From Verrucomicrobia bacterium IMCC26134 (lineage in GTDB: Bacteria > Verrucomicrobiota > Verrucomicrobiia > Opitutales > Opitutaceae): 64,000 nt of DNA. The notes below the pieces were generated by a model that was not told the origin of the DNA, made no database searches, and was given only the letters and a program-made list of their open reading frames with translations. Numbering within the stretch: position 1 is the first letter of the stretch; each line of letters begins with the position of its first letter. A program made the translations under genes and the position numbers. This document shows, in pieces, positions 1 to 64,000 of this stretch. The DNA lies in the NCBI GenBank assembly GCA_000972765.1, contig CP011265.1, positions 496,001-560,000 on the forward strand, written 5' to 3'.

Positions 1-1873
<1,873 letters not shown>

Positions 1874-3472
1874 TTAGCGTCGTCCGCCGCGCGTGCCGCG
1901 GGTGAGACGTCCGGCCGGCTTGGGCGCGGCGGCCTCGGCCTCGGCCAGGGCATTCTCATCGAACAGGGCGGAGTAGATGTAGGGGAAGTCGGCGAGTTTC
2001 TTGCGTTCGATCTTCGCGCCGATGAAGCGCTCGATGGAGCGCGCGTCGCGCACGTCTTCCTCGGTTACCAGCGTGAAGGCGTCGCCGGAGTTGTTCGCGC
2101 GGCCGGTGCGGCCGATGCGGTGCACGTAGTCCTCGGCGTTTTCGGGCACGTCGTAGTTCACCACGTGGGAAACGCCAGCGATGTCGAGGCCGCGCGCGGC
2201 GATATCCGTCGCAACCAGAACCTCGAAGCGTCCGTCTTTAAAGCCCTGCAGGGCCTCGACGCGCTCGCGCTGGTTTCGGTCGGAGTGGATCACGCCGACG
2301 GTGTGCCGTTCGCGTTCGAGGCGCGCCGCGATGCGGTCAGCGCCCATCTTGGTGCGGGTGAAAATGATCACGCTTTTGAATTCGGTGCGGCGGAGCAGCT
2401 CGATCAGAAGGTCGAATTTCTGGGTGGCGACGACCGGGTAAAACGCGTGCGAGACTGTCTCCGCCGCCGAACGGCGCGCGCCGATTTTGATCTCGACCGG
2501 GTCTTTCAGCGCCCAGCCCGCGAGCTGCGCCAGCTCGGGCGGCATGGTTGCGCTGAAGAACAGAGTCTGCCGCGCCTGCGGACATTTTTGAATGATGCGC
2601 TTCACGTCGGGCAGGAAGCCCATGTCCAGCATGCGGTCCACCTCGTCGAGCACGAGGATCTCCACGTTGGCCAGGCTGGCGGTGCCTTGCTCGAGATGAT
2701 CGAGCAGGCGGCCCGGAGTGGCGGCTATCACATCCACGCCGCGCGCGAGGTCGTCGCGTTGTTTTCCATAGCCGACTCCGCCATAGACCACGGTCACGCT
2801 GAGGTCGGTGTATTTGGCGTATTTTTGAAAGGCTTCCTCGACTTGCAGGGCGAGCTCGCGGGTCGGCTCCAGCACAAGCACGCGGGTCTGGCGCTGATGC
2901 GAACCGAGGCGGTGCATGAGGGGCAGGGCGAAGGCGGCGGTCTTGCCGGTGCCGGTCTGCGCGGAGCCGATCACGTCCTTGCCGGCGAGCACCACCGGCA
3001 CAGCCTGCGCCTGGATGGGCGTGGGCTCGGTGTAGCCCATCTCGGCCACGGCAAAGGAAATGGCGTCGCTCAGGCCGAGCTTGGAGAAGGCGGTATCCTG
3101 CGGGGGGATGACGACCGTCTCGCGGGGCTTGATCTGCGCCCTGGTCGGGCCGTCGAAGGACTGGTCGATCTTCGGGCGCTCCGGGCGCTCCGATTTCGGT
3201 CCTCGGCCGGCGCGGCCGGAGTCCTGGCGCCCGCCGCCCGCAGGCCGGTCGGTGTGGTGCCCGCGTGGCGGACGGGGGGTATTCGGCTGGGCGCCGCCGT
3301 GGGCGTATGGTTTTTGCCCGCCGTGGGTGGGGGTGTGGGCGCGGGGAGTGTGCGGCGCGGCGGGTTTAGCCTGAGGCTTGCCCGCGGGCTTGTGGGCGGG
3401 TGCGGGTGACTTTGACTTGGCGGGCGAAGGCGCAAGGGTCGCACGCAGCTTCGAGAACAGTTTTTTGAGCAT
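1874..3472 (-). CDS. rhlE: DEAD-box ATP-dependent RNA helicase, RhlE type
   Basis: ATP-dependent RNA unwinding enzyme of 532 residues. Residues 1-110 form a basic, low-complexity extension rich in Pro, Lys, Gly and His, likely an RNA-binding tail placed at the N-terminus. The helicase core follows: Q motif (around 131-155), Walker A AQTGTGKT (171-178), motif Ia PTRELALQ, motif II, SAT (307-309) and HRIGRTGRA (motif VI). Motif II reads DEVD (276-279) instead of DEAD. The C-terminus is short and ends in GGRR. The ATG at 3472 was preferred over a TTG 42 bases upstream because it gives the usual short start before the basic region. The rhomboid gene ends 82 bases upstream on the same strand. The symbol is by similarity of the core, so the exact subfamily is less certain than the helicase call. 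Confidence 0.93.
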   Translation of the reverse strand: MLKKLFSKLRATLAPSPAKSKSPAPAHKPAGKPQAKPAAPHTPRAHTPTHGGQKPYAHGGAQPNTPRPPRGHHTDRPAGGGRQDSGRAGRGPKSERPERPKIDQSFDGPTRAQIKPRETVVIPPQDTAFSKLGLSDAISFAVAEMGYTEPTPIQAQAVPVVLAGKDVIGSAQTGTGKTAAFALPLMHRLGSHQRQTRVLVLEPTRELALQVEEAFQKYAKYTDLSVTVVYGGVGYGKQRDDLARGVDVIAATPGRLLDHLEQGTASLANVEILVLDEVDRMLDMGFLPDVKRIIQKCPQARQTLFFSATMPPELAQLAGWALKDPVEIKIGARRSAAETVSHAFYPVVATQKFDLLIELLRRTEFKSVIIFTRTKMGADRIAARLERERHTVGVIHSDRNQRERVEALQGFKDGRFEVLVATDIAARGLDIAGVSHVVNYDVPENAEDYVHRIGRTGRANNSGDAFTLVTEEDVRDARSIERFIGAKIERKKLADFPYIYSALFDENALAEAEAAAPKPAGRLTRGTRGGRR

Positions 3473-3554
3473 GACTAGTAACGTCAAGGTTTCGGCTTGC
3501 GCCCCCCTTGGCAACTCCCGATGCGCCTGCTTCTTGAGCTTGCCCGGCCTTGGC

Positions 3555-4232
3555 TCAACGCCGCCTTCTGCGCGGCAGAGCCATCGCCACCAGCGCGCCG
3601 GCCATGAATCCTCCCGCGTGCGCCCACCAGGCCACGCCGCCCGCCGCCGCCGTGCCGCTCATAAGCGAGCCCACTCCCGCCCAGGTTTGGGCAAAAAACC
3701 AGAGCACGAGAAAAATCACCGCCGGCACCGGCAAAACCGGCACTACCCACGGCACCAGCGCCACCACCCAGGCGCGCGGGTAAAACACCAGATACGCCCC
3801 CAGCACGCCTGATATCGCCCCGCTCGCCCCGATCATCGGGAGGGCCGAGCCCGGTTCGGCGACGACTTGCGCCAGGGCCGCCACTGCGCCGGTAAAGGCG
3901 TAAAACAGTCCGAACCCGAAAAAGCCCAGCCGGTCCTCCACGTTGTTGCCGAAAATCCAAAGGAACCAGCAGTTGCCCAGCACGTGCGCCACTCCGCCGT
4001 GTAGAAACATCGCGCTCACCATCGTCCGCCACTCCGTCGGGTCCGCCCAGCCGGCCAGAAGTCGTCTCGGCACCAGTGCAAACTCAGTCACGAAGCGCGC
4101 CAGCGTCGCGTCGCCTTTTGGCTCCGACAGCAGCAGCACTTCGTAGACAAAGACCCCGACGCATCCAAGGATGAGCAGGACGGTGAGCACCGGGGTTCGC
4201 CGGTGCGGCTGGGTATCCCAGAGCGGTAACAT
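3555..4232 (-). CDS. Rhomboid family intramembrane serine protease
   Basis: Predicted integral-membrane protease of 225 residues that would cleave transmembrane segments of substrate proteins. It has the six-helix rhomboid layout: first helix near residues 14-34, a helix with HxxxN-type residues (AHVLGNCWF, 82-90), the catalytic serine in GASG (Ser137), and the catalytic histidine in a late helix (WAHAGG, His205). The start MLPLWDTQP followed by RRTPV is typical of this family; an upstream extension in the same frame (to 4364) reads as low-quality sequence and was rejected. The C-terminus ends in a short run of arginines. Its natural substrate cannot be read from the sequence. It is divergent from the ATP-grasp/alpha-E gene, sharing a 148-bp promoter region. 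Confidence 0.92.
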   Translation of the reverse strand: MLPLWDTQPHRRTPVLTVLLILGCVGVFVYEVLLLSEPKGDATLARFVTEFALVPRRLLAGWADPTEWRTMVSAMFLHGGVAHVLGNCWFLWIFGNNVEDRLGFFGFGLFYAFTGAVAALAQVVAEPGSALPMIGASGAISGVLGAYLVFYPRAWVVALVPWVVPVLPVPAVIFLVLWFFAQTWAGVGSLMSGTAAAGGVAWWAHAGGFMAGALVAMALPRRRRR

Positions 4233-4380
4233 CCAGCCAGCCCACACCGCTTTTCCTTCGTAGCCAAACGCCAAAAACACCCGCTCCTCCCTCCTTCGCG
4301 ATGGGTGTTTTGCCTCCGCCCCGGTCTGGCTTGCTCCTTGCTCATCGCCGCTCCCTCCGCCCAACTTGTTTTACTCGCGC

Positions 4381-6864
4381 ATGTCCACGTCGGCCCACGG
4401 CTTTCCCTCCCTCCATCCGTCCCAGCGGCGCACCCTGCGTCCGCGGCTGGCCTTGTCCATCCGTGACGCCAGCCTCACGGATCTCTCGCACGCCGCCCAC
4501 GGTCACGGTCCTGCTTCCCAGCCTTTTTGGGAGCTCGAGCCCACCCCGCTGATCATCCCGGCCGAGGAGTGGAGCACGCTCGAGGCCGGTCTCCGGCAGC
4601 GCGCCCGTATCGTAAACGCCCTTCTCGTCGATCTCTACAGCGGCCAGCAGGCGCTTCACCAAAAGCTCCTCCCGCCCGAGGCCGTGTTGAGCGATCCTTA
4701 TTACCGCCGCCCTTGCCTCGGTCTCGAGCCCGGGCGCCACAACCCCGCCACTCTGCTGCGCTTCGATCTCGTCCGCACCGCCGCCGGGTGGGTTTGCAAC
4801 CAGACCCGCGCCAACACGCCGATCGGCCTGAGTTACGCCGTGCAAAACCGCCGCTTCATGACCCAGGAGGCCGGCGAGCTCTACCGTTCCATTCCGGATT
4901 ATCAGAGCGTCATCAACTTCCCCCTCCAGCTCCTCGAAGCCCTCCGTGCCCTCGCGCCTCGCGATCGCGGCGCTCCCGCCATCGTCGTGCTCACGGCCGG
5001 CCCGCATGACGCCTTCTACTCCGAACACAGCTTTCTCGCCCGCAAGATGGGGCTCCCCCTCGCCCGCGGCGACGATCTGCTCGTCCTCGATAACACCGTT
5101 TATTTCAAAACCATCGCCGGCCTCGAGCGCGTGGATGTCATCTATCGCCGCCTGAACGACGCCTACATCGACCCCGTCGTTTTCGCCACCGACCGCGAGA
5201 CCGCCGGCATCCCCGGCCTGCTCCAGTGCATCCGCTCCGGCCGGGTCGTGCTCGCCAACAGCATCGGCACCGGGCTCGCCGAGAGCCGCGTCATCGACGC
5301 CGCCTTGCCTCGTCTCGCCCGGTTCTACCTTAACGAAAAACTCCTCCTCCCTTCGCCCCTTACCTATCCTTGCGGAGATCCCGACCAGCTCGAGCAGATC
5401 CTCGATCAATACGACCGGCTTACCATCCTCCCTGCCCACGAGGCGCCCGACGTCTACACCTATCAAGCCAGCACCACCCGCCAGACACTCCTCACCTCTC
5501 GCGGCCTGGCTCCCGTCGTCCGCCAAAACCCCCACGCCTACGTCGCCAAGGTCCTGCCCGACGCCCTGCCCCTCGACGGTGGCCGCATTCCCTTTTGCCT
5601 CAGCGCCTTCGTGCTGACCGACGGGCGCCGGCAAGAGGTTTTCCCCGGCGGTCTGCTCCGCATCGGCTCCGCCCACGCCCCCATCGAACGAGTCGGCCGC
5701 AGCGCCGACACGCTCGTTCTCCTCGGCCGCCACAATTCCGGCGGCATCGCTGATTTCGAGCATCAGGAGACCACTGACACCATTCGCATCAACCGCCTTG
5801 GCTCCCGCGCCGCCGAGAAACTCTTCTGGCTCGGACGCTACCTTGAACGCGCCGAGACCACGGCCCGCATGTTGTCCATCCTCGACGACGTCGCGCTGGA
5901 GGAAATTCCCGCCCGCGACCGCCGCCTCTGGCTCCCGGTCTGGCGCGGCCTGCTCGAGGCCACCGGCCATGAGCCCGGCCGTGTGGACGCGCGCGCGCGC
6001 CCCCATGAGACCCTCGGCACCGATCTCGCCTGGCGCATGACGCTCGATGCCGCCAACTCCGGCTCCGTCTCCGCCGCCATCGGCTCCGCCCTCTACAATG
6101 CCGGCCAGCTCCGCGACTACGTGAGCCCCGAGGCCTGGCGCGCGTTGACCCGACTTCATGACCGCCTCGAGGGCCTGCGCGCCCGTCACGTCCCGCCCGA
6201 GAAGGCCGCCGCCGCCAAAGCCCGCCTCGTCCTCGCCGGGGAGACCACCGCCGCCGTGCTCGAGCAGGTCCCCGCTTTCCACGCCATCGCCGACCATACC
6301 ATGTTGCATGACGCCTCCTGGCACTTCCTGCGCCTCGGCGTGCTGCTGGAACGTGCCATCATGACCTGCAGCGCGCTGCGTCACGTGCTCGGTGCGCACG
6401 AAAAGCCCGCCACCCGGCAGGGAGACCATTTTCGCAACAACCCCGAGCTTTCGGCCCTGCTGCGCATGCTGGGTTCGCAAGACGCCTACCGCCGCCTTTA
6501 CCAGACGCGCAGCCAGCCCCGCTACGTGGCGGAGTTTTTCCTCCAGCAGGCCGACGCTCCGCACAGCCTCTTCCATCTCGTGCACGAGATAAAGCGCAGC
6601 CTTATCGCCATCCGGCAAGAGAACGACCCTGCCGACGCTCCCGGTGCCGCCGAGTCCGCCGCCCACGAGCTCGGTCTTTGGCTGCTGGCTATCAAACCCT
6701 CGCGCCACTTCGCGGGGGAGTCCGGACTCCCCCCGCTGGGCGAACGCCTCAACGAATTGCTGGACCGTCTCTACAGCTTGTATCCGCTATTTAACGACCA
6801 CTACTTCAGCCACCAGGCCCGCCTCGCTCCCGTCGCCGCCCAGGACGAGCTTCCGCTCGGCTGA
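4381..6864 (+). CDS. Fused circularly permuted ATP-grasp / alpha-E domain protein
   Basis: A cytoplasmic protein of 827 residues joining two domains that are often separate neighbouring genes. Residues about 1-455 match the circularly permuted ATP-grasp type 2 family (formerly DUF404/DUF407), and the rest, beginning around INRLGSRAAEKLFWLGRYLE, matches the alpha-E family (DUF403). These families are known to occur with transglutaminase-like proteases and are suspected of making or modifying a peptide, but their chemical product is not established. No transglutaminase gene lies next to it here. The ATG at 4381 was chosen over a TTG at 4366. No signal peptide is seen. Confidence 0.9.
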   Translation: MSTSAHGFPSLHPSQRRTLRPRLALSIRDASLTDLSHAAHGHGPASQPFWELEPTPLIIPAEEWSTLEAGLRQRARIVNALLVDLYSGQQALHQKLLPPEAVLSDPYYRRPCLGLEPGRHNPATLLRFDLVRTAAGWVCNQTRANTPIGLSYAVQNRRFMTQEAGELYRSIPDYQSVINFPLQLLEALRALAPRDRGAPAIVVLTAGPHDAFYSEHSFLARKMGLPLARGDDLLVLDNTVYFKTIAGLERVDVIYRRLNDAYIDPVVFATDRETAGIPGLLQCIRSGRVVLANSIGTGLAESRVIDAALPRLARFYLNEKLLLPSPLTYPCGDPDQLEQILDQYDRLTILPAHEAPDVYTYQASTTRQTLLTSRGLAPVVRQNPHAYVAKVLPDALPLDGGRIPFCLSAFVLTDGRRQEVFPGGLLRIGSAHAPIERVGRSADTLVLLGRHNSGGIADFEHQETTDTIRINRLGSRAAEKLFWLGRYLERAETTARMLSILDDVALEEIPARDRRLWLPVWRGLLEATGHEPGRVDARARPHETLGTDLAWRMTLDAANSGSVSAAIGSALYNAGQLRDYVSPEAWRALTRLHDRLEGLRARHVPPEKAAAAKARLVLAGETTAAVLEQVPAFHAIADHTMLHDASWHFLRLGVLLERAIMTCSALRHVLGAHEKPATRQGDHFRNNPELSALLRMLGSQDAYRRLYQTRSQPRYVAEFFLQQADAPHSLFHLVHEIKRSLIAIRQENDPADAPGAAESAAHELGLWLLAIKPSRHFAGESGLPPLGERLNELLDRLYSLYPLFNDHYFSHQARLAPVAAQDELPLG

Positions 6865-6991
6865 AGTTCCGCCAGCCAGCACCCTGCCGGCTTCCCTTTT
6901 GTGCCCCGCGCTGCGTCACGGGATCGCAGCCTGAATCGAGCTACACAAAAACTCGCCACCCGCCACCCGGTCGTAATTTGCTCGTTACGTC

Positions 6992-8934
<1,943 letters not shown>

Positions 8935-8976
8935 TTGCGGAGCAGGCGGCGGGGTGCGGCCTGCCTGCGCGAGGGT

Positions 8977-9702
8977 TTAATCGGCGTCGCGCCCGGCGCC
9001 GTGGCCGGCCTCGCCGCCGCCTTTCTCGCCGTCTTCCATCAGGCTGATCGGCTGGGCGAGAAAAGGCAGGCGCATCGTGCCGGCGGCGGCGTCAAAGCCG
9101 CGCACCAGCAACACGCCCCACCCGGCCAGCAACAACGCCACCAGCAAACCCATCACCGGCGAGGCATGAGGCAAGGCCACGCCGTCAGGGGTGATTTTTT
9201 TGCCGTCCAGCATCGACAGGGCGATGGGTTCGCGATGCCAGACCGTGTGCACCGCCAATCCCGCGAGGTGCAGGCCGATGAAGGCCAACAACGCGTAAGC
9301 CGCCACGGCGTGCAGATCCTCGCCTCCCGCCAGTCCGGTGCCGAGCACGGCGCCGACCAGCAGGAGCATGCCGAGCATTACCCAGGATGCGGCGGGGTTA
9401 TGACCGGCCTCGGGCTGACTGCGTTCACCGCGCAGCTGGGATCCGACAGACGCGATCAAGGCCCGCGGCGAAAAACTCCAGCTTGAGAAACGCGCGTAAC
9501 GCGAACCGACAAAGCCCAGCACGAGGCGCACGGCCAGCGCGCCGCCGGCCAGCAGGCCGAACCAGGTGTGATACACAAAGAGCGGGTCTTTCTCTTCAAA
9601 CCCCAGCGCCAAAACCAGCGCGGTGCTGATGGAGCCGGCGAGAACGAGGTGCAGAAGGCGGACCGGGATATCCCAGATTAGAACACGATTGGAGGAAGGC
9701 AT
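8977..9702 (-). CDS. Cytochrome b561 family membrane protein
   Basis: Predicted four- to five-helix di-haem b-type cytochrome of 241 residues. The opening (WDIPVRLLHLVL) with a histidine in the first helix, a histidine in the YHTWFGLLAG helix, and the later LHAVAAYALLAFIGLHLAGL and VHTVWH segments provide the expected haem ligands. Such proteins pass electrons between quinones and periplasmic or membrane donors, often beside small periplasmic cytochromes c; no partner cytochrome is adjacent. The C-terminus is a Gly/Asp/Glu-rich tail. It converges on the small comEC-linked gene. The start at 9702 gives the standard short cytoplasmic N-terminus. Confidence 0.9.
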   Translation of the reverse strand: MPSSNRVLIWDIPVRLLHLVLAGSISTALVLALGFEEKDPLFVYHTWFGLLAGGALAVRLVLGFVGSRYARFSSWSFSPRALIASVGSQLRGERSQPEAGHNPAASWVMLGMLLLVGAVLGTGLAGGEDLHAVAAYALLAFIGLHLAGLAVHTVWHREPIALSMLDGKKITPDGVALPHASPVMGLLVALLLAGWGVLLVRGFDAAAGTMRLPFLAQPISLMEDGEKGGGEAGHGAGRDAD

Positions 9703-9836
9703 GGCAGGTGATGGATTCAGACCGAGTCTAGCCTACCGTCATGAACGCAACATGAACATGGGGTGAATTCCGCTTCATCCTGCGGCCTTGAAAGGCCTGT
9801 CCGGCACGGCGCTTCCGTTCGCAACCAGGCAGCGCG

Positions 9837-10613
9837 TCAGGCCCAGACGAAATCCGCGAGCAGCACGTGGTGGTCACTCGCCGGCGTGGGGACGACCTCC
9901 CGGTGCACGCAGCGCAGCGGCGGGTTGTAGAAGATGTGGTCCAGCACGTAGGGCTGGCGCCGCCAGGTGATTTCCTTGCCGTCCGCGGTGGTGAAACCCT
10001 CGGAGGCGAACTGGGCCGCGAGGCCCAGATGGTCACGCACGTTAAAATCGCCCGATAGCACGGTCGCGCCCTCCCGGCCGGCGGTGCGCAGGCGCTCGGC
10101 CACCTGGTTGCGCTGGCTCGGATGTGCGCCGCTGGTCGCATTCAACATGAAGAAGGCGAGCAGGTGGGTGTTGAGAATGGTCAGGTCGCGGCCGTCGATC
10201 GTGGTCTTGGCTCCGATCAAAAGCCGGTCGGTCGGGGTCTTGGTCGTGCCGAAGAAATCAAACTGGAGGGCAGGGGAGGGCAGGGTCTCGCGAAAGCGAC
10301 CGCTCAGGGGCGTTTTGGAGAAAGTAGCCAGGCCGATCCCGAAAGGCAGTTCGCGCGGGTCGGCGTTGGGGTAGGAAAAATGGCTGTCGTAGCCGGGGAG
10401 CGCGGCGCGGAGCCGTTCGAAATTGGGCGGCGGTTGCACCTGCATGCCTTCGCTCCCGGCCTGCTCGACTTCCTGCAGGTTGATGATGTCGGCGTCGTGC
10501 CTGAGGATCTCGGCGATGGTAGCCTCCAGACGGATTGGTGCCCGATCGGGGGCGTCGTCGTCCCAGACCTGGCCAAACTGCATATTAAACTGTAGGACGC
10601 GGATTGGTTTCAC
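9837..10613 (-). CDS. Endonuclease/exonuclease/phosphatase (EEP) family protein
   Basis: Metal-dependent phosphodiesterase-fold protein of 258 residues. Visible family motifs are LQFNMQFG near the N-terminus, NLQEVE (metal-binding Glu), FGIGLATFSKTPL, NTHLLAF, SGDFNVRD (catalytic Asp/Asn) and the terminal Asp-His pair in SDHHVLLADF. Substrate could be nucleic acid, a sugar phosphate or a phospholipid; this cannot be decided from the sequence. The start is GTG at 10613, fixed by the usual family beginning (MKPIRVLQFN). No signal peptide is apparent, suggesting a cytoplasmic enzyme. Confidence 0.88.
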   Translation of the reverse strand: MKPIRVLQFNMQFGQVWDDDAPDRAPIRLEATIAEILRHDADIINLQEVEQAGSEGMQVQPPPNFERLRAALPGYDSHFSYPNADPRELPFGIGLATFSKTPLSGRFRETLPSPALQFDFFGTTKTPTDRLLIGAKTTIDGRDLTILNTHLLAFFMLNATSGAHPSQRNQVAERLRTAGREGATVLSGDFNVRDHLGLAAQFASEGFTTADGKEITWRRQPYVLDHIFYNPPLRCVHREVVPTPASDHHVLLADFVWA

Positions 10614-10650
10614 GAAGAGAGTGGGCGTGGCGGATTAACAAGGCGCGGCC

Positions 10651-11253
10651 TCAGGGCGCGGATGCCTTGCCGGGCGAGGAGGACCGGGAGGCGTCGGAGG
10701 CGGCTTTTTCACTGCCGGCGATGGAGACGGAAATGCTCTGGTCGGAGTTTTTCTGGAAGACGAAGCGGTTGATGCGGTCGAAGGTGGTGCGTTTTTCGAC
10801 CACCGGCTGGACGTTGCGCGACACGGGTGAGGCGTCGCTGATCTTGTCCTGGAAACGCAGGGCGGTGCGTGAGCGGTAGGCGTCGTCGGCGGTGGAGTAG
10901 CGGGACATCTTGCCGGACCACTGGCTGTCCTTGCGATCAATAACCTTGGTGTCCTTGCGTTCAGGGCTGGAGAAGAGCTTTTTCTCCCGGGTTTCGCCGA
11001 CCGCAATGGAGCTGCGGCGATCGCCCACGGTGGCTTCCTTGCGGGTGATGAGCGGGGTTTCGACACGTTTATCGAGCAGCACCTCGTTGCGCTGGAGCGG
11101 TTTCGCCTCGGGCAGCACGGCCTTTTGCTCGGTGGACAGACGGTCATCGCGTTTCGCCGGATCCATCGCACCGGGCGCTGCGGTGTCAGCCCAAGCCGCC
11201 GACATCGCCAAAACGGCGATTACGGTGAAGGTAGTGCCGACCGAGAATTTCAT
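10651..11253 (-). CDS. Secreted protein of unknown function
   Basis: A 200-residue protein with a clear signal peptide (MKFSVGTTFTVIAVLAMSAAWA, cleavage likely after AWA). The mature part is hydrophilic, rich in Lys, Arg, Asp and Ser, without cysteines or a recognisable domain, and looks partly disordered. I do not recognise a family. It lies 37 bases upstream of the EEP-family gene and 38 bases downstream of the ThyX-like gene on the same strand, so the three may be cotranscribed. The ATG at 11253 was chosen because it begins the signal peptide. Confidence 0.8.
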   Translation of the reverse strand: MKFSVGTTFTVIAVLAMSAAWADTAAPGAMDPAKRDDRLSTEQKAVLPEAKPLQRNEVLLDKRVETPLITRKEATVGDRRSSIAVGETREKKLFSSPERKDTKVIDRKDSQWSGKMSRYSTADDAYRSRTALRFQDKISDASPVSRNVQPVVEKRTTFDRINRFVFQKNSDQSISVSIAGSEKAASDASRSSSPGKASAP

Positions 11254-11291
11254 GCTAAATATTGGCAATATTACAGGCCTAGGTCGCAAGG

Positions 11292-12638
11292 TTATTCCGG
11301 CTCGGCGGTGCCCTCGACAACCCAGGCTCGGGCCTCGGGGACTTGTTGAAAAAAGCCAGCGAGTGCAGCGCTGAGGTGCTCGGCGTAGCGGAAATGCGCG
11401 CCGAGACCGGTGCGGAGCTCGGCCTCGTAGATGAATTTATCGCCTTGGGTGCAGTGCTCGAAAGGCGTCTGCGCGCCGAGCAACAGGGTGTAAACGTAGG
11501 CCGGCGAGCCTCGCTCGAGCAGTTCGCGGGTGAGGGCGAGTTGCTCATCGAGCAGGGCCTGGTGGCCGGCGTGGTTGATCTCGGGCGGCAGGTAGAAACC
11601 GGCCTGGATGAGGGGGGTGTAACGGTGTCCGGTGCGGTGGCGGTTGAGATCGCGCAGCTCGGCGATGGCCATGTTGTTCCAGGCGAAGCTCACTCGCATG
11701 CGACGGGTGGCGGTGCCTTGCTGGCCGTAGCGATTGACGCGTGCCGAAAGGGCCTCGGGCACCGTCTGCGACTCGGAGAGGAAGGGCGGGGTGGCGCGGT
11801 CAACGTGCACCCAGGTCTCGTCGGCGAGCGGTGCCGAGGAGAGTCGTTCGAGGCCGAGGCGGCAGGAGGTGGCGAGCTCGTGGGCGGCCTGTTGCTGGTA
11901 ACTCGCGTCGGCCTGGCTGTGGCGCATAAGGCGAGGGGAGATTTTGAGTAACTCGCCGCGGATGAGCGCGGCGGCGGCCTGCGCCTCGGGCTGGGGCAGG
12001 GAGGCGAGGTGCTTCACCGTCTGCGCCCACATGCGCGAGGTCTGCACGAGCGCGAGGTTGGTGCGGGTGGCGAGAGGGATGAAGTAACGCGCGCGGTCGA
12101 GGGCGTAGTTCTTGCGGATGCGCGTGACCATGGCGGGCTTGGCGTCGGCTGGCACGCGCACGCGGTGAGGTTCGGCGGTGCCGAGGGCGTCGAGGCGGTC
12201 GTATTCGCCTTGGTAGGCGGCAAAGGCGCGGCCCATCACGGCGGTCCATCGGGTGGCGAGATCCGCCGGCACGCCCAGCTCCTCCGGCGCAGGCAGGGCG
12301 GAAGGCGCGAGCGTGATGTAGCGGGTCGAGGACTCCTGGCCGTCGGCCATCTGGGCGATTTCGAAGACCTTATACGCCAGCCACATTGAAACATCGTCGA
12401 GGGCGATGGCGAGTCCGCCGGTGAGGCCGCCGATCGAGGCGTGGCCGTAGTCCACGAATTTCAGAATGCGATCGATCGAGGCGTCCGGGTCGGCTGGATC
12501 GACCTTGGCGAGAATGGCGTGAATACCCTCGTTACTGCGCGAGTAGCGGGCGAGCACGGAGGCCAGCAACTCGGGCGTAACGCGGGGCAGGTCGGCGGCG
12601 GAGGGCGGGGGAACAAGGGCGAGGCCGGTGATACGCAT
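11292..12638 (-). CDS. Duplicated ThyX-like (FAD-dependent thymidylate synthase) protein
   Basis: A 448-residue cytoplasmic protein made of two ThyX-like halves. True ThyX makes dTMP from dUMP with FAD and methylenetetrahydrofolate, is about 220-260 residues, and carries a RHRxxSxNxxSxR motif. Here the first half keeps the DYGHASIGG helix and the tail of the motif (ESSTRY), but the RHR part is replaced. The second half keeps RHR (NRHRTGHRY) but lacks the SxR end. The two halves therefore hold complementary parts of the motif. Because ThyX active sites are built at subunit interfaces, an internal duplication that shares one site is conceivable, as is loss of the original activity. Start at 12638 is ATG; divergent from efp. 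Confidence 0.75.
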   Translation of the reverse strand: MRITGLALVPPPSAADLPRVTPELLASVLARYSRSNEGIHAILAKVDPADPDASIDRILKFVDYGHASIGGLTGGLAIALDDVSMWLAYKVFEIAQMADGQESSTRYITLAPSALPAPEELGVPADLATRWTAVMGRAFAAYQGEYDRLDALGTAEPHRVRVPADAKPAMVTRIRKNYALDRARYFIPLATRTNLALVQTSRMWAQTVKHLASLPQPEAQAAAALIRGELLKISPRLMRHSQADASYQQQAAHELATSCRLGLERLSSAPLADETWVHVDRATPPFLSESQTVPEALSARVNRYGQQGTATRRMRVSFAWNNMAIAELRDLNRHRTGHRYTPLIQAGFYLPPEINHAGHQALLDEQLALTRELLERGSPAYVYTLLLGAQTPFEHCTQGDKFIYEAELRTGLGAHFRYAEHLSAALAGFFQQVPEARAWVVEGTAEPE

Positions 12639-12741
12639 CGGTGGAGAAAAACCTAGGAGGCACTATGCGCGGACAAAAGGTAAGGGAAAACTTCTCCGAC
12701 CGCGCGGGTTTGTCCGAATACCTGTCAGACTGGCAGCACCC

Positions 12742-12780
12742 TTGACACCTCCAAGGGGCGGGCGTTACCCGTTTACCTTT
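12742..12780 (+). promoter_or_regulatory. Candidate promoter of efp
   Basis: A perfect TTGACA -35 box lies at 12742-12747 in the 189-bp region between the divergent thyX-like and efp genes. The expected -10 region at 17 bases spacing is weak (TTACCC), so the assignment is tentative. Confidence 0.35.
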
Positions 12781-12827
12781 TAAGCAGTCAAAAACCACGT
12801 CCGCAAAACCCTCAACGCCCTCCTCTC

Positions 12828-13385
12828 ATGCCCTCCGCCAACGACATCCGCAAAGGCCAAGTCATCAAATTCAACGGTGAACCTCACCTCGTCATGGAGA
12901 CCATGCACCGCACTCCGGGCAATCTCCGCGCCTTCGTGCAGGTGAAGATGCGCAATCTGCGCTACGGCAAGGCGCTCGACCAGCGCTTCGCCTCCACCGA
13001 CAACATCGAGGTGCTGCCGACCGAGAAGAAGACCCTCGAGTTCAGCTACGCCAACCGTGACAGCTACGCTTTCATGGATCCCGAGTCCTACGAGACCATT
13101 GAGCTCTCCACCGAGCTCATCGGCGACTCCAAGAATTACCTCACCGCCAACGGCAAGGTGGACGTGCTCTTCGTAGACGAGAAGGCCCTGACCATCGAGC
13201 TGCCCTCCAGCGTGACCCTCAAGATCACCGAGAGTCCCGATGGCGTGAAGGGCGACACCGCCTCGAACGTCCAAAAACCCGCCACCATGGAAACCGGCCT
13301 GATTGTGCAGGTTCCTCTCTTCATCAAGGTCGGCGAACTTATCAAGGTCTCCACCAACGACGGCACCTACATGGGCCGCGCCTAA
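12828..13385 (+). CDS. efp: Translation elongation factor P
   Basis: Full-length EF-P of 185 residues, which binds next to stalled ribosomes and speeds peptide-bond formation at polyproline stretches. The three beta-barrel domains are evident: the N-terminal KOW-like part (DIRKGQVIKFNGEPHLV), the middle OB domain, and a C-terminal OB domain with KGDTASNVQKPATMETG. The loop that reaches the peptidyl-transferase centre reads HRTPGNLRAF, so the tip residue (Asn32) is neither the Lys nor the Arg that is modified in well-studied bacteria. The start is ATG at 12828; the leader is pyrimidine-rich with no Shine-Dalgarno motif. A terminator follows directly. Confidence 0.96.
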   Translation: MPSANDIRKGQVIKFNGEPHLVMETMHRTPGNLRAFVQVKMRNLRYGKALDQRFASTDNIEVLPTEKKTLEFSYANRDSYAFMDPESYETIELSTELIGDSKNYLTANGKVDVLFVDEKALTIELPSSVTLKITESPDGVKGDTASNVQKPATMETGLIVQVPLFIKVGELIKVSTNDGTYMGRA

Positions 13386-13407
13386 ATCGCTTCCGTCGCG
13401 TTTTTCG

Positions 13408-13446
13408 AAAAAAAGCCGCCACCGATTTTGGGGGCGGCTTTTTTGT
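13408..13446 (+). terminator. Intrinsic terminator after efp
   Basis: Inverted repeat AAAAGCCGCC (13411-13420) with GGCGGCTTTT (13433-13442), a GC stem with an A-tract on one side and T6 on the other. It can end efp on the plus strand and, because both arms carry A/T tracts, could also act on converging transcription from rapA. Confidence 0.85.
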
Positions 13447-13594
13447 GTCCGGGTGGTTTGATGTCGCACTGGGACACGCTTTGCCTGAGGCAGGACGAGA
13501 CTGCTGGGCTCTCCGGTTCTAGATGCTAACCTCAAAGATTCTCGCGGCGGTCCCAGCGTTCCCGCCCCACCTCATCCCAATCCCTCAACCACAC

Positions 13595-16441
13595 TCACAA
13601 GTCAGTGCCGGCCACGATCATGCGCAGGGAGTCCAGCCGCAGGCGCGCCTGCTCGATGGCAGTGCGGGTCTGTAAAACCTGCCGGCGGGCGAGATCGATT
13701 TCCTTGGGGCTCACGTGGTCGTTTACCTTCCCGAGATCGACCAGTCGTTGCAGCTCCGTCGTCAGCGCCTCCGCCGCCGCCTCGCGGGCGTTTTGCTTGA
13801 GCGTCTTGGCGAGCGTCTTTGCCTTCTCGGTCGCGGTCTCGACCATGGTTTTCAACAGGTGGGCGTTAAAGCCCGGGCGCTCCAGGAAGCGTGGCAGCGG
13901 CGCGTCTTCAAGGTCGCCCATCCAGCCCTCGGCATCGGGGTCCTCGGTCAGGTCTTGCCCGTGGATATCGAGCAGCACCCGCACCGGCGTCGGCGCCAGA
14001 AAGCGGTCGATCTGCCAGCGCGCATCCGACACCGATTCGAGCACGAAAACCGCCTCGAGCAGAAGGTTGGGCTTCGCCGCCTCGAGCGTGCAAAACGCCG
14101 TAGTGCCCGCCGGTGAATCCACCAGCAAATCAATCGTGTCCTGCACCAGCGGATGGTCGGCGGAGAGGAAGCGGATGTCTTCGCGCACGATGGCGCGGCG
14201 GCGGTCGTAGGTCGCGAGCAGGCCGTCGCGCGGGATGCTCGGGAAGCCCTCGACGTAGGCGTGATTGGCGTCCAGCGACACGTCGCCCTCTTCGTGGTCC
14301 TTTACCCGCACACCGAAGTGGTCGAAGAGTTCTCCGAGGAAGCGTTTCAAGAACGGGTCGGCATCCGCCGCGCGCACGCGCTCGAGCACCCGCTCCGCGA
14401 CTTCGCGGTCGAAGGAGTTTAACTCGAGCAGACGGTCGCGGCCTTTTTTTAATTTCGCCGCCAGCGCGGCGTGGAAGGTCGCCGTCTCCGCCACCAACTC
14501 GTCGAGCTGCGCCGGCGTGGTGCGGCCGCGTCCTTCGACGCAACCGGTGGCGAGCGCGAGCAGGCGGTCCTTGAAGGCGGCGTGGTAATCGTCGCCCGCC
14601 TGCAGTGGCGTTTCGAGCGCGCCGAGGCCGCGGTGATACCACTCGGCGACGCATTCGTCCGCGCCGCCGGTGACATAGGGGACGTGCACGCGGATGGTCT
14701 CGGTCTGGCCGATGCGATCTAGCCGCCCGATGCGTTGCTCGACGATGCCGGGGTTGAGCGGCAGGTCGAAGAGCACGAGGTGATGGGCAAACTGGAAGTT
14801 GCGGCCCTCACTGCCGATCTCGGAACAGAGCAGCAATTGCGCGCCGTCCGGCTCGGCGAACCACGCCGCCTGGCGGTCGCGCGCCACGAGCGGCAGGCCT
14901 TCGTGGAAGAGGCCGATCTTGAAGTTCACCCGGTCTTTCACCGCCGCTTCGATGGCGAGCAGTTTGCGTTCAGAACGGCAGATGAGCAGGACCTTGGCCG
15001 GCGAGGTTTTTTTGAGGAAGGCGACCAGCCAGTCGATGCGCGGGTCGTCCTTGAAGGCGTAGCGTGTCTCCGAGATGTCGCCGCGCTCCTCGGCCTCGAG
15101 TTCGCGGGCGATACGGGTGAGCAGCGTGGGCGTGGCGCCCGCGACCGGAGCCGGGCAATACTTGCGCTTGGGGAAGCCGCTCATGGCCGCGCGGGTGTTG
15201 CGGAAAACGACGCGGCCGGTGCCGTGTTGATCGAGCAGCGTCCGCACCAGATCCTCGCGAGCGCCCTCCTTGCCGGCGGCGAGTTCGGCGAGCAGCTCGG
15301 CCAGCCGCTCCGCATCGCGGTCAAAAATCTCCCGCAGGGCGGCGGTATCCTTGGCGGTGAGCTTTTTACCCTCGATGAGTTTCTCCGCCACGCCCGCGAC
15401 CGCGCCGAAGCGTTCGGTGTCGGCGATGTAGCGCGCGAGGTCGTTGTAGCGGTGGGGATCGAGCAGGCGCAGGCGGGCGAAGTGCCCTTCGAGCCCGAGT
15501 TGGGTCGGAGTGGCGGTGAGCAACAGCAACCCGGGGCTCTTGGCGGCGAGTTTCTCGACCAGGGCGTATTCGGGGCTGGCGGCCTCGGGCGTCCAGCCGA
15601 GGTGATGCGCTTCATCCACGATCACGATATCCCAGCCGGCGGACACGGCCTGTTCGGCACGGGCGGCGTTGCCGGCGAGATAACCGACCGCGCAAAGCCC
15701 GAGCTGGGCGGAGAGGAATGGATTTTTACCCGGGTCCGCCGCCTCGCAGGTCACGCAGCGCTCTTCGTCGAAAAGCGTGAACCACTGGTTGAAGCGTCGC
15801 AGCAGCTCGACGAACCACTGGTGCACCAGGGGTTCCGGCACGAGGATGAGCGCGCGTTTGGCACGGCCGGTCACGAGCATGCGTTGCAGGATCAAGCAGG
15901 CCTCGATGGTTTTACCCAGGCCGACTTCGTCGGCGAGCAGCACGCGCGGGATCTGGCGGTTGGCCACCTCGTGCAGAATGTAGAATTGATGCGGGATCAG
16001 CTCCAGCCGTCCGCCGAGGAAGCCGCGCACCTCCGACTGGCGGATGCGCGCCTGGCCGAGCAGCGTGCGCTGGCGCAGTTCAAAAACCTCCAGCGGGTCG
16101 GCCTGGCCGGAGAGCAACCGCTCGACCGGAGAGCCCACGCTGGTGATGTCGGAGATCACATCTTCGCGCACCCGGCGGCCGCCTCCGACGTAAACCAGCA
16201 GGCCTTCCTCCTCGACGACCTCCTCGATGACGAGCGCGGAGCCGTCGCGCGCCGCGACGGTCTCGCCCAGGCCGAAGCGAACTTGCTTCAGCACCGGCGT
16301 GCCCCGGGCGTAGATGCGTCTCTCGCGGGTGGCGGGAAACTCGACTGTGATGCGGGTGCGATCCAGCTCCGCGACGAGCCCGAGACCGAGCTCGGGTTCA
16401 CGTTCACTGACGCAACGTTGACCAACAAAACCTAGGGACAT
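13595..16441 (-). CDS. rapA: RNA polymerase-associated SNF2-family ATPase RapA
   Basis: A 948-residue Swi2/Snf2 ATPase that binds core RNA polymerase and promotes its recycling. Full-length match to the RapA layout: N-terminal tandem Tudor-like domains (LGFVGQRCVSEREPELGLG onward), ATPase motif I DEVGLGKT (171-178), motif II DEAH (in IVIVDEAHHLGW), helicase-C motifs including CSEIGSEGRNFQFAHHLVLFD and QRIGRLDRIGQ, then the long helical C-terminal region ending in LRMIVAGTDL. The E. coli protein is of very similar size. Start at 16441 gives the conserved N-terminus; there is no Shine-Dalgarno motif. It is divergent from the GH35 gene with 203 bases between them. Confidence 0.95.
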   Translation of the reverse strand: MSLGFVGQRCVSEREPELGLGLVAELDRTRITVEFPATRERRIYARGTPVLKQVRFGLGETVAARDGSALVIEEVVEEEGLLVYVGGGRRVREDVISDITSVGSPVERLLSGQADPLEVFELRQRTLLGQARIRQSEVRGFLGGRLELIPHQFYILHEVANRQIPRVLLADEVGLGKTIEACLILQRMLVTGRAKRALILVPEPLVHQWFVELLRRFNQWFTLFDEERCVTCEAADPGKNPFLSAQLGLCAVGYLAGNAARAEQAVSAGWDIVIVDEAHHLGWTPEAASPEYALVEKLAAKSPGLLLLTATPTQLGLEGHFARLRLLDPHRYNDLARYIADTERFGAVAGVAEKLIEGKKLTAKDTAALREIFDRDAERLAELLAELAAGKEGAREDLVRTLLDQHGTGRVVFRNTRAAMSGFPKRKYCPAPVAGATPTLLTRIARELEAEERGDISETRYAFKDDPRIDWLVAFLKKTSPAKVLLICRSERKLLAIEAAVKDRVNFKIGLFHEGLPLVARDRQAAWFAEPDGAQLLLCSEIGSEGRNFQFAHHLVLFDLPLNPGIVEQRIGRLDRIGQTETIRVHVPYVTGGADECVAEWYHRGLGALETPLQAGDDYHAAFKDRLLALATGCVEGRGRTTPAQLDELVAETATFHAALAAKLKKGRDRLLELNSFDREVAERVLERVRAADADPFLKRFLGELFDHFGVRVKDHEEGDVSLDANHAYVEGFPSIPRDGLLATYDRRRAIVREDIRFLSADHPLVQDTIDLLVDSPAGTTAFCTLEAAKPNLLLEAVFVLESVSDARWQIDRFLAPTPVRVLLDIHGQDLTEDPDAEGWMGDLEDAPLPRFLERPGFNAHLLKTMVETATEKAKTLAKTLKQNAREAAAEALTTELQRLVDLGKVNDHVSPKEIDLARRQVLQTRTAIEQARLRLDSLRMIVAGTDL

Positions 16442-16644
16442 GGACCGCTGATGAGTGCGAAACGGCGCAGAGTTTCAATCCGTATTCCTAAACAGGTGGA
16501 GGGGTGTTTGCCGGAGGTGTTGCCTGGCGCGGGCGGGCAGAGGCGCTCGGCGCCAAAATCTGCGTATTGCGGCTCGTCGCCAATTCGCATCTGTTCCCGT
16601 ATCTCTTGGCGGGGCCTTCATGGTTCCGCCGCTTATTTAGTCTT

Positions 16645-19029
16645 ATGCGATTATTTACCCTACCCCTGTTGCTCCTGGTTTTTTTGTCCGCTGCCTTTGC
16701 CGCTACTCCCCCGGTCTCCGCTGCTGCTCCAGCCCACAGTTTTTCGATCGGAACGGAGGACTTTCTTCTCGATGGCCAACCCTTCGTCATTCGGTGCGGC
16801 GAGCTTCATTTTCCTCGCGTGGCTCCTGAATACTGGCGCCACCGTCTCCAGATGTGCCGCGCCATGGGACTGAATACGGTGTGTGTGTATCTGTTCTGGA
16901 ACTTTCACGAATGGGAAGAAGGCAGGTATGACTGGTCCGGTCCGGCGGATGTGGCCGAGTTTTGCCGCTTGGCCCAGGCCGAGGGTCTTTGGGTGATCCT
17001 GCGGCCCGGTCCCTATTCCTGCGCGGAGTGGGAAATGGGCGGCCTGCCCTGGTGGTTGGTTAAACAGGATGACATCGGCCTGCGCACCACCGATCCGCGT
17101 TTCCTCACGCCTGCGGTCAAATTTCTCAAAGAAGTCGGCCGCGTGCTCGCCCCCCAGCAGGTCACCCGCGGCGGCCCCTTGCTCATGGTGCAGGTGGAAA
17201 ATGAATACGGCTCGTTCGGCGCCGACACCGCCTACATGGGCGCGCTTCGCCAGGCTTTGCTCGACGGTGGCTTTGAGGTGCCTCTCTTCGCCTGCAATCC
17301 CGCCGGCGCCATCCCCAACGGCCTGCGCGACGACCTGTTCCAGGTGGTCAACTTCGGCGTCGGTGCGGCCAAGAAATCCTTCGAGACCCTGCGCAAATAC
17401 CAAAAGACCGGCCCCCTCATGAACGGCGAGTATTACCCCGCCTGGTTCGACACCTGGGGCCGCGCCCACCGCACCGGCGCACCGGACCCCATCGCCGCCG
17501 ACCTCGATGTGATGCTGACGCAGCGGCACTCCTTCAGTATCTACATGGCGCACGGCGGCACTTCCTTCGGCCTCTGGGCCGGCGCCGACCGTCCGTTTCG
17601 GCCCGACACTTCCAGCTACGACTACGACGCGCCGATCAGCGAGGCCGGTTGGGGCACGCCCAAGTTCGACGCCATTCGCGAGGTTTTCGCCCGCCACCTC
17701 CAGCCCGGCGAAACCATTCCCGCTCCGCCGCCTGCAAACCCGGTGATCACGATTCCGGCCTTCACGCTCAGCGAGACCGCTGCGGTGTTGGCCAACCTGC
17801 CCGAGCCCGTTGCCGACCGCACGCCTCGCACCATGGAGTTCTACGACCAGAGCCGGGGCGTGATCGTTTATCGCACCACCTTGCCCGCCGGTCCCGCCGG
17901 CACCCTGTCGGTCAAGGCCGCGCATGACTTCGCCTGGGTCTTTCTCGACGGCCGCCCCGCCGGCGTGATGGACCGCCGAAGCCAGCGCTACACCGTCGCT
18001 CTGCCCGCCCGCGCCGCCGCCACCCGCCTCGATCTTGTGATCGAGGCGATGGGACGCGTGAACTTCGGCCGCGAGGTCTTTGATCGCAAGGGCCTGCACG
18101 CTCCCGTGCGCTTCACCACCGCCGACGGATCGTCCGCGCCTGCCGAGCTCGTCGATTGGCAGGTGTTCTCCCTGCCGCTCGATGAAAAGCTCCTTGGTTC
18201 GCTGTCGTTCCAGTCGGTCTCCGCTCCCTTCAAATCCGCGCCCGCCGCCGGCCCCGCCTTCTGGCGGGGCGAGTTTACACTTCAGTCCACGGGAGACACC
18301 TTCCTCGACGTGCGCAGTTGGGGTAAAGGCGTGGTCTGGCTCAACGGGCACTGCCTCGGGCGCTTTTGGGACATCGGGCCGACCCAGACGATGTATGTGC
18401 CCGGCCCCTGGCTGCGTGTCGGCGTGAACAAGGTTGTCGTGCTCGACCTCGTTGGTCCGCACCAGCCTGTTCTCGCCGGCCTCGCCAAACCCATTCTCGA
18501 TGAACTCCGACCCGAGCTCGATTTCGCCCGTCCCGTCCGCGCCCGTGGCGAGTTCTCCGCCGCCGGTCTCGCTCCGGTGCTGAGCGGACAATTTCATCCC
18601 GAGCCGGATTGGCAGGCGGTCAACTTCGCCCGCCCCGCCACCGGACGTTATCTGGCCTTTGAGGTGATCGATGCGCATGACGGCAAGGCCTTCGCGACCG
18701 TGGCCGAACTCGACACGCTCGACGCCCGCAGCGAGGTCTCATCCAAGGCCGGCTGGAAAATCCTCTGGACCGACAGCGAGGAAACCACCGCCGAGCCCGG
18801 CCACGCCGAAAACCTTCTCGACGGCCAGCCCAACACCCACTGGCACACCGTCTACGGAAAAGGGGCCGCGCCCTATCCGCACCGCGTGGTCATCGACCTC
18901 GGCGAGAGCCGCGCGCTGGGCGGCATCCGCTACCTCGCCCGCGCCGGCGGCAACGACAAACCCGGCCGCGTCAAAACCTACCGCGTCTATCTCTCCGACC
19001 AACCCTTCGGGCTCATTCCCCCTCGGTGA
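16645..19029 (+). CDS. Secreted GH35 beta-galactosidase with C-terminal F5/8-type domain
   Basis: Exported glycoside hydrolase of 794 residues expected to release beta-linked galactose from plant polysaccharides. A signal peptide occupies residues 1-22 (MRLFTLPLLLLVFLSAAFA). The GH35 TIM barrel starts with the family signature GELHFPRVAPEYWRHRLQM; the acid/base glutamate is in VENEYGSFG and the nucleophile glutamate in MNGEYYPAWFDTWG. Beta-sandwich jelly-roll domains follow, and the last about 130 residues resemble a discoidin-type (F5/8 C) carbohydrate-binding domain (LDGQPNTHWHT, then VIDLGESRALGGIRYLAR). The start at 16645 was chosen because it begins the signal peptide; longer in-frame extensions are not credible. 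First of four galactosidase-type genes between 16645 and 28278. Confidence 0.94.
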   Translation: MRLFTLPLLLLVFLSAAFAATPPVSAAAPAHSFSIGTEDFLLDGQPFVIRCGELHFPRVAPEYWRHRLQMCRAMGLNTVCVYLFWNFHEWEEGRYDWSGPADVAEFCRLAQAEGLWVILRPGPYSCAEWEMGGLPWWLVKQDDIGLRTTDPRFLTPAVKFLKEVGRVLAPQQVTRGGPLLMVQVENEYGSFGADTAYMGALRQALLDGGFEVPLFACNPAGAIPNGLRDDLFQVVNFGVGAAKKSFETLRKYQKTGPLMNGEYYPAWFDTWGRAHRTGAPDPIAADLDVMLTQRHSFSIYMAHGGTSFGLWAGADRPFRPDTSSYDYDAPISEAGWGTPKFDAIREVFARHLQPGETIPAPPPANPVITIPAFTLSETAAVLANLPEPVADRTPRTMEFYDQSRGVIVYRTTLPAGPAGTLSVKAAHDFAWVFLDGRPAGVMDRRSQRYTVALPARAAATRLDLVIEAMGRVNFGREVFDRKGLHAPVRFTTADGSSAPAELVDWQVFSLPLDEKLLGSLSFQSVSAPFKSAPAAGPAFWRGEFTLQSTGDTFLDVRSWGKGVVWLNGHCLGRFWDIGPTQTMYVPGPWLRVGVNKVVVLDLVGPHQPVLAGLAKPILDELRPELDFARPVRARGEFSAAGLAPVLSGQFHPEPDWQAVNFARPATGRYLAFEVIDAHDGKAFATVAELDTLDARSEVSSKAGWKILWTDSEETTAEPGHAENLLDGQPNTHWHTVYGKGAAPYPHRVVIDLGESRALGGIRYLARAGGNDKPGRVKTYRVYLSDQPFGLIPPR

Positions 19030-19138
19030 ACACCCTGCCAGACACGAACCGGGTTTCCGCCGCCCTCGGCATCTCCTTATCACATGTATCTATATAACGC
19101 CCCGACGCCTTACGGCGGGCCGCAGATAGTTTAGCCTC

Positions 19139-19738
19139 ATGTTGATCGACCAATACCACTCCAGCTACGTTCTGACCCGGCGCGTCAGCGTCCTCGCCCG
19201 GCATCTCGCCGACGTGGCGCCATCATGCGCCGACATCTTGGATGTCGGGTGCGGGGATGGTCAGGTGGCGCAAATTCTCCTCGCAAGGCGGCCCGACTGC
19301 AAACTCTCCGGGGTGGATGTGCTCGCGCGCGAGCAGACGGCGATTCCCGTGAGCTTGTTCGACGGCAAAATCCTGCCGCTGGGCGAGGAGTCAAAAGACG
19401 CCGTGATGTTCGTTGATGTGTTGCACCACACCGACGATCCACTCGTGCTGCTGCGCGAAGCCACGCGAGTGAGCCGGCGATGGATTATCATCAAGGACCA
19501 CGTCCGGCACGGTTGGGCCGCCGGCGCGACATTGCGTTTCATGGACTGGGTCGGCAATGCCCGCTACGGCGTTGCCCTTCCCTACAATTACTGGACAGAG
19601 GCCCAGTGGCGCGCGGCTTGGAAGGAGCTAAACCTTCAGCCGGTCCGATCGATTACGAAGTTGGGACTCTATCCTTGGTGGGCTAACTGGATATTCGGTC
19701 GGGGTCTTCACTTCATCACCTTGCTTGAAAAGCAGTAG
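19139..19738 (+). CDS. Class I SAM-dependent methyltransferase
   Basis: A 199-residue cytoplasmic methyltransferase. Motif I is DVGCGDGQ near residue 38, followed by the acidic loop ending motif II (LSGVDVLAR), and VDVLHHTDDPLVLLREATRVSRR as the post-motif region. The fold resembles Methyltransf_11-type enzymes; the small-molecule or lipid substrate is unknown. It stands alone between the GH35 and GH42 genes. A TATATAA stretch at 19091-19097 could be its -10 region. Confidence 0.85.
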   Translation: MLIDQYHSSYVLTRRVSVLARHLADVAPSCADILDVGCGDGQVAQILLARRPDCKLSGVDVLAREQTAIPVSLFDGKILPLGEESKDAVMFVDVLHHTDDPLVLLREATRVSRRWIIIKDHVRHGWAAGATLRFMDWVGNARYGVALPYNYWTEAQWRAAWKELNLQPVRSITKLGLYPWWANWIFGRGLHFITLLEKQ

Positions 19739-20002
19739 TTGGGTCATCCGTGTCTTTTTTAAATCTTGTGACCCACGGTTCAACAGGATCCCAAGCCAAA
19801 GGCTGGCGACCAATGGGACAGGTGTTCACCGGCTGATTTTTGAAGCAGCCGAAAACCGCAGCGGAAATTCGAAGGGACAATCCGGTCCTCGCAGTAAAGT
19901 TTTACCACGAGGGGCCGATTAACGATCAATACCTCACCCCGCTTCGGATGGCACTCGGGTTGATTCCATCTGTGTGTCGGGCGGTCCGTAAACCCATCTC
20001 CT

Positions 20003-22111
20003 TCAGCGGGCGAGCGGACGGCTTAGCACCGCCACGCCGTAGCGCGGCAGTTTCACGGACCTTACTTCTCCGCCTTCCAGCACGTCGGTCATCGCTCCGG
20101 GTAACGCGATCTCTTGCGGGCCTTTCGAGAAGTTCGTGATCACGAAGACCTCGCGGCCCGCGCCGACGCGCCGGCTTATCTTCACACCGGTGGGTGCAGA
20201 GATGACCGACGAGGCGACGCCGGCCTCCTTCAACCACGTTTCCGTGACGTGCGTCATGAGTGCGCCGTCCAAAACCGCGCCGAGATAAGTGAGGGTTCCC
20301 TTGCCGACGGTGCGCCGGATGGCCGCCGGTTTGCCGCTCAGCCAGTCGTTGCCGGCGCCGTAGCGCAGCACGACCTCGGTGTCGGGCGCGAGCCGGTTAA
20401 AAAACTCGGCCCAGATTGTGGCCTTGCCCGAGCCCCACGAGCCGGCGACGGGCACGTCTTCGAGCAAGGCATAAAACTGCTCCACCCTGCCGCCGATGAC
20501 GGGAGCAAGCGGGCCGGGCTGACGCTCGCGGTTGAGCGCGTTGGCGTCGTTCTTCATGCCGGTGCGCGGACCGAGCACGAGGTGGCCGCCGGCGCGGACA
20601 TAGTCGCCCAACCGCGCCGCCAGCTCAGGGGAGACGACGTTGAGGCTCGGGGCGACGACGAGCTTGTAGCGTGAGAGGTCCATGGCGGGCGTCACGATGT
20701 CCACCGCCTGGGTCGGCTCGCGGAGGGCGCGGTAGTAGTCGATCAGGATCTGCATCTGGTCGTAGCGGTTGCTGAAGGGGTTGAACTCGATCGCCCAGCG
20801 GCTGTCGTAGTCGTGGATCAGCGCGACCTCGGACACGGGCTGCGTGCCGGCGAGCACCGGACCGGCCTTGGCGAAATCGACTCCCGTCTGCGCGGCCTCG
20901 GCATAGACGGGCACGGGCTCGCCGTCGGGGCCCACGAGAGAGCCGTGGTATTGTTCCTGGCCGTTGAGCGCGCTGCGCCATTGCCAGAAGCCGATGCCGT
21001 CGGCGCCGTGACCGACCGCGTGCCAGGCCATCGCGCGGGTCTCGCCGCGGTCGAGGGAGTTGCTGACCGAGCCCCAATCCACGAAGCCGGGCGGCATCTC
21101 CAGCACCCAGAAGTTTTTCTGCTTCCAGCCGCGCACGAGGTCGTGGGAGGCGCCGCTGCGCAGCGGGTCGAGGTGGCCGGTGCCGTTCTTGGTTTTGTCG
21201 AACCAGCCGGAGCCGAGATACTCGTCCCACGAGATGATATCGAGGTCGGAGGCGATGAGCTGGCGGTTGAATCGGGTGGCCCAGCCGAGCCCGCCTAGGT
21301 TGGTGGTCGTGAGCTGGCGCGGATCGACGTGACGGCGCAGCACTTCGATTTGGTTGCGTTGGAAATCGCGCCACGTGTCGGTGACGAAGCGTTTATATTC
21401 GAGCAACAGGCCCGGGTTGGCGCGGCCAGTGGTCATCGGAATCTGGCTCCAGTCGGTGTAGGTCTGGCTCCAATACGCGGTGCCCCAGTTCGTGTTGAGC
21501 GCGTCGAGCGAACCGTATTTCGCCTCCAGCCAGCGATGGAAGCGGGCGCGTGACTCCGGGTCGAAGGAGTCCTCGGTGAACTCGTTGCCAATCTGCCAGG
21601 CGACCACGTTCGGGTTGTGGCCGAAGCGAACGGCGAGTTGCCCGACGACTTCGCGGCAGAGTTCGCGGTATTTCTCGCTGCCGATGGAGAAGTGCCGGCG
21701 CGAGCCGTGCTGGAGCTGCGCGCCGTCCTCGGCCACGCGCAGAATCTCGGGATACTTCGTGGTCATCCAGGCGGGCGGAGTATCGGTGGGCGTGCCGATG
21801 ATCGTCACCATCCCGTGCCGGGCGGCGGCGGCGATGGCGCGCTCCATCCAGTCGAGTTCGTAGCGTCCTTTGGCCGGTTCGAGCGAGCTCCAGGCAAACT
21901 CGCCGATGCGCACCATGTTGAGACCGGCGGCCTGCATCCGGGTGAGGTCGGCTTCCCACTCGGCCTCAGGCCACTGCTCGGGATACCAGGCGGAACCATA
22001 CATAAGCGCGGGGATCGGGCGCGGCGCCGAGCCGGGGAGGGCGGGCTGGGCGCCCAGCTGGGTAAAGACCAAGGCCAGCAAGAGAGCGAGGAAAGGGGGC
22101 AGGTTTTTCAT
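20003..22111 (-). CDS. Secreted GH42 beta-galactosidase
   Basis: Exported beta-galactosidase of 702 residues. Residues 1-21 are a signal peptide. The barrel begins with GSAWYPEQWPEAEWEADLTRM, the usual GH42 opening; the acid/base glutamate lies in VAWQIGNEF and the nucleophile glutamate in VLEMPPGFVDW. The GH42 trimerisation-type (beta-gal_M) domain follows, with VVAPSLNVVSPELAARL and GGHLVLGPRTGMKN, and then a small C-terminal beta domain. GH42 enzymes usually act on short galacto-oligosaccharides from galactan or arabinogalactan. It is divergent from the first GH2 gene, with a 222-bp shared regulatory region. Confidence 0.94.
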   Translation of the reverse strand: MKNLPPFLALLLALVFTQLGAQPALPGSAPRPIPALMYGSAWYPEQWPEAEWEADLTRMQAAGLNMVRIGEFAWSSLEPAKGRYELDWMERAIAAAARHGMVTIIGTPTDTPPAWMTTKYPEILRVAEDGAQLQHGSRRHFSIGSEKYRELCREVVGQLAVRFGHNPNVVAWQIGNEFTEDSFDPESRARFHRWLEAKYGSLDALNTNWGTAYWSQTYTDWSQIPMTTGRANPGLLLEYKRFVTDTWRDFQRNQIEVLRRHVDPRQLTTTNLGGLGWATRFNRQLIASDLDIISWDEYLGSGWFDKTKNGTGHLDPLRSGASHDLVRGWKQKNFWVLEMPPGFVDWGSVSNSLDRGETRAMAWHAVGHGADGIGFWQWRSALNGQEQYHGSLVGPDGEPVPVYAEAAQTGVDFAKAGPVLAGTQPVSEVALIHDYDSRWAIEFNPFSNRYDQMQILIDYYRALREPTQAVDIVTPAMDLSRYKLVVAPSLNVVSPELAARLGDYVRAGGHLVLGPRTGMKNDANALNRERQPGPLAPVIGGRVEQFYALLEDVPVAGSWGSGKATIWAEFFNRLAPDTEVVLRYGAGNDWLSGKPAAIRRTVGKGTLTYLGAVLDGALMTHVTETWLKEAGVASSVISAPTGVKISRRVGAGREVFVITNFSKGPQEIALPGAMTDVLEGGEVRSVKLPRYGVAVLSRPLAR

Positions 22112-22194
22112 GGGGAAAAAATCGCGGGCGAAGGGGTTGTGGACGGCTTTGGCCTGCGGCAGGCCGGAGCGGTGGTATCTGGCATTGCCGCGTT

Positions 22195-22215
22195 TGACTC
22201 CAGTTTATTGAGTCA
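22195..22215. promoter_or_regulatory. Perfect inverted repeat, candidate operator between GH42 and GH2
   Basis: TGACTC (22195-22200) and GAGTCA (22210-22215) form a perfect inverted repeat with a 9-base spacer, placed midway between the divergent GH42 and GH2 genes. This is the shape of a dimeric repressor or activator site serving both genes. A second hairpin-forming palindrome, GGCCTG-CGG-CAGGCC, lies at 22151-22165. No regulator gene is adjacent. Confidence 0.35.
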
Positions 22216-22333
22216 GGTCGGTGGACATGGGCCGGAAAGCAGGCATCTGAAGACAGTCTCCTCCCTTCGATTTGAATTGGATTCACCGCCAATTACGCGG
22301 ATGAGAGCGCATAGCTGAATTCCCCTCGTTTCT

Positions 22334-25183
22334 ATGAAGCTCCGCCCTCTTTTTATCCTTTTGCTGGCCGCAGTCGCGCCTCTGTTCGGTTCTTCGACCG
22401 AAAACTTATTCCTCTCCGGTCGTGGCAGCGACGATGCCCAGCCGTGGGATTTTTACTGCACCGCCGGTCGCAATAGCGGGGTCTGGACCAAAATCCCCGT
22501 TCCCTCGTGCTGGGAGCCGCAGGGCTTCGGCGCCTACGACTACGGCGTCGAGTTACGACCGAGCAAACGCATGCCGCTCATGCCTCCGGCCCCGGCCGAG
22601 CAGGGGCTCTACCGGCGCGAGTTTACCGTGCCGGCGGAGTGGCGCGGGCGCGTGGTGCGGCTGGTCTTCGAGGGCGTGCTCACCGATACCGAGGTGAAAC
22701 TCAACGGCCAGTCGGTCGGTCCCGTTCATCAGGGTGGTTTTTACCAGTTCAACTACGACATCACGGAGCGGTTGCGCTTCGACGCTGCGAACTTGCTCGA
22801 GGTCACCGTCAGCAAGCGCTCCGCCAACGCCAGTGTGAACACGGCCGAGCGCATCGGCGATTATTGGAATTTCGGCGGCATCTTCCGTCCCGTGCGCCTC
22901 GAGGCGCTGCCGGCGCAGTTCATCGATCGCGTGGCGATCGACGCGCGGGCGGACGGTGTGTTTCGGGCGGATGTTTTCCTCGGCGGCGCCCTGCCCGCGG
23001 GCACCGAGGTCGGCGTGCAGATCAAGACGCTCGCCGGCGAGCCGGTCGGTCCACCCGTGACTCTGGCCGGCGCACCGGTTGGTCAGCGCGCCACGCTCGC
23101 CCCCGCAGTCGCATCGGCGCCCGTGACCTTGCGTTTGCAGGTGGCGGCGCCCGCCACCTGGAGCGCCGAGACGCCGCACCTTTACCTGGCCGAATTTACT
23201 CTGCGGGCGGGCGCGGGCGGGGCGGTGACGCACACCCTGACGCAGCGTTTTGGCTTCCGCACTTTCGAGCTTCGCGCGGGCGACGGTCTTTATGTCAACG
23301 GTAGCAAGATCACGCTGAAGGGCATCTGCCGCCACAGTTTCCGTCCCGAGACCGGCCGCACGCTTTCGCTCGCGCTCAACCGCGAGGACGTCCGTCTGCT
23401 GAAGGAGGCCAACATGAATGCCGTGCGCATGTCGCACTATCCGCCTGACGCCGAGTTTCTCGACCTTTGCGACGAGGCCGGCCTCTATGTGCTGGACGAG
23501 CTCGCCGGCTGGCAGGGCTGCTACGATACGCCGACCGGACGGCGTCTGATCGGGCAGATGATCGCGCGCGACGTGAACCACCCGAGCATTCTGTTTTGGG
23601 ACAACGGCAACGAAGGCGGCGAGAACATCGAGAACGACGACGAGTTTGCCAAACACGATCCCCAGGGGCGCCCCGTCCTGCATCCGTGGGCACTGTCGTT
23701 CCGGAACATGAACACCTACCACTACCGGGAATACGCCGACACGCTGAAGTATGTCGAAGGCCCGGACATTTTTATGCCGACGGAGTTTCTCCACGGCTTG
23801 TTCGATGGCGGCATGGGTGCCGGACTGGAGGATTACTGGGCGCTGATAGGCGAGAAGCCGCACGCCGCCGGTGGTTTCCTGTGGGTTCTGGCCGACGAAG
23901 CGGTGGCGCGCTCCGACGAGGGCGGCCGCCTCGATGCGCGTCGTGATCTCGCGCCGGACGGTCTGGTCGGGCCCCACGGTGAAAAGGAAGGCAGCTTCAA
24001 CGCCGTGCGCGACATCTGGTCTCCGGTGCAGGTGCCCTTGCGCCAGCTGGCGGACGACTTCACCGGCACCCTGCCGGTGCGCAACCGCTACGATCACCTC
24101 AGTCTCGAGGGCGTCACCTTCGAGTGGCGCTTGATGAAATTTGCCCCGCCCGGCGCGCTGCTCCACCACCGCACGCTGCTGGCTCACGGTCGCTTTCAAG
24201 GACCCGCCCTCGCGCCGCGCACCGACGGCGAGCTCAAGATTCCGCTTCCGGCCGACTGGCGCGATGCGGACGTGCTTTACCTCGCGGCCCTCGATTCGCG
24301 GCAGCGTGAGATTTGGACCTGGAGCTGGCGTTGGAAACACGGCGCGGCGGCGATCGGAAATGCGCTCGCGCTCAAGGAAGCGGTTGCCCTCACCGAAACG
24401 GTCGGCGAGGTCGTCTTCACCTCCGGCCGCAACACCGCCCGCTTCAGTAAATCCACCGGACTGCTCGCCGGTCTGGAGCGTGACGGCCGGCCCGTCTCTC
24501 TATCTCAGGGCCCACGACTCACCGCCTATCGGCGCGTCGCACGCAGCATGGTGCCGGTCGTGATGCTGCCCGGAAAACTTTTGTCGTTCGACACCCGTCG
24601 CGAGGGCGACGCGTTCGTCGTGACTGCGGGTTACGAGGGAGCCTTTCGGCAGGTGCGATGGACGGTTACGCCCGATGGCGATGTGAGGCTCGATTACGAG
24701 TTCAACGGCCCCGGCCTGGTGGATATCCTCGGCGTGGATTTTCACTATCCGGAGGAGAAGATGAAATCCAAGGAGTGGCTCGGCGGCGGTCCCTATCGAG
24801 TCTGGGCCAATCGCCTGCGCGGCGTGCAACTCGCGCGTTGGGAAAACGACTATAACGACCCGATTCCCGGCGTCAGCTGGGCTTACCCCGAGTTCAAGGG
24901 CTGGTTCTCCGGCTGGGAGTGGATGGCCTTCGCGACCACCGAAGGCCGCTTCGCCTTTATCAACAACGGCGGCCAGCCCTACGCCGGCGTTTACTCGCCG
25001 CGCGACGGTAAAAACAACCCCGTGCTCGCCCTGCCTCGTCTCGGTCTTGGCGTGTATCAGGTGATCCCTGCGATCGGCACCAAGATGTCCATGCCCGACG
25101 CGATCGGTCCGCAGGGCCAGCCGCAAAACATCACCGGTCCGGTGAAAGGCTCGCTCGTCATCCGCCTGCTCGATCTGCCGTGA
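22334..25183 (+). CDS. Secreted GH2 beta-galactosidase-like enzyme
   Basis: Exported glycoside hydrolase of 949 residues with a signal peptide (MKLRPLFILLLAAVAPLFGSS). Domain order: N-terminal sugar-binding jelly-roll (YRREFTVPAEWRGRVVRLVF, LNGQSVG), immunoglobulin-like domain, and a TIM barrel starting at FVNG-type sequence LYVNGSKITLKGICRHS. The acid/base glutamate sits in WDNGNEGGE and the nucleophile is probably in MPTEFLHG. A large C-terminal beta-rich region includes a domain like those following the barrel in large beta-galactosidases. GH2 also contains mannosidases, glucuronidases and arabinopyranosidases, so galactosidase activity is a likely, not proven, call. The stop overlaps the GTG start of the next GH2 gene. 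Confidence 0.9.
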   Translation: MKLRPLFILLLAAVAPLFGSSTENLFLSGRGSDDAQPWDFYCTAGRNSGVWTKIPVPSCWEPQGFGAYDYGVELRPSKRMPLMPPAPAEQGLYRREFTVPAEWRGRVVRLVFEGVLTDTEVKLNGQSVGPVHQGGFYQFNYDITERLRFDAANLLEVTVSKRSANASVNTAERIGDYWNFGGIFRPVRLEALPAQFIDRVAIDARADGVFRADVFLGGALPAGTEVGVQIKTLAGEPVGPPVTLAGAPVGQRATLAPAVASAPVTLRLQVAAPATWSAETPHLYLAEFTLRAGAGGAVTHTLTQRFGFRTFELRAGDGLYVNGSKITLKGICRHSFRPETGRTLSLALNREDVRLLKEANMNAVRMSHYPPDAEFLDLCDEAGLYVLDELAGWQGCYDTPTGRRLIGQMIARDVNHPSILFWDNGNEGGENIENDDEFAKHDPQGRPVLHPWALSFRNMNTYHYREYADTLKYVEGPDIFMPTEFLHGLFDGGMGAGLEDYWALIGEKPHAAGGFLWVLADEAVARSDEGGRLDARRDLAPDGLVGPHGEKEGSFNAVRDIWSPVQVPLRQLADDFTGTLPVRNRYDHLSLEGVTFEWRLMKFAPPGALLHHRTLLAHGRFQGPALAPRTDGELKIPLPADWRDADVLYLAALDSRQREIWTWSWRWKHGAAAIGNALALKEAVALTETVGEVVFTSGRNTARFSKSTGLLAGLERDGRPVSLSQGPRLTAYRRVARSMVPVVMLPGKLLSFDTRREGDAFVVTAGYEGAFRQVRWTVTPDGDVRLDYEFNGPGLVDILGVDFHYPEEKMKSKEWLGGGPYRVWANRLRGVQLARWENDYNDPIPGVSWAYPEFKGWFSGWEWMAFATTEGRFAFINNGGQPYAGVYSPRDGKNNPVLALPRLGLGVYQVIPAIGTKMSMPDAIGPQGQPQNITGPVKGSLVIRLLDLP

Positions 25184-28100
25184 ACCTCCCCCGTTTTCTT
25201 GGTTTCGTCTGCTTTGCGGCGGCCTGCGCCGCCTCGGCGTTTGCGGCGGAAACTCCCCGTCGCGAGACGAGTCTCGACCGTGGCTGGCTGACCATCGCCG
25301 GCGATTACGAACCGGGTGAAAACGATGCCTTCGCGCAACCCGGGTTCGATTCCGCCGCCTGGTCGCACGTGGACGTCCCGCACAACTGGGACGACTACGC
25401 CGGCCTGCGCCGCCTCGTCCATGGCAACCGCCACGGCACCGCGTGGTATCGGCGCGAGTTCACGGTGGACGCCGCCGAGCGAGGACGTCGCATCTATCTT
25501 TTTTTCGAGGGCGTCGGTTCCTACGCGGCCGTCTGGGTCAACGGCCGCCCGGCCGGCACGCACGCCGGCGGACGCACCACCTTCACGCTGGATGTCACCG
25601 ATCTTGTCCATGTCGGCGGCGTAAACCTGCTCGCGGTGCGCGCCGACCACCCGGCCGGCATCACCGATCTGCCTTGGGTGTGCGGCGGTTGCTCGGCGGC
25701 GCCGGGGTTTTCGGAGGGCAGCCAGCCCATGGGTGTTTTCCGGCCGGTGACACTCGTCAGCACCGGGCAAGTGCGTATCGCACCCTTCGGTATCCATGTC
25801 TGGAACGACTCCGACGCCACCTCCGCGCGCGCCACCGTGCGTTTCACCGCCGAACTGGCCAACCACGGCGCAGGCCGTGGCCTCGTTGTTGATTCACGGG
25901 TTCTCGATCCGGCCGGGCGCGAGGTCGCGACGCTGCATACCGCTGGGGACGTTGCCGCCGGCATTTCGACGGTCGGTGGTGCGGTCGTTTTGCCCACGGT
26001 GTCGCTCTGGTCTTTGACCTCGCCCTCGCTCTACACCCTCGAGACGACCATCCGCGAGGCTGACTACGTGCTGGATCGCGTGACGACGAGTTTCGGCATC
26101 CGCACCCTCCACTGGCCCGACCCCGCCGCTCCGGCGAGGGCGCCGTTTTTGCTGAACGGCGCACCGGTCTTCATCAACGGCACCTGCGAATACGAACACC
26201 AGCTCGGTGCGAGCCATGCGTTTTCAGAGGAACAGATCCGCGCCCGGGTGCGGCAGATGCAGGCGGCGGGGTTCAATGCCTTCCGCGACGCCCATCAGCC
26301 GCACAATCTCCGCTACCAAGACTACTGGGACCGCGAGGGCCTGCTCTGGTGGCCGCAGTTCGCCTCGCAAATCTGGTTCGATACTCCGGAGTTTCGGGCC
26401 ACGTTCAAAACCCTGCTGCGCGAGTGGGTGATCGAGCGCCGCAACAGTCCCTCGCTCGTCCTTTGGGGCCTCGCCAACGAGAGTAAATTGCCGGCCGATT
26501 TTGCGAAGGAGTGCGTCGCGCTCATCCGCGAGCTCGACCCCACGGCGTCTTCGCAACGCCTCGTCACGACCTGCAACAGCGGCAAGGGCACCGACTGGAA
26601 CGTGCCGCAAAACTGGACCGGCACCTACGGCGGCGATCCGACGAAATATGCCGAGGACCTTCGCCGGCAACGGCTCGTTGGCGAATACGGCGCGTGGCGC
26701 AGTCTCGGTCTGCACAGCGAGGGCGGCTTTAGCATCGACGGCATCCGCAGCGAGTCGCGTCACGATGCCCTCATGGCCCAAAAAATTCGTCTCGCCGAGT
26801 CCGTGCGCTCCGAGGTGCCGGGGCACTTCCACTGGCTTTTCGCCACCCACGAAAACCCCGGACGCACCATCGGTTCACGCGGCCAGCAGGGCAGCGACGG
26901 ATGGGATCCGCTCGATCGTCTCGGCCCCGCCAACAACAAGGGGCTGCTCACCCTTTGGGGCGAACCAACCGACGCGTTTTTTCTCTATCGCGGCAGCTAC
27001 GCCCCGAAGTCGGACCCCATGGTTTACCTTGTATCGCATAACTGGCCCGACCGCTGGGAAAGCCCGGGCGTGAAGAGCGGCCTCGAGGTCTATTCCAACT
27101 GCGACGAGGTCGAGCTGTTCAACGATGTCGGCGCGCGTTCCCTCGGGGTGCGGCGCAATGGCGGTCCCGGCGTGCCGTTCCGCTGGGACGAGGTCGAGAT
27201 CGCGACCAACGTGCTCTACGCCGAGGGCCGTGTCGCCGGACGCACCGTCGCGCGCGACGCCATCGTGCTGAAAAACCTGCCCGAGGCTCCGGGCCGGCGC
27301 ACGCTCAACGGCCCCGTAACGGTCACCACCGCCGGCGAGCCGGGCTGGAACTACCTCTACCGCGTCAACTGCGGCGGACCCGACTACACCGACTCCCACG
27401 GCCAGACTTGGTTCGCCGACCGCGATCTCGCGCCCGGCGACACCTGGGGCACGCGTTCCTGGGCCGCCGACTACTCGGGTCTGCCGCCGCGTTTTGGCAG
27501 TCAGCGCGAGTTTCACGAACCCGTCCGGGGCACGGACGATGAGGCGCTTTTCAAAACGTTCCGTTACGGTCGTCACCAGCTGAGTCATGAATTCGCGGTG
27601 CCCGACGGCAGCTACCGCATCGAGCTCTACTTCACCGAGCCTTGGTATGGTCGCGGGGGGGGCGACGCGGGCGGCTGGCGGCTCTTCGATGTCGCGGTGA
27701 ACGGCCAGACCGTCCTGCACGACGTCGATCTCTGGCGCGAGGCGGGCTACGCGGCCGCGGTCAAAAAGGTCGTCACCGCGCAGGCGCGCGACGGCCGCCT
27801 CGTCATCGGTTTTCCACGTGTCTCCTCTTATCAAGCCGTGATCAGTGCCGTGGCGATCGCCACGCTCGATCCGGCGGCGCGTCCTCCGGTGCCGCAGACG
27901 GCAACCCCGGTTCGCGTCGTCGCTACGCTCGACCCGGCGTCCGGCGACGCGGCGCTCACGGGCCAGGTTTATCCGGTCGCAGCGGCGAAGCGCAGTGGTG
28001 CGGCGCTCACCTGGGCGGTCGCGCTCGGCCTGGGCGGGAGTCATGATTTTACGCTCCGTTACACGAATCCGGGCGTGGCCTCCGACGCCGAGTTCCGCAT

Positions 28101-28278
28101 CAACGCCGCCGACGGCACCGCGATGGATCTGCGCATCGTGCGTTTCCGGCCCACTGCCGACGGTGCCGTTGCCGAACTCCGTATCGAGGGCGTCGGCATG
28201 AACGCGGGTGACTACACCGTGACCGTGTCTCCGCCCGCCGGAGGCCCGATTCAGATCGAGTCGCTCCACGCCAACTGA
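25180..28278 (+). CDS. Secreted GH2 enzyme with malectin-like domain
   Basis: Exported glycoside hydrolase of 1032 residues, starting at a GTG that overlaps the previous stop (GTGA), so the two GH2 genes are translationally coupled. A signal peptide covers about residues 1-22. The sugar-binding domain contains VDVPHNWDDYAG and AWYRREFTVD; the barrel carries the acid/base in VLWGLANES and the nucleophile glutamate in RLVGEYGAWR. Residues about 720-890 form a malectin-like carbohydrate-binding domain (YRVNCGGPDYTDSHGQTW onward), and the end is a small beta-domain. Most probably a beta-galactosidase acting with its neighbour, but GH2 specificity cannot be read from sequence alone. Confidence 0.9.
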   Translation: MNLPRFLGFVCFAAACAASAFAAETPRRETSLDRGWLTIAGDYEPGENDAFAQPGFDSAAWSHVDVPHNWDDYAGLRRLVHGNRHGTAWYRREFTVDAAERGRRIYLFFEGVGSYAAVWVNGRPAGTHAGGRTTFTLDVTDLVHVGGVNLLAVRADHPAGITDLPWVCGGCSAAPGFSEGSQPMGVFRPVTLVSTGQVRIAPFGIHVWNDSDATSARATVRFTAELANHGAGRGLVVDSRVLDPAGREVATLHTAGDVAAGISTVGGAVVLPTVSLWSLTSPSLYTLETTIREADYVLDRVTTSFGIRTLHWPDPAAPARAPFLLNGAPVFINGTCEYEHQLGASHAFSEEQIRARVRQMQAAGFNAFRDAHQPHNLRYQDYWDREGLLWWPQFASQIWFDTPEFRATFKTLLREWVIERRNSPSLVLWGLANESKLPADFAKECVALIRELDPTASSQRLVTTCNSGKGTDWNVPQNWTGTYGGDPTKYAEDLRRQRLVGEYGAWRSLGLHSEGGFSIDGIRSESRHDALMAQKIRLAESVRSEVPGHFHWLFATHENPGRTIGSRGQQGSDGWDPLDRLGPANNKGLLTLWGEPTDAFFLYRGSYAPKSDPMVYLVSHNWPDRWESPGVKSGLEVYSNCDEVELFNDVGARSLGVRRNGGPGVPFRWDEVEIATNVLYAEGRVAGRTVARDAIVLKNLPEAPGRRTLNGPVTVTTAGEPGWNYLYRVNCGGPDYTDSHGQTWFADRDLAPGDTWGTRSWAADYSGLPPRFGSQREFHEPVRGTDDEALFKTFRYGRHQLSHEFAVPDGSYRIELYFTEPWYGRGGGDAGGWRLFDVAVNGQTVLHDVDLWREAGYAAAVKKVVTAQARDGRLVIGFPRVSSYQAVISAVAIATLDPAARPPVPQTATPVRVVATLDPASGDAALTGQVYPVAAAKRSGAALTWAVALGLGGSHDFTLRYTNPGVASDAEFRINAADGTAMDLRIVRFRPTADGAVAELRIEGVGMNAGDYTVTVSPPAGGPIQIESLHAN

Positions 28279-28316
28279 AGCCTGCTGTAACCCGAAAACC
28301 GCCGTTTCCGGCCGCC

Positions 28317-29450
28317 TCAGCCCTTGAGCTCGATTTGTTCAACCAGCTCGATGCCGTAGGCTTCGAGGCCCACGACTTTGCGGGGCTGACGGGTGAGCAG
28401 GCGGATTTTTTTAAGGCCGAGGGCGCGCAGGATCTGGGCGCCGAGGCCGTAGTCCCGCAGATCCATCGCCGGTCCGGTCTCGGCGCTGTTGGCCAGCTTG
28501 GCGGAGTCCGCGCCGAGGCGGCGGAGCAGGGTTTCACCGGGGTTCGACGGCTCCATGTAGAGCACTACGCCGCAGCCCTCGGCGGCGATGGCGCGCAGGC
28601 TGGCGTCGATGGCGCCCGGGATCGGGCCTTCTTCGCCGCCATGGAAAACATCGGTGAGCACGTTGGCGCTATGGACGCGGACCAGGGCCGGCTCGTGCGC
28701 GGCGGGCGAGCCGAGTGTGAGGGCGAGGTGGTGGCGCTTGTCCAGACGGCTGCGGAAGACGTGGACGGTGAAGACACCGTGCGCGGTGGTAAGCGGGCGC
28801 TCGGCGATTTTCTCCACGAGTTTGTCCTGACGGAGCCGATAGGCGATGAGCTGCTCGATGGAGATCATCTTCAGACCGAAGCGGTGCTTGAACTCCTGAA
28901 GCTGGGGCAGGCGCTGCATCGTGCCGTCGTCATTCACCAGTTCGCAGAGGATGCCGCAGGGCTCGAGGCCGGCGAGCAGGCAGAGGTCCACCGCCGCCTC
29001 GGTGTGGCCCGCCCGCTCCAGCACGCCGCCGGCCCGGGCGCGCAGGGGGAACACATGGCCGGGCTGCACGAGCTGGTCGGCGCGCGAGTCGGGATTGGCC
29101 AGGATCTTGATCGCCACCGTCCGGTCGTAGGCGCTGACGCCGGTGCTGATGCCTTCGGCGGCGTCCACCGTGACGGCAAAATCGGTGCGCTGCACCTCGC
29201 GGTTGCGCGCCACCATGGGGCCGAGGCCGAGGCGGTCGAGCTGCGCCCCGAGCATGGGCACGCAGACGATGCCGCTGCCATGGCGGATCATGAGGTTGAT
29301 CGTCTCGGGCGTGGCCTTGGAGGCGGCCATGATCAGGTCGCCCTCGTTTTCACGATCCTCGTCGTCGGACACGATGATGGGCTGGCCGGCGGCGATGGCC
29401 GCGATGGCGTCTTCAACGGAATCAAAGGGGGTGGCGGAGGCGGCAGGCAT
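28317..29450 (-). CDS. ribB: 3,4-dihydroxy-2-butanone-4-phosphate synthase fused to a degenerate GTP cyclohydrolase II domain
   Basis: Riboflavin biosynthesis protein of 377 residues with a RibBA layout. The N-terminal DHBP synthase half is intact: the acidic metal/substrate loop DDEDRENEGD, RHGSGIVCVPM, TDFAVTVDAAEGISTGV and GHTEAAVDL. The C-terminal half aligns with GTP cyclohydrolase II, but where active enzymes read HSECLTGDVFGSRRCDCG this one reads HSANVLTDVFHGGEEG, losing all three zinc-binding cysteines, and the EGRGIGL motif is PSNPGETL. It should therefore make the butanone phosphate but not open GTP. Such RibB plus inactive-RibA fusions are known in some bacteria; a separate active RibA would then be needed. 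Start placed at the ATG at 29450; two upstream in-frame ATGs add only a poor leader. Confidence 0.9.
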   Translation of the reverse strand: MPAASATPFDSVEDAIAAIAAGQPIIVSDDEDRENEGDLIMAASKATPETINLMIRHGSGIVCVPMLGAQLDRLGLGPMVARNREVQRTDFAVTVDAAEGISTGVSAYDRTVAIKILANPDSRADQLVQPGHVFPLRARAGGVLERAGHTEAAVDLCLLAGLEPCGILCELVNDDGTMQRLPQLQEFKHRFGLKMISIEQLIAYRLRQDKLVEKIAERPLTTAHGVFTVHVFRSRLDKRHHLALTLGSPAAHEPALVRVHSANVLTDVFHGGEEGPIPGAIDASLRAIAAEGCGVVLYMEPSNPGETLLRRLGADSAKLANSAETGPAMDLRDYGLGAQILRALGLKKIRLLTRQPRKVVGLEAYGIELVEQIELKG

Positions 29451-29534
29451 GGTGAAAAAAGAGAGAGGGGATAACATTGTCGCCGCCGGCCTCGGGAGCA
29501 AGGCTCGTGGTCGGACGGAGTTTCTAGTCGCGGT

Positions 29535-30401
29535 TTAGACCTTGGCGGCGTGTTGGAGCCGGTAGGCGCGCGGCGTGCAGCCGCAGGAACGGCGGAAGGC
29601 CTCGTTGAACCGGCTGATCGAATTAAAGCCCGAGCCAAACGCCACATCCACGATCTTCTCGTCGGTCGTGGCCAGTAAACGCTGGGCGTGCGAGACCCGG
29701 TGATGCGTGAGGTAGTCGATCAGGGTGGTGCCGAAGGCTTTTTTGAAGAGCCCCATCGCGTAGTTCGGGTGCAGCCCCATCTCGCGACCGATTTCCGCCG
29801 CGGTGAGTTGCTCCGTGTAGCGACGGGCGATGAGGCAGGCCATTTGCTCGACCTTGCTCAACGCTCCGCCGTGCAGGCTGCCGGCGCGTCCACGGCGCGG
29901 GCGGGTCGTCGCGCGCGGCTTGGGCAGGGAGCTGATCATGCGGCGCAGCCGCGCCTCCATCTCGAGCATCACCACCCGGCGCACTTCGTCGCCGGGGTCC
30001 GCGAGATCCTCCTCCCATTGCGCGAAGAGCTCCTGGTCGTGACGCAGGCGGCTGGGGCTGAGTTTTTGGCAGATCACCTCGCCCTGCAGCAGACGTTGCA
30101 CGAAGAGATCCGGCAGCTGGCATTGGAGAAACCACGCGAAGGGAATCGTAGCCACGAAGTAGCTGATGCCCGGGGAGAATTCCAGAATCTGATGCGGTAT
30201 CGCCGCCCAGAATACACCGAACTGGCCGCCCTCGATGCGCACCTTTTGACCTCCGAGCAGGTAGGTCACCCAGCCCTCGGTCAGGATGTTCACCTCGATC
30301 TCGTCGTGGTGATCGGGGCGCTTCATCGGCGAGGGCGTCCAGCGCACGCAAGAGAAGCCGTAGGGAGTGAAATCAGGGCGATTCGGATCGAAGGAGACCA
30401 T
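29535..30401 (-). CDS. AraC-family transcriptional regulator
   Basis: A 288-residue regulator with an N-terminal cupin-like sensing domain (HDEIEVNILTEGWVTYLLGG onward) and a C-terminal pair of helix-turn-helix motifs of the AraC/XylS type (AEIGREMGLHPNYAMGLFKKAF and IVDVAFGSGFNSISRFNEAFRRSCG). AraC proteins with cupins usually sense sugars and activate carbohydrate genes. It is divergent from the PEP-CTERM gene across 281 bases and may control it; control of the large operon at 33831 is also possible, but nothing in the sequence shows it. Confidence 0.92.
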   Translation of the reverse strand: MVSFDPNRPDFTPYGFSCVRWTPSPMKRPDHHDEIEVNILTEGWVTYLLGGQKVRIEGGQFGVFWAAIPHQILEFSPGISYFVATIPFAWFLQCQLPDLFVQRLLQGEVICQKLSPSRLRHDQELFAQWEEDLADPGDEVRRVVMLEMEARLRRMISSLPKPRATTRPRRGRAGSLHGGALSKVEQMACLIARRYTEQLTAAEIGREMGLHPNYAMGLFKKAFGTTLIDYLTHHRVSHAQRLLATTDEKIVDVAFGSGFNSISRFNEAFRRSCGCTPRAYRLQHAAKV

Positions 30402-30422
30402 GGTGGTTACTTAGGATACAGG

Positions 30423-30468
30423 AAGTAATGAACAGATTTTCGTCAAATGCAGCAAATCATTATTACTT
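30423..30468. promoter_or_regulatory. Inverted repeat in the araC / PEP-CTERM intergenic region
   Basis: AAGTAAT (30423-30429) and ATTACTT (30462-30468) are inverted copies 32 bases apart, close to the AraC start and in the divergent control region. A separate perfect 7-bp hairpin, CCGCATC-TCTT-GATGCGG (30610-30627), lies in the likely untranslated leader of the PEP-CTERM gene. Either could be a regulatory element; no known class is recognised. Confidence 0.3.
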
Positions 30469-30682
30469 TCTTGTGCTGTCGCGAATATTTGTCATCCGAT
30501 CAATCAGCAGCCCATACATCGTCGGTTACCCCCGCAGCCTTCGATTCCCCCGAAAAAACAATCCTTCACCCCTGATTTCTCCTCGTTGCCCAGTCCTCTG
30601 CTCGTCTGCCCGCATCTCTTGATGCGGAGCACTCCAGTCACTCTCATCAACAGACAAAAACCTCAACCCCCCCGGATTACTT

Positions 30683-33451
30683 ATGAACAATAAAAACAAC
30701 ACCCGCATCCTCCTCGGCGCCATCGCCGCCCTCGGTCTCTCGGCCCCCTCCGCGTTCGCCGTTGCTTATACCCTCGCCCCAGGCGGCACGCAGGATTGGA
30801 ACACCGCCGCCACCTGGTCGCCTTCCACCGGAACCCCCGGCGGCGCAGCAGGCGATACCGCCACTTTGAGCGGTAACTTCACTGGCGTTAATCAGGTGGT
30901 GAACATTTCGACCACGCTGGCCAACGGGCTGACGACTCTGACTTTGGGCGACACCAGTGTTACACCCGGATCGACCACGATCGGCACCAGCGGCGGCAGC
31001 CTTTCGCTCAACGCGGCCACCATCAACAGCAATGGCACTGTCGGCGCAGTTAATACTATCACCGCCCCGATTTCGCAGACCGGTGGTATCACAGTCGGTG
31101 CCGCAGTAGCCAACACCAACAACCTCACCATTTCCGGAAAAATCACGCCCGCTGGTGTTGCTGCGAGCCGTGCCATCGAGAACTCGGGTATGAAAACAGT
31201 CACCCTGGGTGATATCGACATCACCTCGGGAAGCACTGCCGGTGTCATCCTTACGGTCCGTGCCGGCACGACTGCCGCGGGCACGATTGGCAGTAATTTG
31301 ATTCTTAATGGGACTATAGCGGACGGCGGCACTGTTTCCGGTGCCATGATTTTCGGTGCTAGATCGGGTAATTTGACCGCCGGCACCAGTTCTATCCAAT
31401 TCAACGGTAGCAACACCTACACCGGTGCCACTACTCTTGGTATTCAGTCTAACGTTCATACGGTCTACAAAATCAATACCGACCAAGCCTTTGGTGGAAA
31501 TGCATCCGCCTTGCTCACAATCGGTGCTGGCTCAGCGAATAATATTCTCGAGGCGGTTGGCAGTGACCGAACGATTACAAAGTCTACCACGACCATCAAC
31601 CGACAGATTAGCTTCCAAGGTAACAACAGTCTTTCGTTTGCTGCTAATACGATTAAGATGAGCAATGGTCCATCCGGTGGACTTTCTTTCATCAATAACA
31701 ATATCTCCGCGTCAGGAAAGACGGTCACATTGGGGTCGGTTGGTAGTAATCTATATTTTAACGATACTAACACCACTGATTTATATCGGTTGCGGGATGT
31801 TGCCGGCGCAGGCACGACCATCATAAATTCCAGCATGTCTGATAATTCTGGCACGGTTGATGCCGCCTCCAGAATGGTTCTAGCTCAGGCTGGCACCGGA
31901 ACTCTCGTTTTGACCGGAAACAATACCTATCAAGGCGCAACGCGTATTTCGGGAACGGGGTCGGTTCAACTGGGCAATGGCGGAACCACCGGATCGATCG
32001 CGCCGGCTAACGGTTTGGCGGCCGTGGTAAACGGCACCGCTGCTGGCACCTTGGTATTAAACCGCACGGACGCTTATTCCTCTGCACTTACTGCAAATGG
32101 ACCTATCGGCATTACGCAGAAGGGTAACGGAGGCTCAGTTACTTTGAGCAACACCCAGTTTAACAGCGGCAATAATATCATCGGCGATGGCACCAACCCC
32201 AGCACATTGATAGTCAACGGCGCGTATGTCGCCCAAGCATCTACTACGGGAGCAACCATCGCTAACTCCGCGAACGGTCAGCTGGCCATCAACACGGTGA
32301 CCCTTACCGCAGGGAACACCGGTCTCCTCAAAGTTGGTCAGCCTGTGTATATTACGGGAAATGCGAGCTCTGTTGCCTACGTTGATTCGATTACAAGCAG
32401 CACTACCTTCAAGGTGGGCGGTCTGCAGGTTAGCAACTCTGTCGGCCCGCTGGCCACGGGGACCGGCGTATCGTTGACCTTCGGCGCCGGCTCCGCGCTC
32501 GGCACCGGCACGACCACGGTCAATGCCGGCTCCACCCTCGGCGGCAGCGGCACGGTCGCTGGTGCAGTCACCCTGAATAGCGCCACCATCGGCAATTCAG
32601 GTAATACGCTCACGCTGGGCAGCAGCCTCACCACCAACGGTTCCAGCAACGTAGGCACCGGCTCTACCGTCATCACCTACTCCGGTATTACTGTAGCCAG
32701 CGGCGCCCTCACGGTGAACGGCACCCTCGGCGGAACCACGGTCATCAACGGCGGCACGGTCATCGCGGCCAATAACAATGCCTTCTCCGGTTCGGTCACC
32801 ATCAATGCTGGTGGTAAACTCAGCATCGGCACGGGTGTCACCATCGGGAATGCCATCACCTTGGCCGGCGGCACGCTGGCCCTGGCAGGCGGCACCTATG
32901 CTCCCGTTTTGGGCGCGGCCTCATCGTATTCCAGCGTGATCCCGCTCACCAGCAGCTTCGCTGGCGGCAAGCCTGACACCACGGCCAGCCTGATTGGTGG
33001 CACCACGGGCGGCAGCCGCACGGTATCCACATCCTTCTCGGATACCTCGACTGCGTCCAACGATAACCTTCGTTTCTCGGATGTCCTGTCCCTCTCCGGC
33101 ACCGGCGGAGATATTTTTGTCCTTCAGGTCTCCGTAAGCGGAGTTTCAGACAACACGTGGATCGGCTGGCTCTACAACGGTTCGTGGGTCAACGCCGTCA
33201 ACGGCAACGTCGGCAGCGTCGGCAGTTCTGCCCTCTCGGCCTATGCCGGTAGCTTCGCTTCCTCCGGTGCTACTGCGAGCGCCGATTATCTCGGCTCTTA
33301 TGGCTACGACAGCGCTGGCGGCACCGTCTGGGCCGTCATCGATCACAACAGTGACTTCGCCGCCATCCCCGAGCCCTCCACCTGCGCCGCTCTTGCCGGT
33401 CTCGGTATCCTCGGCCTTGCGGCTTATCGTCGTCGCCGCAGCCGCGCCTGA
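30683..33451 (+). CDS. PEP-CTERM anchored protein with autotransporter-type beta repeats
   Basis: A large surface or secreted protein of 922 residues. It starts with a signal peptide (MNNKNNTRILLGAIAALGLSAPSAFA) and ends with a PEP-CTERM sorting tail: PEPSTCAALAGLGILGLAA followed by YRRRRSRA. That tail is recognised by an exosortase in the membrane. The body is low in charge, rich in Thr, Gly, Asn and Ser, and contains passenger-type beta-strand repeats such as GTLVLTGNNTYQGATRIS and TGNSATF-like turns, predicting a long beta-helix. Codon use is more AT-rich in the repeat region than in neighbours. Likely an adhesin or matrix component; a cargo enzyme domain is not seen. A strong terminator follows. 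Confidence 0.9.
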   Translation: MNNKNNTRILLGAIAALGLSAPSAFAVAYTLAPGGTQDWNTAATWSPSTGTPGGAAGDTATLSGNFTGVNQVVNISTTLANGLTTLTLGDTSVTPGSTTIGTSGGSLSLNAATINSNGTVGAVNTITAPISQTGGITVGAAVANTNNLTISGKITPAGVAASRAIENSGMKTVTLGDIDITSGSTAGVILTVRAGTTAAGTIGSNLILNGTIADGGTVSGAMIFGARSGNLTAGTSSIQFNGSNTYTGATTLGIQSNVHTVYKINTDQAFGGNASALLTIGAGSANNILEAVGSDRTITKSTTTINRQISFQGNNSLSFAANTIKMSNGPSGGLSFINNNISASGKTVTLGSVGSNLYFNDTNTTDLYRLRDVAGAGTTIINSSMSDNSGTVDAASRMVLAQAGTGTLVLTGNNTYQGATRISGTGSVQLGNGGTTGSIAPANGLAAVVNGTAAGTLVLNRTDAYSSALTANGPIGITQKGNGGSVTLSNTQFNSGNNIIGDGTNPSTLIVNGAYVAQASTTGATIANSANGQLAINTVTLTAGNTGLLKVGQPVYITGNASSVAYVDSITSSTTFKVGGLQVSNSVGPLATGTGVSLTFGAGSALGTGTTTVNAGSTLGGSGTVAGAVTLNSATIGNSGNTLTLGSSLTTNGSSNVGTGSTVITYSGITVASGALTVNGTLGGTTVINGGTVIAANNNAFSGSVTINAGGKLSIGTGVTIGNAITLAGGTLALAGGTYAPVLGAASSYSSVIPLTSSFAGGKPDTTASLIGGTTGGSRTVSTSFSDTSTASNDNLRFSDVLSLSGTGGDIFVLQVSVSGVSDNTWIGWLYNGSWVNAVNGNVGSVGSSALSAYAGSFASSGATASADYLGSYGYDSAGGTVWAVIDHNSDFAAIPEPSTCAALAGLGILGLAAYRRRRSRA

Positions 33452-33477
33452 GTCCTCCGTTAGCTGGTCTTTTTATC

Positions 33478-33509
33478 AAGGCGGGGCGTTCATCGCCCCG
33501 CCTTTTTTG
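33478..33509 (+). terminator. Intrinsic terminator after the PEP-CTERM gene
   Basis: An 11-bp stem, AAGGCGGGGCG (33478-33488) with CGCCCCGCCTT (33494-33504), loop TTCAT, followed by a T-tract. It separates the PEP-CTERM gene from the large operon downstream. Confidence 0.88.
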
Positions 33510-33830
33510 TCATCCCGCATCGTCCGCTTTCCCTCCATCGGCCCACGCCTTCGGAGCGTAACGAAGGGCATAACGTCGCTTCGCTTATCCATCCGGGGTG
33601 CGTTCCCCTTTTCGCCTCCGTGGCGTTTGCCGGGCTCCGGCTCAATTCAGGGGTATTTGGGCGTTGGTGCGCCCGCCGTTTCCTCCCGCTGATTCCACGC
33701 GGTCGCATGCCATGTTATTATCCCATAAAAAGTGCGGTTTATGTTGGCAGTAATTGGCGGATAGTTGTGCTACTCTTTACCTTCCCAAACTCCGCGCCTA
33801 ACCCGGCCAAGTCCTCATACAGATCCTTTC
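33510..33830. other. Gene-free region before the large operon, with short hairpins
   Basis: About 320 bases without a credible gene. The segment 33545-33700 contains several short palindromes, for example CCTTCG/CGAAGG around 33549-33567 and GGGG-TGCGTT-CCCC around 33595-33608, giving it a repeat-like or structured look; a short open frame on the minus strand (33490-33708) has a composition typical of spurious translation. The AT-richer part from 33710 to 33800 is the likely promoter region of the operon; it holds two close TTGGC direct repeats (33744-33748 and 33755-33759). Confidence 0.5.
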
Positions 33831-35255
33831 ATGAAACCCGCTTCACTCACCCTCGGTGTCATCTTCGGCAACCGCGATTTTTTCCCTGATCGCCTGGTTC
33901 CCGATGCCCGTGCCGACATCCTCAAACTTCTTGGTGAGCTCGGCATCGAGGCCGTGATGCTCGATCCAAACGAGACCAAACTCGGCGGGGTCGAGACGCA
34001 CAACGACGCGCGCAAATGCGCCGATCTCTTCCGGCGCCATCGCGACAAGATCTCCGGCGTGCTCGTCTGCCTGCCCAACTTTGGCGACGAGAAGGGCGTG
34101 GCCGACACCCTCAAGATCGCCGGCCTCAACGTCCCCGTGCTCGTCCAGGGCTACCCCGACGAACTCGACAAGCTCGACGTCATCCGCCGCCGCGACGCCT
34201 TCTGCGGCAAGATCTCCGTCTGCAATAATCTCCGCCAGGCCGGCATCGCCTACTCGCTGACGACCAAGCACGTCGTGCACCCGCTCGACGCCTCCTTCCG
34301 CGCCGACCTTTTTAACTTCGTCGCTGTCTGCCGGGTCGTTCGCGGTCTGCGTGGCGTGCGTCTCGGTGCCGTCGGTGCGCGTCCCGGCGCTTTCAATACC
34401 GTTCGCTATTCCGAAAAAATCCTCGAGCGCAACGGCATCAGCGTCACCACCGTCGACCTCTCCGAGATCCTCGGTGCCGCCGGCAAGATCGGCGAGACCG
34501 ACAAGCGCCTCGTTTCCAAAATCGACGAGATCAAGGCCTACGCCAACGCCACCGCCGTCCCGCCGCCCAAGCTCGCCCAGATGGCCCGCCTCGGCATCGT
34601 GCTCGATGACTTCGTCGCCGCCAACCACCTCGATGCCACCGCCATCCAGTGCTGGACCTCGGTGCAGGCCAACCACGGCTGCAATGTCTGCACCTCGATG
34701 AGCATGATGAGCGAAAACTTCATGCCCAGCGCTTGCGAAGTGGATGTCACCGGAGTGCTCACCATGTATGCGATGCAGCTGGCGTCCAGCACGCCCTCCG
34801 CGCTCGTGGATTGGAACAACAACTACGGCACCGACGACGACAAGTGCGTGCTCTTCCACTGCGGCAACTGGGCCAAGTCCTTCCTGCCTGACATCAAGAT
34901 CCTCAACGCCCCCATCCTCGGCTCGACGCTCGGGGTCGAGAACACCTGGGGCGCGCTCGATGGCCGCACGCCCGCCTCGCCGCTCACCTACGGCCGTATC
35001 ACGACCGACGATGCCGCCGGTGTCATCCGCACCTACGTCGGCCAGGGCGAGCTCACCAACGACGAATTAAAGACCTTCGGCAACCGCGCCGTGGCTCGCG
35101 TGCCCAAGCTGCAAAAGCTCATGCGCCACGTCTGCCGCGAAGGGTTTGAACATCACGTGGTCATGAATGCCTCCAGCACCGCCGGCATTCTCTCCGAGGC
35201 TTTTGAGCGTTATCTCGGCTGGGAAGTCTACCATCACGAGGGGCCGCAAGAGTGA
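33831..35255 (+). CDS. L-fucose/L-arabinose isomerase-like sugar isomerase
   Basis: A 474-residue cytoplasmic protein of the L-fucose isomerase-like superfamily, which interconverts aldoses and ketoses using a divalent metal. The C-terminal half shows the family's metal-site region (QCWTSVQANHGCNVCTSMS, then ACEVDVTGVLTMYA) and a later histidine in LFHCGNW. It is the first gene of a long co-directional run; the split transketolase starts 1 base after its stop. Because the following genes are a transketolase and an FGGY kinase, it probably converts a pathway aldose to its ketose before phosphorylation; D-apiose, L-fucose, L-rhamnose or L-arabinose are candidates. The ATG at 33831 was chosen; the upstream in-frame extension lies in the promoter region. 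Confidence 0.85.
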   Translation: MKPASLTLGVIFGNRDFFPDRLVPDARADILKLLGELGIEAVMLDPNETKLGGVETHNDARKCADLFRRHRDKISGVLVCLPNFGDEKGVADTLKIAGLNVPVLVQGYPDELDKLDVIRRRDAFCGKISVCNNLRQAGIAYSLTTKHVVHPLDASFRADLFNFVAVCRVVRGLRGVRLGAVGARPGAFNTVRYSEKILERNGISVTTVDLSEILGAAGKIGETDKRLVSKIDEIKAYANATAVPPPKLAQMARLGIVLDDFVAANHLDATAIQCWTSVQANHGCNVCTSMSMMSENFMPSACEVDVTGVLTMYAMQLASSTPSALVDWNNNYGTDDDKCVLFHCGNWAKSFLPDIKILNAPILGSTLGVENTWGALDGRTPASPLTYGRITTDDAAGVIRTYVGQGELTNDELKTFGNRAVARVPKLQKLMRHVCREGFEHHVVMNASSTAGILSEAFERYLGWEVYHHEGPQE

Positions 35256-35256
35256 C

Positions 35257-36093
35257 ATGACCGATCGCGATCTAGTCCTTAAATCGTTCGCCCTGCGCCG
35301 GCGCATGCTCCGTCTCATTTACGAGGCGGGTGCCGGTCACACCGGCGGCGGGCTCTCTTGTCTCGATATCCTCAATATCCTCTACAACCGGGTTTTGAAA
35401 ATCACGCCCGAGACCGTCGCCGATCCGCTCCGCGACCGCTACGTCCAAAGCAAGGGCCACTGTGTCGAGGCGCTCTACGCTGTCATGTCCGACCGTGGAT
35501 ATTTTCCCGACGCCGACCTTGATACGGTCTGCCACTACCGGAGCTACTACGTCGGCCACCCTACACGCAAAATTCGCGGCATGGAGATGAACACCGGCGC
35601 GCTCGGCCACGGGCTGCCCATCTGCCTCGGCATGGCTCTCGCCGCCAAGATGGACGGCGCCACGACACGCGTTTTCACCCTGCTCGGCGACGGCGAACTC
35701 GCCGAGGGTTCCAACTGGGAGGCCGCCATGGCCGCCGCCCACCACAAGTTGGACAACCTCGTCGCCATCCTCGACCACAACACGCTCCAGATCACTGGCC
35801 ACACGCGCGACGTCCTGTCGAACGAACCGCTCGACGAGAAGTGGCGCGCCTTCGGCTGGGAGGTCCGCACCGTCGACGGCCACGACTACGCCGCGCTCAC
35901 CGCCGCGCTCACCACGCCGCCGCCCGCCGGCAAGCCGCTCTTCATCCTCGCCAACACGGTGAAGGGCAAGGGCGTGGGTTTTATGGAGAACGTCGGCAAA
36001 TGGCACCACGGCGTGCCGAGCGAGGCCGAGCTGGCCCAGGCCCTCTCCGAGCTCACCGCCGCCGAGCAAAAGGTCCGGGAGGCCTCCGTATGA
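35257..36093 (+). CDS. Transketolase, N-terminal (TPP-binding) subunit
   Basis: A 278-residue subunit of a two-gene transketolase. The TPP/magnesium motif is GDGELAEGSNWEAAMAAAHHKLDN, running from GDG to the Asn; the N-terminal GAGHTGGGLSCLDIL and SKGHCVEALYAV carry the conserved active-site histidines. The partner subunit starts in the ATGA overlap. Split transketolases occur in the pentose phosphate pathway of many bacteria but also as dedicated catabolic enzymes, such as apulose-4-phosphate transketolase. The position between a sugar isomerase and an FGGY kinase favours a dedicated role. Start ATG at 35257, 1 base after the previous stop. Confidence 0.93.
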   Translation: MTDRDLVLKSFALRRRMLRLIYEAGAGHTGGGLSCLDILNILYNRVLKITPETVADPLRDRYVQSKGHCVEALYAVMSDRGYFPDADLDTVCHYRSYYVGHPTRKIRGMEMNTGALGHGLPICLGMALAAKMDGATTRVFTLLGDGELAEGSNWEAAMAAAHHKLDNLVAILDHNTLQITGHTRDVLSNEPLDEKWRAFGWEVRTVDGHDYAALTAALTTPPPAGKPLFILANTVKGKGVGFMENVGKWHHGVPSEAELAQALSELTAAEQKVREASV

Positions 36094-37094
36094 GCGCGCC
36101 CGCCCCGTCCATGTTCTCGCCCGCCGCGAACGCCATGATTCAGCAGCTCGGCCTCAAAAAAGGCCGCGCCAATCTCGAGGAGTTTGCCGACACGCTGCAG
36201 GCCCTCGCCACCGCCGATCGCAACCTCATCGCCGTCACCTCCGACTCGCGCGGCTCGGGCAAGCTCGCGCCTTTCGGCAAGGCCCTGCCCAAACAGATCG
36301 TCGAGGTCGGAATCGCCGAGCAAAACCTCGTCGGTATCACCGCCGGCCTCGCCGCCTGCGGAAAGAAGGCCTTTGGCGTGTCGCCGTCCTGCTTCCTCAC
36401 CGCCCGCTCGCTCGAACAAATCAAGAACGACGTCTGCTACTCGAACGTGCCCGCCGTGCTGGTGGGCATCAGCTCGGGCGTCAGCTACGGCGCGCTTGGT
36501 TCGACCCATCACTCGTTGCACGACCTCGCCGTCCTGCGTGCGATCAACAACGTCACCATCCTCGTGCCCGCCGATAACATCGAGACCCGCGAGGCCATCC
36601 GCTACGCGGCCAAGGCCACGCGCCCGGTCTTCGTGCGTTTCGGCAAGGCCGCCATGTTCGACGTGACGCCCGCCGGCGCGGTGTTTGAGGCTGGCAAGGC
36701 CATCACGATCCGCGAGGGCACGGACGTCGCCTTCATCGCCAACGGCGAGACCGTCGTCCACGCCGTGCTCGCGGCCGCGCACCTTGCCGCCGGGGGCATA
36801 TCCGCCCGGGTGCTCAGCCTGCACACCGTAAAACCGCTCGACACTGCAGCCATCCTCGCCGCCGGCCGCGAATGCCGCGCGGTCATCACCGTGGAAGAGC
36901 ACATGGTCGCCGGCGGGGTGGGGGAGGCGGTCGCTTCGACCCTGCTCCAGGCCGGACTCGCGCCTCGTTTCAAGATGGTCGGCTTCCCCGACGAGGACAC
37001 CGTCACCGGTGCCCAGGCCGACCTCTTCCGCCACTACGGCATCAGCATGGAAGGCCTCTCCGCCACCGCGACCGCGCTGCTCCGCCGTTCATAA
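36090..37094 (+). CDS. Transketolase, C-terminal subunit
   Basis: A 334-residue subunit with the pyrimidine-binding and C-terminal domains. The catalytic glutamate that activates TPP is in VEVGIAEQNLVGITAGL, and the central region has SYGALGSTHHSLHDLAVLRA. It overlaps the N-terminal subunit gene by four bases (ATGA), so both are made together and form one active enzyme. It is followed 20 bases later by the FGGY kinase. Longer in-frame versions starting upstream would overlap the first subunit deeply and are not credible. Confidence 0.93.
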   Translation: MSAPAPSMFSPAANAMIQQLGLKKGRANLEEFADTLQALATADRNLIAVTSDSRGSGKLAPFGKALPKQIVEVGIAEQNLVGITAGLAACGKKAFGVSPSCFLTARSLEQIKNDVCYSNVPAVLVGISSGVSYGALGSTHHSLHDLAVLRAINNVTILVPADNIETREAIRYAAKATRPVFVRFGKAAMFDVTPAGAVFEAGKAITIREGTDVAFIANGETVVHAVLAAAHLAAGGISARVLSLHTVKPLDTAAILAAGRECRAVITVEEHMVAGGVGEAVASTLLQAGLAPRFKMVGFPDEDTVTGAQADLFRHYGISMEGLSATATALLRRS

Positions 37095-37114
37095 TTCATC
37101 ATTCTTAATTTCGA

Positions 37115-38596
37115 ATGATCTTCCTCGCCCTTGATCAAAGCACCTCCGCCACGAAGGCCCTGCTCTTCGACGAGGATGGTCGTGCACTCGATCGCGAGGC
37201 GCTTGAACATGCGCAATATTATCCGCAGCCGGGCTGGGTGGAGCACGATGCCGAGGAGATATGGCAGAATACGCTCGCCGTTTTACGAACCCTCCTGGCC
37301 CGCCAGTCCGCCAGGGTGGGCGAGATCGCCGCTCTGTCCCTCACCAACCAGCGCGAAACGATCGTCGTGTTCGAGCGTGGCACCGGCCGGCCGCTCCACC
37401 GTGCCATCGTCTGGCAATGCCGGCGCGGTGACGGATTCTGCGCCGCACACGCCGCCGGTGGTCGCGAACCGCTGGTCCACGCCAAGACCGGACTCAAACT
37501 CGACGCCTATTTCTCCGCCTCCAAACTTCAGTGGCTGGTGCGCAATCAGCCCGGGCTCGCGGCAAAGCTCGCCGACGGTTCCGCCCTGGTAGGCACGATC
37601 GACACCTACCTGATTTACCGTCTCACCCAGGGGCGCGTTTTCGCCACCGATTCGACCAACGCCAGCCGAACCCTCCTTTACGATATAGTCCGGCTCCGCT
37701 GGGATGAAGAGCTGTGCTCGCTTTGGGAAGTGCCCCTGCGCGCCTTGCCCGAAGTGCGGGAGAGTTTTGATGCCTTTGGCGAGACGACCCTCGACGGCGC
37801 ACTGGCCAAGCCATTGCCCATTCATGGGGTCATGGGCGACTCGCAGGCCTCGCTTTTTGCCCAGCGCTGCTACACGTCCGGCGCGGCCAAAGTCACCTTC
37901 GGCACCGGTTCATCGATCTTGCTGAATATCGGCAACACGCCCCGTTTCTCTAATCAAGGCGTGCTCACCACCCTCGCCTGGACGCGCGCAGGAGTGCCGA
38001 CCTACGCGTTCGAGGGCATCATTATTTCCTCGGCGTCCACCCTCACCTGGCTGCGCGATCAACTCGGTCTCGCCGACGCCGTGCCTGCGCTCGAGCAACT
38101 CGCGCTCTCGGTGCCGGACAGCGGCGGGGTTCACCTCGTTCCCGCCTTCACCGGCCTGGGTCTGCCGCACTGGCAGTCGTCCGCGCGCGCGGCCATCCTC
38201 GGTCTTTCCAGCCACAGCGACAGGCGTCACGTGGCCCGCGCCGCCTTCGAATCCATCGGCTTCCAGGTGCGTGACGCGCTCGAGGCCATGCGCTCCGAGG
38301 CCGGCGTCCCGCTCACCGCCTTGCACGGAGACGGCGGGGCGACCGCCAGCAAGTTTCTCATGCAATTCTGCGCGGACCTGTGCCGGATCGATCTGCGTGT
38401 CGCCACCATGTCCGACTGCTCGCCGCTCGGGGCCGTGCTCGCCGGCCAGCTCGGTCTCGGTCTGATCGCCTCTCTTGAGGTGGTGGACGAACAAACCCGA
38501 GCGGATGTCGTTTATTCCCCGCAACTCTCCGCCGAGTCGGTGGAGCGATTGACCGACGGGTGGCGCCGCGCCGTGCGCCAGACCGTCCTCTCTTAG
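37115..38596 (+). CDS. FGGY-family carbohydrate kinase, glycerol-kinase-like
   Basis: ATP-dependent sugar kinase of 493 residues. N-terminal phosphate-binding motif LALDQSTSATKALLFDEDG, then SLTNQRETIVVFERGTG and HRAIVWQCRR as in glycerol-kinase-like members, KVTFGTGSSILLNIG in the middle, and GDGGATASKFLMQFCAD as the C-terminal FGGY adenosine-site motif. The core resembles glycerol kinase, but FGGY enzymes phosphorylate many sugars (xylulose, ribulose, rhamnulose, fuculose, apulose). The neighbouring isomerase and split transketolase suggest a ketopentose substrate, such as D-apulose, rather than glycerol. The C-terminal region confirms a full-length enzyme. Confidence 0.88.
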   Translation: MIFLALDQSTSATKALLFDEDGRALDREALEHAQYYPQPGWVEHDAEEIWQNTLAVLRTLLARQSARVGEIAALSLTNQRETIVVFERGTGRPLHRAIVWQCRRGDGFCAAHAAGGREPLVHAKTGLKLDAYFSASKLQWLVRNQPGLAAKLADGSALVGTIDTYLIYRLTQGRVFATDSTNASRTLLYDIVRLRWDEELCSLWEVPLRALPEVRESFDAFGETTLDGALAKPLPIHGVMGDSQASLFAQRCYTSGAAKVTFGTGSSILLNIGNTPRFSNQGVLTTLAWTRAGVPTYAFEGIIISSASTLTWLRDQLGLADAVPALEQLALSVPDSGGVHLVPAFTGLGLPHWQSSARAAILGLSSHSDRRHVARAAFESIGFQVRDALEAMRSEAGVPLTALHGDGGATASKFLMQFCADLCRIDLRVATMSDCSPLGAVLAGQLGLGLIASLEVVDEQTRADVVYSPQLSAESVERLTDGWRRAVRQTVLS

Positions 38597-38613
38597 CGCT
38601 CACATTGACCCGG

Positions 38614-40701
38614 ATGAAGCATCCCCTCTTTTCACTCCCCGTATTTCTGGCGCTGCTTTCAGTGAGCGTCCCTTCATTGGCGCCGGCTGGTGAAAAGTCG
38701 TTGATTGATACGACCCGTTCGCCGCAGGCAAAGTTCTACATGCCCGATCTTGCCGACGTGCACTGGAACGGCGGCCTCCTCGGCGAACGTTTCGATGTGT
38801 GCCGTGACACGATGATCCCTCACATGTGGACCATCTTTTCGGATCCCAACCTGAGTCACGCCTGGGACAACTTTTTGATGGCCGCCGGTCTCGGTGAGGG
38901 TCGTGGCGACGGCAAACCCCATGGTCCGCCTTTCAATGACGGCGACTTGCTCAAGTGGTTTGAGGCGCTGGTTCAGATCTACGCGCTCGCCCCCACGCCC
39001 GAGCTTGACCGTCGCATGGATGACATGATCGCCGTTATCGCGAAGGCCCAGCGCGAGGACGGCTATCTGCATACCCAGAAAATCATTCCCCAGCGTCGCG
39101 GCCAGGCCGGCGCCGTCGCCAAAGAGTTCGAGGATCGCGAGCACTTCGAGACCTACAACATGGGGCACCTTATCACGACCGCGTGCCTCCACTATCGCGC
39201 CACCGGCAAGACCAACCTGCTCGATCTCGCTCGCAAGGCCGCCGACTACATCGAGCGGCTCTGCAAGGAGCACCCCGAGGAGCTCGCTCAAAATGCGATC
39301 TGTCCGTCGCACTACATGGGCGTGATCGAGCTTTACCGCATCACCCGAGACCCGCGTTACCTCGAGCTCGGCAAGCAACTCATCGAGATTCGCAGTCTTG
39401 TTCCCGATTCAGTCGGCAGTGATCACAATCAGGATCGCATGCCTTTCCGCGCGATGACCGAGGCCGTCGGCCACGCGGTGCGCGCCAACTACCTTTACGC
39501 CGGCGTTGCCGACGTCTTTGCCGAGGATGGCGACGCCTCGCTTTTCAAGACGCTCAGCACCCTCGCGGATAACGTCGCCAGCCGGAAGCTCTACGTCACC
39601 GGCATGACCGGCGCGCTCTATGATGGCGCATCGCCCGATGGCGTGGATCACACCCAGCACAAATACATCAAGACCGTCCACCAGGCCTACGGTCGAAACT
39701 ACCAGCTCCCCAATCTCACCGCCTACAACGAGACCTGCGCCACCATCGGCTACGGCCTCTGGATCTGGCGCATGCTGACTGTCACCGGCGACGCCGCCTA
39801 CACGGATCTCTTCGAGCAGACCCTCTACAACGGCGTGCTTCCCGGCATCAGCCTCGAGGGCGAACACTACTTCTACGTCAATCCGCTCAAAAAGCTCGCC
39901 GAGTTTGACGTTCCGCTTCGCTGGTCTCGCACCCGCATGGCGAATATCAAGTCGTCGTTTTGCTGCCCGCCCAATGTCGTCCGCACCATCGCCGAGGCGC
40001 ACAACTACGTTTACACACTCTCCGCCAACGCTGTCTGGGTTCATCTTTACGCCGCCAGCACCCTGGAAACCAAGTGGCTCGACGGTTCCAGCATCCGGCT
40101 CCGGCAGGAAACCGATTACCCTTGGTCTGGTGCGATCAAGCTCATCGTGGACGCCGCGCCGACCGGCCCGATTGCGCTCAAACTGCGCATCCCCGGCTGG
40201 CTTCAAGACGGCGCCGCCTCGCTCCGGATCAACGGCCAACCTTCCGACGCGCTGGTGAAGCCGGGCACCTACGCAGAGGTTTCCCGCGCCTGGAAGGCCG
40301 GCGATGTCGTGACGCTTGATCTCGGGTTCAAGCCTGTGCTGCTCGAGGCCAATCCGCTCGTCGAGGAAACCGTCAACCAGGTCGCGGTGAAATACGGTCC
40401 GCTCGTTTACTGCGTTGAGTCCAATGACCTCCCTCCCGGCGTTAACTTGAAGGACGTCGCGATCACGCTCGCCACCGGCACCGAGGGCGTCGCCTTCCAG
40501 CGCGAACGGATCGTCAACGCCGATGTGCTTACCCTCACGCTTCCCGCTGTCGCTCTGACCGGCGCCCCCTGGCAGCCCGCGCAACTTTACCGCGAGGTCC
40601 GTGCTCCGGTGGCCGCGCCGATCAAGCTGAAGCTTGTGCCCTACTACGCGTGGGGAAACCGCGGCGACACCGACATGTCCGTCTGGCTGCCCGCCCGCTG
40701 A
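38614..40701 (+). CDS. Secreted GH127 beta-L-arabinofuranosidase
   Basis: Exported enzyme of 695 residues (DUF1680/GH127) with a signal peptide (MKHPLFSLPVFLALLSVSVPSL). Characterised GH127 enzymes cut beta-L-arabinofuranose, as found in extensins and in pectin rhamnogalacturonan II, with a zinc-bound cysteine as nucleophile. The expected metal and catalytic set is present: Glu373 and Cys375 in YNETCATIG, and Cys450 and Cys451 in SSFCCPPN. The all-helical barrel is followed by beta-sandwich domains. Starting 17 bases after the kinase stop, it fits an operon. Some family members act on other L-sugars, so the substrate is probable rather than certain. Confidence 0.92.
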   Translation: MKHPLFSLPVFLALLSVSVPSLAPAGEKSLIDTTRSPQAKFYMPDLADVHWNGGLLGERFDVCRDTMIPHMWTIFSDPNLSHAWDNFLMAAGLGEGRGDGKPHGPPFNDGDLLKWFEALVQIYALAPTPELDRRMDDMIAVIAKAQREDGYLHTQKIIPQRRGQAGAVAKEFEDREHFETYNMGHLITTACLHYRATGKTNLLDLARKAADYIERLCKEHPEELAQNAICPSHYMGVIELYRITRDPRYLELGKQLIEIRSLVPDSVGSDHNQDRMPFRAMTEAVGHAVRANYLYAGVADVFAEDGDASLFKTLSTLADNVASRKLYVTGMTGALYDGASPDGVDHTQHKYIKTVHQAYGRNYQLPNLTAYNETCATIGYGLWIWRMLTVTGDAAYTDLFEQTLYNGVLPGISLEGEHYFYVNPLKKLAEFDVPLRWSRTRMANIKSSFCCPPNVVRTIAEAHNYVYTLSANAVWVHLYAASTLETKWLDGSSIRLRQETDYPWSGAIKLIVDAAPTGPIALKLRIPGWLQDGAASLRINGQPSDALVKPGTYAEVSRAWKAGDVVTLDLGFKPVLLEANPLVEETVNQVAVKYGPLVYCVESNDLPPGVNLKDVAITLATGTEGVAFQRERIVNADVLTLTLPAVALTGAPWQPAQLYREVRAPVAAPIKLKLVPYYAWGNRGDTDMSVWLPAR

Positions 40702-40743
40702 TTTTTCACCCCGCAAACCCCGCCCAAAATCCCACCCAACTCT

Positions 40744-42030
40744 ATGAGCTCCACTGCCCCAGTCCCAGCCCCCCCCGTCATCACCCGCCAGCAATGGAAA
40801 TGGTCCGCCCTCGCGGGCATGGCCTCCTACCTCGACGCCGGCTCCATCGTCGGCCTCGGCGTCGGCATGGTTAACTTTAAAAAAGCCTTCGCTCTCTCCA
40901 ACGGCGAGGTCGGCTTTCTCGCCGCCATTGGTCCCAATGCCATCGGTTGCGCCGTCGGCGCCATCGTCGGCGGCTGGCTGGGCGACAAACTCGGCCGCAA
41001 GCGCATCTATCAGTTCGATCTCATTGTTTACGCCATCGGTATCCTGCTCGCCGCCTTCGCGGTGAACAGCACGATGTTGATGATAGGCACCATCATCGTA
41101 GGACTTGCCGTCGGCGCCGATGTGCCCACCTCGCTCGCTCTTGTTGGTGAGTTCGCGCCGGACAAGGCTCGCGGAAAGCTCCTCGGCTTTACCCAGATCG
41201 CCTGGTGCCTCGGCCCGGTCGTCGTCTTCGTGATGGCCGCCCTGTTCGGCACCTTCCTTTCGCCCGAGCATCAGCTGCTGGGAACACGCATCGTGCTTCT
41301 GCACCTCTTCGTCGTTGCTCTCGTCACTTGGGCACTGCGCCAAGGCCTGACCGAGTCGGCCCGCTGGAAAGAGGCCGCGACCTCCACCACCGTAGTCCGT
41401 CAGCGCATTGGTGCGCTCTTCTCCGGGCAAAATCTACGCGCCCTTATTTGGACCGCCGCCATCTACCTCTTTTGGAATCTCGCCGCCGGCACCGCCGGCC
41501 TTTTCAATCCCTACATCATCGAGACACTCAAGGCCGGTGGTCCCGTGGCCAGCGTGCTGCTTTCGTGCTCGGGTTTCGTGATCGCGATGGTCGTCACGGT
41601 ATTGGTTTTCATGCCTCACTCCGACGGCAGTTATAAAACCCGCCGCCTCATGTGGGGCATCGGCGCGATCGTCCAGGTCACAGCCTACGCCATCCTTCTT
41701 TTCCTGCCTTTCAGTATCCCGGTCGTGCTCGCCAATATCCTGCTCTTCTCGGCCGGCGGCGCACTCGCGGGCGAGGCTTTCTACAAGGTTTTCAGCCAGG
41801 AGTTGTTCCCCACCATGCTGCGTAGCACCGCCCAGGGAATCACCTTTGGCGTGGCCCGCGTCATCCTCGGGGTCTGGAGCTTTTTTGTGCCCATGCTCGC
41901 GGAGAAAGGAATCGGCCAGATCGCCGGCCTGTTAACCCTCTTCCTCGCCATCAGCGGCGGCGTCGGCTTCTTCTTCATGCCCGACACCTCCGGCAAATCC
42001 CTTGAACAGATCGAGGCCGAGCGTTCCTGA
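40744..42030 (+). CDS. MFS transporter, sugar-porter-like
   Basis: A 428-residue membrane protein with twelve predicted helices. The first-loop signature GGWLGDKLGRKRIYQ (between helices 2 and 3), the GADVPTSLALVGEFAPDKARGK loop between helices 4 and 5, and the repeat at TESARW resemble the sugar porter and aromatic-acid porter families. It sits between a secreted arabinofuranosidase and a cytoplasmic-looking rhamnosidase, so it may import an oligosaccharide or glycoside that is cleaved inside the cell. The start ATG at 40744 follows 42 bases after the GH127 stop. Confidence 0.88.
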   Translation: MSSTAPVPAPPVITRQQWKWSALAGMASYLDAGSIVGLGVGMVNFKKAFALSNGEVGFLAAIGPNAIGCAVGAIVGGWLGDKLGRKRIYQFDLIVYAIGILLAAFAVNSTMLMIGTIIVGLAVGADVPTSLALVGEFAPDKARGKLLGFTQIAWCLGPVVVFVMAALFGTFLSPEHQLLGTRIVLLHLFVVALVTWALRQGLTESARWKEAATSTTVVRQRIGALFSGQNLRALIWTAAIYLFWNLAAGTAGLFNPYIIETLKAGGPVASVLLSCSGFVIAMVVTVLVFMPHSDGSYKTRRLMWGIGAIVQVTAYAILLFLPFSIPVVLANILLFSAGGALAGEAFYKVFSQELFPTMLRSTAQGITFGVARVILGVWSFFVPMLAEKGIGQIAGLLTLFLAISGGVGFFFMPDTSGKSLEQIEAERS

Positions 42031-42032
42031 AA

Positions 42033-44744
42033 ATGAGCTCATCGGTCACCCGGATCGCGCTTTTGCGCTGCGAATATTTGGTCGAGCCGCTCGGCCTTGA
42101 CGAACGTGCGCCGCGCCTGAGCTGGCAGCTGGATTCGGATCGCCGTGGTGCCCGCCAAATGGCCTGCCGTGTGCGTGTCGCCTCTTCGGCGGCTAAGCTC
42201 GCGGCAGGTCAGGCCGACCGCTGGGACAGCGGCCTCGTCGAGAGTGATCGGACGACGCATGTTGTCTATGCGGGCACGCCGTTGTGTTCCCGCGAAGTGT
42301 GTTTCTGGCGCGTTGAGGTCATCGACGAGACCGGAGCCACGGTTCGCTCCTCGCCCGCCCGATGGACGATGGGGCTTCTGGAGAAATCCGACTGGTCCGC
42401 CCGCTGGATCGCCGCCGATTCCGAGATAATCCGTCGCGATCCTGGCGCCACCGCGCCGACGCTTCTGGAGCCCGGCACGCCCGCTGTCTTCCGTCGCGAG
42501 TTCGACCTGCCTTCCGCCGTCGCGCGTGCCACCGTTTACGCCACCGCGCGCGGCCTCTTCACGCTCACGGCGAACACTCGCGATATCGGTTCCGATCTCT
42601 TCGCCCCCGAGTGGACTGACTACGACAAACGCATCCAATACCGCACCTACGATGTGACGTCCTTGCTCACCGCCGGCCGCAACTCGCTCGCCGCCACGCT
42701 CGGCGACGGTTGGTGGACCGGCTACGTCGGCTGGCAGGAAACACGCGCCCGCTACGGCTCGTTGGAGAACTCGTTGCTCGTCCAGCTTGAGGTCGAGCTC
42801 ACCGATGGAACCCGCCTCACCCTCGGCACCGACGGCGGCTGGCAGTGCGCCACCGGTCCGATTCTTGCGTCCGATTTCATGATGGGCGAAATCTACGACG
42901 CCCGGCGCTCGCCGCACGATTGGCTCGCGGCCCGCGAGGTCGCGGCGCCCGACGTTCCGCTCGTTGCCCAGCGCGGCGAGCCCGTTGCCATCACGGAGGA
43001 GCGCGCACCGGTTTCCAGCAACGAAATCTCGCCTGGCGTCTGGATCTACGACCTCGGCCAGAATATCTCCGGCTTCGCCCGTCTCCGCCTGCGCAACCTT
43101 CCGGCCGGCACGCGGCTGACCGTCCGCCACGGAGAACGCCTCAGCCCCGACGGCACGCTTTACGTCGAGAATTTGCGTCGCGCCAAGGCCACCGACATTT
43201 ACGTCACTCGCGGGGACGCCGAGGAGGTTTATCAGCCGCACTTCACCTTCCACGGATTCCAGTTTATCGAGCTCACCGGCCACCCGGGAACGCCGTCCGC
43301 CGACGTCGTCACCGGTTGTGTCATTCATTCCGCCACGCCGCCCGCCGGCCACTTCGAGTGCTCGCACGCCGGCGTGAATCGCCTCTGGCTCAATGGTCTC
43401 TGGTCACAGAAGGACAACTTCCTCTCCGTGCCCACCGATTGTCCGCAGCGGGACGAACGCCTCGGCTGGATGGGCGATGCCCAGGTTTTCCTCCGCACCG
43501 CGTCCTACAACATGGATGTGGCCGCCTTCTTCACCAAGTGGATGATCGACGTCGAGGATGCGCAGACGCCCGAGGGTATTTTCCCTGACGTCGCTCCTCG
43601 TCTGCGTGAGGGTGAAAACTTCATCGGCTTGGGAAATCTCGGCGGCGCCGCGGCCTGGGCGGACGCGGGCGTCATCATCCCGCACACCCTCTGGCGCGTT
43701 TACGGCGACCGCCGTATTCTTGAGCGTCACTACGGCGCGATGGTGAAGTGGGTGGATTGGATCGCCTCGCACAATCCCGGCGGCCTGCGCCTCAATCAAC
43801 TCGCCAACAACTACGGCGACTGGCTCTGCATCCCCAGTGACACCACCTTCGGCACGCATTCGCCGATGAAAAACCTGCTCGCCACGGCCTACTGGGCGGA
43901 CGACTGCACTAGGCTCGCCCAGATCGCCCGCGAGCTCGGCCGCGATGCGGATGCGGTCCGCTTCACCGCGATGTTCGAAAAGGTCCGCTCGGCTTTTCAA
44001 AACGAGTGGCTGCTGCCCGACGGCCAGCTCGCGGTCGAAACCCAGACCGCTTATCTGCTCGCCCTCGCCTTCGATCTGCTTCCCGCCGGTGTGCGAGCCC
44101 GCTCCGCCGATCGCCTCGTCGCCAATATCCGCGACCTCGACTGGCATCTCAGCACCGGCTTCGTCGGCATCAGCCACCTCAACCCGCAGCTCACGCTCGC
44201 GGGCCATGCCGATACCGCCTACAAACTGCTGCTGCGCGACGATTATCCTTCGTGGCTTTATCCGGTGAAACACGGCGCAACCACGATCTGGGAGCGTTGG
44301 AACGGCTGGACGCATGCCGAGGGCTTCTTCAACCCGCACATGAACTCGCTTAACCACTACTCGCTTGGCTCGGTCGGCGAGTGGCTGTTCCGCCATGTCG
44401 CCGGCATCGAACTCGACCCGGAAAAACCCGGGTTTCAGCATTTCATCCTTCGCCCGTTCATCCGCGATGGCCTCGACCACGCTCGCGCGACCTACCGCAC
44501 GCTCCACGGCGAGATCCTCAGCGCGTGGAAACGCGAGGGTGATCATGTCACCTGGCAAATCCGCGTGCCCGCCAATTGCACCGCGCGTGTTTATATTCCG
44601 AGCGAGGCCGGCACCGCCGTCGAAAGCGACGGGCTCGCTATCAACGCCCGTGAAGAGGGCTTCGCCGTGATCGATCAAGCACCGTCCGGCAGCTATACGT
44701 TTACCAGCACCTGCCGCGGCTTAAGCCCTGTTTCCCTTTTATGA
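42033..44744 (+). CDS. GH78 alpha-L-rhamnosidase without a signal peptide
   Basis: A 903-residue enzyme that removes terminal alpha-L-rhamnose. Domain order is typical: Bac_rhamnosid_N, rhamnosid, the (alpha/alpha)6 barrel and a C-terminal beta-domain. The barrel carries [23 protein letters not shown] (general-acid region), ANNYGDWL and [12 protein letters not shown]. Unlike the other glycosidases of the operon, its N-terminus ([15 protein letters not shown]) has no signal peptide, so it likely works in the cytoplasm on imported glycosides, for example those brought in by the MFS carrier encoded just before it (2-base gap). The stop overlaps the RraA gene. Confidence 0.93.
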
Positions 44745-45409
44745 ATGCCGAATGGAAGTCTGACGAGGAACTCTTCGCGCTGATGCGGCGCGAACTCTAT
44801 ACCCCGGTTGTAGGCGACATCCTCGACGCGCTCGGCCGCTACCACCAGTTCCTGCCGCAGCCGGTTCAGCCTCTGCGCGAGGCAATGACCATCGCGGGCC
44901 GGGCCATGCCGGTGTTGATGATCGATGTCCATGGCCCCCAACAAAAGCCTTTCGGCCTCCTGACCGAGGCGCTTGACGACCTTCGACCCGGCGAGGTTTG
45001 GGTCTGCGGTGGAGGGGCGATGCGCTGCGCCTACTGGGGCGAGTTGCTTACCGCCACCTCGCGAACTCGTGGTGCGGTCGGCGCGGTGGTGGACGGCTTT
45101 CATCGTGATACCAGACAAGTCTTGGAGCAGGACTGGCCGGTTTTTTCTCGCGGCCGGTTTGCCCAGGATTCCTCGGTGCGCACCGCTGTGGCGAACTTCC
45201 GGTGCCCCATCGAAATCGGCGGGGTGTGGATCGAGCCGGGCGACCTTGTATTCGGCGACCTCGATGGTGTCGTCATTGTGCCGCGTGCCCTCGAGGCGGA
45301 GGTTATTCCGCGTGCGCTTGCCAAGGCTCGGGGCGAAAAAGTGGTTCGCGGTGCGATCGAAGGCGGCATGAGCGCGACCGCTGCGTTCAAGAAATTCGGC
45401 ATACTCTAA
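44741..45409 (+). CDS. RraA-family aldolase/decarboxylase
   Basis: A 222-residue protein of the RraA/HMG-aldolase superfamily. These class II enzymes cleave or decarboxylate 2-oxo acids such as 4-hydroxy-4-methyl-2-oxoglutarate or oxaloacetate. The family core is present: [17 protein letters not shown] and [17 protein letters not shown], with the arginine and aspartate that bind the substrate and metal. It overlaps the GH78 stop (ATGA). In this setting it could split a 2-keto-3-deoxy acid sugar made by one of the dehydratases downstream into pyruvate and an aldehyde, but it might also be a simple oxaloacetate decarboxylase-like protein. Confidence 0.85.
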
Positions 45410-45425
45410 TTAACCGCCTCCGCTC

Positions 45426-45761
45426 ATGTCCGCCCGTTGCTTTCAAATCCACCCCTTGGATAACGTCGCGACACTGCTCGATGACGCGCCTTCCGGACCG
45501 CTCGCCTTGCTTGGCAATTCCACCGGCGGGCCTCTTTCCGCCCGCGAATCGATCGCGCGAGGCCACAAGATCGCCTTGGTCGATCTCGCGACCGGTTCAG
45601 CCGTGCTGAAGTTTGGCGTTCGCATCGGCCGCGCCACCCGCCCGATAGCGCGCGGCGACTGGGTGCACCTGCACAATCTGGCGAGTGACGTCGACCTCCG
45701 CTCCGGCACGCTCGACCTGCACACCGGAGCGCCCACGGACACGGATTCTGCCTATGTCTGA
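45426..45761 (+). CDS. UxaA-type dehydratase, small SAF-domain subunit
   Basis: A 111-residue protein corresponding to the N-terminal SAF domain of altronate and galactarate dehydratases ([13 protein letters not shown], later [13 protein letters not shown]). In several members the SAF part is a separate subunit, as in altronate-type dehydratases and in sulfolactate sulfo-lyase. The gene overlaps the large subunit by 8 bases, so the two form one enzyme. The likely reaction is dehydration of an aldonic acid to a 2-keto-3-deoxy acid. Confidence 0.85.
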
Positions 45762-46971
45762 TGCTGGCAACTACGCACCATGGACCGGATTTCTGCGACC
45801 TGACGGTCGCAAGGGAGTGCGTAATCTCGTGCTTGTTGTCTACACCGTCGAGTGCGCCCAGCACGTCGCGCACGCGATCGCCGCCCACGAGGAGGATGTG
45901 CAGGTCATCGGCTTTCCCGGATGTTATGACAACGCCTACGCGATCCGACTTATGCTCGCGTTGGCCCGCCATCCCAATGTCGGCGCGGTGCTCGCGGTCG
46001 GCCTTGGCTGCGAATATACCCAGCCGGAAAAAATCGCCGCCACTGTGGCCGCCTCGGGGCGTCCGGCCGAGTGGTTCTTTATCCAGCAACAGGGAGGCAC
46101 CGTCCGCTCCATCGCCGCCGGCAAGGAGCACGTTCGCCGACTTCGGGCCCGTATCCGCGCCGAGGCGGTTGCCGTGCCGATGACGCTTGCCGATCTCGTG
46201 ATCGGCGCTGAGTGCGGCGGGTCCGATGGAAGTTCCGGTCTCGCGGGCAATCCCGTGGTCGGGGCGTGCTTTGATTTACTCGTCGCCGCCGGTGGGCGTG
46301 CGGTTTTTGAGGAAACCGTCGAGATGATCGGACTGCGCGACCACTTGCTGTCCCGCGCAGCCACGCCTGAGGCTGCCCGCCAGCTTGCGGCGGCCTACGA
46401 CAAGGCTGAGACCTATTGCCGCGAGGTCCGGCAGTTCTCCGTCTCGCCGGGTAATTTCGCCGGCGGTCTCACCACCATCGAAGAGAAGAGTCTGGGCGCT
46501 TTCGCCAAGGGCGGAACGCAGCCGATTCAGGGCATCATCAAAGTATCCGAGGCTCCACCGCGGCCCGGCCTCTGGATTATGGACAGTGTTCCTGATTCCC
46601 ACTTCATGCAGTTCGGCTATACCAATCCGAACGACACCGAGGGCATCATCGATTTGATCAGCGCTGGCGCCCAAGTAGTGCTCTTCGTGACCGGACGCGG
46701 CAGCGTGATCGGCAGTCCGGTTGCCCCGCTGCTCAAGGTCACTGGCAACAGCGCCACCTTCCGGGCTCTCTCTGATGACATGGACTTTGATGCCGGACGC
46801 GTGCTCTCCGGTGAAGTCACCCTCGAGCAGGCGGGACGCGAGTTGCTGCAGCTCGTGCGCGACACGGCGGCGGGAGCCATGAGCCAGCCGGAACGTCTCG
46901 GTCATCGTGAGTATTTCATTATGTATAAACATCAGGATACCCCGGCGCTCGCCGCCGGCTGCCGCGCATGA
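45754..46971 (+). CDS. UxaA-type dehydratase, large catalytic subunit
   Basis: A 405-residue protein matching the C-terminal catalytic domain of UxaA family hydro-lyases: [17 protein letters not shown] near the start, [44 protein letters not shown] and the conserved [26 protein letters not shown]. These proteins use Fe or Mn to dehydrate acid sugars. The substrate cannot be read; a sulfolactate lyase is less likely because no sulfonate gene is nearby. It uses the ATG at 45754; its stop overlaps the SDR start. Confidence 0.88.
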
Positions 46972-47729
46972 ACTCCTCCGCCTTTAATCTCTCCCAACAA
47001 ACCGCCTTGATCACCGGCGGCGGCACCGGCCTCGGTTTCGGTGTCGCCCGCTGCCTTGTCGCCTCGGGGGCGCGAGTCGTCCTCGTCGGCCGCCGTGCGG
47101 ATGAACTCGGGCAGGCCTGCGCCGCTCTCGGGCCGTCCGCCCTCGCGTTGCCGGGCGACATCACGGATTTGGAAAGTGTTCCTCGACTCGCCGCCGAGGC
47201 GGAGCGGCTCGCGGGACCGATTTCGATTCTGGTTAACAACGCCGGCATCCACCTCAAAAAACTCGCGGTCGATACGACGGACAATGAGTTCGATCGCGTC
47301 ATGCAGACCCACCTCAACGGTGCCTTCGCGCTTACGCGCGAGGTCGGGCGGCGAATGCTTGAGCGCAAACATGGGAGCATCATTTTCATGGCCTCGATGG
47401 CCTCCTTCATCGGCATGCCGCGCATCGTCGCCTACTCGGCGGCCAAGAGCGCCTACGTCGGCGTGGTGCGCACGCTCTCGACCGAGTGGGGCGGCCAGGG
47501 CGTGCGGGTAAACGCAATCGCGCCGGGCTGGATCGCCTCTCCGATGCTTGATCAGGCTCTTTCCGGTGATCCGGAGCGCAAGGCCAAGATCCTCGGCCGC
47601 ATCCCTGCGGGCGGATTCGGCGAGCCTAACGACATCGGCTGGGCGGCCGTTTACCTTTGCTCACCCGCCGCGAAATACGTCAACGGCGTCGTGCTGCCCG
47701 TCGATGGTGGCGCGGCGGAGAGTTTCTGA
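46968..47729 (+). CDS. Short-chain dehydrogenase/reductase (SDR)
   Basis: A 253-residue NAD(P)-dependent oxidoreductase. The cofactor motif [10 protein letters not shown] lies in the first beta-alpha unit, NNAG follows near residue 90, and the catalytic set is SMASFIG...YSAAK. The tail [16 protein letters not shown] is typical of classical SDRs related to gluconate 5-dehydrogenase and KduD. In the operon it may oxidise or reduce an acid sugar or its 2-keto-3-deoxy product. It starts inside the previous stop (ATGA). Confidence 0.9.
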
Positions 47730-47746
47730 TCCTGCCGAGAGCGACC

Positions 47747-48859
47747 ATGAAGATCACCGGCCTTACTCCCTTTATTCTGCACGCACCGGTCACACGCGGT
47801 GGCATTGCCGATAGCACCCACCGTATCACGCATTGGGGGGCGCCGGGCGTCGCCATCCAAGCTGACAATGGTCTTGTGGGTTACGGTTTTTCAGGCACCC
47901 ACGCTCACCTGCCGACGGATCGTCTGATCGTGGATTGCGCCATTCACAGTTACGGCCCGCTGCTCCTGGGCGAGGACCCGCGCGAAGTCCGCGCGCTTTG
48001 GGAAAAGCTGCACAAGCACCCGCCTGTCCAGTGGGTCGGCCGGAGCGGTATCACCCATCTAGCCCTCGGGGCCATCGATATCGCGCTCTGGGACCTGAAG
48101 GCAAAAGCCGCCGGTCTTCCCCTCTGGAAACTCCTCGGAGGCTCCGCTTCCAAAAAAGTCGAGGCCTACAACACCGACGGGGGCTGGCTTAACTGGCCGC
48201 TCGAAACCCTGGTGTCCGATTGCAAACGCATGGTTGAGACCGAGGGTTATCGCGCGGTTAAAATCAAGGTCGGCAGCCCGGATATTTCCACCGACCTGCG
48301 GCGTCTCGCCGCCGTGCGCGAAGCACTCGGCCCGGATGTCCGGATCATGACCGATGCCAACGGAAAACTCACCTTGCCGGAAGCCATCCGTCTCGGCCGT
48401 CGTCTTGCCGATTTCGATATCGTCTGGTTCGAGGAACCGACCACCTTTGACGACGTGATCGCGCACCGCCGTCTGGCCGAGGCCATCGAAACCCCCATCG
48501 CCCTCGGCGAGCAGTTGTATCTCGCGCATCAATTTCGCGATTTTATCCACGCGGGTGCGGTCCACTTTGTTCAACCCGACGTCGTTCGCCTGGCCGGAAT
48601 CACCGAGTTCTGGCAGGTTGCCGACCTCGCGCACAGTTACAGCCTGCCGGTTGTTCCCCACGTAGGCGACATGTGCCAGGTGCACCAGCACCTCTGTTTC
48701 GCCCATCCGGCCTGCCGGCTGCTCGAATACATCCCCTGGCTCCGTGATTGGATGCTGCATCCCGCGCAGATTCAGGATGGATATTATGTCGCACCGGAAG
48801 CACCCGGTGCCGGCATGGAGCCGACGCAGGAGGCCCTCGCTAAAATCAACCGCTTATGA
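47747..48859 (+). CDS. Enolase-superfamily (mandelate racemase/muconate lactonizing type) acid-sugar dehydratase
   Basis: A 370-residue barrel enzyme. Active-site residues: KxK at Lys172-Lys174 (VKIKVG), metal ligands Asp203 (DANG), Glu229 (FEEP) and Glu255 (LGEQ), then Asp278 and His305 (VPHVGDM) forming the His-Asp dyad of the mandelate racemase subgroup. This set is used by acid-sugar dehydratases such as those for rhamnonate, fuconate, galactarate and talarate, which make 2-keto-3-deoxy acids. It lies 17 bases after the SDR and its stop overlaps the RuBisCO-like gene start. The exact sugar acid is unknown. Confidence 0.9.
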   Translation: MKITGLTPFILHAPVTRGGIADSTHRITHWGAPGVAIQADNGLVGYGFSGTHAHLPTDRLIVDCAIHSYGPLLLGEDPREVRALWEKLHKHPPVQWVGRSGITHLALGAIDIALWDLKAKAAGLPLWKLLGGSASKKVEAYNTDGGWLNWPLETLVSDCKRMVETEGYRAVKIKVGSPDISTDLRRLAAVREALGPDVRIMTDANGKLTLPEAIRLGRRLADFDIVWFEEPTTFDDVIAHRRLAEAIETPIALGEQLYLAHQFRDFIHAGAVHFVQPDVVRLAGITEFWQVADLAHSYSLPVVPHVGDMCQVHQHLCFAHPACRLLEYIPWLRDWMLHPAQIQDGYYVAPEAPGAGMEPTQEALAKINRL

Positions 48860-50112
48860 GCATGGAACGAGTCACCGCCACCTACCGGATCGAAACGTCG
48901 CTGCCTGTCGCCAAGGCCGCCGCCACCCTCGCGGGCGAGCAATCCTCCGGCACCTTCGTCTCCGTCCCGGGCGAGACTGCCGAGCTGAAGCAACGCTTCG
49001 CCGCCCGGGTCGAGCGTATCGTGGAGCTAGAAACGGTTTCGTCGCCCTCGCTGCCCACCGGCCGTGCTCCCGCCGACGCCTACCGTCGCGCCGAGGTCAC
49101 GGTGTCTTGGTCGATCGAGAACTTCGGCACCAACCTCGCCGCGCTCGTCTCCACCTTGCAGGGAAATCTCTACGAGCTCGCGCAGTTCTCCGGGCTGAAG
49201 CTGGTGGATTTTGACGTGCCCCCGTCCTTCACCGCCGCCTTTCGCGGTCCCGCCTTTGGGATTCCGGGTTGTCGCCGCCTCACGGGTGTCGAGGGCCGGC
49301 CCTTGATCGGCACGATCATCAAACCCAGCATCGGGCTCACCTCTGCGCAAACGGCTGCGATGGTGAAAGAGCTGGTCGGCGCGGGCATCGACTTTCTTAA
49401 GGACGACGAATTGATGGCAGACCCGCCGCACTCGCCGTTCGACGAGCGGGTGGACGCCGTCATGCGTGTCATCAACGACCACGCCCAGCGCACCGGAAAG
49501 AAGGCGATGTATGCCTTCAACGTCAGCGGCGAGCATGATGCCATGCAGCGCCACTACGATAAAGTCGTGTCCGCCGGCGGCACCTGTGTGATGGTGAGCC
49601 TCAACAGCGTCGGTCTCGTCGGGGCGAAAAGCATCTGCGACCGCGGCCAGCTTGCCATTCACGGACACCGCAACGGCTGGGGTATGCTCAACCGCCATCC
49701 GCTGCTCGGCATGGAGTTCCCCGCCTACCAGAAGCTCTGGCGTCTCGCCGGTGTGGACCAGCTTCACGTCAATGGAATCGCCAACAAGTTCTGGGAGCCT
49801 GACGATTCCGTGGTTCGCTCCATCGAATCCTGTCTCGCGGTCGCCCCCTTGGGCAAACCGCTGCTTCCGGTCGTTTCCTCCGGTCAGTGGGGTGGGCAGG
49901 CGCCCGAGACCTGGCGCCGCACGAGGACCACGGATCTGCTTTATATGGCCGGCGGTGGCATTCAGGCGCATCCCGATGGCCCCGCCGCCGGGGTGCGTTC
50001 GCTGCAACTTTGGTGGGAGGCCGCCGTTGATGGACTTTCCTTCGCCGATGCCATCGCGAAGTATCCCGCGCTTGCCAAATCCGCCGCCAAGTTCGGCTCA
50101 GCCACATCCTGA
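48856..50112 (+). CDS. RuBisCO-like protein (RuBisCO large-subunit superfamily)
   Basis: A 418-residue member of the RuBisCO large-chain superfamily that is not a bona fide carbon-fixing RuBisCO (no small subunit, no Calvin-cycle genes). Key residues in RuBisCO numbering are largely kept: Lys175 (Lys156 in TIIKPSIGL), the carbamylated Lys201 with Asp203 and Glu204 (Lys182, Asp184, Glu185 in FLKDDE), His294/Arg295 (His271, Arg272), His327 (His304), Lys334 (Lys311), Ser379 region (SSGQ) and the phosphate loop GGGIQAHPDG. Lys177 is replaced by Ser158 and Trp66 by Phe34. Known relatives that keep this set act as decarboxylases or transcarboxylase/hydrolases on 3-oxo-acid phosphates in D-apiose catabolism. 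The kinase gene follows after 3 bases. Confidence 0.9.
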   Translation: MSMERVTATYRIETSLPVAKAAATLAGEQSSGTFVSVPGETAELKQRFAARVERIVELETVSSPSLPTGRAPADAYRRAEVTVSWSIENFGTNLAALVSTLQGNLYELAQFSGLKLVDFDVPPSFTAAFRGPAFGIPGCRRLTGVEGRPLIGTIIKPSIGLTSAQTAAMVKELVGAGIDFLKDDELMADPPHSPFDERVDAVMRVINDHAQRTGKKAMYAFNVSGEHDAMQRHYDKVVSAGGTCVMVSLNSVGLVGAKSICDRGQLAIHGHRNGWGMLNRHPLLGMEFPAYQKLWRLAGVDQLHVNGIANKFWEPDDSVVRSIESCLAVAPLGKPLLPVVSSGQWGGQAPETWRRTRTTDLLYMAGGGIQAHPDGPAAGVRSLQLWWEAAVDGLSFADAIAKYPALAKSAAKFGSATS

Positions 50113-50115
50113 ACC

Positions 50116-51384
50116 ATGCTTCGCCTCGCCTATTTTGCCGATGATTTCACGGGCGCGACAGACGCCCTCGAATCGCTCGCCCGCGCCGGTCTGCGCACGC
50201 GGCTTTTCCTCGATCCGCCCTCCGCCGCGCAGTGCGCCGGACTCGACGCCATCGGGGTCGCCGGTCTCGCCCGTTCGCTTGCGCCCGACGCCATGGAGGC
50301 GGTGCTGCGCACGGCCTTCACAAAGCTGCGCGAACTCGGACCGCGCCACGTCCACTACAAGGTCTGCTCGACCTTCGATTCTTCCCCGACCTTGGGCAGC
50401 ATCGGCCGCGCGATCGATGTCGGCGCATCCGTCTTTGGCGGGACGGTGGTGCCTCTACTCGTCGCGGCGCCCGCGCTGGGGCGTTTCTGTGCATTTGGAA
50501 ATCTTTACGCCCGCTACGGCATCGGCAGCGGGGGATCCATTTATCGGCTCGACCGGCATCCGTCGGTCAGCAAGCACCCTGTGACCCCCATGACCGAGGC
50601 TGACTTGCGGGTGCACCTGGGCAAACAGACGACCAAGTCGATCGGGTTGCTCGATATGACTGAGTTGGAGCGTTCCTTTGAGGAGAGCGCCGCTGCGCTG
50701 CAGAAGCTCGTTACAGGCGGGCATGAGGTTGTTCTTTTTGACGGATTAAATGGCGCCCACCTCTCGCGCGTCGGAGCACTCATCGACGGACTTGCCGGGG
50801 CAGCTCCCTTGTTCTCGGTTGGCTCCTCCGGCGTCGGGTCGGCGTTGACCTCATTTTGGGGTGCATCGGCGAAGCCTTTGGCCGCCGCGTCCCGGGCGGC
50901 TTCTCCGCTGCTGGTGCTCTCGGGCAGTTGCTCGCCAGTTACTGGAGGCCAGATCGCATGGGCTCGGGCCAACGGCTTCGACGGCTTCGCCCTGTCGCTC
51001 GATTGCTCCGATTCTTCGGCTGCGCTTGGGCCTATTGTGGAAGCGCTCCGGGCCGGACGAAACGTGGTCGCCTACACGAGTCTCGGCCATGCCAAGGCGC
51101 ATTTGCCGGCCGAACAGCTTGGCACGATGCTAGGTGTGCTTGCGCGGAAAGCCATCTCAGGTGCCGAGGTGAAGCGCATCGTCGTGGCGGGTGGCGACAC
51201 TTCCAGTTACGCCGGTCGCGCGCTCGGGATCGAATCCCTGGAAATGCTCGCGCCGCTTGCGCCGGGAGCGCCGCTTTGTCGGGCCCGCGCGCCCGGTTCC
51301 CCGGCCGACGGTTTGGAGATTGTTTTCAAGGGCGGGCAGGTAGGCGCGCCCGATTTCTTCGCCCATGCGGGCGGTCACTCTTAA
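50116..51384 (+). CDS. DUF1537 four-carbon acid-sugar kinase family protein
   Basis: A 422-residue ATP-dependent kinase of the DUF1537 family (OtnK/DtnK/OiaK type), which phosphorylates 3-oxo or hydroxy acid sugars. The N-terminal substrate-binding domain starts with YFADDFTGATDALESL; the ATP-binding C-terminal domain shows LVLSGSCSPVTGGQI, VAGGDTSSYAG and IVFKGGQVGAPDFF. It is directly downstream of the RuBisCO-like gene, the arrangement used in 3-oxo-isoapionate catabolism, where the kinase makes the substrate for the RuBisCO-like enzyme. The acid sugar here is not proven. Confidence 0.9.
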   Translation: MLRLAYFADDFTGATDALESLARAGLRTRLFLDPPSAAQCAGLDAIGVAGLARSLAPDAMEAVLRTAFTKLRELGPRHVHYKVCSTFDSSPTLGSIGRAIDVGASVFGGTVVPLLVAAPALGRFCAFGNLYARYGIGSGGSIYRLDRHPSVSKHPVTPMTEADLRVHLGKQTTKSIGLLDMTELERSFEESAAALQKLVTGGHEVVLFDGLNGAHLSRVGALIDGLAGAAPLFSVGSSGVGSALTSFWGASAKPLAAASRAASPLLVLSGSCSPVTGGQIAWARANGFDGFALSLDCSDSSAALGPIVEALRAGRNVVAYTSLGHAKAHLPAEQLGTMLGVLARKAISGAEVKRIVVAGGDTSSYAGRALGIESLEMLAPLAPGAPLCRARAPGSPADGLEIVFKGGQVGAPDFFAHAGGHS

Positions 51385-51418
51385 ATCTATAGTCTGCTGC
51401 CTAACTTCTGATTCCCCC

Positions 51419-52078
51419 ATGTCCCGTAAAACCCTCGCTCTCATTCACACATCCGCGACCTTGGTTCCGGTGTTTCAGCAGCTCTGCAAGGCGCAGCTGC
51501 CGAACGTCGACACCTTTAATATCGTTGATGACAGCCTGGTGCGCGCCATCGGCGCGAAGGGCGCGCTGACCGCCGACATCGCACGCCGTGTCGAGGCTTA
51601 CATCACGTCCGCCGAGGCGGGCGGGGCCGATTATATTCTCGTCACCTGTTCATCCATCGGACCGGCGGTCGAAGCCTCCGCGCCTTTCTGTGCGGTGCCC
51701 GTGTTGCGTGTTGATCAACCGATGGCGGACGCGGCGGTCGCTGCCGGCCGGCGCATCGGGGTGATTGCGACCCTGCCTACCACCTTGAATCCGACCTCCG
51801 ATCTCGTTCGCCGTCGTGCTGCGCTGGCGGGAAAGGAGATCGAGCTGACTTCGCGCCTGGTTGACGGTGCATTCGCCGCACTCATGGCCGGCGACGCCGC
51901 GACGCACGACACGCTCGTCGCCGCCGCGCTGCGCGAATTGTCAACCCAGGTGGATGTCGTTCTTCTCGCCCAGGCCTCGATGGCCCGCGTCGTGGACACC
52001 TTGCCCGAGGCCGACCGTCGTGTGCCGATTTTCGCCAGCCCGCCTACGGCGATTGCCCATCTCTCAACTGTGCTTTAA
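51419..52078 (+). CDS. Aspartate/glutamate/hydantoin racemase-like protein with a single catalytic Cys
   Basis: A 219-residue protein of the Asp/Glu racemase superfamily. The first-domain cysteine is present (Cys77 in LVTCSSIGP) but the second position, normally Cys in an LxC motif, is Gln185 in VVLLAQASMARV. A two-base racemase would need both. Family members with one cysteine include arylmalonate decarboxylase-type and isomerase enzymes, although in that decarboxylase the retained cysteine is the other one. It may act on an acidic intermediate of the pathway, or bind it. It sits 34 bases after the kinase and 4 bases before the transporter. Confidence 0.82.
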   Translation: MSRKTLALIHTSATLVPVFQQLCKAQLPNVDTFNIVDDSLVRAIGAKGALTADIARRVEAYITSAEAGGADYILVTCSSIGPAVEASAPFCAVPVLRVDQPMADAAVAAGRRIGVIATLPTTLNPTSDLVRRRAALAGKEIELTSRLVDGAFAALMAGDAATHDTLVAAALRELSTQVDVVLLAQASMARVVDTLPEADRRVPIFASPPTAIAHLSTVL

Positions 52079-52082
52079 TCCG

Positions 52083-53384
52083 ATGCTCCCTCTCCGCAAA
52101 CTCTGCCTAGCCCTGTCCGTGCCCGCTGTGCTCGGCGTTCTCGTCGGCCTATTGCTCGGCTCCGCCGCCGTCTGGGCGCCCTGCGCGGTCGTGGCCGCGG
52201 TCGGGCTGGCGCTCGGCCTCGGCTCGTTGCCTTCGCTCAAGAGCTACCAATATACCGCGTGGATCATAGCTGCCGTGGTGGCGGCCATGATTTATCCCGC
52301 CGCCTTTTCCAATTGGGGGCCCGTCGAGTTGCGCCACAAGTGGGTCGTGCTCCTGGTCGTGCAGACGGTGATGTTTGGCATGGGAACGCAGATGAGCATG
52401 AAGGACTTTGTGGGCGTCTTGAAAATGCCCTGGGGTGTGGTTGTCGCCGTCTCATGTCAGTTCCTTGTCATGCCGCTCGCTGGATGGGCGCTAACCCGAT
52501 TTTTCTCTCTGCCCGATGAGATCGCGGCGGGCGTCATTTTGATCGGCTGCTGCTCCAGCGGTCTCGCGTCGAATGTCATGTGCTACATTGCCAAGGCCAA
52601 TCTTGCACTGTCGATCACCGCCACGGCCATCACCACCTTGATTGCCCCGATCATGACACCCTTTTGGATGAAGATATTGGCTGGTTCGCTCGTCGAGGTG
52701 CGCTTTCTGAGCATGGCGACCGAGATCGTGAAAATCGTGATCGTCCCCATCGGTGCCGCCCTCCTGCACGAATACCTAAAGGGGGCGCTTCCCGCCGCGA
52801 AACGTCGTTTCGCACTCGCAGAAGGGGCCTGCGCCTTCGGTGCCGGATTGATCTTCGCGAATCGCAACGCCCCCTGGGTCGCCGCGCTTTCTCCCGACGC
52901 CGGCCTCGGGCTGGAGTTGCTGGGCTTCTTGCTCGGCGCGGTCGCCTTTGGCGGCCTCTACCACCGCATAACCCGCGCGCTGCCCAAACTCGATTCTTAC
53001 ATGCCCCTGCTCTCCATGGCAGGAATCGTGTATTTCACTACCATCACGACCGCCGCCGGGCGCAACAACCTCCTGCTCGTCGGCGGCGTGCTCATCCTTG
53101 TCGCGATGCTGCACAACACCGCCGGCTACTTCTTCGGTTACTGGCTGGCCCGCCTGGCCCGTCTCGACAAGGCTTCCTGCCGCACCGTCGCCATCGAGGT
53201 CGGCCTGCAAAACGGCGGCATGGCCTCGGGCCTCGCGGGCGCGATGGGAAAACTTGCCACCGTCGGCCTTGCCGCAGCCGTCTTCAGTCCTTGGATGAAT
53301 GTCTCCGGTTCCATCCTCGCGAATTTATGGCGTAGGCGCCCGGTGGGCAGTTCGGACGATTCCGACTGCTCCGCAAAATCCTGA
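52083..53384 (+). CDS. BASS family (bile acid:sodium symporter-like) transporter
   Basis: A 433-residue membrane protein with about ten helices. The BASS family features are a helix pair with FGMGTQMSMKDFVGVLKMP, the discontinuous helix GVILIGCCSSGLASNVMCYIAKANLALSITATA, and the second crossover near TVAIEVGLQNGGMASGLA. Family members move organic acids, such as pyruvate, pantoate or bile acids, with sodium. In this operon it may import an acid sugar that feeds the dehydratases and the RuBisCO-like enzyme, or export a product. Its start ATG is at 52083, 4 bases after the previous stop. Confidence 0.88.
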   Translation: MLPLRKLCLALSVPAVLGVLVGLLLGSAAVWAPCAVVAAVGLALGLGSLPSLKSYQYTAWIIAAVVAAMIYPAAFSNWGPVELRHKWVVLLVVQTVMFGMGTQMSMKDFVGVLKMPWGVVVAVSCQFLVMPLAGWALTRFFSLPDEIAAGVILIGCCSSGLASNVMCYIAKANLALSITATAITTLIAPIMTPFWMKILAGSLVEVRFLSMATEIVKIVIVPIGAALLHEYLKGALPAAKRRFALAEGACAFGAGLIFANRNAPWVAALSPDAGLGLELLGFLLGAVAFGGLYHRITRALPKLDSYMPLLSMAGIVYFTTITTAAGRNNLLLVGGVLILVAMLHNTAGYFFGYWLARLARLDKASCRTVAIEVGLQNGGMASGLAGAMGKLATVGLAAAVFSPWMNVSGSILANLWRRRPVGSSDDSDCSAKS

Positions 53385-53398
53385 GCAGCCTGCCCCGA

Positions 53399-56300
53399 AT
53401 GTCTGTCTCCCGCTTTTTCTCCTCTGCGTTTTTGTGCGCGGTTTCGTTAGCGGGCGTCTGCGCGTCTGCCGCCGAATCGAACTCTTCAGCGGACCCGCTC
53501 GCGGCTGGCTTCGCGTCGCCTCCAGCCGACGCCCGTCCGCGCACGTTTTGGCTGTGGATGAATGGCAACGTCACGCGCGAGGGCATCACTCTGGACCTCG
53601 AAGCCATGCACCGGGTCGGGGTAGGGGGCGTGATGATGTTCGACGGCAGCGATTATCTGCCGGCAGGCCCGGCGGGCTACCTGGATGCGAATTGGCGCGC
53701 GCTCATGACGCACGCGATTCAGGAGGGAAATCGACTGGGCATTGATATCGGCATGCACAACGCACCCGGTTGGTCGAGCAGTGGAGGCCCTTGGGTCACG
53801 CCGGAGATGTCCATGCAGCAACTCACGTGGACCGAGACCTCCGTCGCAGGCGGCCGGCGCGTGGAGATCGACCTCGTCCGTCCGCACACCAACGAGGGTT
53901 TCTATCGCGATGCCTATGTCATTGCCTTCCCTTCGCCACCGGCGGAAACGGTGCCCTACGAGCAGGCGCTTTCGCGCGTGAGTTCGGGCGGCGCGGAGCT
54001 GTCCAAGGCTGTGCTCAGCGACGGCTTGTTCGAAACGACGGCCAAAGTTTCTGCTGATTCTCCGGTGCTCTTTGAGTTCGTCGAACCGGTGGAGTTGCAT
54101 GGGCTCACCGTCCTGCCTGCGTTGAAGGGGCGCTTCCCGCGTCTGCAAATCGAGGCGTCGACCGATGGCGTTTCTTTTACCTTGGTGTGCACGGTCGGAG
54201 CGCCAGGCCGCCACGGGATCGTCGCGCCAGGTGCGAGCGCTTTCGCACCGATACGGGCGCGTTTCGTGCGGGTGACGCCTTCGCGCGAGGGCGAGATTGC
54301 CGATCTCGTTTTTCACCGGACCCCGCGCATCGTCGATTGGGTGGCCAAGGCCAATTTCGACTACCGCGTGACCGGACAGTTCACATTCCCTGCGCCGGTG
54401 CTCTCTTCGGCTGCCATTGATCCAAAGTCCGTTCTCGATCTGACGGGAAAACTGAAGGGAGACCGGCTGTTCTGGGATTCGCCCGCAGGCGCGTGGACAA
54501 TACTGCGTATCGGCCATACCAGCACAGGCCAGAAAAACGTCGCCGCGTCCGCCGCCGGACGCGGCCTGGAAATCGACAAGTTCAATCCCTCCGCGGCCGA
54601 GTTTCACTTTCATCACGTGATTGACCGGGTCGCGGCCGATGCCGCGGCAGCCGGTGCAAAAGGCCCGGCCACCGTCACGATCGATAGTTACGAGGCCGGC
54701 ATGCAGAACTGGACCGAGGCGTTGCCAGCCGAGTTTCACCGCCGCGCAGGTTATCCAATCACAGCCTATTTACCCGCACTCGTCGGCCGGGTCGTGGGAG
54801 ACTCCGGCGTGTCGGAAAGATTCCTTTTCGATTTTCGCCGCGTGCAGGCCGATCTCATGGCGGAGAATTACTACGGGCGCATGCATCAACTTGCGCGTGA
54901 TCGCGGGTTGCGTTTCTTCGCCGAGGGCTACGGTCCGGGTAATTTTGACGAGTTGCGCGTCTCCGGTCTCGCCGACGTGCCGATGACCGAGTTTTGGACG
55001 CGCACACCGTGGACCCCCAATCGAGTGGTGAAGATGGTCACCTCGGCCGCGCACATCTATGGCAAACAGGTTGTCGGCGCCGAGTCCTTCACCGGCGAGT
55101 TCAAGACCTCACGCTGGCTCGAGTATCCCTATGCGCTGAAAATCCTCGGCGACGAGATGGCTGCGCAGGGTGTCAACCTGACCGTTTTTCACCGTTACGC
55201 CCATCAACCTCATCCCGATGCGGCGCCTGGAATGGCGATGGGCCCGTATGGCTTTTTCTTCGATCGCACGAACACCTGGTTCGAGCAGAGCAAGGGCTGG
55301 ATCGATACCGTGGCGCGCACCGGGTTTCTGCTCCGTCAGGGCACCTTCGCGGCTGACGTGCTCTACTTCACCGGCGAACGTTCGCCCGATCCCTCGCAAT
55401 ATGCGATGCCGGAGCTGCCGGCTGGGTATACCTACGATCTGGTCAATACCGACGTGCTGCTTAACCGCATCACGGTGCGCGACGGTGCCTACGAATTGCC
55501 CGAGGGCGCACGCTACCGGTTGCTGGTGCTGCCGCCAGACCTCAGCGCGATGCGACCCGCGCTGGCGGCCAAGTTGAGGGACTTCGTCGAAGCGGGCGGC
55601 GCGTTGCTCGGCCCCAAGCCCGGTTTCTCGCCCTTGCTGATTGATTACCCGTCCAGCGAGCACGAGATGCTGCGCATCGCCGATGAACTCTGGGCTCCGC
55701 AGCGCCAGGGGCCCGGCCGTGTGTTTGCCACCGGCACGATCGGCGAGGCCCTCACCGAGCTCGGCGTGGCTCCCGACGTCACGTGGCGCGGCGAGCGGCC
55801 CGACGCCGACCTGTCCTGGCAGCACCGTAAACTGCCCGACGGCGATCTTTTCTTCCTCGCCAACCGCCAGCGTCGCGCCGAATCCGTCGTCGTTTCTTTT
55901 CGTGGAATGGCAGGCTGCCAGCCCGAGCTCTGGAGCCCGGAGACCGGCACCAGCCGCCTCGCCGCCGTGCATGACAAGGCCGGCGACCGCGCGCTCCTGC
56001 CGCTCACCTTCGATCCAGCGGAGTCAGTCTTTGTGCTGTTTCGCCGGCCCGCCGCGCCCGCAGACGCGCCGCTGCGCAAGGATGGGCGCGATCTTGTTTC
56101 AATCACTCCTGTGACCGCGCCTGCACCTGTGGCGAGCGGATCGTTTGCCATGTCGATCTGGCTCAAGCCTGATACCGATTTACGCGTGATGCCGAAGGAG
56201 TCGATCACAGGCCGGATCGACGAGGTGGGTAAGTTTTACGCCATCCCCGCTGACCCCGGGGACCTGCGTTTTGGTGCCGGACATGCCACCGCCGGTCTCG

Positions 56301-57424
56301 CAGTCGGCCGCAACGGTATCTTCGTCGTCGAGCGCACCAGCGATTCGTGTCCGGCGGTGCTCGTCGCCGACGTAAAAGTCTCCGGCTGGACCCATGTCGC
56401 GGTCGTTTATCGCGACGGCAAACCTCGTCTCTACGTCAACGGCACCTTCATCCGCGAAGGAATTTCCTCGGGGAAAATTGTTCACTCGGGCGTGGGTTCG
56501 CCGATTCCGCCGGTCGATTACACGCTTAACTTCAATGGCGTCGCCGCCTTGACGCGCGCCGCCGGTCAGCCACCACCGACCTCGCGCGGACAGGTCTTTT
56601 ATTTCGAAGGCAATTCTGTTCCGCCTGTCACCATCGCGGGCGCGGTGGACGATGCCGCCATCGCCGCACTCGCCCCCAAGGGATTGCCCGCGCCGACCTT
56701 GCCAGACATCACCGATCTCGCCCGTCGTGCCGATGGCGTCGTGACCGCGCTCGTCTGGGAAGCCGGCCTTTACTCAATTGGGAACGGGCCAGGCACTTCA
56801 GCCATCGTGCGCGCGCCCGTGACGCTCGCTGGGCCGTGGCGAGTGGAGTTTCAGGCCGGACGCGGTGCACCGGAGTCGGTGCAGTTGCCCGAACTCCATT
56901 CGCTGCATCTCAATGCCGACCCCGGCGTGAAGTATTTTTCCGGCACGGCCACCTACACACATGACCTCGACGTGTCGGCGGCAGACCTCGTTCCCGGACA
57001 TCGCGTGATACTGGACCTCGGCCGTGTGGAGGTGGTCGCGGATGTCGTGATCAACGGACGCAGCGTCGGCCAAGTCTGGAAGGAACCTTATCGCCTCGAC
57101 GTGACGGATGCCGTGCACCCCGGCGCGAATCCGCTCGAGATCCGCGTGACCACGCTCTGGCCCAATCGTCTGATCGGCGACGAACAACTGCCTCCCGAGG
57201 ACGAGTTCGGGATCCGCGACGAGCAGGGCAACGACCCGCACGGCATCACGCGTTTACCCGACTGGTATAAGAACGGAAAACCGAAGCCTCCCGGCGGCCG
57301 CGTGACTTTCGCGACGTGGAAGTTTTACGACAAGGACGAGCCCCTCGTCGCCTCCGGCCTGCTCGGTCCGGTTCGCTTGCTCAACCCGGTGAGAGTGGAG
57401 CTTACGGCGCAACGGCAGCAGTGA
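53399..57424 (+). CDS. Secreted GH106 alpha-L-rhamnosidase with inserted LamG-like domain
   Basis: A 1341-residue exported enzyme, the last gene of the operon (14 bases after the transporter). Signal peptide in residues 1-24. The N-terminal barrel matches GH106 (RPRTFWLWMNGNVTREGITLDLEAMHRVGVGGVMMFDG, then GMHNAPGWSSSGGPWVTPEMSMQQ, and TIDSYEAGMQNWTEALPAEFHRR with the candidate acid/base glutamate, and FAEGYGPGNFDELRVSG). Residues about 900-1050 form a LamG/concanavalin-like sandwich (SFAMSIWLKPDTDLRV, WTHVAVVYRDGKPRLYVNG) inserted before the terminal galactose-binding-like domain. GH106 enzymes remove alpha-L-rhamnose from pectin rhamnogalacturonans; one characterised member acts on rhamnogalacturonan II. 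Confidence 0.9.
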   Translation: MSVSRFFSSAFLCAVSLAGVCASAAESNSSADPLAAGFASPPADARPRTFWLWMNGNVTREGITLDLEAMHRVGVGGVMMFDGSDYLPAGPAGYLDANWRALMTHAIQEGNRLGIDIGMHNAPGWSSSGGPWVTPEMSMQQLTWTETSVAGGRRVEIDLVRPHTNEGFYRDAYVIAFPSPPAETVPYEQALSRVSSGGAELSKAVLSDGLFETTAKVSADSPVLFEFVEPVELHGLTVLPALKGRFPRLQIEASTDGVSFTLVCTVGAPGRHGIVAPGASAFAPIRARFVRVTPSREGEIADLVFHRTPRIVDWVAKANFDYRVTGQFTFPAPVLSSAAIDPKSVLDLTGKLKGDRLFWDSPAGAWTILRIGHTSTGQKNVAASAAGRGLEIDKFNPSAAEFHFHHVIDRVAADAAAAGAKGPATVTIDSYEAGMQNWTEALPAEFHRRAGYPITAYLPALVGRVVGDSGVSERFLFDFRRVQADLMAENYYGRMHQLARDRGLRFFAEGYGPGNFDELRVSGLADVPMTEFWTRTPWTPNRVVKMVTSAAHIYGKQVVGAESFTGEFKTSRWLEYPYALKILGDEMAAQGVNLTVFHRYAHQPHPDAAPGMAMGPYGFFFDRTNTWFEQSKGWIDTVARTGFLLRQGTFAADVLYFTGERSPDPSQYAMPELPAGYTYDLVNTDVLLNRITVRDGAYELPEGARYRLLVLPPDLSAMRPALAAKLRDFVEAGGALLGPKPGFSPLLIDYPSSEHEMLRIADELWAPQRQGPGRVFATGTIGEALTELGVAPDVTWRGERPDADLSWQHRKLPDGDLFFLANRQRRAESVVVSFRGMAGCQPELWSPETGTSRLAAVHDKAGDRALLPLTFDPAESVFVLFRRPAAPADAPLRKDGRDLVSITPVTAPAPVASGSFAMSIWLKPDTDLRVMPKESITGRIDEVGKFYAIPADPGDLRFGAGHATAGLAVGRNGIFVVERTSDSCPAVLVADVKVSGWTHVAVVYRDGKPRLYVNGTFIREGISSGKIVHSGVGSPIPPVDYTLNFNGVAALTRAAGQPPPTSRGQVFYFEGNSVPPVTIAGAVDDAAIAALAPKGLPAPTLPDITDLARRADGVVTALVWEAGLYSIGNGPGTSAIVRAPVTLAGPWRVEFQAGRGAPESVQLPELHSLHLNADPGVKYFSGTATYTHDLDVSAADLVPGHRVILDLGRVEVVADVVINGRSVGQVWKEPYRLDVTDAVHPGANPLEIRVTTLWPNRLIGDEQLPPEDEFGIRDEQGNDPHGITRLPDWYKNGKPKPPGGRVTFATWKFYDKDEPLVASGLLGPVRLLNPVRVELTAQRQQ

Positions 57425-57470
57425 AGCACGGGCGAACCCTGATGCGGTTTTGGTTGGGCCTGATTAGGAA

Positions 57471-59339
57471 TCAGGGGCGCGCCAGGCGATAGAAAGCCTT
57501 GGGGTAGGGTGGAGTGGGGTCGCTGAATGCAACCGTGCCGTTCATGATTGCAAGCAAGGCACCGGGCACCGCGGCCCAGTCGTTATTCAAGGTGGCCGAG
57601 CGTTGAACCGACTCGGTCAGGTTGCCGGGATTGGTGACGCCCGCGGCAGCGGGCCAGGTAAAAGAAATCTCTCCGGTCGCCGGATTGAAAGACAGTCCGC
57701 TGATCTGCGGCAGAGTGACCGGGGCGATGACATTTTCCGTAGTCTGGGCCGTCGTGAACTGGGTTGGATCGTAGGCGAGCACGGTGAATCTCGCCGTTTC
57801 CAGATTGGCCAGCGGGCCGACCCGAATGGTGGCGCCCCAAGCAGCCAAGGTGCGCCAGACCGGTGTCGTGCCCATGGTTCCGTTGGCCTGCACCCATTGG
57901 CGCGGGGTGCCATTGGTGGCGATGGCATAAAGGACACGGTCGGCGTTACCGTTGGCATTGAGCGTCAGATCCAGCAGCTGCGCGGTGGCGTCGTAATTTC
58001 CGAGGGTGGTTGCCCCGGGTTTATTCGGCAAGGGGTGGGCGTGAGTTTTGAAGAAACTATAGATCGAGGTGAGGGTGGAGGGCGTTGTCGTGACGTGGTG
58101 CGCGCCGGTGCCGGTGACCACCTGATACGGCACGCCGAGGGACGCCAGCTTTGCCGCCATGACTTGGGACTGGTAAACATACCAAGCGGCGTCGTCGGTG
58201 TTATAACTGAGGAACACCGGTGCGCTCGCTGACGTGGCCATGTAATACGGTGCTCCCTGTGATTGCCACAGCGTGAGATTCGATGCGGTCGCGCCCCAGG
58301 CGGTCACGAAACGGCTGTAAATATCTACGGCTGATGTGGAGGGATCTCCGGTCGTGGTGCCTCCGGAGCGGGAGTAGTCAAAGATACCCGAGCCTAGGAG
58401 GACCGCCTGAACGCGGCCGGAGAGGGCGGTGGAGTAGCCGGCCGAATCGATTTCGGGCACAGCCAGATCGCCTGTTGCGAGGGAGCCGGCGGTGGCGCCG
58501 CGCGAGAAGCCGTGGATGGCAATATTACCCGAGAGCCCCAGGTTGGAGCCGACCTCGCGCAGCACGCGCACCGAGGAACGCACTTTTTTGATGGTGTCGG
58601 GATTTAACTCGAAGGAAGGGGAGTAGAAACCGCCACTCTTGGGCTGTCCCCAGTCGCGGAACTTCGGGTGATCAGCCATGGCCCAGGCGACACCCGCCGC
58701 TGGCGCGCCTTCCAGAATCGTGTCGGTGATGCCGGTGAAGGCATTGCCGTTGTTCATGCGATCATCTTCGTTGCCGGCGAAGCTGTTCGAGCAGGAATAC
58801 TCCATTACGATCGGCACTCCGCGCGAGGGTTGCGACGGATAGGCGATGTCCATGTGGAGTTCCACGTTGGTGGTTTCGGCTCCGTTGTAGACGGTGCGGT
58901 CGTTCAGGTAATACGGCACGTTGCGTAGCAGACGGTAGCCCTCGCAAAGGATGTAGCACTTGTTTTTCGCGGCGGCCAGTCCGGTGGAGCCGGGGAACGT
59001 CGACGTGCCGATTTCGTTGCGGATTTTTAAAACGTCGGCGTTGAGGAAAGGGCTGGTCGCCTGGGCGTGGCCGGCATAGTCGAGTTGCACGACACGGTAA
59101 CCATTGGCGGTAAAGTCGGCGAGGATTGTGGCGTCCGACTCCTGGCCGATGCGCTCGCAGCTGAGGTTTTTGAGGTATACGACGAGCGCGGGTGTGGTGA
59201 CAACGGGGTTGGGCTCCGTCACGGTGGCGGTGATTGCGCCACCCGTAGCGGAACTCGTCCAGGACGCGGCCCGAGTGGTTGTGCTGACGGCGAAAAGAAG
59301 AAATCCGATCAGGAATTCGCGAAGGGGTAGGTGGGGCAT
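57471..59339 (-). CDS. Secreted alpha/beta-hydrolase, probable carbohydrate esterase
   Basis: A 622-residue exported protein. Residues 1-25 are a signal peptide. The alpha/beta-hydrolase core has a nucleophile elbow GFSRG (IAIHGFSRGATAGSL), an acidic residue in SYNTDDAAWY and a histidine in GTGAHHVT, forming a plausible catalytic triad. The last about 180 residues are a beta-rich region ending in FYRLARP, common at the end of secreted verrucomicrobial proteins. It may deacetylate or demethylate pectin, but this is only inferred. Directly downstream of GH95 (1-base gap), so cotranscribed with it, and converging on the GH106 gene with 46 bases between. Confidence 0.82.
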   Translation of the reverse strand: MPHLPLREFLIGFLLFAVSTTTRAASWTSSATGGAITATVTEPNPVVTTPALVVYLKNLSCERIGQESDATILADFTANGYRVVQLDYAGHAQATSPFLNADVLKIRNEIGTSTFPGSTGLAAAKNKCYILCEGYRLLRNVPYYLNDRTVYNGAETTNVELHMDIAYPSQPSRGVPIVMEYSCSNSFAGNEDDRMNNGNAFTGITDTILEGAPAAGVAWAMADHPKFRDWGQPKSGGFYSPSFELNPDTIKKVRSSVRVLREVGSNLGLSGNIAIHGFSRGATAGSLATGDLAVPEIDSAGYSTALSGRVQAVLLGSGIFDYSRSGGTTTGDPSTSAVDIYSRFVTAWGATASNLTLWQSQGAPYYMATSASAPVFLSYNTDDAAWYVYQSQVMAAKLASLGVPYQVVTGTGAHHVTTTPSTLTSIYSFFKTHAHPLPNKPGATTLGNYDATAQLLDLTLNANGNADRVLYAIATNGTPRQWVQANGTMGTTPVWRTLAAWGATIRVGPLANLETARFTVLAYDPTQFTTAQTTENVIAPVTLPQISGLSFNPATGEISFTWPAAAGVTNPGNLTESVQRSATLNNDWAAVPGALLAIMNGTVAFSDPTPPYPKAFYRLARP

Positions 59340-59340
59340 T

Positions 59341-61737
59341 TTATGGAAAGTTGAGCAGACGGGTTTCGCCTGGGGTGAGGGTGACTTCGTTCGTGTGTGC
59401 GCCGCAACGCACCACGGTGCGCGCTCCGCCGGCGCTTCGGATTGTCGCCTCGATCAGGCGACCATCGCGCCAGACGAGGTCCACTTCGAAGCCGCCGCGT
59501 GCGCGGAGGCCGCGCACGGAGCCCTCGGGCCAGGCGGCGGGCAGGGCGGGGAGGAGCGTGATTTCGTCGGATGTGCTTTGCAGCAGCAGCTCGGCGATGG
59601 CGGCGGTCATGCCGAAGTTGCCGTCGATCTGGAAGGGCGGGTGGGCGTCAAAGAGGTTGGCGTAGGTGCCGCCGCTCCAACGGATCTTGCTGGTGGCGGC
59701 GTCGGCGGGCTTGAGCGCGTTACGGAAGATTTTGTGCGCGTGGTCGCCGTCGCCGAGCCGCGCCCAGAGCGCCATCTTGAAGGCGAGGCTCCAGCCGGTG
59801 GAGCCGTCGCCGCGCACCTCGAGCGTTTTGCGCGCGCCGGCGGCGAGTTCGGGCGTGCCGCGTGGTGTGATCTCGTTGCCCGGATAAAGACCCCATAGGT
59901 GCGCGATGTGGCGGTGTTGCGGGTCGGCCTCGGGGTATTCCTCCTGCCACTCGAGGACGCGACCATCGGAGCCGAGGCGAGTGGGAGCGAGGCGGGGCAG
60001 GGCGGCGTCGAGTTCGGCCCTAAGGGCGGGGTCGCGGTCGAGCTGGGCGGCGGCCGCGCGGGTGGCGGTGAAGAGATAGCGCAGCAGTTGCTGGTCGGCG
60101 GTTGGGCCGAGGCAGACATGGGCGGGCTTGCCGTTGAGGAGGAAGGCGTTTTCCGGGGAGTTCGAAGGCGCGGTGACGAGGTTGCCGGTCTTCGGGTCCG
60201 TGATGAGCATGTCGAGGTAGAACTCGGACGCGCCCTTCATGATCGGATAGGCGCGTTCGAGAAAGGCACGGTCGCCGGTGAAGAGGAAGTGGTCCCAGAG
60301 ATGCTGGCAGAGCCAGGCGGAGCAGGACACGGTGGAGCCCCACGAGGCGGATTCGCCCGGGGAGGTGAAGCCCCATGGGTTCGCCAGCAAGAAGGAAACC
60401 CAGCCGCGTGCGTCGTAGTAGGCTTTGGCGGTCTTTTGGCCCGGAGTAACGAGCGACTCGATCAGGGCGAAGAGCGGTTCGTGCAGCTCGGAGAGGTTGG
60501 TGACCTCGGCCGGCCAGTAGTTCATCTGCACGTTGATGTTGGTGTGCCAGTCGCCGTTCCAAGCGGTTTGGATCTTGTCGGCCCAGATGCCTTGCAGGTT
60601 GGCGGGCAGGCCGCCTGGGAGGGAGGACGCGATCAGCAGGTAACGGCCAAAATTGAAGTAGAGCGCAGCGAGCGAGGGATCGAGCGCGCCTGCGTTAAAG
60701 GATTTGAGGCGCTCCGGCGTGGAGCGCGCGGCGGCGGCGGGATCGGGCGCGCCGAGGTCGAGGGCGACGCGGTCGAAGGTGCGGCGGTAGTCGGCGACGT
60801 GCGCGGAGCGGAGCGTGGCGAAATTCTGCGCGGTGGCGCGGGCGAGGTCGGCCTCGGCGGCGACGCGGGCGTCGGTGACGGGTCGGCCGGCGAAGGTCTT
60901 GATGTCGGTCGCGGCGGTGACGAACAGCAGCGCGGCGTCGGCGTCGCGCACGCGGAGAGTGTTACCTTCGAGCGTGAGGGTGCCGCCGGAAGGAATGACA
61001 CGGACGCGGGCGGCGTAGCGCACGCCGGTGGAGCCGCCGAGGCCGTCGTTGAGTTGTCCGCTCATGAGCAGGCCGTCGGGGCCGGCGGGTTCGGTGGTGA
61101 AGCGTTCGGGGCGGTCGAGGCGGGCGTCGAAGGAGATGCGGCCTGGGGCGCTGGCGGTGAGGCGAAGCACCAAAGCTTCGGACGGTGCGCTGACGAAGGC
61201 CTCGCGGGTGTAGCGCACGCCGTCCTGCTCGTAGTCGAGGCGGCCGACGGCCTCGGCGAGGTCGAGGGTGCGGCGGTAGTTTTTGACCTCGGCGGGGGCG
61301 GATGAAGTGGCGGGGGCGGAGGCAGGGAACGATAGGCGCAGGTTGCCGAGCGTTTGGTAGCAACCGAAGGGAACGTTGGCGCCCGAACCGTTGCCTGAGC
61401 CCTTGCCGGCGCAGGTGAAGTTCGCGTTCACCAGGGCCTCGGCCTCGTGGTTTTTGCCTTCGAGGAGGAGGCGGCGGATTTCGGGCAGGGCAAGGTGGGC
61501 GTCAGGGCGGTCGGCTTCTTGAGGCGAGCCGGACCACATGCCGGATTCGTTGAGCACGATGCGTTCTTCGGCGATGCCGCCATAGAGCGCGGCGCCGAGG
61601 CGGCCATTGCCGAGCGGGATGGATTCAAAGAGCTGTTCGCCGGGGGTGGTCAGAACGACGCAACGCGCCTCATCGCGCGGAGCGGCGGCGAGAGTGAGCG
61701 CAAAGCCGAGCGGGAGGGCGAAAAGACGGAGAATCAT
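59341..61737 (-). CDS. Secreted GH95 alpha-L-fucosidase-type enzyme
   Basis: A 798-residue exported glycoside hydrolase. Residues 1-18 are the signal peptide (MILRLFALPLGFALTLAA). The N-terminal GH65N/GH95-like beta domain has IPLGNGRLGAALYGGIAEERIVLNE; the (alpha/alpha)6 barrel shows NGDWHTNINVQMNYWPAEVTNLSELHEP (catalytic asparagines) and NSPENAF (general-acid glutamate). GH95 acts on alpha-1,2-L-fucose or on alpha-L-galactose in plant polysaccharides. It forms a two-gene unit with the esterase-like protein. Confidence 0.94.
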   Translation of the reverse strand: MILRLFALPLGFALTLAAAPRDEARCVVLTTPGEQLFESIPLGNGRLGAALYGGIAEERIVLNESGMWSGSPQEADRPDAHLALPEIRRLLLEGKNHEAEALVNANFTCAGKGSGNGSGANVPFGCYQTLGNLRLSFPASAPATSSAPAEVKNYRRTLDLAEAVGRLDYEQDGVRYTREAFVSAPSEALVLRLTASAPGRISFDARLDRPERFTTEPAGPDGLLMSGQLNDGLGGSTGVRYAARVRVIPSGGTLTLEGNTLRVRDADAALLFVTAATDIKTFAGRPVTDARVAAEADLARATAQNFATLRSAHVADYRRTFDRVALDLGAPDPAAAARSTPERLKSFNAGALDPSLAALYFNFGRYLLIASSLPGGLPANLQGIWADKIQTAWNGDWHTNINVQMNYWPAEVTNLSELHEPLFALIESLVTPGQKTAKAYYDARGWVSFLLANPWGFTSPGESASWGSTVSCSAWLCQHLWDHFLFTGDRAFLERAYPIMKGASEFYLDMLITDPKTGNLVTAPSNSPENAFLLNGKPAHVCLGPTADQQLLRYLFTATRAAAAQLDRDPALRAELDAALPRLAPTRLGSDGRVLEWQEEYPEADPQHRHIAHLWGLYPGNEITPRGTPELAAGARKTLEVRGDGSTGWSLAFKMALWARLGDGDHAHKIFRNALKPADAATSKIRWSGGTYANLFDAHPPFQIDGNFGMTAAIAELLLQSTSDEITLLPALPAAWPEGSVRGLRARGGFEVDLVWRDGRLIEATIRSAGGARTVVRCGAHTNEVTLTPGETRLLNFP

Positions 61738-61792
61738 GGGGCGGGGAGCCGGGGCGGCGCGAGGACAGTGGGCTACGCCGGGCGTTCAAACC

Positions 61793-61843
61793 ACCAGAAT
61801 TTTTGGCCGCAAAAAGGCGCAGAAGACGCAAAGAACCGACGCG
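61793..61843. repeat. Possible short dispersed repeat
   Basis: The gap between GH95 and the helical-repeat gene contains GCAAAAAGGCGCAGAAGACGCAAAG, a purine-rich A-box of a type that recurs between genes in several bacterial groups. No second copy is seen in this window, so the repeat call rests on memory of such sequences, not on comparison. Confidence 0.25.
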
Positions 61844-61844
61844 G

Positions 61845-63608
61845 CTAGTGCGATTGAAGGAGTGAGGCGGCTTGGGCGGGGGTGAGGGCGTCGTGGGATT
61901 CGAGCCACGTCTTGGCGGCGGCGGGGTCTTTGGTCAGCCACTCTTTGATGTGCGAGGTGAGGGTTTGGGCGCGGAGGGCGGGGTCTTTGATTTTGGAATA
62001 CAGATTGGCGGTGGCGGTAAGGGGGGCTTGGTCGTTCCAAGGTCCTGCGAGGGCGCCAAGCAGTTGGCCAGGAAGCGTTGGCTTCTGGGCGCTTGAAGGA
62101 GCGGCGATAATGGTTTCGGTCCAGCGGAGCGCGGCTTCCGGGTCTTGCTTAGCCCAGGCGGCGAGCAAGGTGATCGAAGGAATGGAATCGGCCGCTCCGA
62201 GGGCGGCGTTTTGCTCGGTTTGCCAGCGGAGCGCGGCGGCTGGGTCGTTTTTCCCCCAAGCTTCGGCAAGCGGGGTGATGGTTGCGACCCGGACGCGCGG
62301 ATCGGAGAGCCGGGTCCATTCGGCGAGCGCGGTGGTCGGTTCGCCGCGGGCTATTTCGACCAATTGCCGGGCTTGGAGCTGTGCATAGGCGGTGGTCACG
62401 CCGGGGTCGTTTTGTTGTCTCATCCAAGCCAAGGTGGCGCTGGCGTCTTGTTGTTGCCAGGCCGCGAGCAGGCGGCCCAGCGCGGCCGAGCGTCGTTGGC
62501 TGGGCGGCAGGGCGAGCGCGAAGGGCAGGGTTCGTTCGGGATGGTCGAGCGCATATTGGTCGCTGATGCGAAGTAGCACATCGAGTCGAAGCGCGGGATC
62601 GGCGTGGGCGGAGAGCCAGGCCAGCGCCTCGGCGGGTTCGCCCGTGCCGATGATCAAGTCGCCAAGCGTTCCAGCTTGGTCGGGGAAATCGGGGTCGGCG
62701 GCGACGAGCGCACCTAGGATGCGTTTCTGTTCGGGGGAGTCGGCCAAGGCGCCGACCCAGCTTGCCGGCCTTTGGGTTCCGCTGCGTGGCTGTTTGGCGA
62801 GCCATGCGAGGGTGGCGGCGGGATCGAGCCGCGCCCAAGCGCGTAGGGAATCGCGGAAATCATAAAAACTCATGCCCTGGTTCCATGCTTCCGGCGGGAG
62901 ATTTTGCAGGATCGCAGCTGGGTTGGCCTCGGCGGAAGTGCTCGCGACTTCGCGGACGAGGGCATTACGGAAGGGGGCTTCGTGTGATCGGGCGAGCGCG
63001 AGGGCGCGGGCGGGGTCGACCTTCGCAAAAGCCATTATGGAGGAACTGGCTAGGTCGAAGATCATCTTCTGATCGGGCAGCGTGCAGGCCCAGTTGGCGG
63101 CGGCCGCGGCGTCTAGTGCGGCCCAGACCACGATGGCTTGCCGGGCGAGGTCCGCGAAGCCCTTGCTCTTGCCGGTGGGGGTGGCCCAGCGGTCGACTGC
63201 CCATCGGGTGGCGGCTGCGGCGTCGATGCTCACCCAGGTATCGTAGGCGAGCCGAAGCAAGTGGCGGTTTGCTTCGGTGTCGGGTGGCGGTAGGGTGTCA
63301 AGCAGGCGCGGATAGCCGGCGGAGGGGAGGCGAACGAGAAGGGCGCGCAGCGCAATTGCGCGGGTGGTGTGATTGGCTGCGGAGCCATCGGGCTCGCGGA
63401 GGTCGCGCCATGCGTCGATCGCCGGGCCGACGAGATCAGGGGCGAGTCCGGGCGGGGTCGGAGTGTCGCGCCAGGCCCAGGCGCGAGCCCGTGTCGTCGG
63501 CGGGGACGGCGGGCTGGTCGAAGCCTCGCGCGCCGAAGGGCGGAGATAGAACCAAGCGGCGGTGCCGATGCACAGACCCAGCAAGAGCGAGAATGGGCGG
63601 AACTTCAT
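61845..63608 (-). CDS. Helical-repeat protein with N-terminal signal or membrane anchor, unknown function
   Basis: A 587-residue protein with one N-terminal hydrophobic segment (MKFRPFSLLLGLCIGTAAWFYLRP), so exported or membrane-anchored. The rest is alpha-helical with a recurring unit: pairs of short helices with a WxxxDPxxALxW core, for example ARLDPAATLAWLAKQ, WAKQDPEAALRWTE and WLTKDPAAAKTWLE. This resembles TPR/SEL1-like repeat solenoids that bind partner proteins. I do not recognise a named family. The adjacent upstream gene encodes a related protein, and the genes are 4 bases apart. Confidence 0.8.
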   Translation of the reverse strand: MKFRPFSLLLGLCIGTAAWFYLRPSAREASTSPPSPPTTRARAWAWRDTPTPPGLAPDLVGPAIDAWRDLREPDGSAANHTTRAIALRALLVRLPSAGYPRLLDTLPPPDTEANRHLLRLAYDTWVSIDAAAATRWAVDRWATPTGKSKGFADLARQAIVVWAALDAAAAANWACTLPDQKMIFDLASSSIMAFAKVDPARALALARSHEAPFRNALVREVASTSAEANPAAILQNLPPEAWNQGMSFYDFRDSLRAWARLDPAATLAWLAKQPRSGTQRPASWVGALADSPEQKRILGALVAADPDFPDQAGTLGDLIIGTGEPAEALAWLSAHADPALRLDVLLRISDQYALDHPERTLPFALALPPSQRRSAALGRLLAAWQQQDASATLAWMRQQNDPGVTTAYAQLQARQLVEIARGEPTTALAEWTRLSDPRVRVATITPLAEAWGKNDPAAALRWQTEQNAALGAADSIPSITLLAAWAKQDPEAALRWTETIIAAPSSAQKPTLPGQLLGALAGPWNDQAPLTATANLYSKIKDPALRAQTLTSHIKEWLTKDPAAAKTWLESHDALTPAQAASLLQSH

Positions 63609-63612
63609 GGGG

Positions 63613-64000
63613 CTAAAATCCAAAGGGAAGTTCGCGGGACACGGGGTCGATCTTGTAGCGGGCGGGGTCTTTGGCGGTCAGGATCTTGGCCGCGGCGTCT
63701 GGCGAGAGTGCGTCGTGGCGCTCGATCCAGTCGCGGGCGGACGGGTAGTCGCACTCCAGCCAGTTTCCCAAAAGCATGCCGAGGGCGTTTTCACGGGTTT
63801 TCGCGTCGGCGATGGTGGCGAGCAGATCGGCACGCCGCGCGTGGGTGATAGCGGTAGGTATGTTGATGCCGACCGTCTCGATGTCCAGATCTTGGGCTAG
63901 GGATTGGTAGGCGGTCAGACGCAGGTCTGGATCCGGGATGCTTTCAGCCCAGTGCATCAGCGCCTCGGGATCTTGGCGGGAAAGGCGGGTGCCGACGTTC
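63613..64000 (-). CDS. Second helical-repeat protein, N-terminus outside the window
   Basis: The last 128 residues of a protein whose frame is still open at the right edge. It carries the same kind of unit as the neighbouring gene (DPEALMHWAESIPDP and WIERHDALSPDAAAKIL), so the two are probably tandem paralogues. The stop lies 4 bases upstream of the next gene's start, consistent with cotranscription. Function unknown. Confidence 0.75.
   Translation of the reverse strand, partial: NVGTRLSRQDPEALMHWAESIPDPDLRLTAYQSLAQDLDIETVGINIPTAITHARRADLLATIADAKTRENALGMLLGNWLECDYPSARDWIERHDALSPDAAAKILTAKDPARYKIDPVSRELPFGF

Follow-up and report, generated by a model that had tools for sequence, protein, structure and literature searches.

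Verrucomicrobia bacterium IMCC26134 is a plant-cell-wall eater that carries a relative of RuBisCO in a conserved gene unit. The unit consists of a RuBisCO-like protein (RLP), an OiaK-like kinase and a protein of the Asp/Glu-racemase fold, with or without an SBF-family symporter, and it probably catabolises aceric acid, whichever of two outcomes of the RLP reaction holds; aceric acid is proposed as the substrate because the gene neighbourhood, co-occurrence among genomes and the chemistry point to it. Among the rarest of pectin sugars, aceric acid belongs to the conserved make-up of rhamnogalacturonan II (RG-II), where it sits in side chain B. An enzyme that cuts it off (acerase) is already known, and a search of the literature returned no described route for its breakdown after release.

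Gene layout and the conserved unit

The window (the whole stretch of 64,000 nt analysed, positions 496,001-560,000 of the forward strand of CP011265.1, assembly GCA_000972765.1) comes from a genome of 4.0 Mb with a completeness of 100%, and contains the following genes:

33765-35255, + strand: L-fucose-isomerase-like protein (FucI-like), in a four-gene set at 33765-38596
about 35167-36093 and 35841-37094, + strand: split transketolase, in the four-gene set
37115-38596, + strand: FGGY kinase, in the four-gene set
38560-40701, + strand: GH127 aceric acid hydrolase (acerase), from NF049879 and nearest PDB entry; start codon position approximate
40744-42030, + strand: MFS transporter (in 16/48 sister loci)
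42033-44744, + strand: GH78 alpha-L-rhamnosidase (in 18/48 sister loci)
44741-45409, + strand: RraA-type aldolase, insert gene
45426-45761, + strand: SAF half of a galactarate/altronate-type dehydratase, insert gene
45685-46971, + strand: C-terminal half (UxaA) of a galactarate/altronate-type dehydratase
46968-47729, + strand: SDR, insert gene
47747-48859, + strand: enolase-superfamily dehydratase (MR_MLE), insert gene
48856-50112, + strand: RLP of the aceric-type clade, 418 aa, from Pfam domains, models, tree and alignment
50116-51384, + strand: OiaK-like acid-sugar kinase, DUF1537 (SBD_N/NBD_C), from domains and the OiaK model
51419-52078, + strand: Asp/Glu-racemase-fold protein with a single Cys; start picked from homologues and an in-frame ATG
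52083-53384, + strand: SBF/BASS-family sodium symporter (PanS-like); start picked as an in-frame ATG
53399-57424, + strand: GH106 alpha-L-rhamnosidase (665 bits)
59341-61737, - strand: GH95 glycosidase (fucosidase/galactosidase family)

About 130 RLP loci were compared, with 48 aceric-type sister loci set against 40 apiose-type loci (those with the D-apionate oxidoisomerase ApnO). The kinase is found in 48/48 sister loci; a racemase-fold partner is found in 48 loci and ApnO in 40, both together in none (p = 4e-12; all p-values treat loci or genomes as independent, ignoring kinship, and within-genus contrasts agree). The symporter, of the bile-acid type and often encoded directly after the racemase-fold gene, was recognised in 30/48 sister loci versus 0/40 apiose-type loci. 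The same four-gene unit as in the window is present in the cultured Rufibacter tibetensis, where DC20_RS22050, DC20_RS22045 and DC20_RS22040 encode the RLP, the kinase and the racemase-fold protein. Neither an oxidoreductase nor an aldolase recurs as a conserved member of the unit across the 48 sister loci. The FucI-like, split transketolase and FGGY kinase set, present in 15-22 of the 48 sister loci and in 0/40 apiose-RLP loci, is reminiscent of the non-oxidative route for D-apiose, which uses an isomerase, an apulose kinase and a transketolase of two subunits; a literature search on apulose with transketolase found no paper.

The first-pass annotation correctly placed the RLP beside a DUF1537 kinase (the RLP stop ends at 50112 and the kinase starts at 50116, a 3-base gap), but it also took the enolase-type dehydratase to be fused into the unit as a stand-in for the apiose enzymes. 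The dehydratase gene is separate, with no fusion at the protein level; it shares 4 bases (ATGA) with the beginning of the RLP gene and is a lineage-specific neighbour (7/48 sister loci). It is the Asp/Glu-racemase-family protein, not mentioned in that annotation, that forms the new conserved partner.

The RuBisCO-like protein and its relatives

The RLP belongs to form IV of the RuBisCO superfamily, having large-subunit domains (Pfam RuBisCO_large, 194 bits; N-terminal domain, 34 bits; both above cut-off) together with altered canonical residues, and its top solved-structure match is 3NWR (E 4e-116). Its residues were read from an alignment with form III RuBisCO and other RLPs (RuBisCO numbering in brackets). 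The metal and carbamate residues, the histidines and the loop-6 lysine, previously listed as kept, are confirmed by this alignment: the RLP retains K156 (K175), K182-D183-D184-E185 (K201/D203/E204), H271 (H294), R272 (R295), H304 (H327), K311 (K334), S342 (S379) and G366-G368. Relative to canonical RuBisCO it has the substitutions F34 (W66 to F), S158 (K177 to S) and G381 to Q. Phe34 and Ser158 had been singled out as changed, which they are with respect to RuBisCO, but a special meaning for them was rejected because they are family-wide in the related apiose RLPs (S158 in 40/40 ApnO-type rows; F34 in 39/40 ApnO-type and 7/7 OiaX rows). E60, N123 and H327 are lost in the OiaX rows (D28, G104, Q304) and all retained in the aceric-type clade, being E28, N104 and H304 in the window RLP. 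Residues specific to this clade are Q102 (beside N123), F129, G264 and N279, candidates for lining a pocket that takes the additional CH(OH)CH3 group.

OiaX is reportedly a 3-oxo-isoapionate-4-phosphate decarboxylase, and OiaT of Xanthobacter a 3-oxo-isoapionate-4-phosphate transcarboxylase/hydrolase, both said to have been described by Carter et al. in 2018. The two reactions are summarised in PMC6302742. Like OiaX, the window RLP is of form IV, is partnered by a DUF1537 kinase, and has the carbamate Lys, the metal ligands, the IKP Lys, the loop-6 Lys and the W66 to F change. The OiaX model is its top-scoring family (about 510 bits), but the score against the OiaX equivalog NF042437 (509.8 bits) is below the cut-off of 700 that true members exceed (758-791 bits), and the RLP falls outside the OiaX clade in trees (100/100), besides keeping the three residues lost in OiaX. 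Its own clade, nested among the apiose-pathway RLPs and spanning Verrucomicrobiota, Planctomycetota and Bacteroidota, holds 36/36 rows with bootstrap/SH-aLRT values of 100/100, the bootstrap being not fully settled, and a separate tree with 52 rows of the clade gave a support of 100. The tree placement that the first-pass annotation had proposed thus separates the RLP from OiaX; MtnW (2,3-diketo-5-methylthiopentyl-1-phosphate enolase), which shares the RLP fold and the 1-phosphate of a 5-substituted pentulose skeleton, was judged by model score (119-163 bits against cut-offs of 409-514). OiaT is probably nearest in mechanism: the apiose-type non-OiaX rows, among which OiaT is presumed to lie, match the window RLP at all compared active-site residues, although the latter forms its own clade, and a racemase-fold partner and acerase replace ApnO and the lactonase ApnL. 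The RLP is therefore allied with OiaX/OiaT-type RLPs, yet most likely different from the apiose enzyme.

Acerase, kinase and racemase-fold protein

The GH127 protein of the window scores 884.7 bits against NF049879, below the 950-bit equivalog cut-off, and its nearest PDB entry is 5MQO (667 bits, versus 349 for the next). The same model gives 1115 and 1160 bits in Bacteroidota sister genomes, and the acerases of Pelobium and Gramella reach the full cut-off. Among 384 genomes of the host's class, an acerase of at least 870 bits is present in 14/14 genomes with an aceric-type RLP versus 2/370 others (p = 9e-24). Genomes of three genera (g1, g9 and g14) hold both acerase and aceric-type RLP, or neither, and in some genomes the acerase sits on a different contig from the RLP. 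Across phyla, a high-scoring acerase occurs in about 19/22 aceric-type versus 3/27 other RLP genomes. No acerase was detected in two genomes of the RLP clade (L045 and L047); acerase is found without an aceric-type RLP in G137 and G290, three apiose-type RLP genomes carry one, and Bacteroides ihuae has a match to the acerase model and none to RuBisCO_large. The adjacency of GH127 and RLP genes in Croceibacterium was rejected as evidence: the GH127 protein scores only 87 bits against the acerase model and the RLP is apiose-type, so the pair does not support the aceric acid reading.

The kinase has DUF1537 domains and scores 365.6 bits against the OiaK model, below the cut-off of 700; its predicted target is the primary hydroxyl adjoining a ketone. 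The racemase-fold protein shares with the Asp/Glu/hydantoin racemase family (PF01177) the fold (predicted model, TM about 0.5-0.8 versus solved members) and the first catalytic cysteine, a single invariant residue in VTCSS, but the second catalytic site reads AQASM in 37/37 aligned sequences. Lacking the cysteine pair of the two-base Asp/Glu racemases, it is evidently not one of them. It is predicted to be the aldose-ketose isomerase of aceric acid, the weakest of the gene assignments; this role is non-specific, since one-Cys homologues (45-52% identical) adjoin oxidoreductases in rhizobia and also belong to a Deinococcus glycan operon. The symporter is the predicted aceric acid importer.

A proposed route for aceric acid and its alternatives

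Aceric acid is 3-C-carboxy-5-deoxy-L-xylose (PMC8218411). Freed from RG-II side chain B by the GH127 acerase of the cluster, it would be imported by the symporter (step 1) and converted by redox-neutral aldose-ketose isomerisation to HOCH2-CO-C(OH)(COO-)-CH(OH)-CH3 (step 2), catalysed either by the single-Cys racemase-fold protein, which would supply one base, or by a different isomerase; such an isomerisation of an aldose acid fits the lack of a conserved oxidoreductase in the unit. The OiaK-like kinase would phosphorylate the primary hydroxyl to give the ketose 1-phosphate (step 3). The RLP reaction (step 4) is proposed because the ketose isomer of aceric acid is the C-methyl homologue of 3-oxo-isoapionate, a known RLP substrate; the RLP, acting on the homologue of 3-oxo-isoapionate 4-phosphate, is thus predicted to be a transcarboxylase/hydrolase or a decarboxylase of 3-C-carboxy-5-deoxypentulose 1-phosphate. 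The route uses the substrate structures and products of the OiaT and OiaX reactions. In an OiaT-like outcome, the carboxyl group would shift to the adjacent keto carbon and hydrolysis would yield 3-phosphoglycerate and L-lactate; in an OiaX-like outcome, CO2 would be lost and 5-deoxypentulose 1-phosphate would remain for an aldolase. The earlier suggestion of a new RLP reaction on another 3-oxo acid sugar phosphate survives in that a branched one is the best reading; no substrate had been named.

The OiaT-like route is somewhat favoured because E60, N123 and H327 are retained. In its full form, with carboxyl transfer and hydrolysis by the RLP, no redox or aldolase step, and a previously unknown isomerase of the one-Cys racemase fold feeding it, this route is a tentative proposal. 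Simple decarboxylation of the aceric-acid-derived substrate to CO2 and 5-deoxy-L-pentulose 1-phosphate, which a rhamnulose-1-phosphate-type aldolase could split into dihydroxyacetone phosphate and acetaldehyde, is possible but rather unlikely: the rank of the OiaX model speaks for it, as do class II aldolases in the genome, one joined with an SDR domain in the manner of RhaD/dehydrogenase fusions, but the three retained residues and the lack of a conserved aldolase in the unit speak against it. It is improbable that the RLP functions as OiaX or OiaT, taking D-apiose-derived 3-oxo-isoapionate 4-phosphate as its substrate while unrecognised enzymes perform the oxidations. Apiose RLPs are indeed the closest characterised relatives, the kinase is OiaK-like, RG-II holds apiose beside aceric acid, and the genome encodes a GH140-type apiosidase. 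However, the reported absence of ApnO and ApnL from the cluster extends to the complete 4.0 Mb genome, where PF16896 and NF049900 gave no match while positive controls matched in three apiose-type genomes, and apiose was rejected as the substrate because these oxidative enzymes are missing; apiose dehydrogenase, also noted as missing, was likewise not found near the RLP. Furthermore, the racemase-fold partner, which lacks a nucleotide-binding domain, would be incapable of the NAD-linked oxidation, the adjoining FucI-like/transketolase/FGGY set suits non-oxidative apiose use, and the RLP forms a separate clade associated with acerase.

Very little favours a role for the RLP alongside its neighbours (the dehydratases, the SDR and the RraA-type aldolase) in using a 3-oxo acid phosphate derived from an aldonate or aldarate. 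The dehydratase and RLP genes overlap tightly in the window and the SDR could generate a 3-oxo acid, but the insert genes were rejected as unit members, being present in only 1-7 of the 48 sister loci (RraA in 1, UxaA and SDR in 2 each, MR_MLE in 7), whereas RLP, kinase and racemase-fold protein are kept. Equally far-fetched is another branched acid sugar, such as a hamamelonate-derived substrate like that of the RLP in the D-hamamelose pathway of Ochrobactrum: that route requires dehydrogenases, none of which is conserved at the RLP unit, the hydrolases of the cluster are pectin-type, and acerase co-occurs with the RLP. Precedent for it exists in the literature, an RLP of D-hamamelose use being cited in PMC8914248 as leading to 3-phosphoglycerate and glycolate, and the enzyme (Kim et al. 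2018) being termed an oxygenase in PMC10176493. By description rather than sequence, that oxygenase (Kim, Lim, Lee 2018) resembles the aceric acid proposal in turning a phosphorylated branched-sugar derivative, of a different sugar, into 3-phosphoglycerate and a hydroxy acid.

Each part of the proposed aceric acid pathway is one soluble enzyme amenable to expression, and the RLP unit also occurs in hosts that are in culture. Apiose-type and aceric-type RLPs offer a natural comparison of decarboxylation with carboxyl transfer and hydrolysis in RuBisCO-fold enzymes, and the racemase fold would, as a prediction, gain a new activity. If true, an aceric-acid-derived substrate would be added to the few known for characterised RLPs, and the proposed pathway would close the gap in aceric acid breakdown.

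Placement of the RuBisCO-like protein and its kinase

The window covers positions 496001-560000 of a one-contig genome (4.0 Mb, 100% complete) whose closest named relatives are Opitutaceae and other Verrucomicrobiota. Only one protein of this genome matches the RuBisCO large-chain family: a RuBisCO-like protein (RLP), followed after three bases, as the first-pass annotation had stated, by a DUF1537 kinase. The features of this region are:

33765-38596, consecutive genes for a FucI-like isomerase, a split transketolase and a GlpK-like FGGY kinase
38560-40701, GH127 glycoside hydrolase
44741-48859, inserted block separating GH78 from the RLP: RraA-type aldolase, split galactarate/altronate-type dehydratase, SDR and enolase-superfamily dehydratase
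48856-50112 (+), RLP, 418 residues
50116-51384 (+), OiaK-like DUF1537 kinase, 422 residues
51419-52078 (+), one-cysteine Asp/Glu-racemase-fold protein
52083-53384 (+), SBF symporter

The catalytic residues of the RLP (K156, K182, D184, E185, H271, R272, H304, K311, S342 and the GGG loop) were confirmed by alignment, as were the changes at the equivalents of W66 and K177 (F34 and S158), which do not distinguish this RLP because they are standard in related apiose RLPs. Its top curated model is OiaX, the 3-oxo-isoapionate 4-phosphate decarboxylase (510 bits versus a cut-off of 700), and the kinase scores 366 bits against the model of the OiaX partner kinase OiaK (cut-off 700); true OiaX proteins, from genomes of Microvirga's order, score 758-791 bits. 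Relatives were gathered from GTDB genomes (80), a 384-genome class sample (16) and wider stretches of sampled genomes (40). The window RLP falls inside a 52-row set of a 121-row tree (SH-aLRT 100), and its clade is recovered in a careful 95-row tree with 36/36 rows at 100/100, the bootstrap being not fully settled. This clade spans Verrucomicrobiota, Planctomycetota and Bacteroidota, is nested among RLPs of the apiose type (encoded with the D-apionate oxidoisomerase ApnO), and stands apart from the OiaX clade, with which the first-pass annotation had proposed to compare it.

Crystal structure 3NWR belongs to a distinct RLP group with good support (loci L131, L132, L135, L136, L137, L156), in which the kinase is present without ApnO or the racemase-fold protein. 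Proteobacterial RLP-kinase pairs (L073, L079, L081, L121, L122, L123, L130) are accompanied by SDR genes without ApnO, possibly representing a third, hamamelose-like pathway.

Composition of the gene unit and its association with acerase

Each locus was queried with the window proteins and those of an apiose-type locus (L071); the counts were made by tblastn against MAG contigs, a number of which are short. The racemase-fold protein was found in 48 loci, all 48 with RLP and kinase, and ApnO in its place in 40; the two never occur together (p = 4e-12, disregarding shared descent). Racemase-type loci also encode the SBF symporter (30/48) and GH127 (22/48), neither of which was detected by tblastn in any of the 40 apiose-type loci, where the lactonase ApnL (17/40) and a Gfo/Idh dehydrogenase (21/40) are found. 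In Rufibacter tibetensis 1351, four successive genes surrounded by pectin genes encode the RLP, the kinase, the racemase-family protein and the symporter. The reported lack of D-apionate oxidoisomerase and lactonase extends to the complete window genome, which has no match to PF16896 or NF049900, models that both match in three apiose-type genomes. The dehydratase had been counted as part of the RLP unit but is not conserved: the enolase-type dehydratase, SDR, RraA and UxaA-type genes each occur in only 1-7 of the 48 racemase-type loci, and thus lie outside the unit. The block at 44741-48859 is mostly private to the window lineage. In Planctomycetota and Bacteroidota, large DUF6298 (L031, L032, L033, L035, L036) or DUF5703 (L034, L038, L039) proteins beside the unit are candidate RG-II hydrolases.

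The window GH127 scores 884.7 bits (E 4e-266) against the NCBIfam model of aceric acid hydrolase (acerase), below the strict cut-off of 950, and its closest solved structure (667 bits; runner-up 349) is 5MQO, which we take to be acerase BT_1003. Among the 384 class genomes, 14 encode an RLP of the racemase (aceric) type, and an acerase scoring 870 bits or more is present in 14/14 of these versus 2/370 others; G381 and G125, the two genomes of the class whose RLPs are of the apiose type, have none. Three genera include some members with both acerase and RLP and others with neither, and the two genes lie on separate contigs in G006, G264 and G349, so close linkage alone does not account for the association. 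Outside the class sample, a high-scoring acerase is present in approximately 19 of 22 racemase-type genomes versus 3 of 27 others; those of Pelobium and Gramella exceed the full cut-off, and in Gramella some 10 kb separate acerase and RLP. The significance values take no account of shared descent, but contrasts within genera and between phyla point the same way. Two class genomes (G137, G290) and the control genome Bacteroides ihuae have a strong acerase without an aceric-type RLP, and either do not use aceric acid or use it via another route.

A proposed route for aceric acid

The substrate of apiose RLPs, 3-oxo-isoapionate, is HOCH2-CO-C(OH)(COOH)-CH2OH. Aceric acid is 3-C-carboxy-5-deoxy-L-xylose (PMC8218411), and a carbonyl shift from C1 to C2 would convert it to HOCH2-CO-C(OH)(COOH)-CH(OH)CH3, which differs from 3-oxo-isoapionate by one extra C-methyl group. 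An isomerase would suffice for this, whereas the apiose route to 3-oxo-isoapionate needs an NAD-linked oxidoisomerase; this agrees with a cofactor-free protein standing in place of ApnO, and with the locus comparison, in which no oxidoreductase is conserved in the racemase-type unit. The OiaK-like kinase would phosphorylate the primary hydroxyl to give the RLP substrate.

The weakest step is the assignment of the racemase-fold protein as the putative aldose-ketose isomerase. An aspartate/glutamate racemase fold is predicted with high confidence (pLDDT 95.9), with a single invariant cysteine and AQASM at the second catalytic cysteine site in the alignment; since the second cysteine is replaced, the one remaining base would suit a 1,2 proton shift better than racemisation. 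Related one-cysteine proteins (45-52% identical) have other gene neighbours, among them a class II aldolase within a glycan operon of Deinococcus and, in rhizobia, FAD oxidoreductases, which indicates a subfamily broader than the aceric acid pathway. This wider CSS...AQASM subfamily (L163, L164, L165, L166, L167), found in rhizobia, Deinococcus and Croceibacterium, neighbours FAD oxidoreductases, MFS transporters or class II aldolase, and to our knowledge has no characterised member.

One report describes RLPs of Agrobacterium and Xanthobacter that decarboxylate, or transcarboxylate and hydrolyse, 3-oxo-isoapionate 4-phosphate (PMC6302742). By analogy with the activities described there, the window RLP would form either CO2 and 5-deoxypentulose 1-phosphate or 3-phosphoglycerate and L-lactate. 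Three RuBisCO residues lost in true OiaX proteins (E60 to D, N123 to G, H327 to Q) are kept in alignments of the window RLP clade and of non-OiaX apiose RLPs, and locus comparison found no aldolase conserved in the racemase-type unit; on these grounds 3-phosphoglycerate and L-lactate are slightly favoured as the predicted products. Decarboxylation, to which the class II aldolases of the window genome (one joined to an SDR domain) would lend themselves, is somewhat less probable. No breakdown pathway for aceric acid was found in the literature searched, which took in few subscription papers, and the route proposed here is provisionally considered new.

In Verrucomicrobiota and Planctomycetota, the RLP unit is adjoined by the FucI-like isomerase, split transketolase and FGGY kinase set, which is present in 15-22 of the 48 racemase-type loci. 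We take the set at 33765-38596 to resemble the non-oxidative apiose route; if it is that route, apiose would be usable without the RLP, which would be left free for aceric acid.
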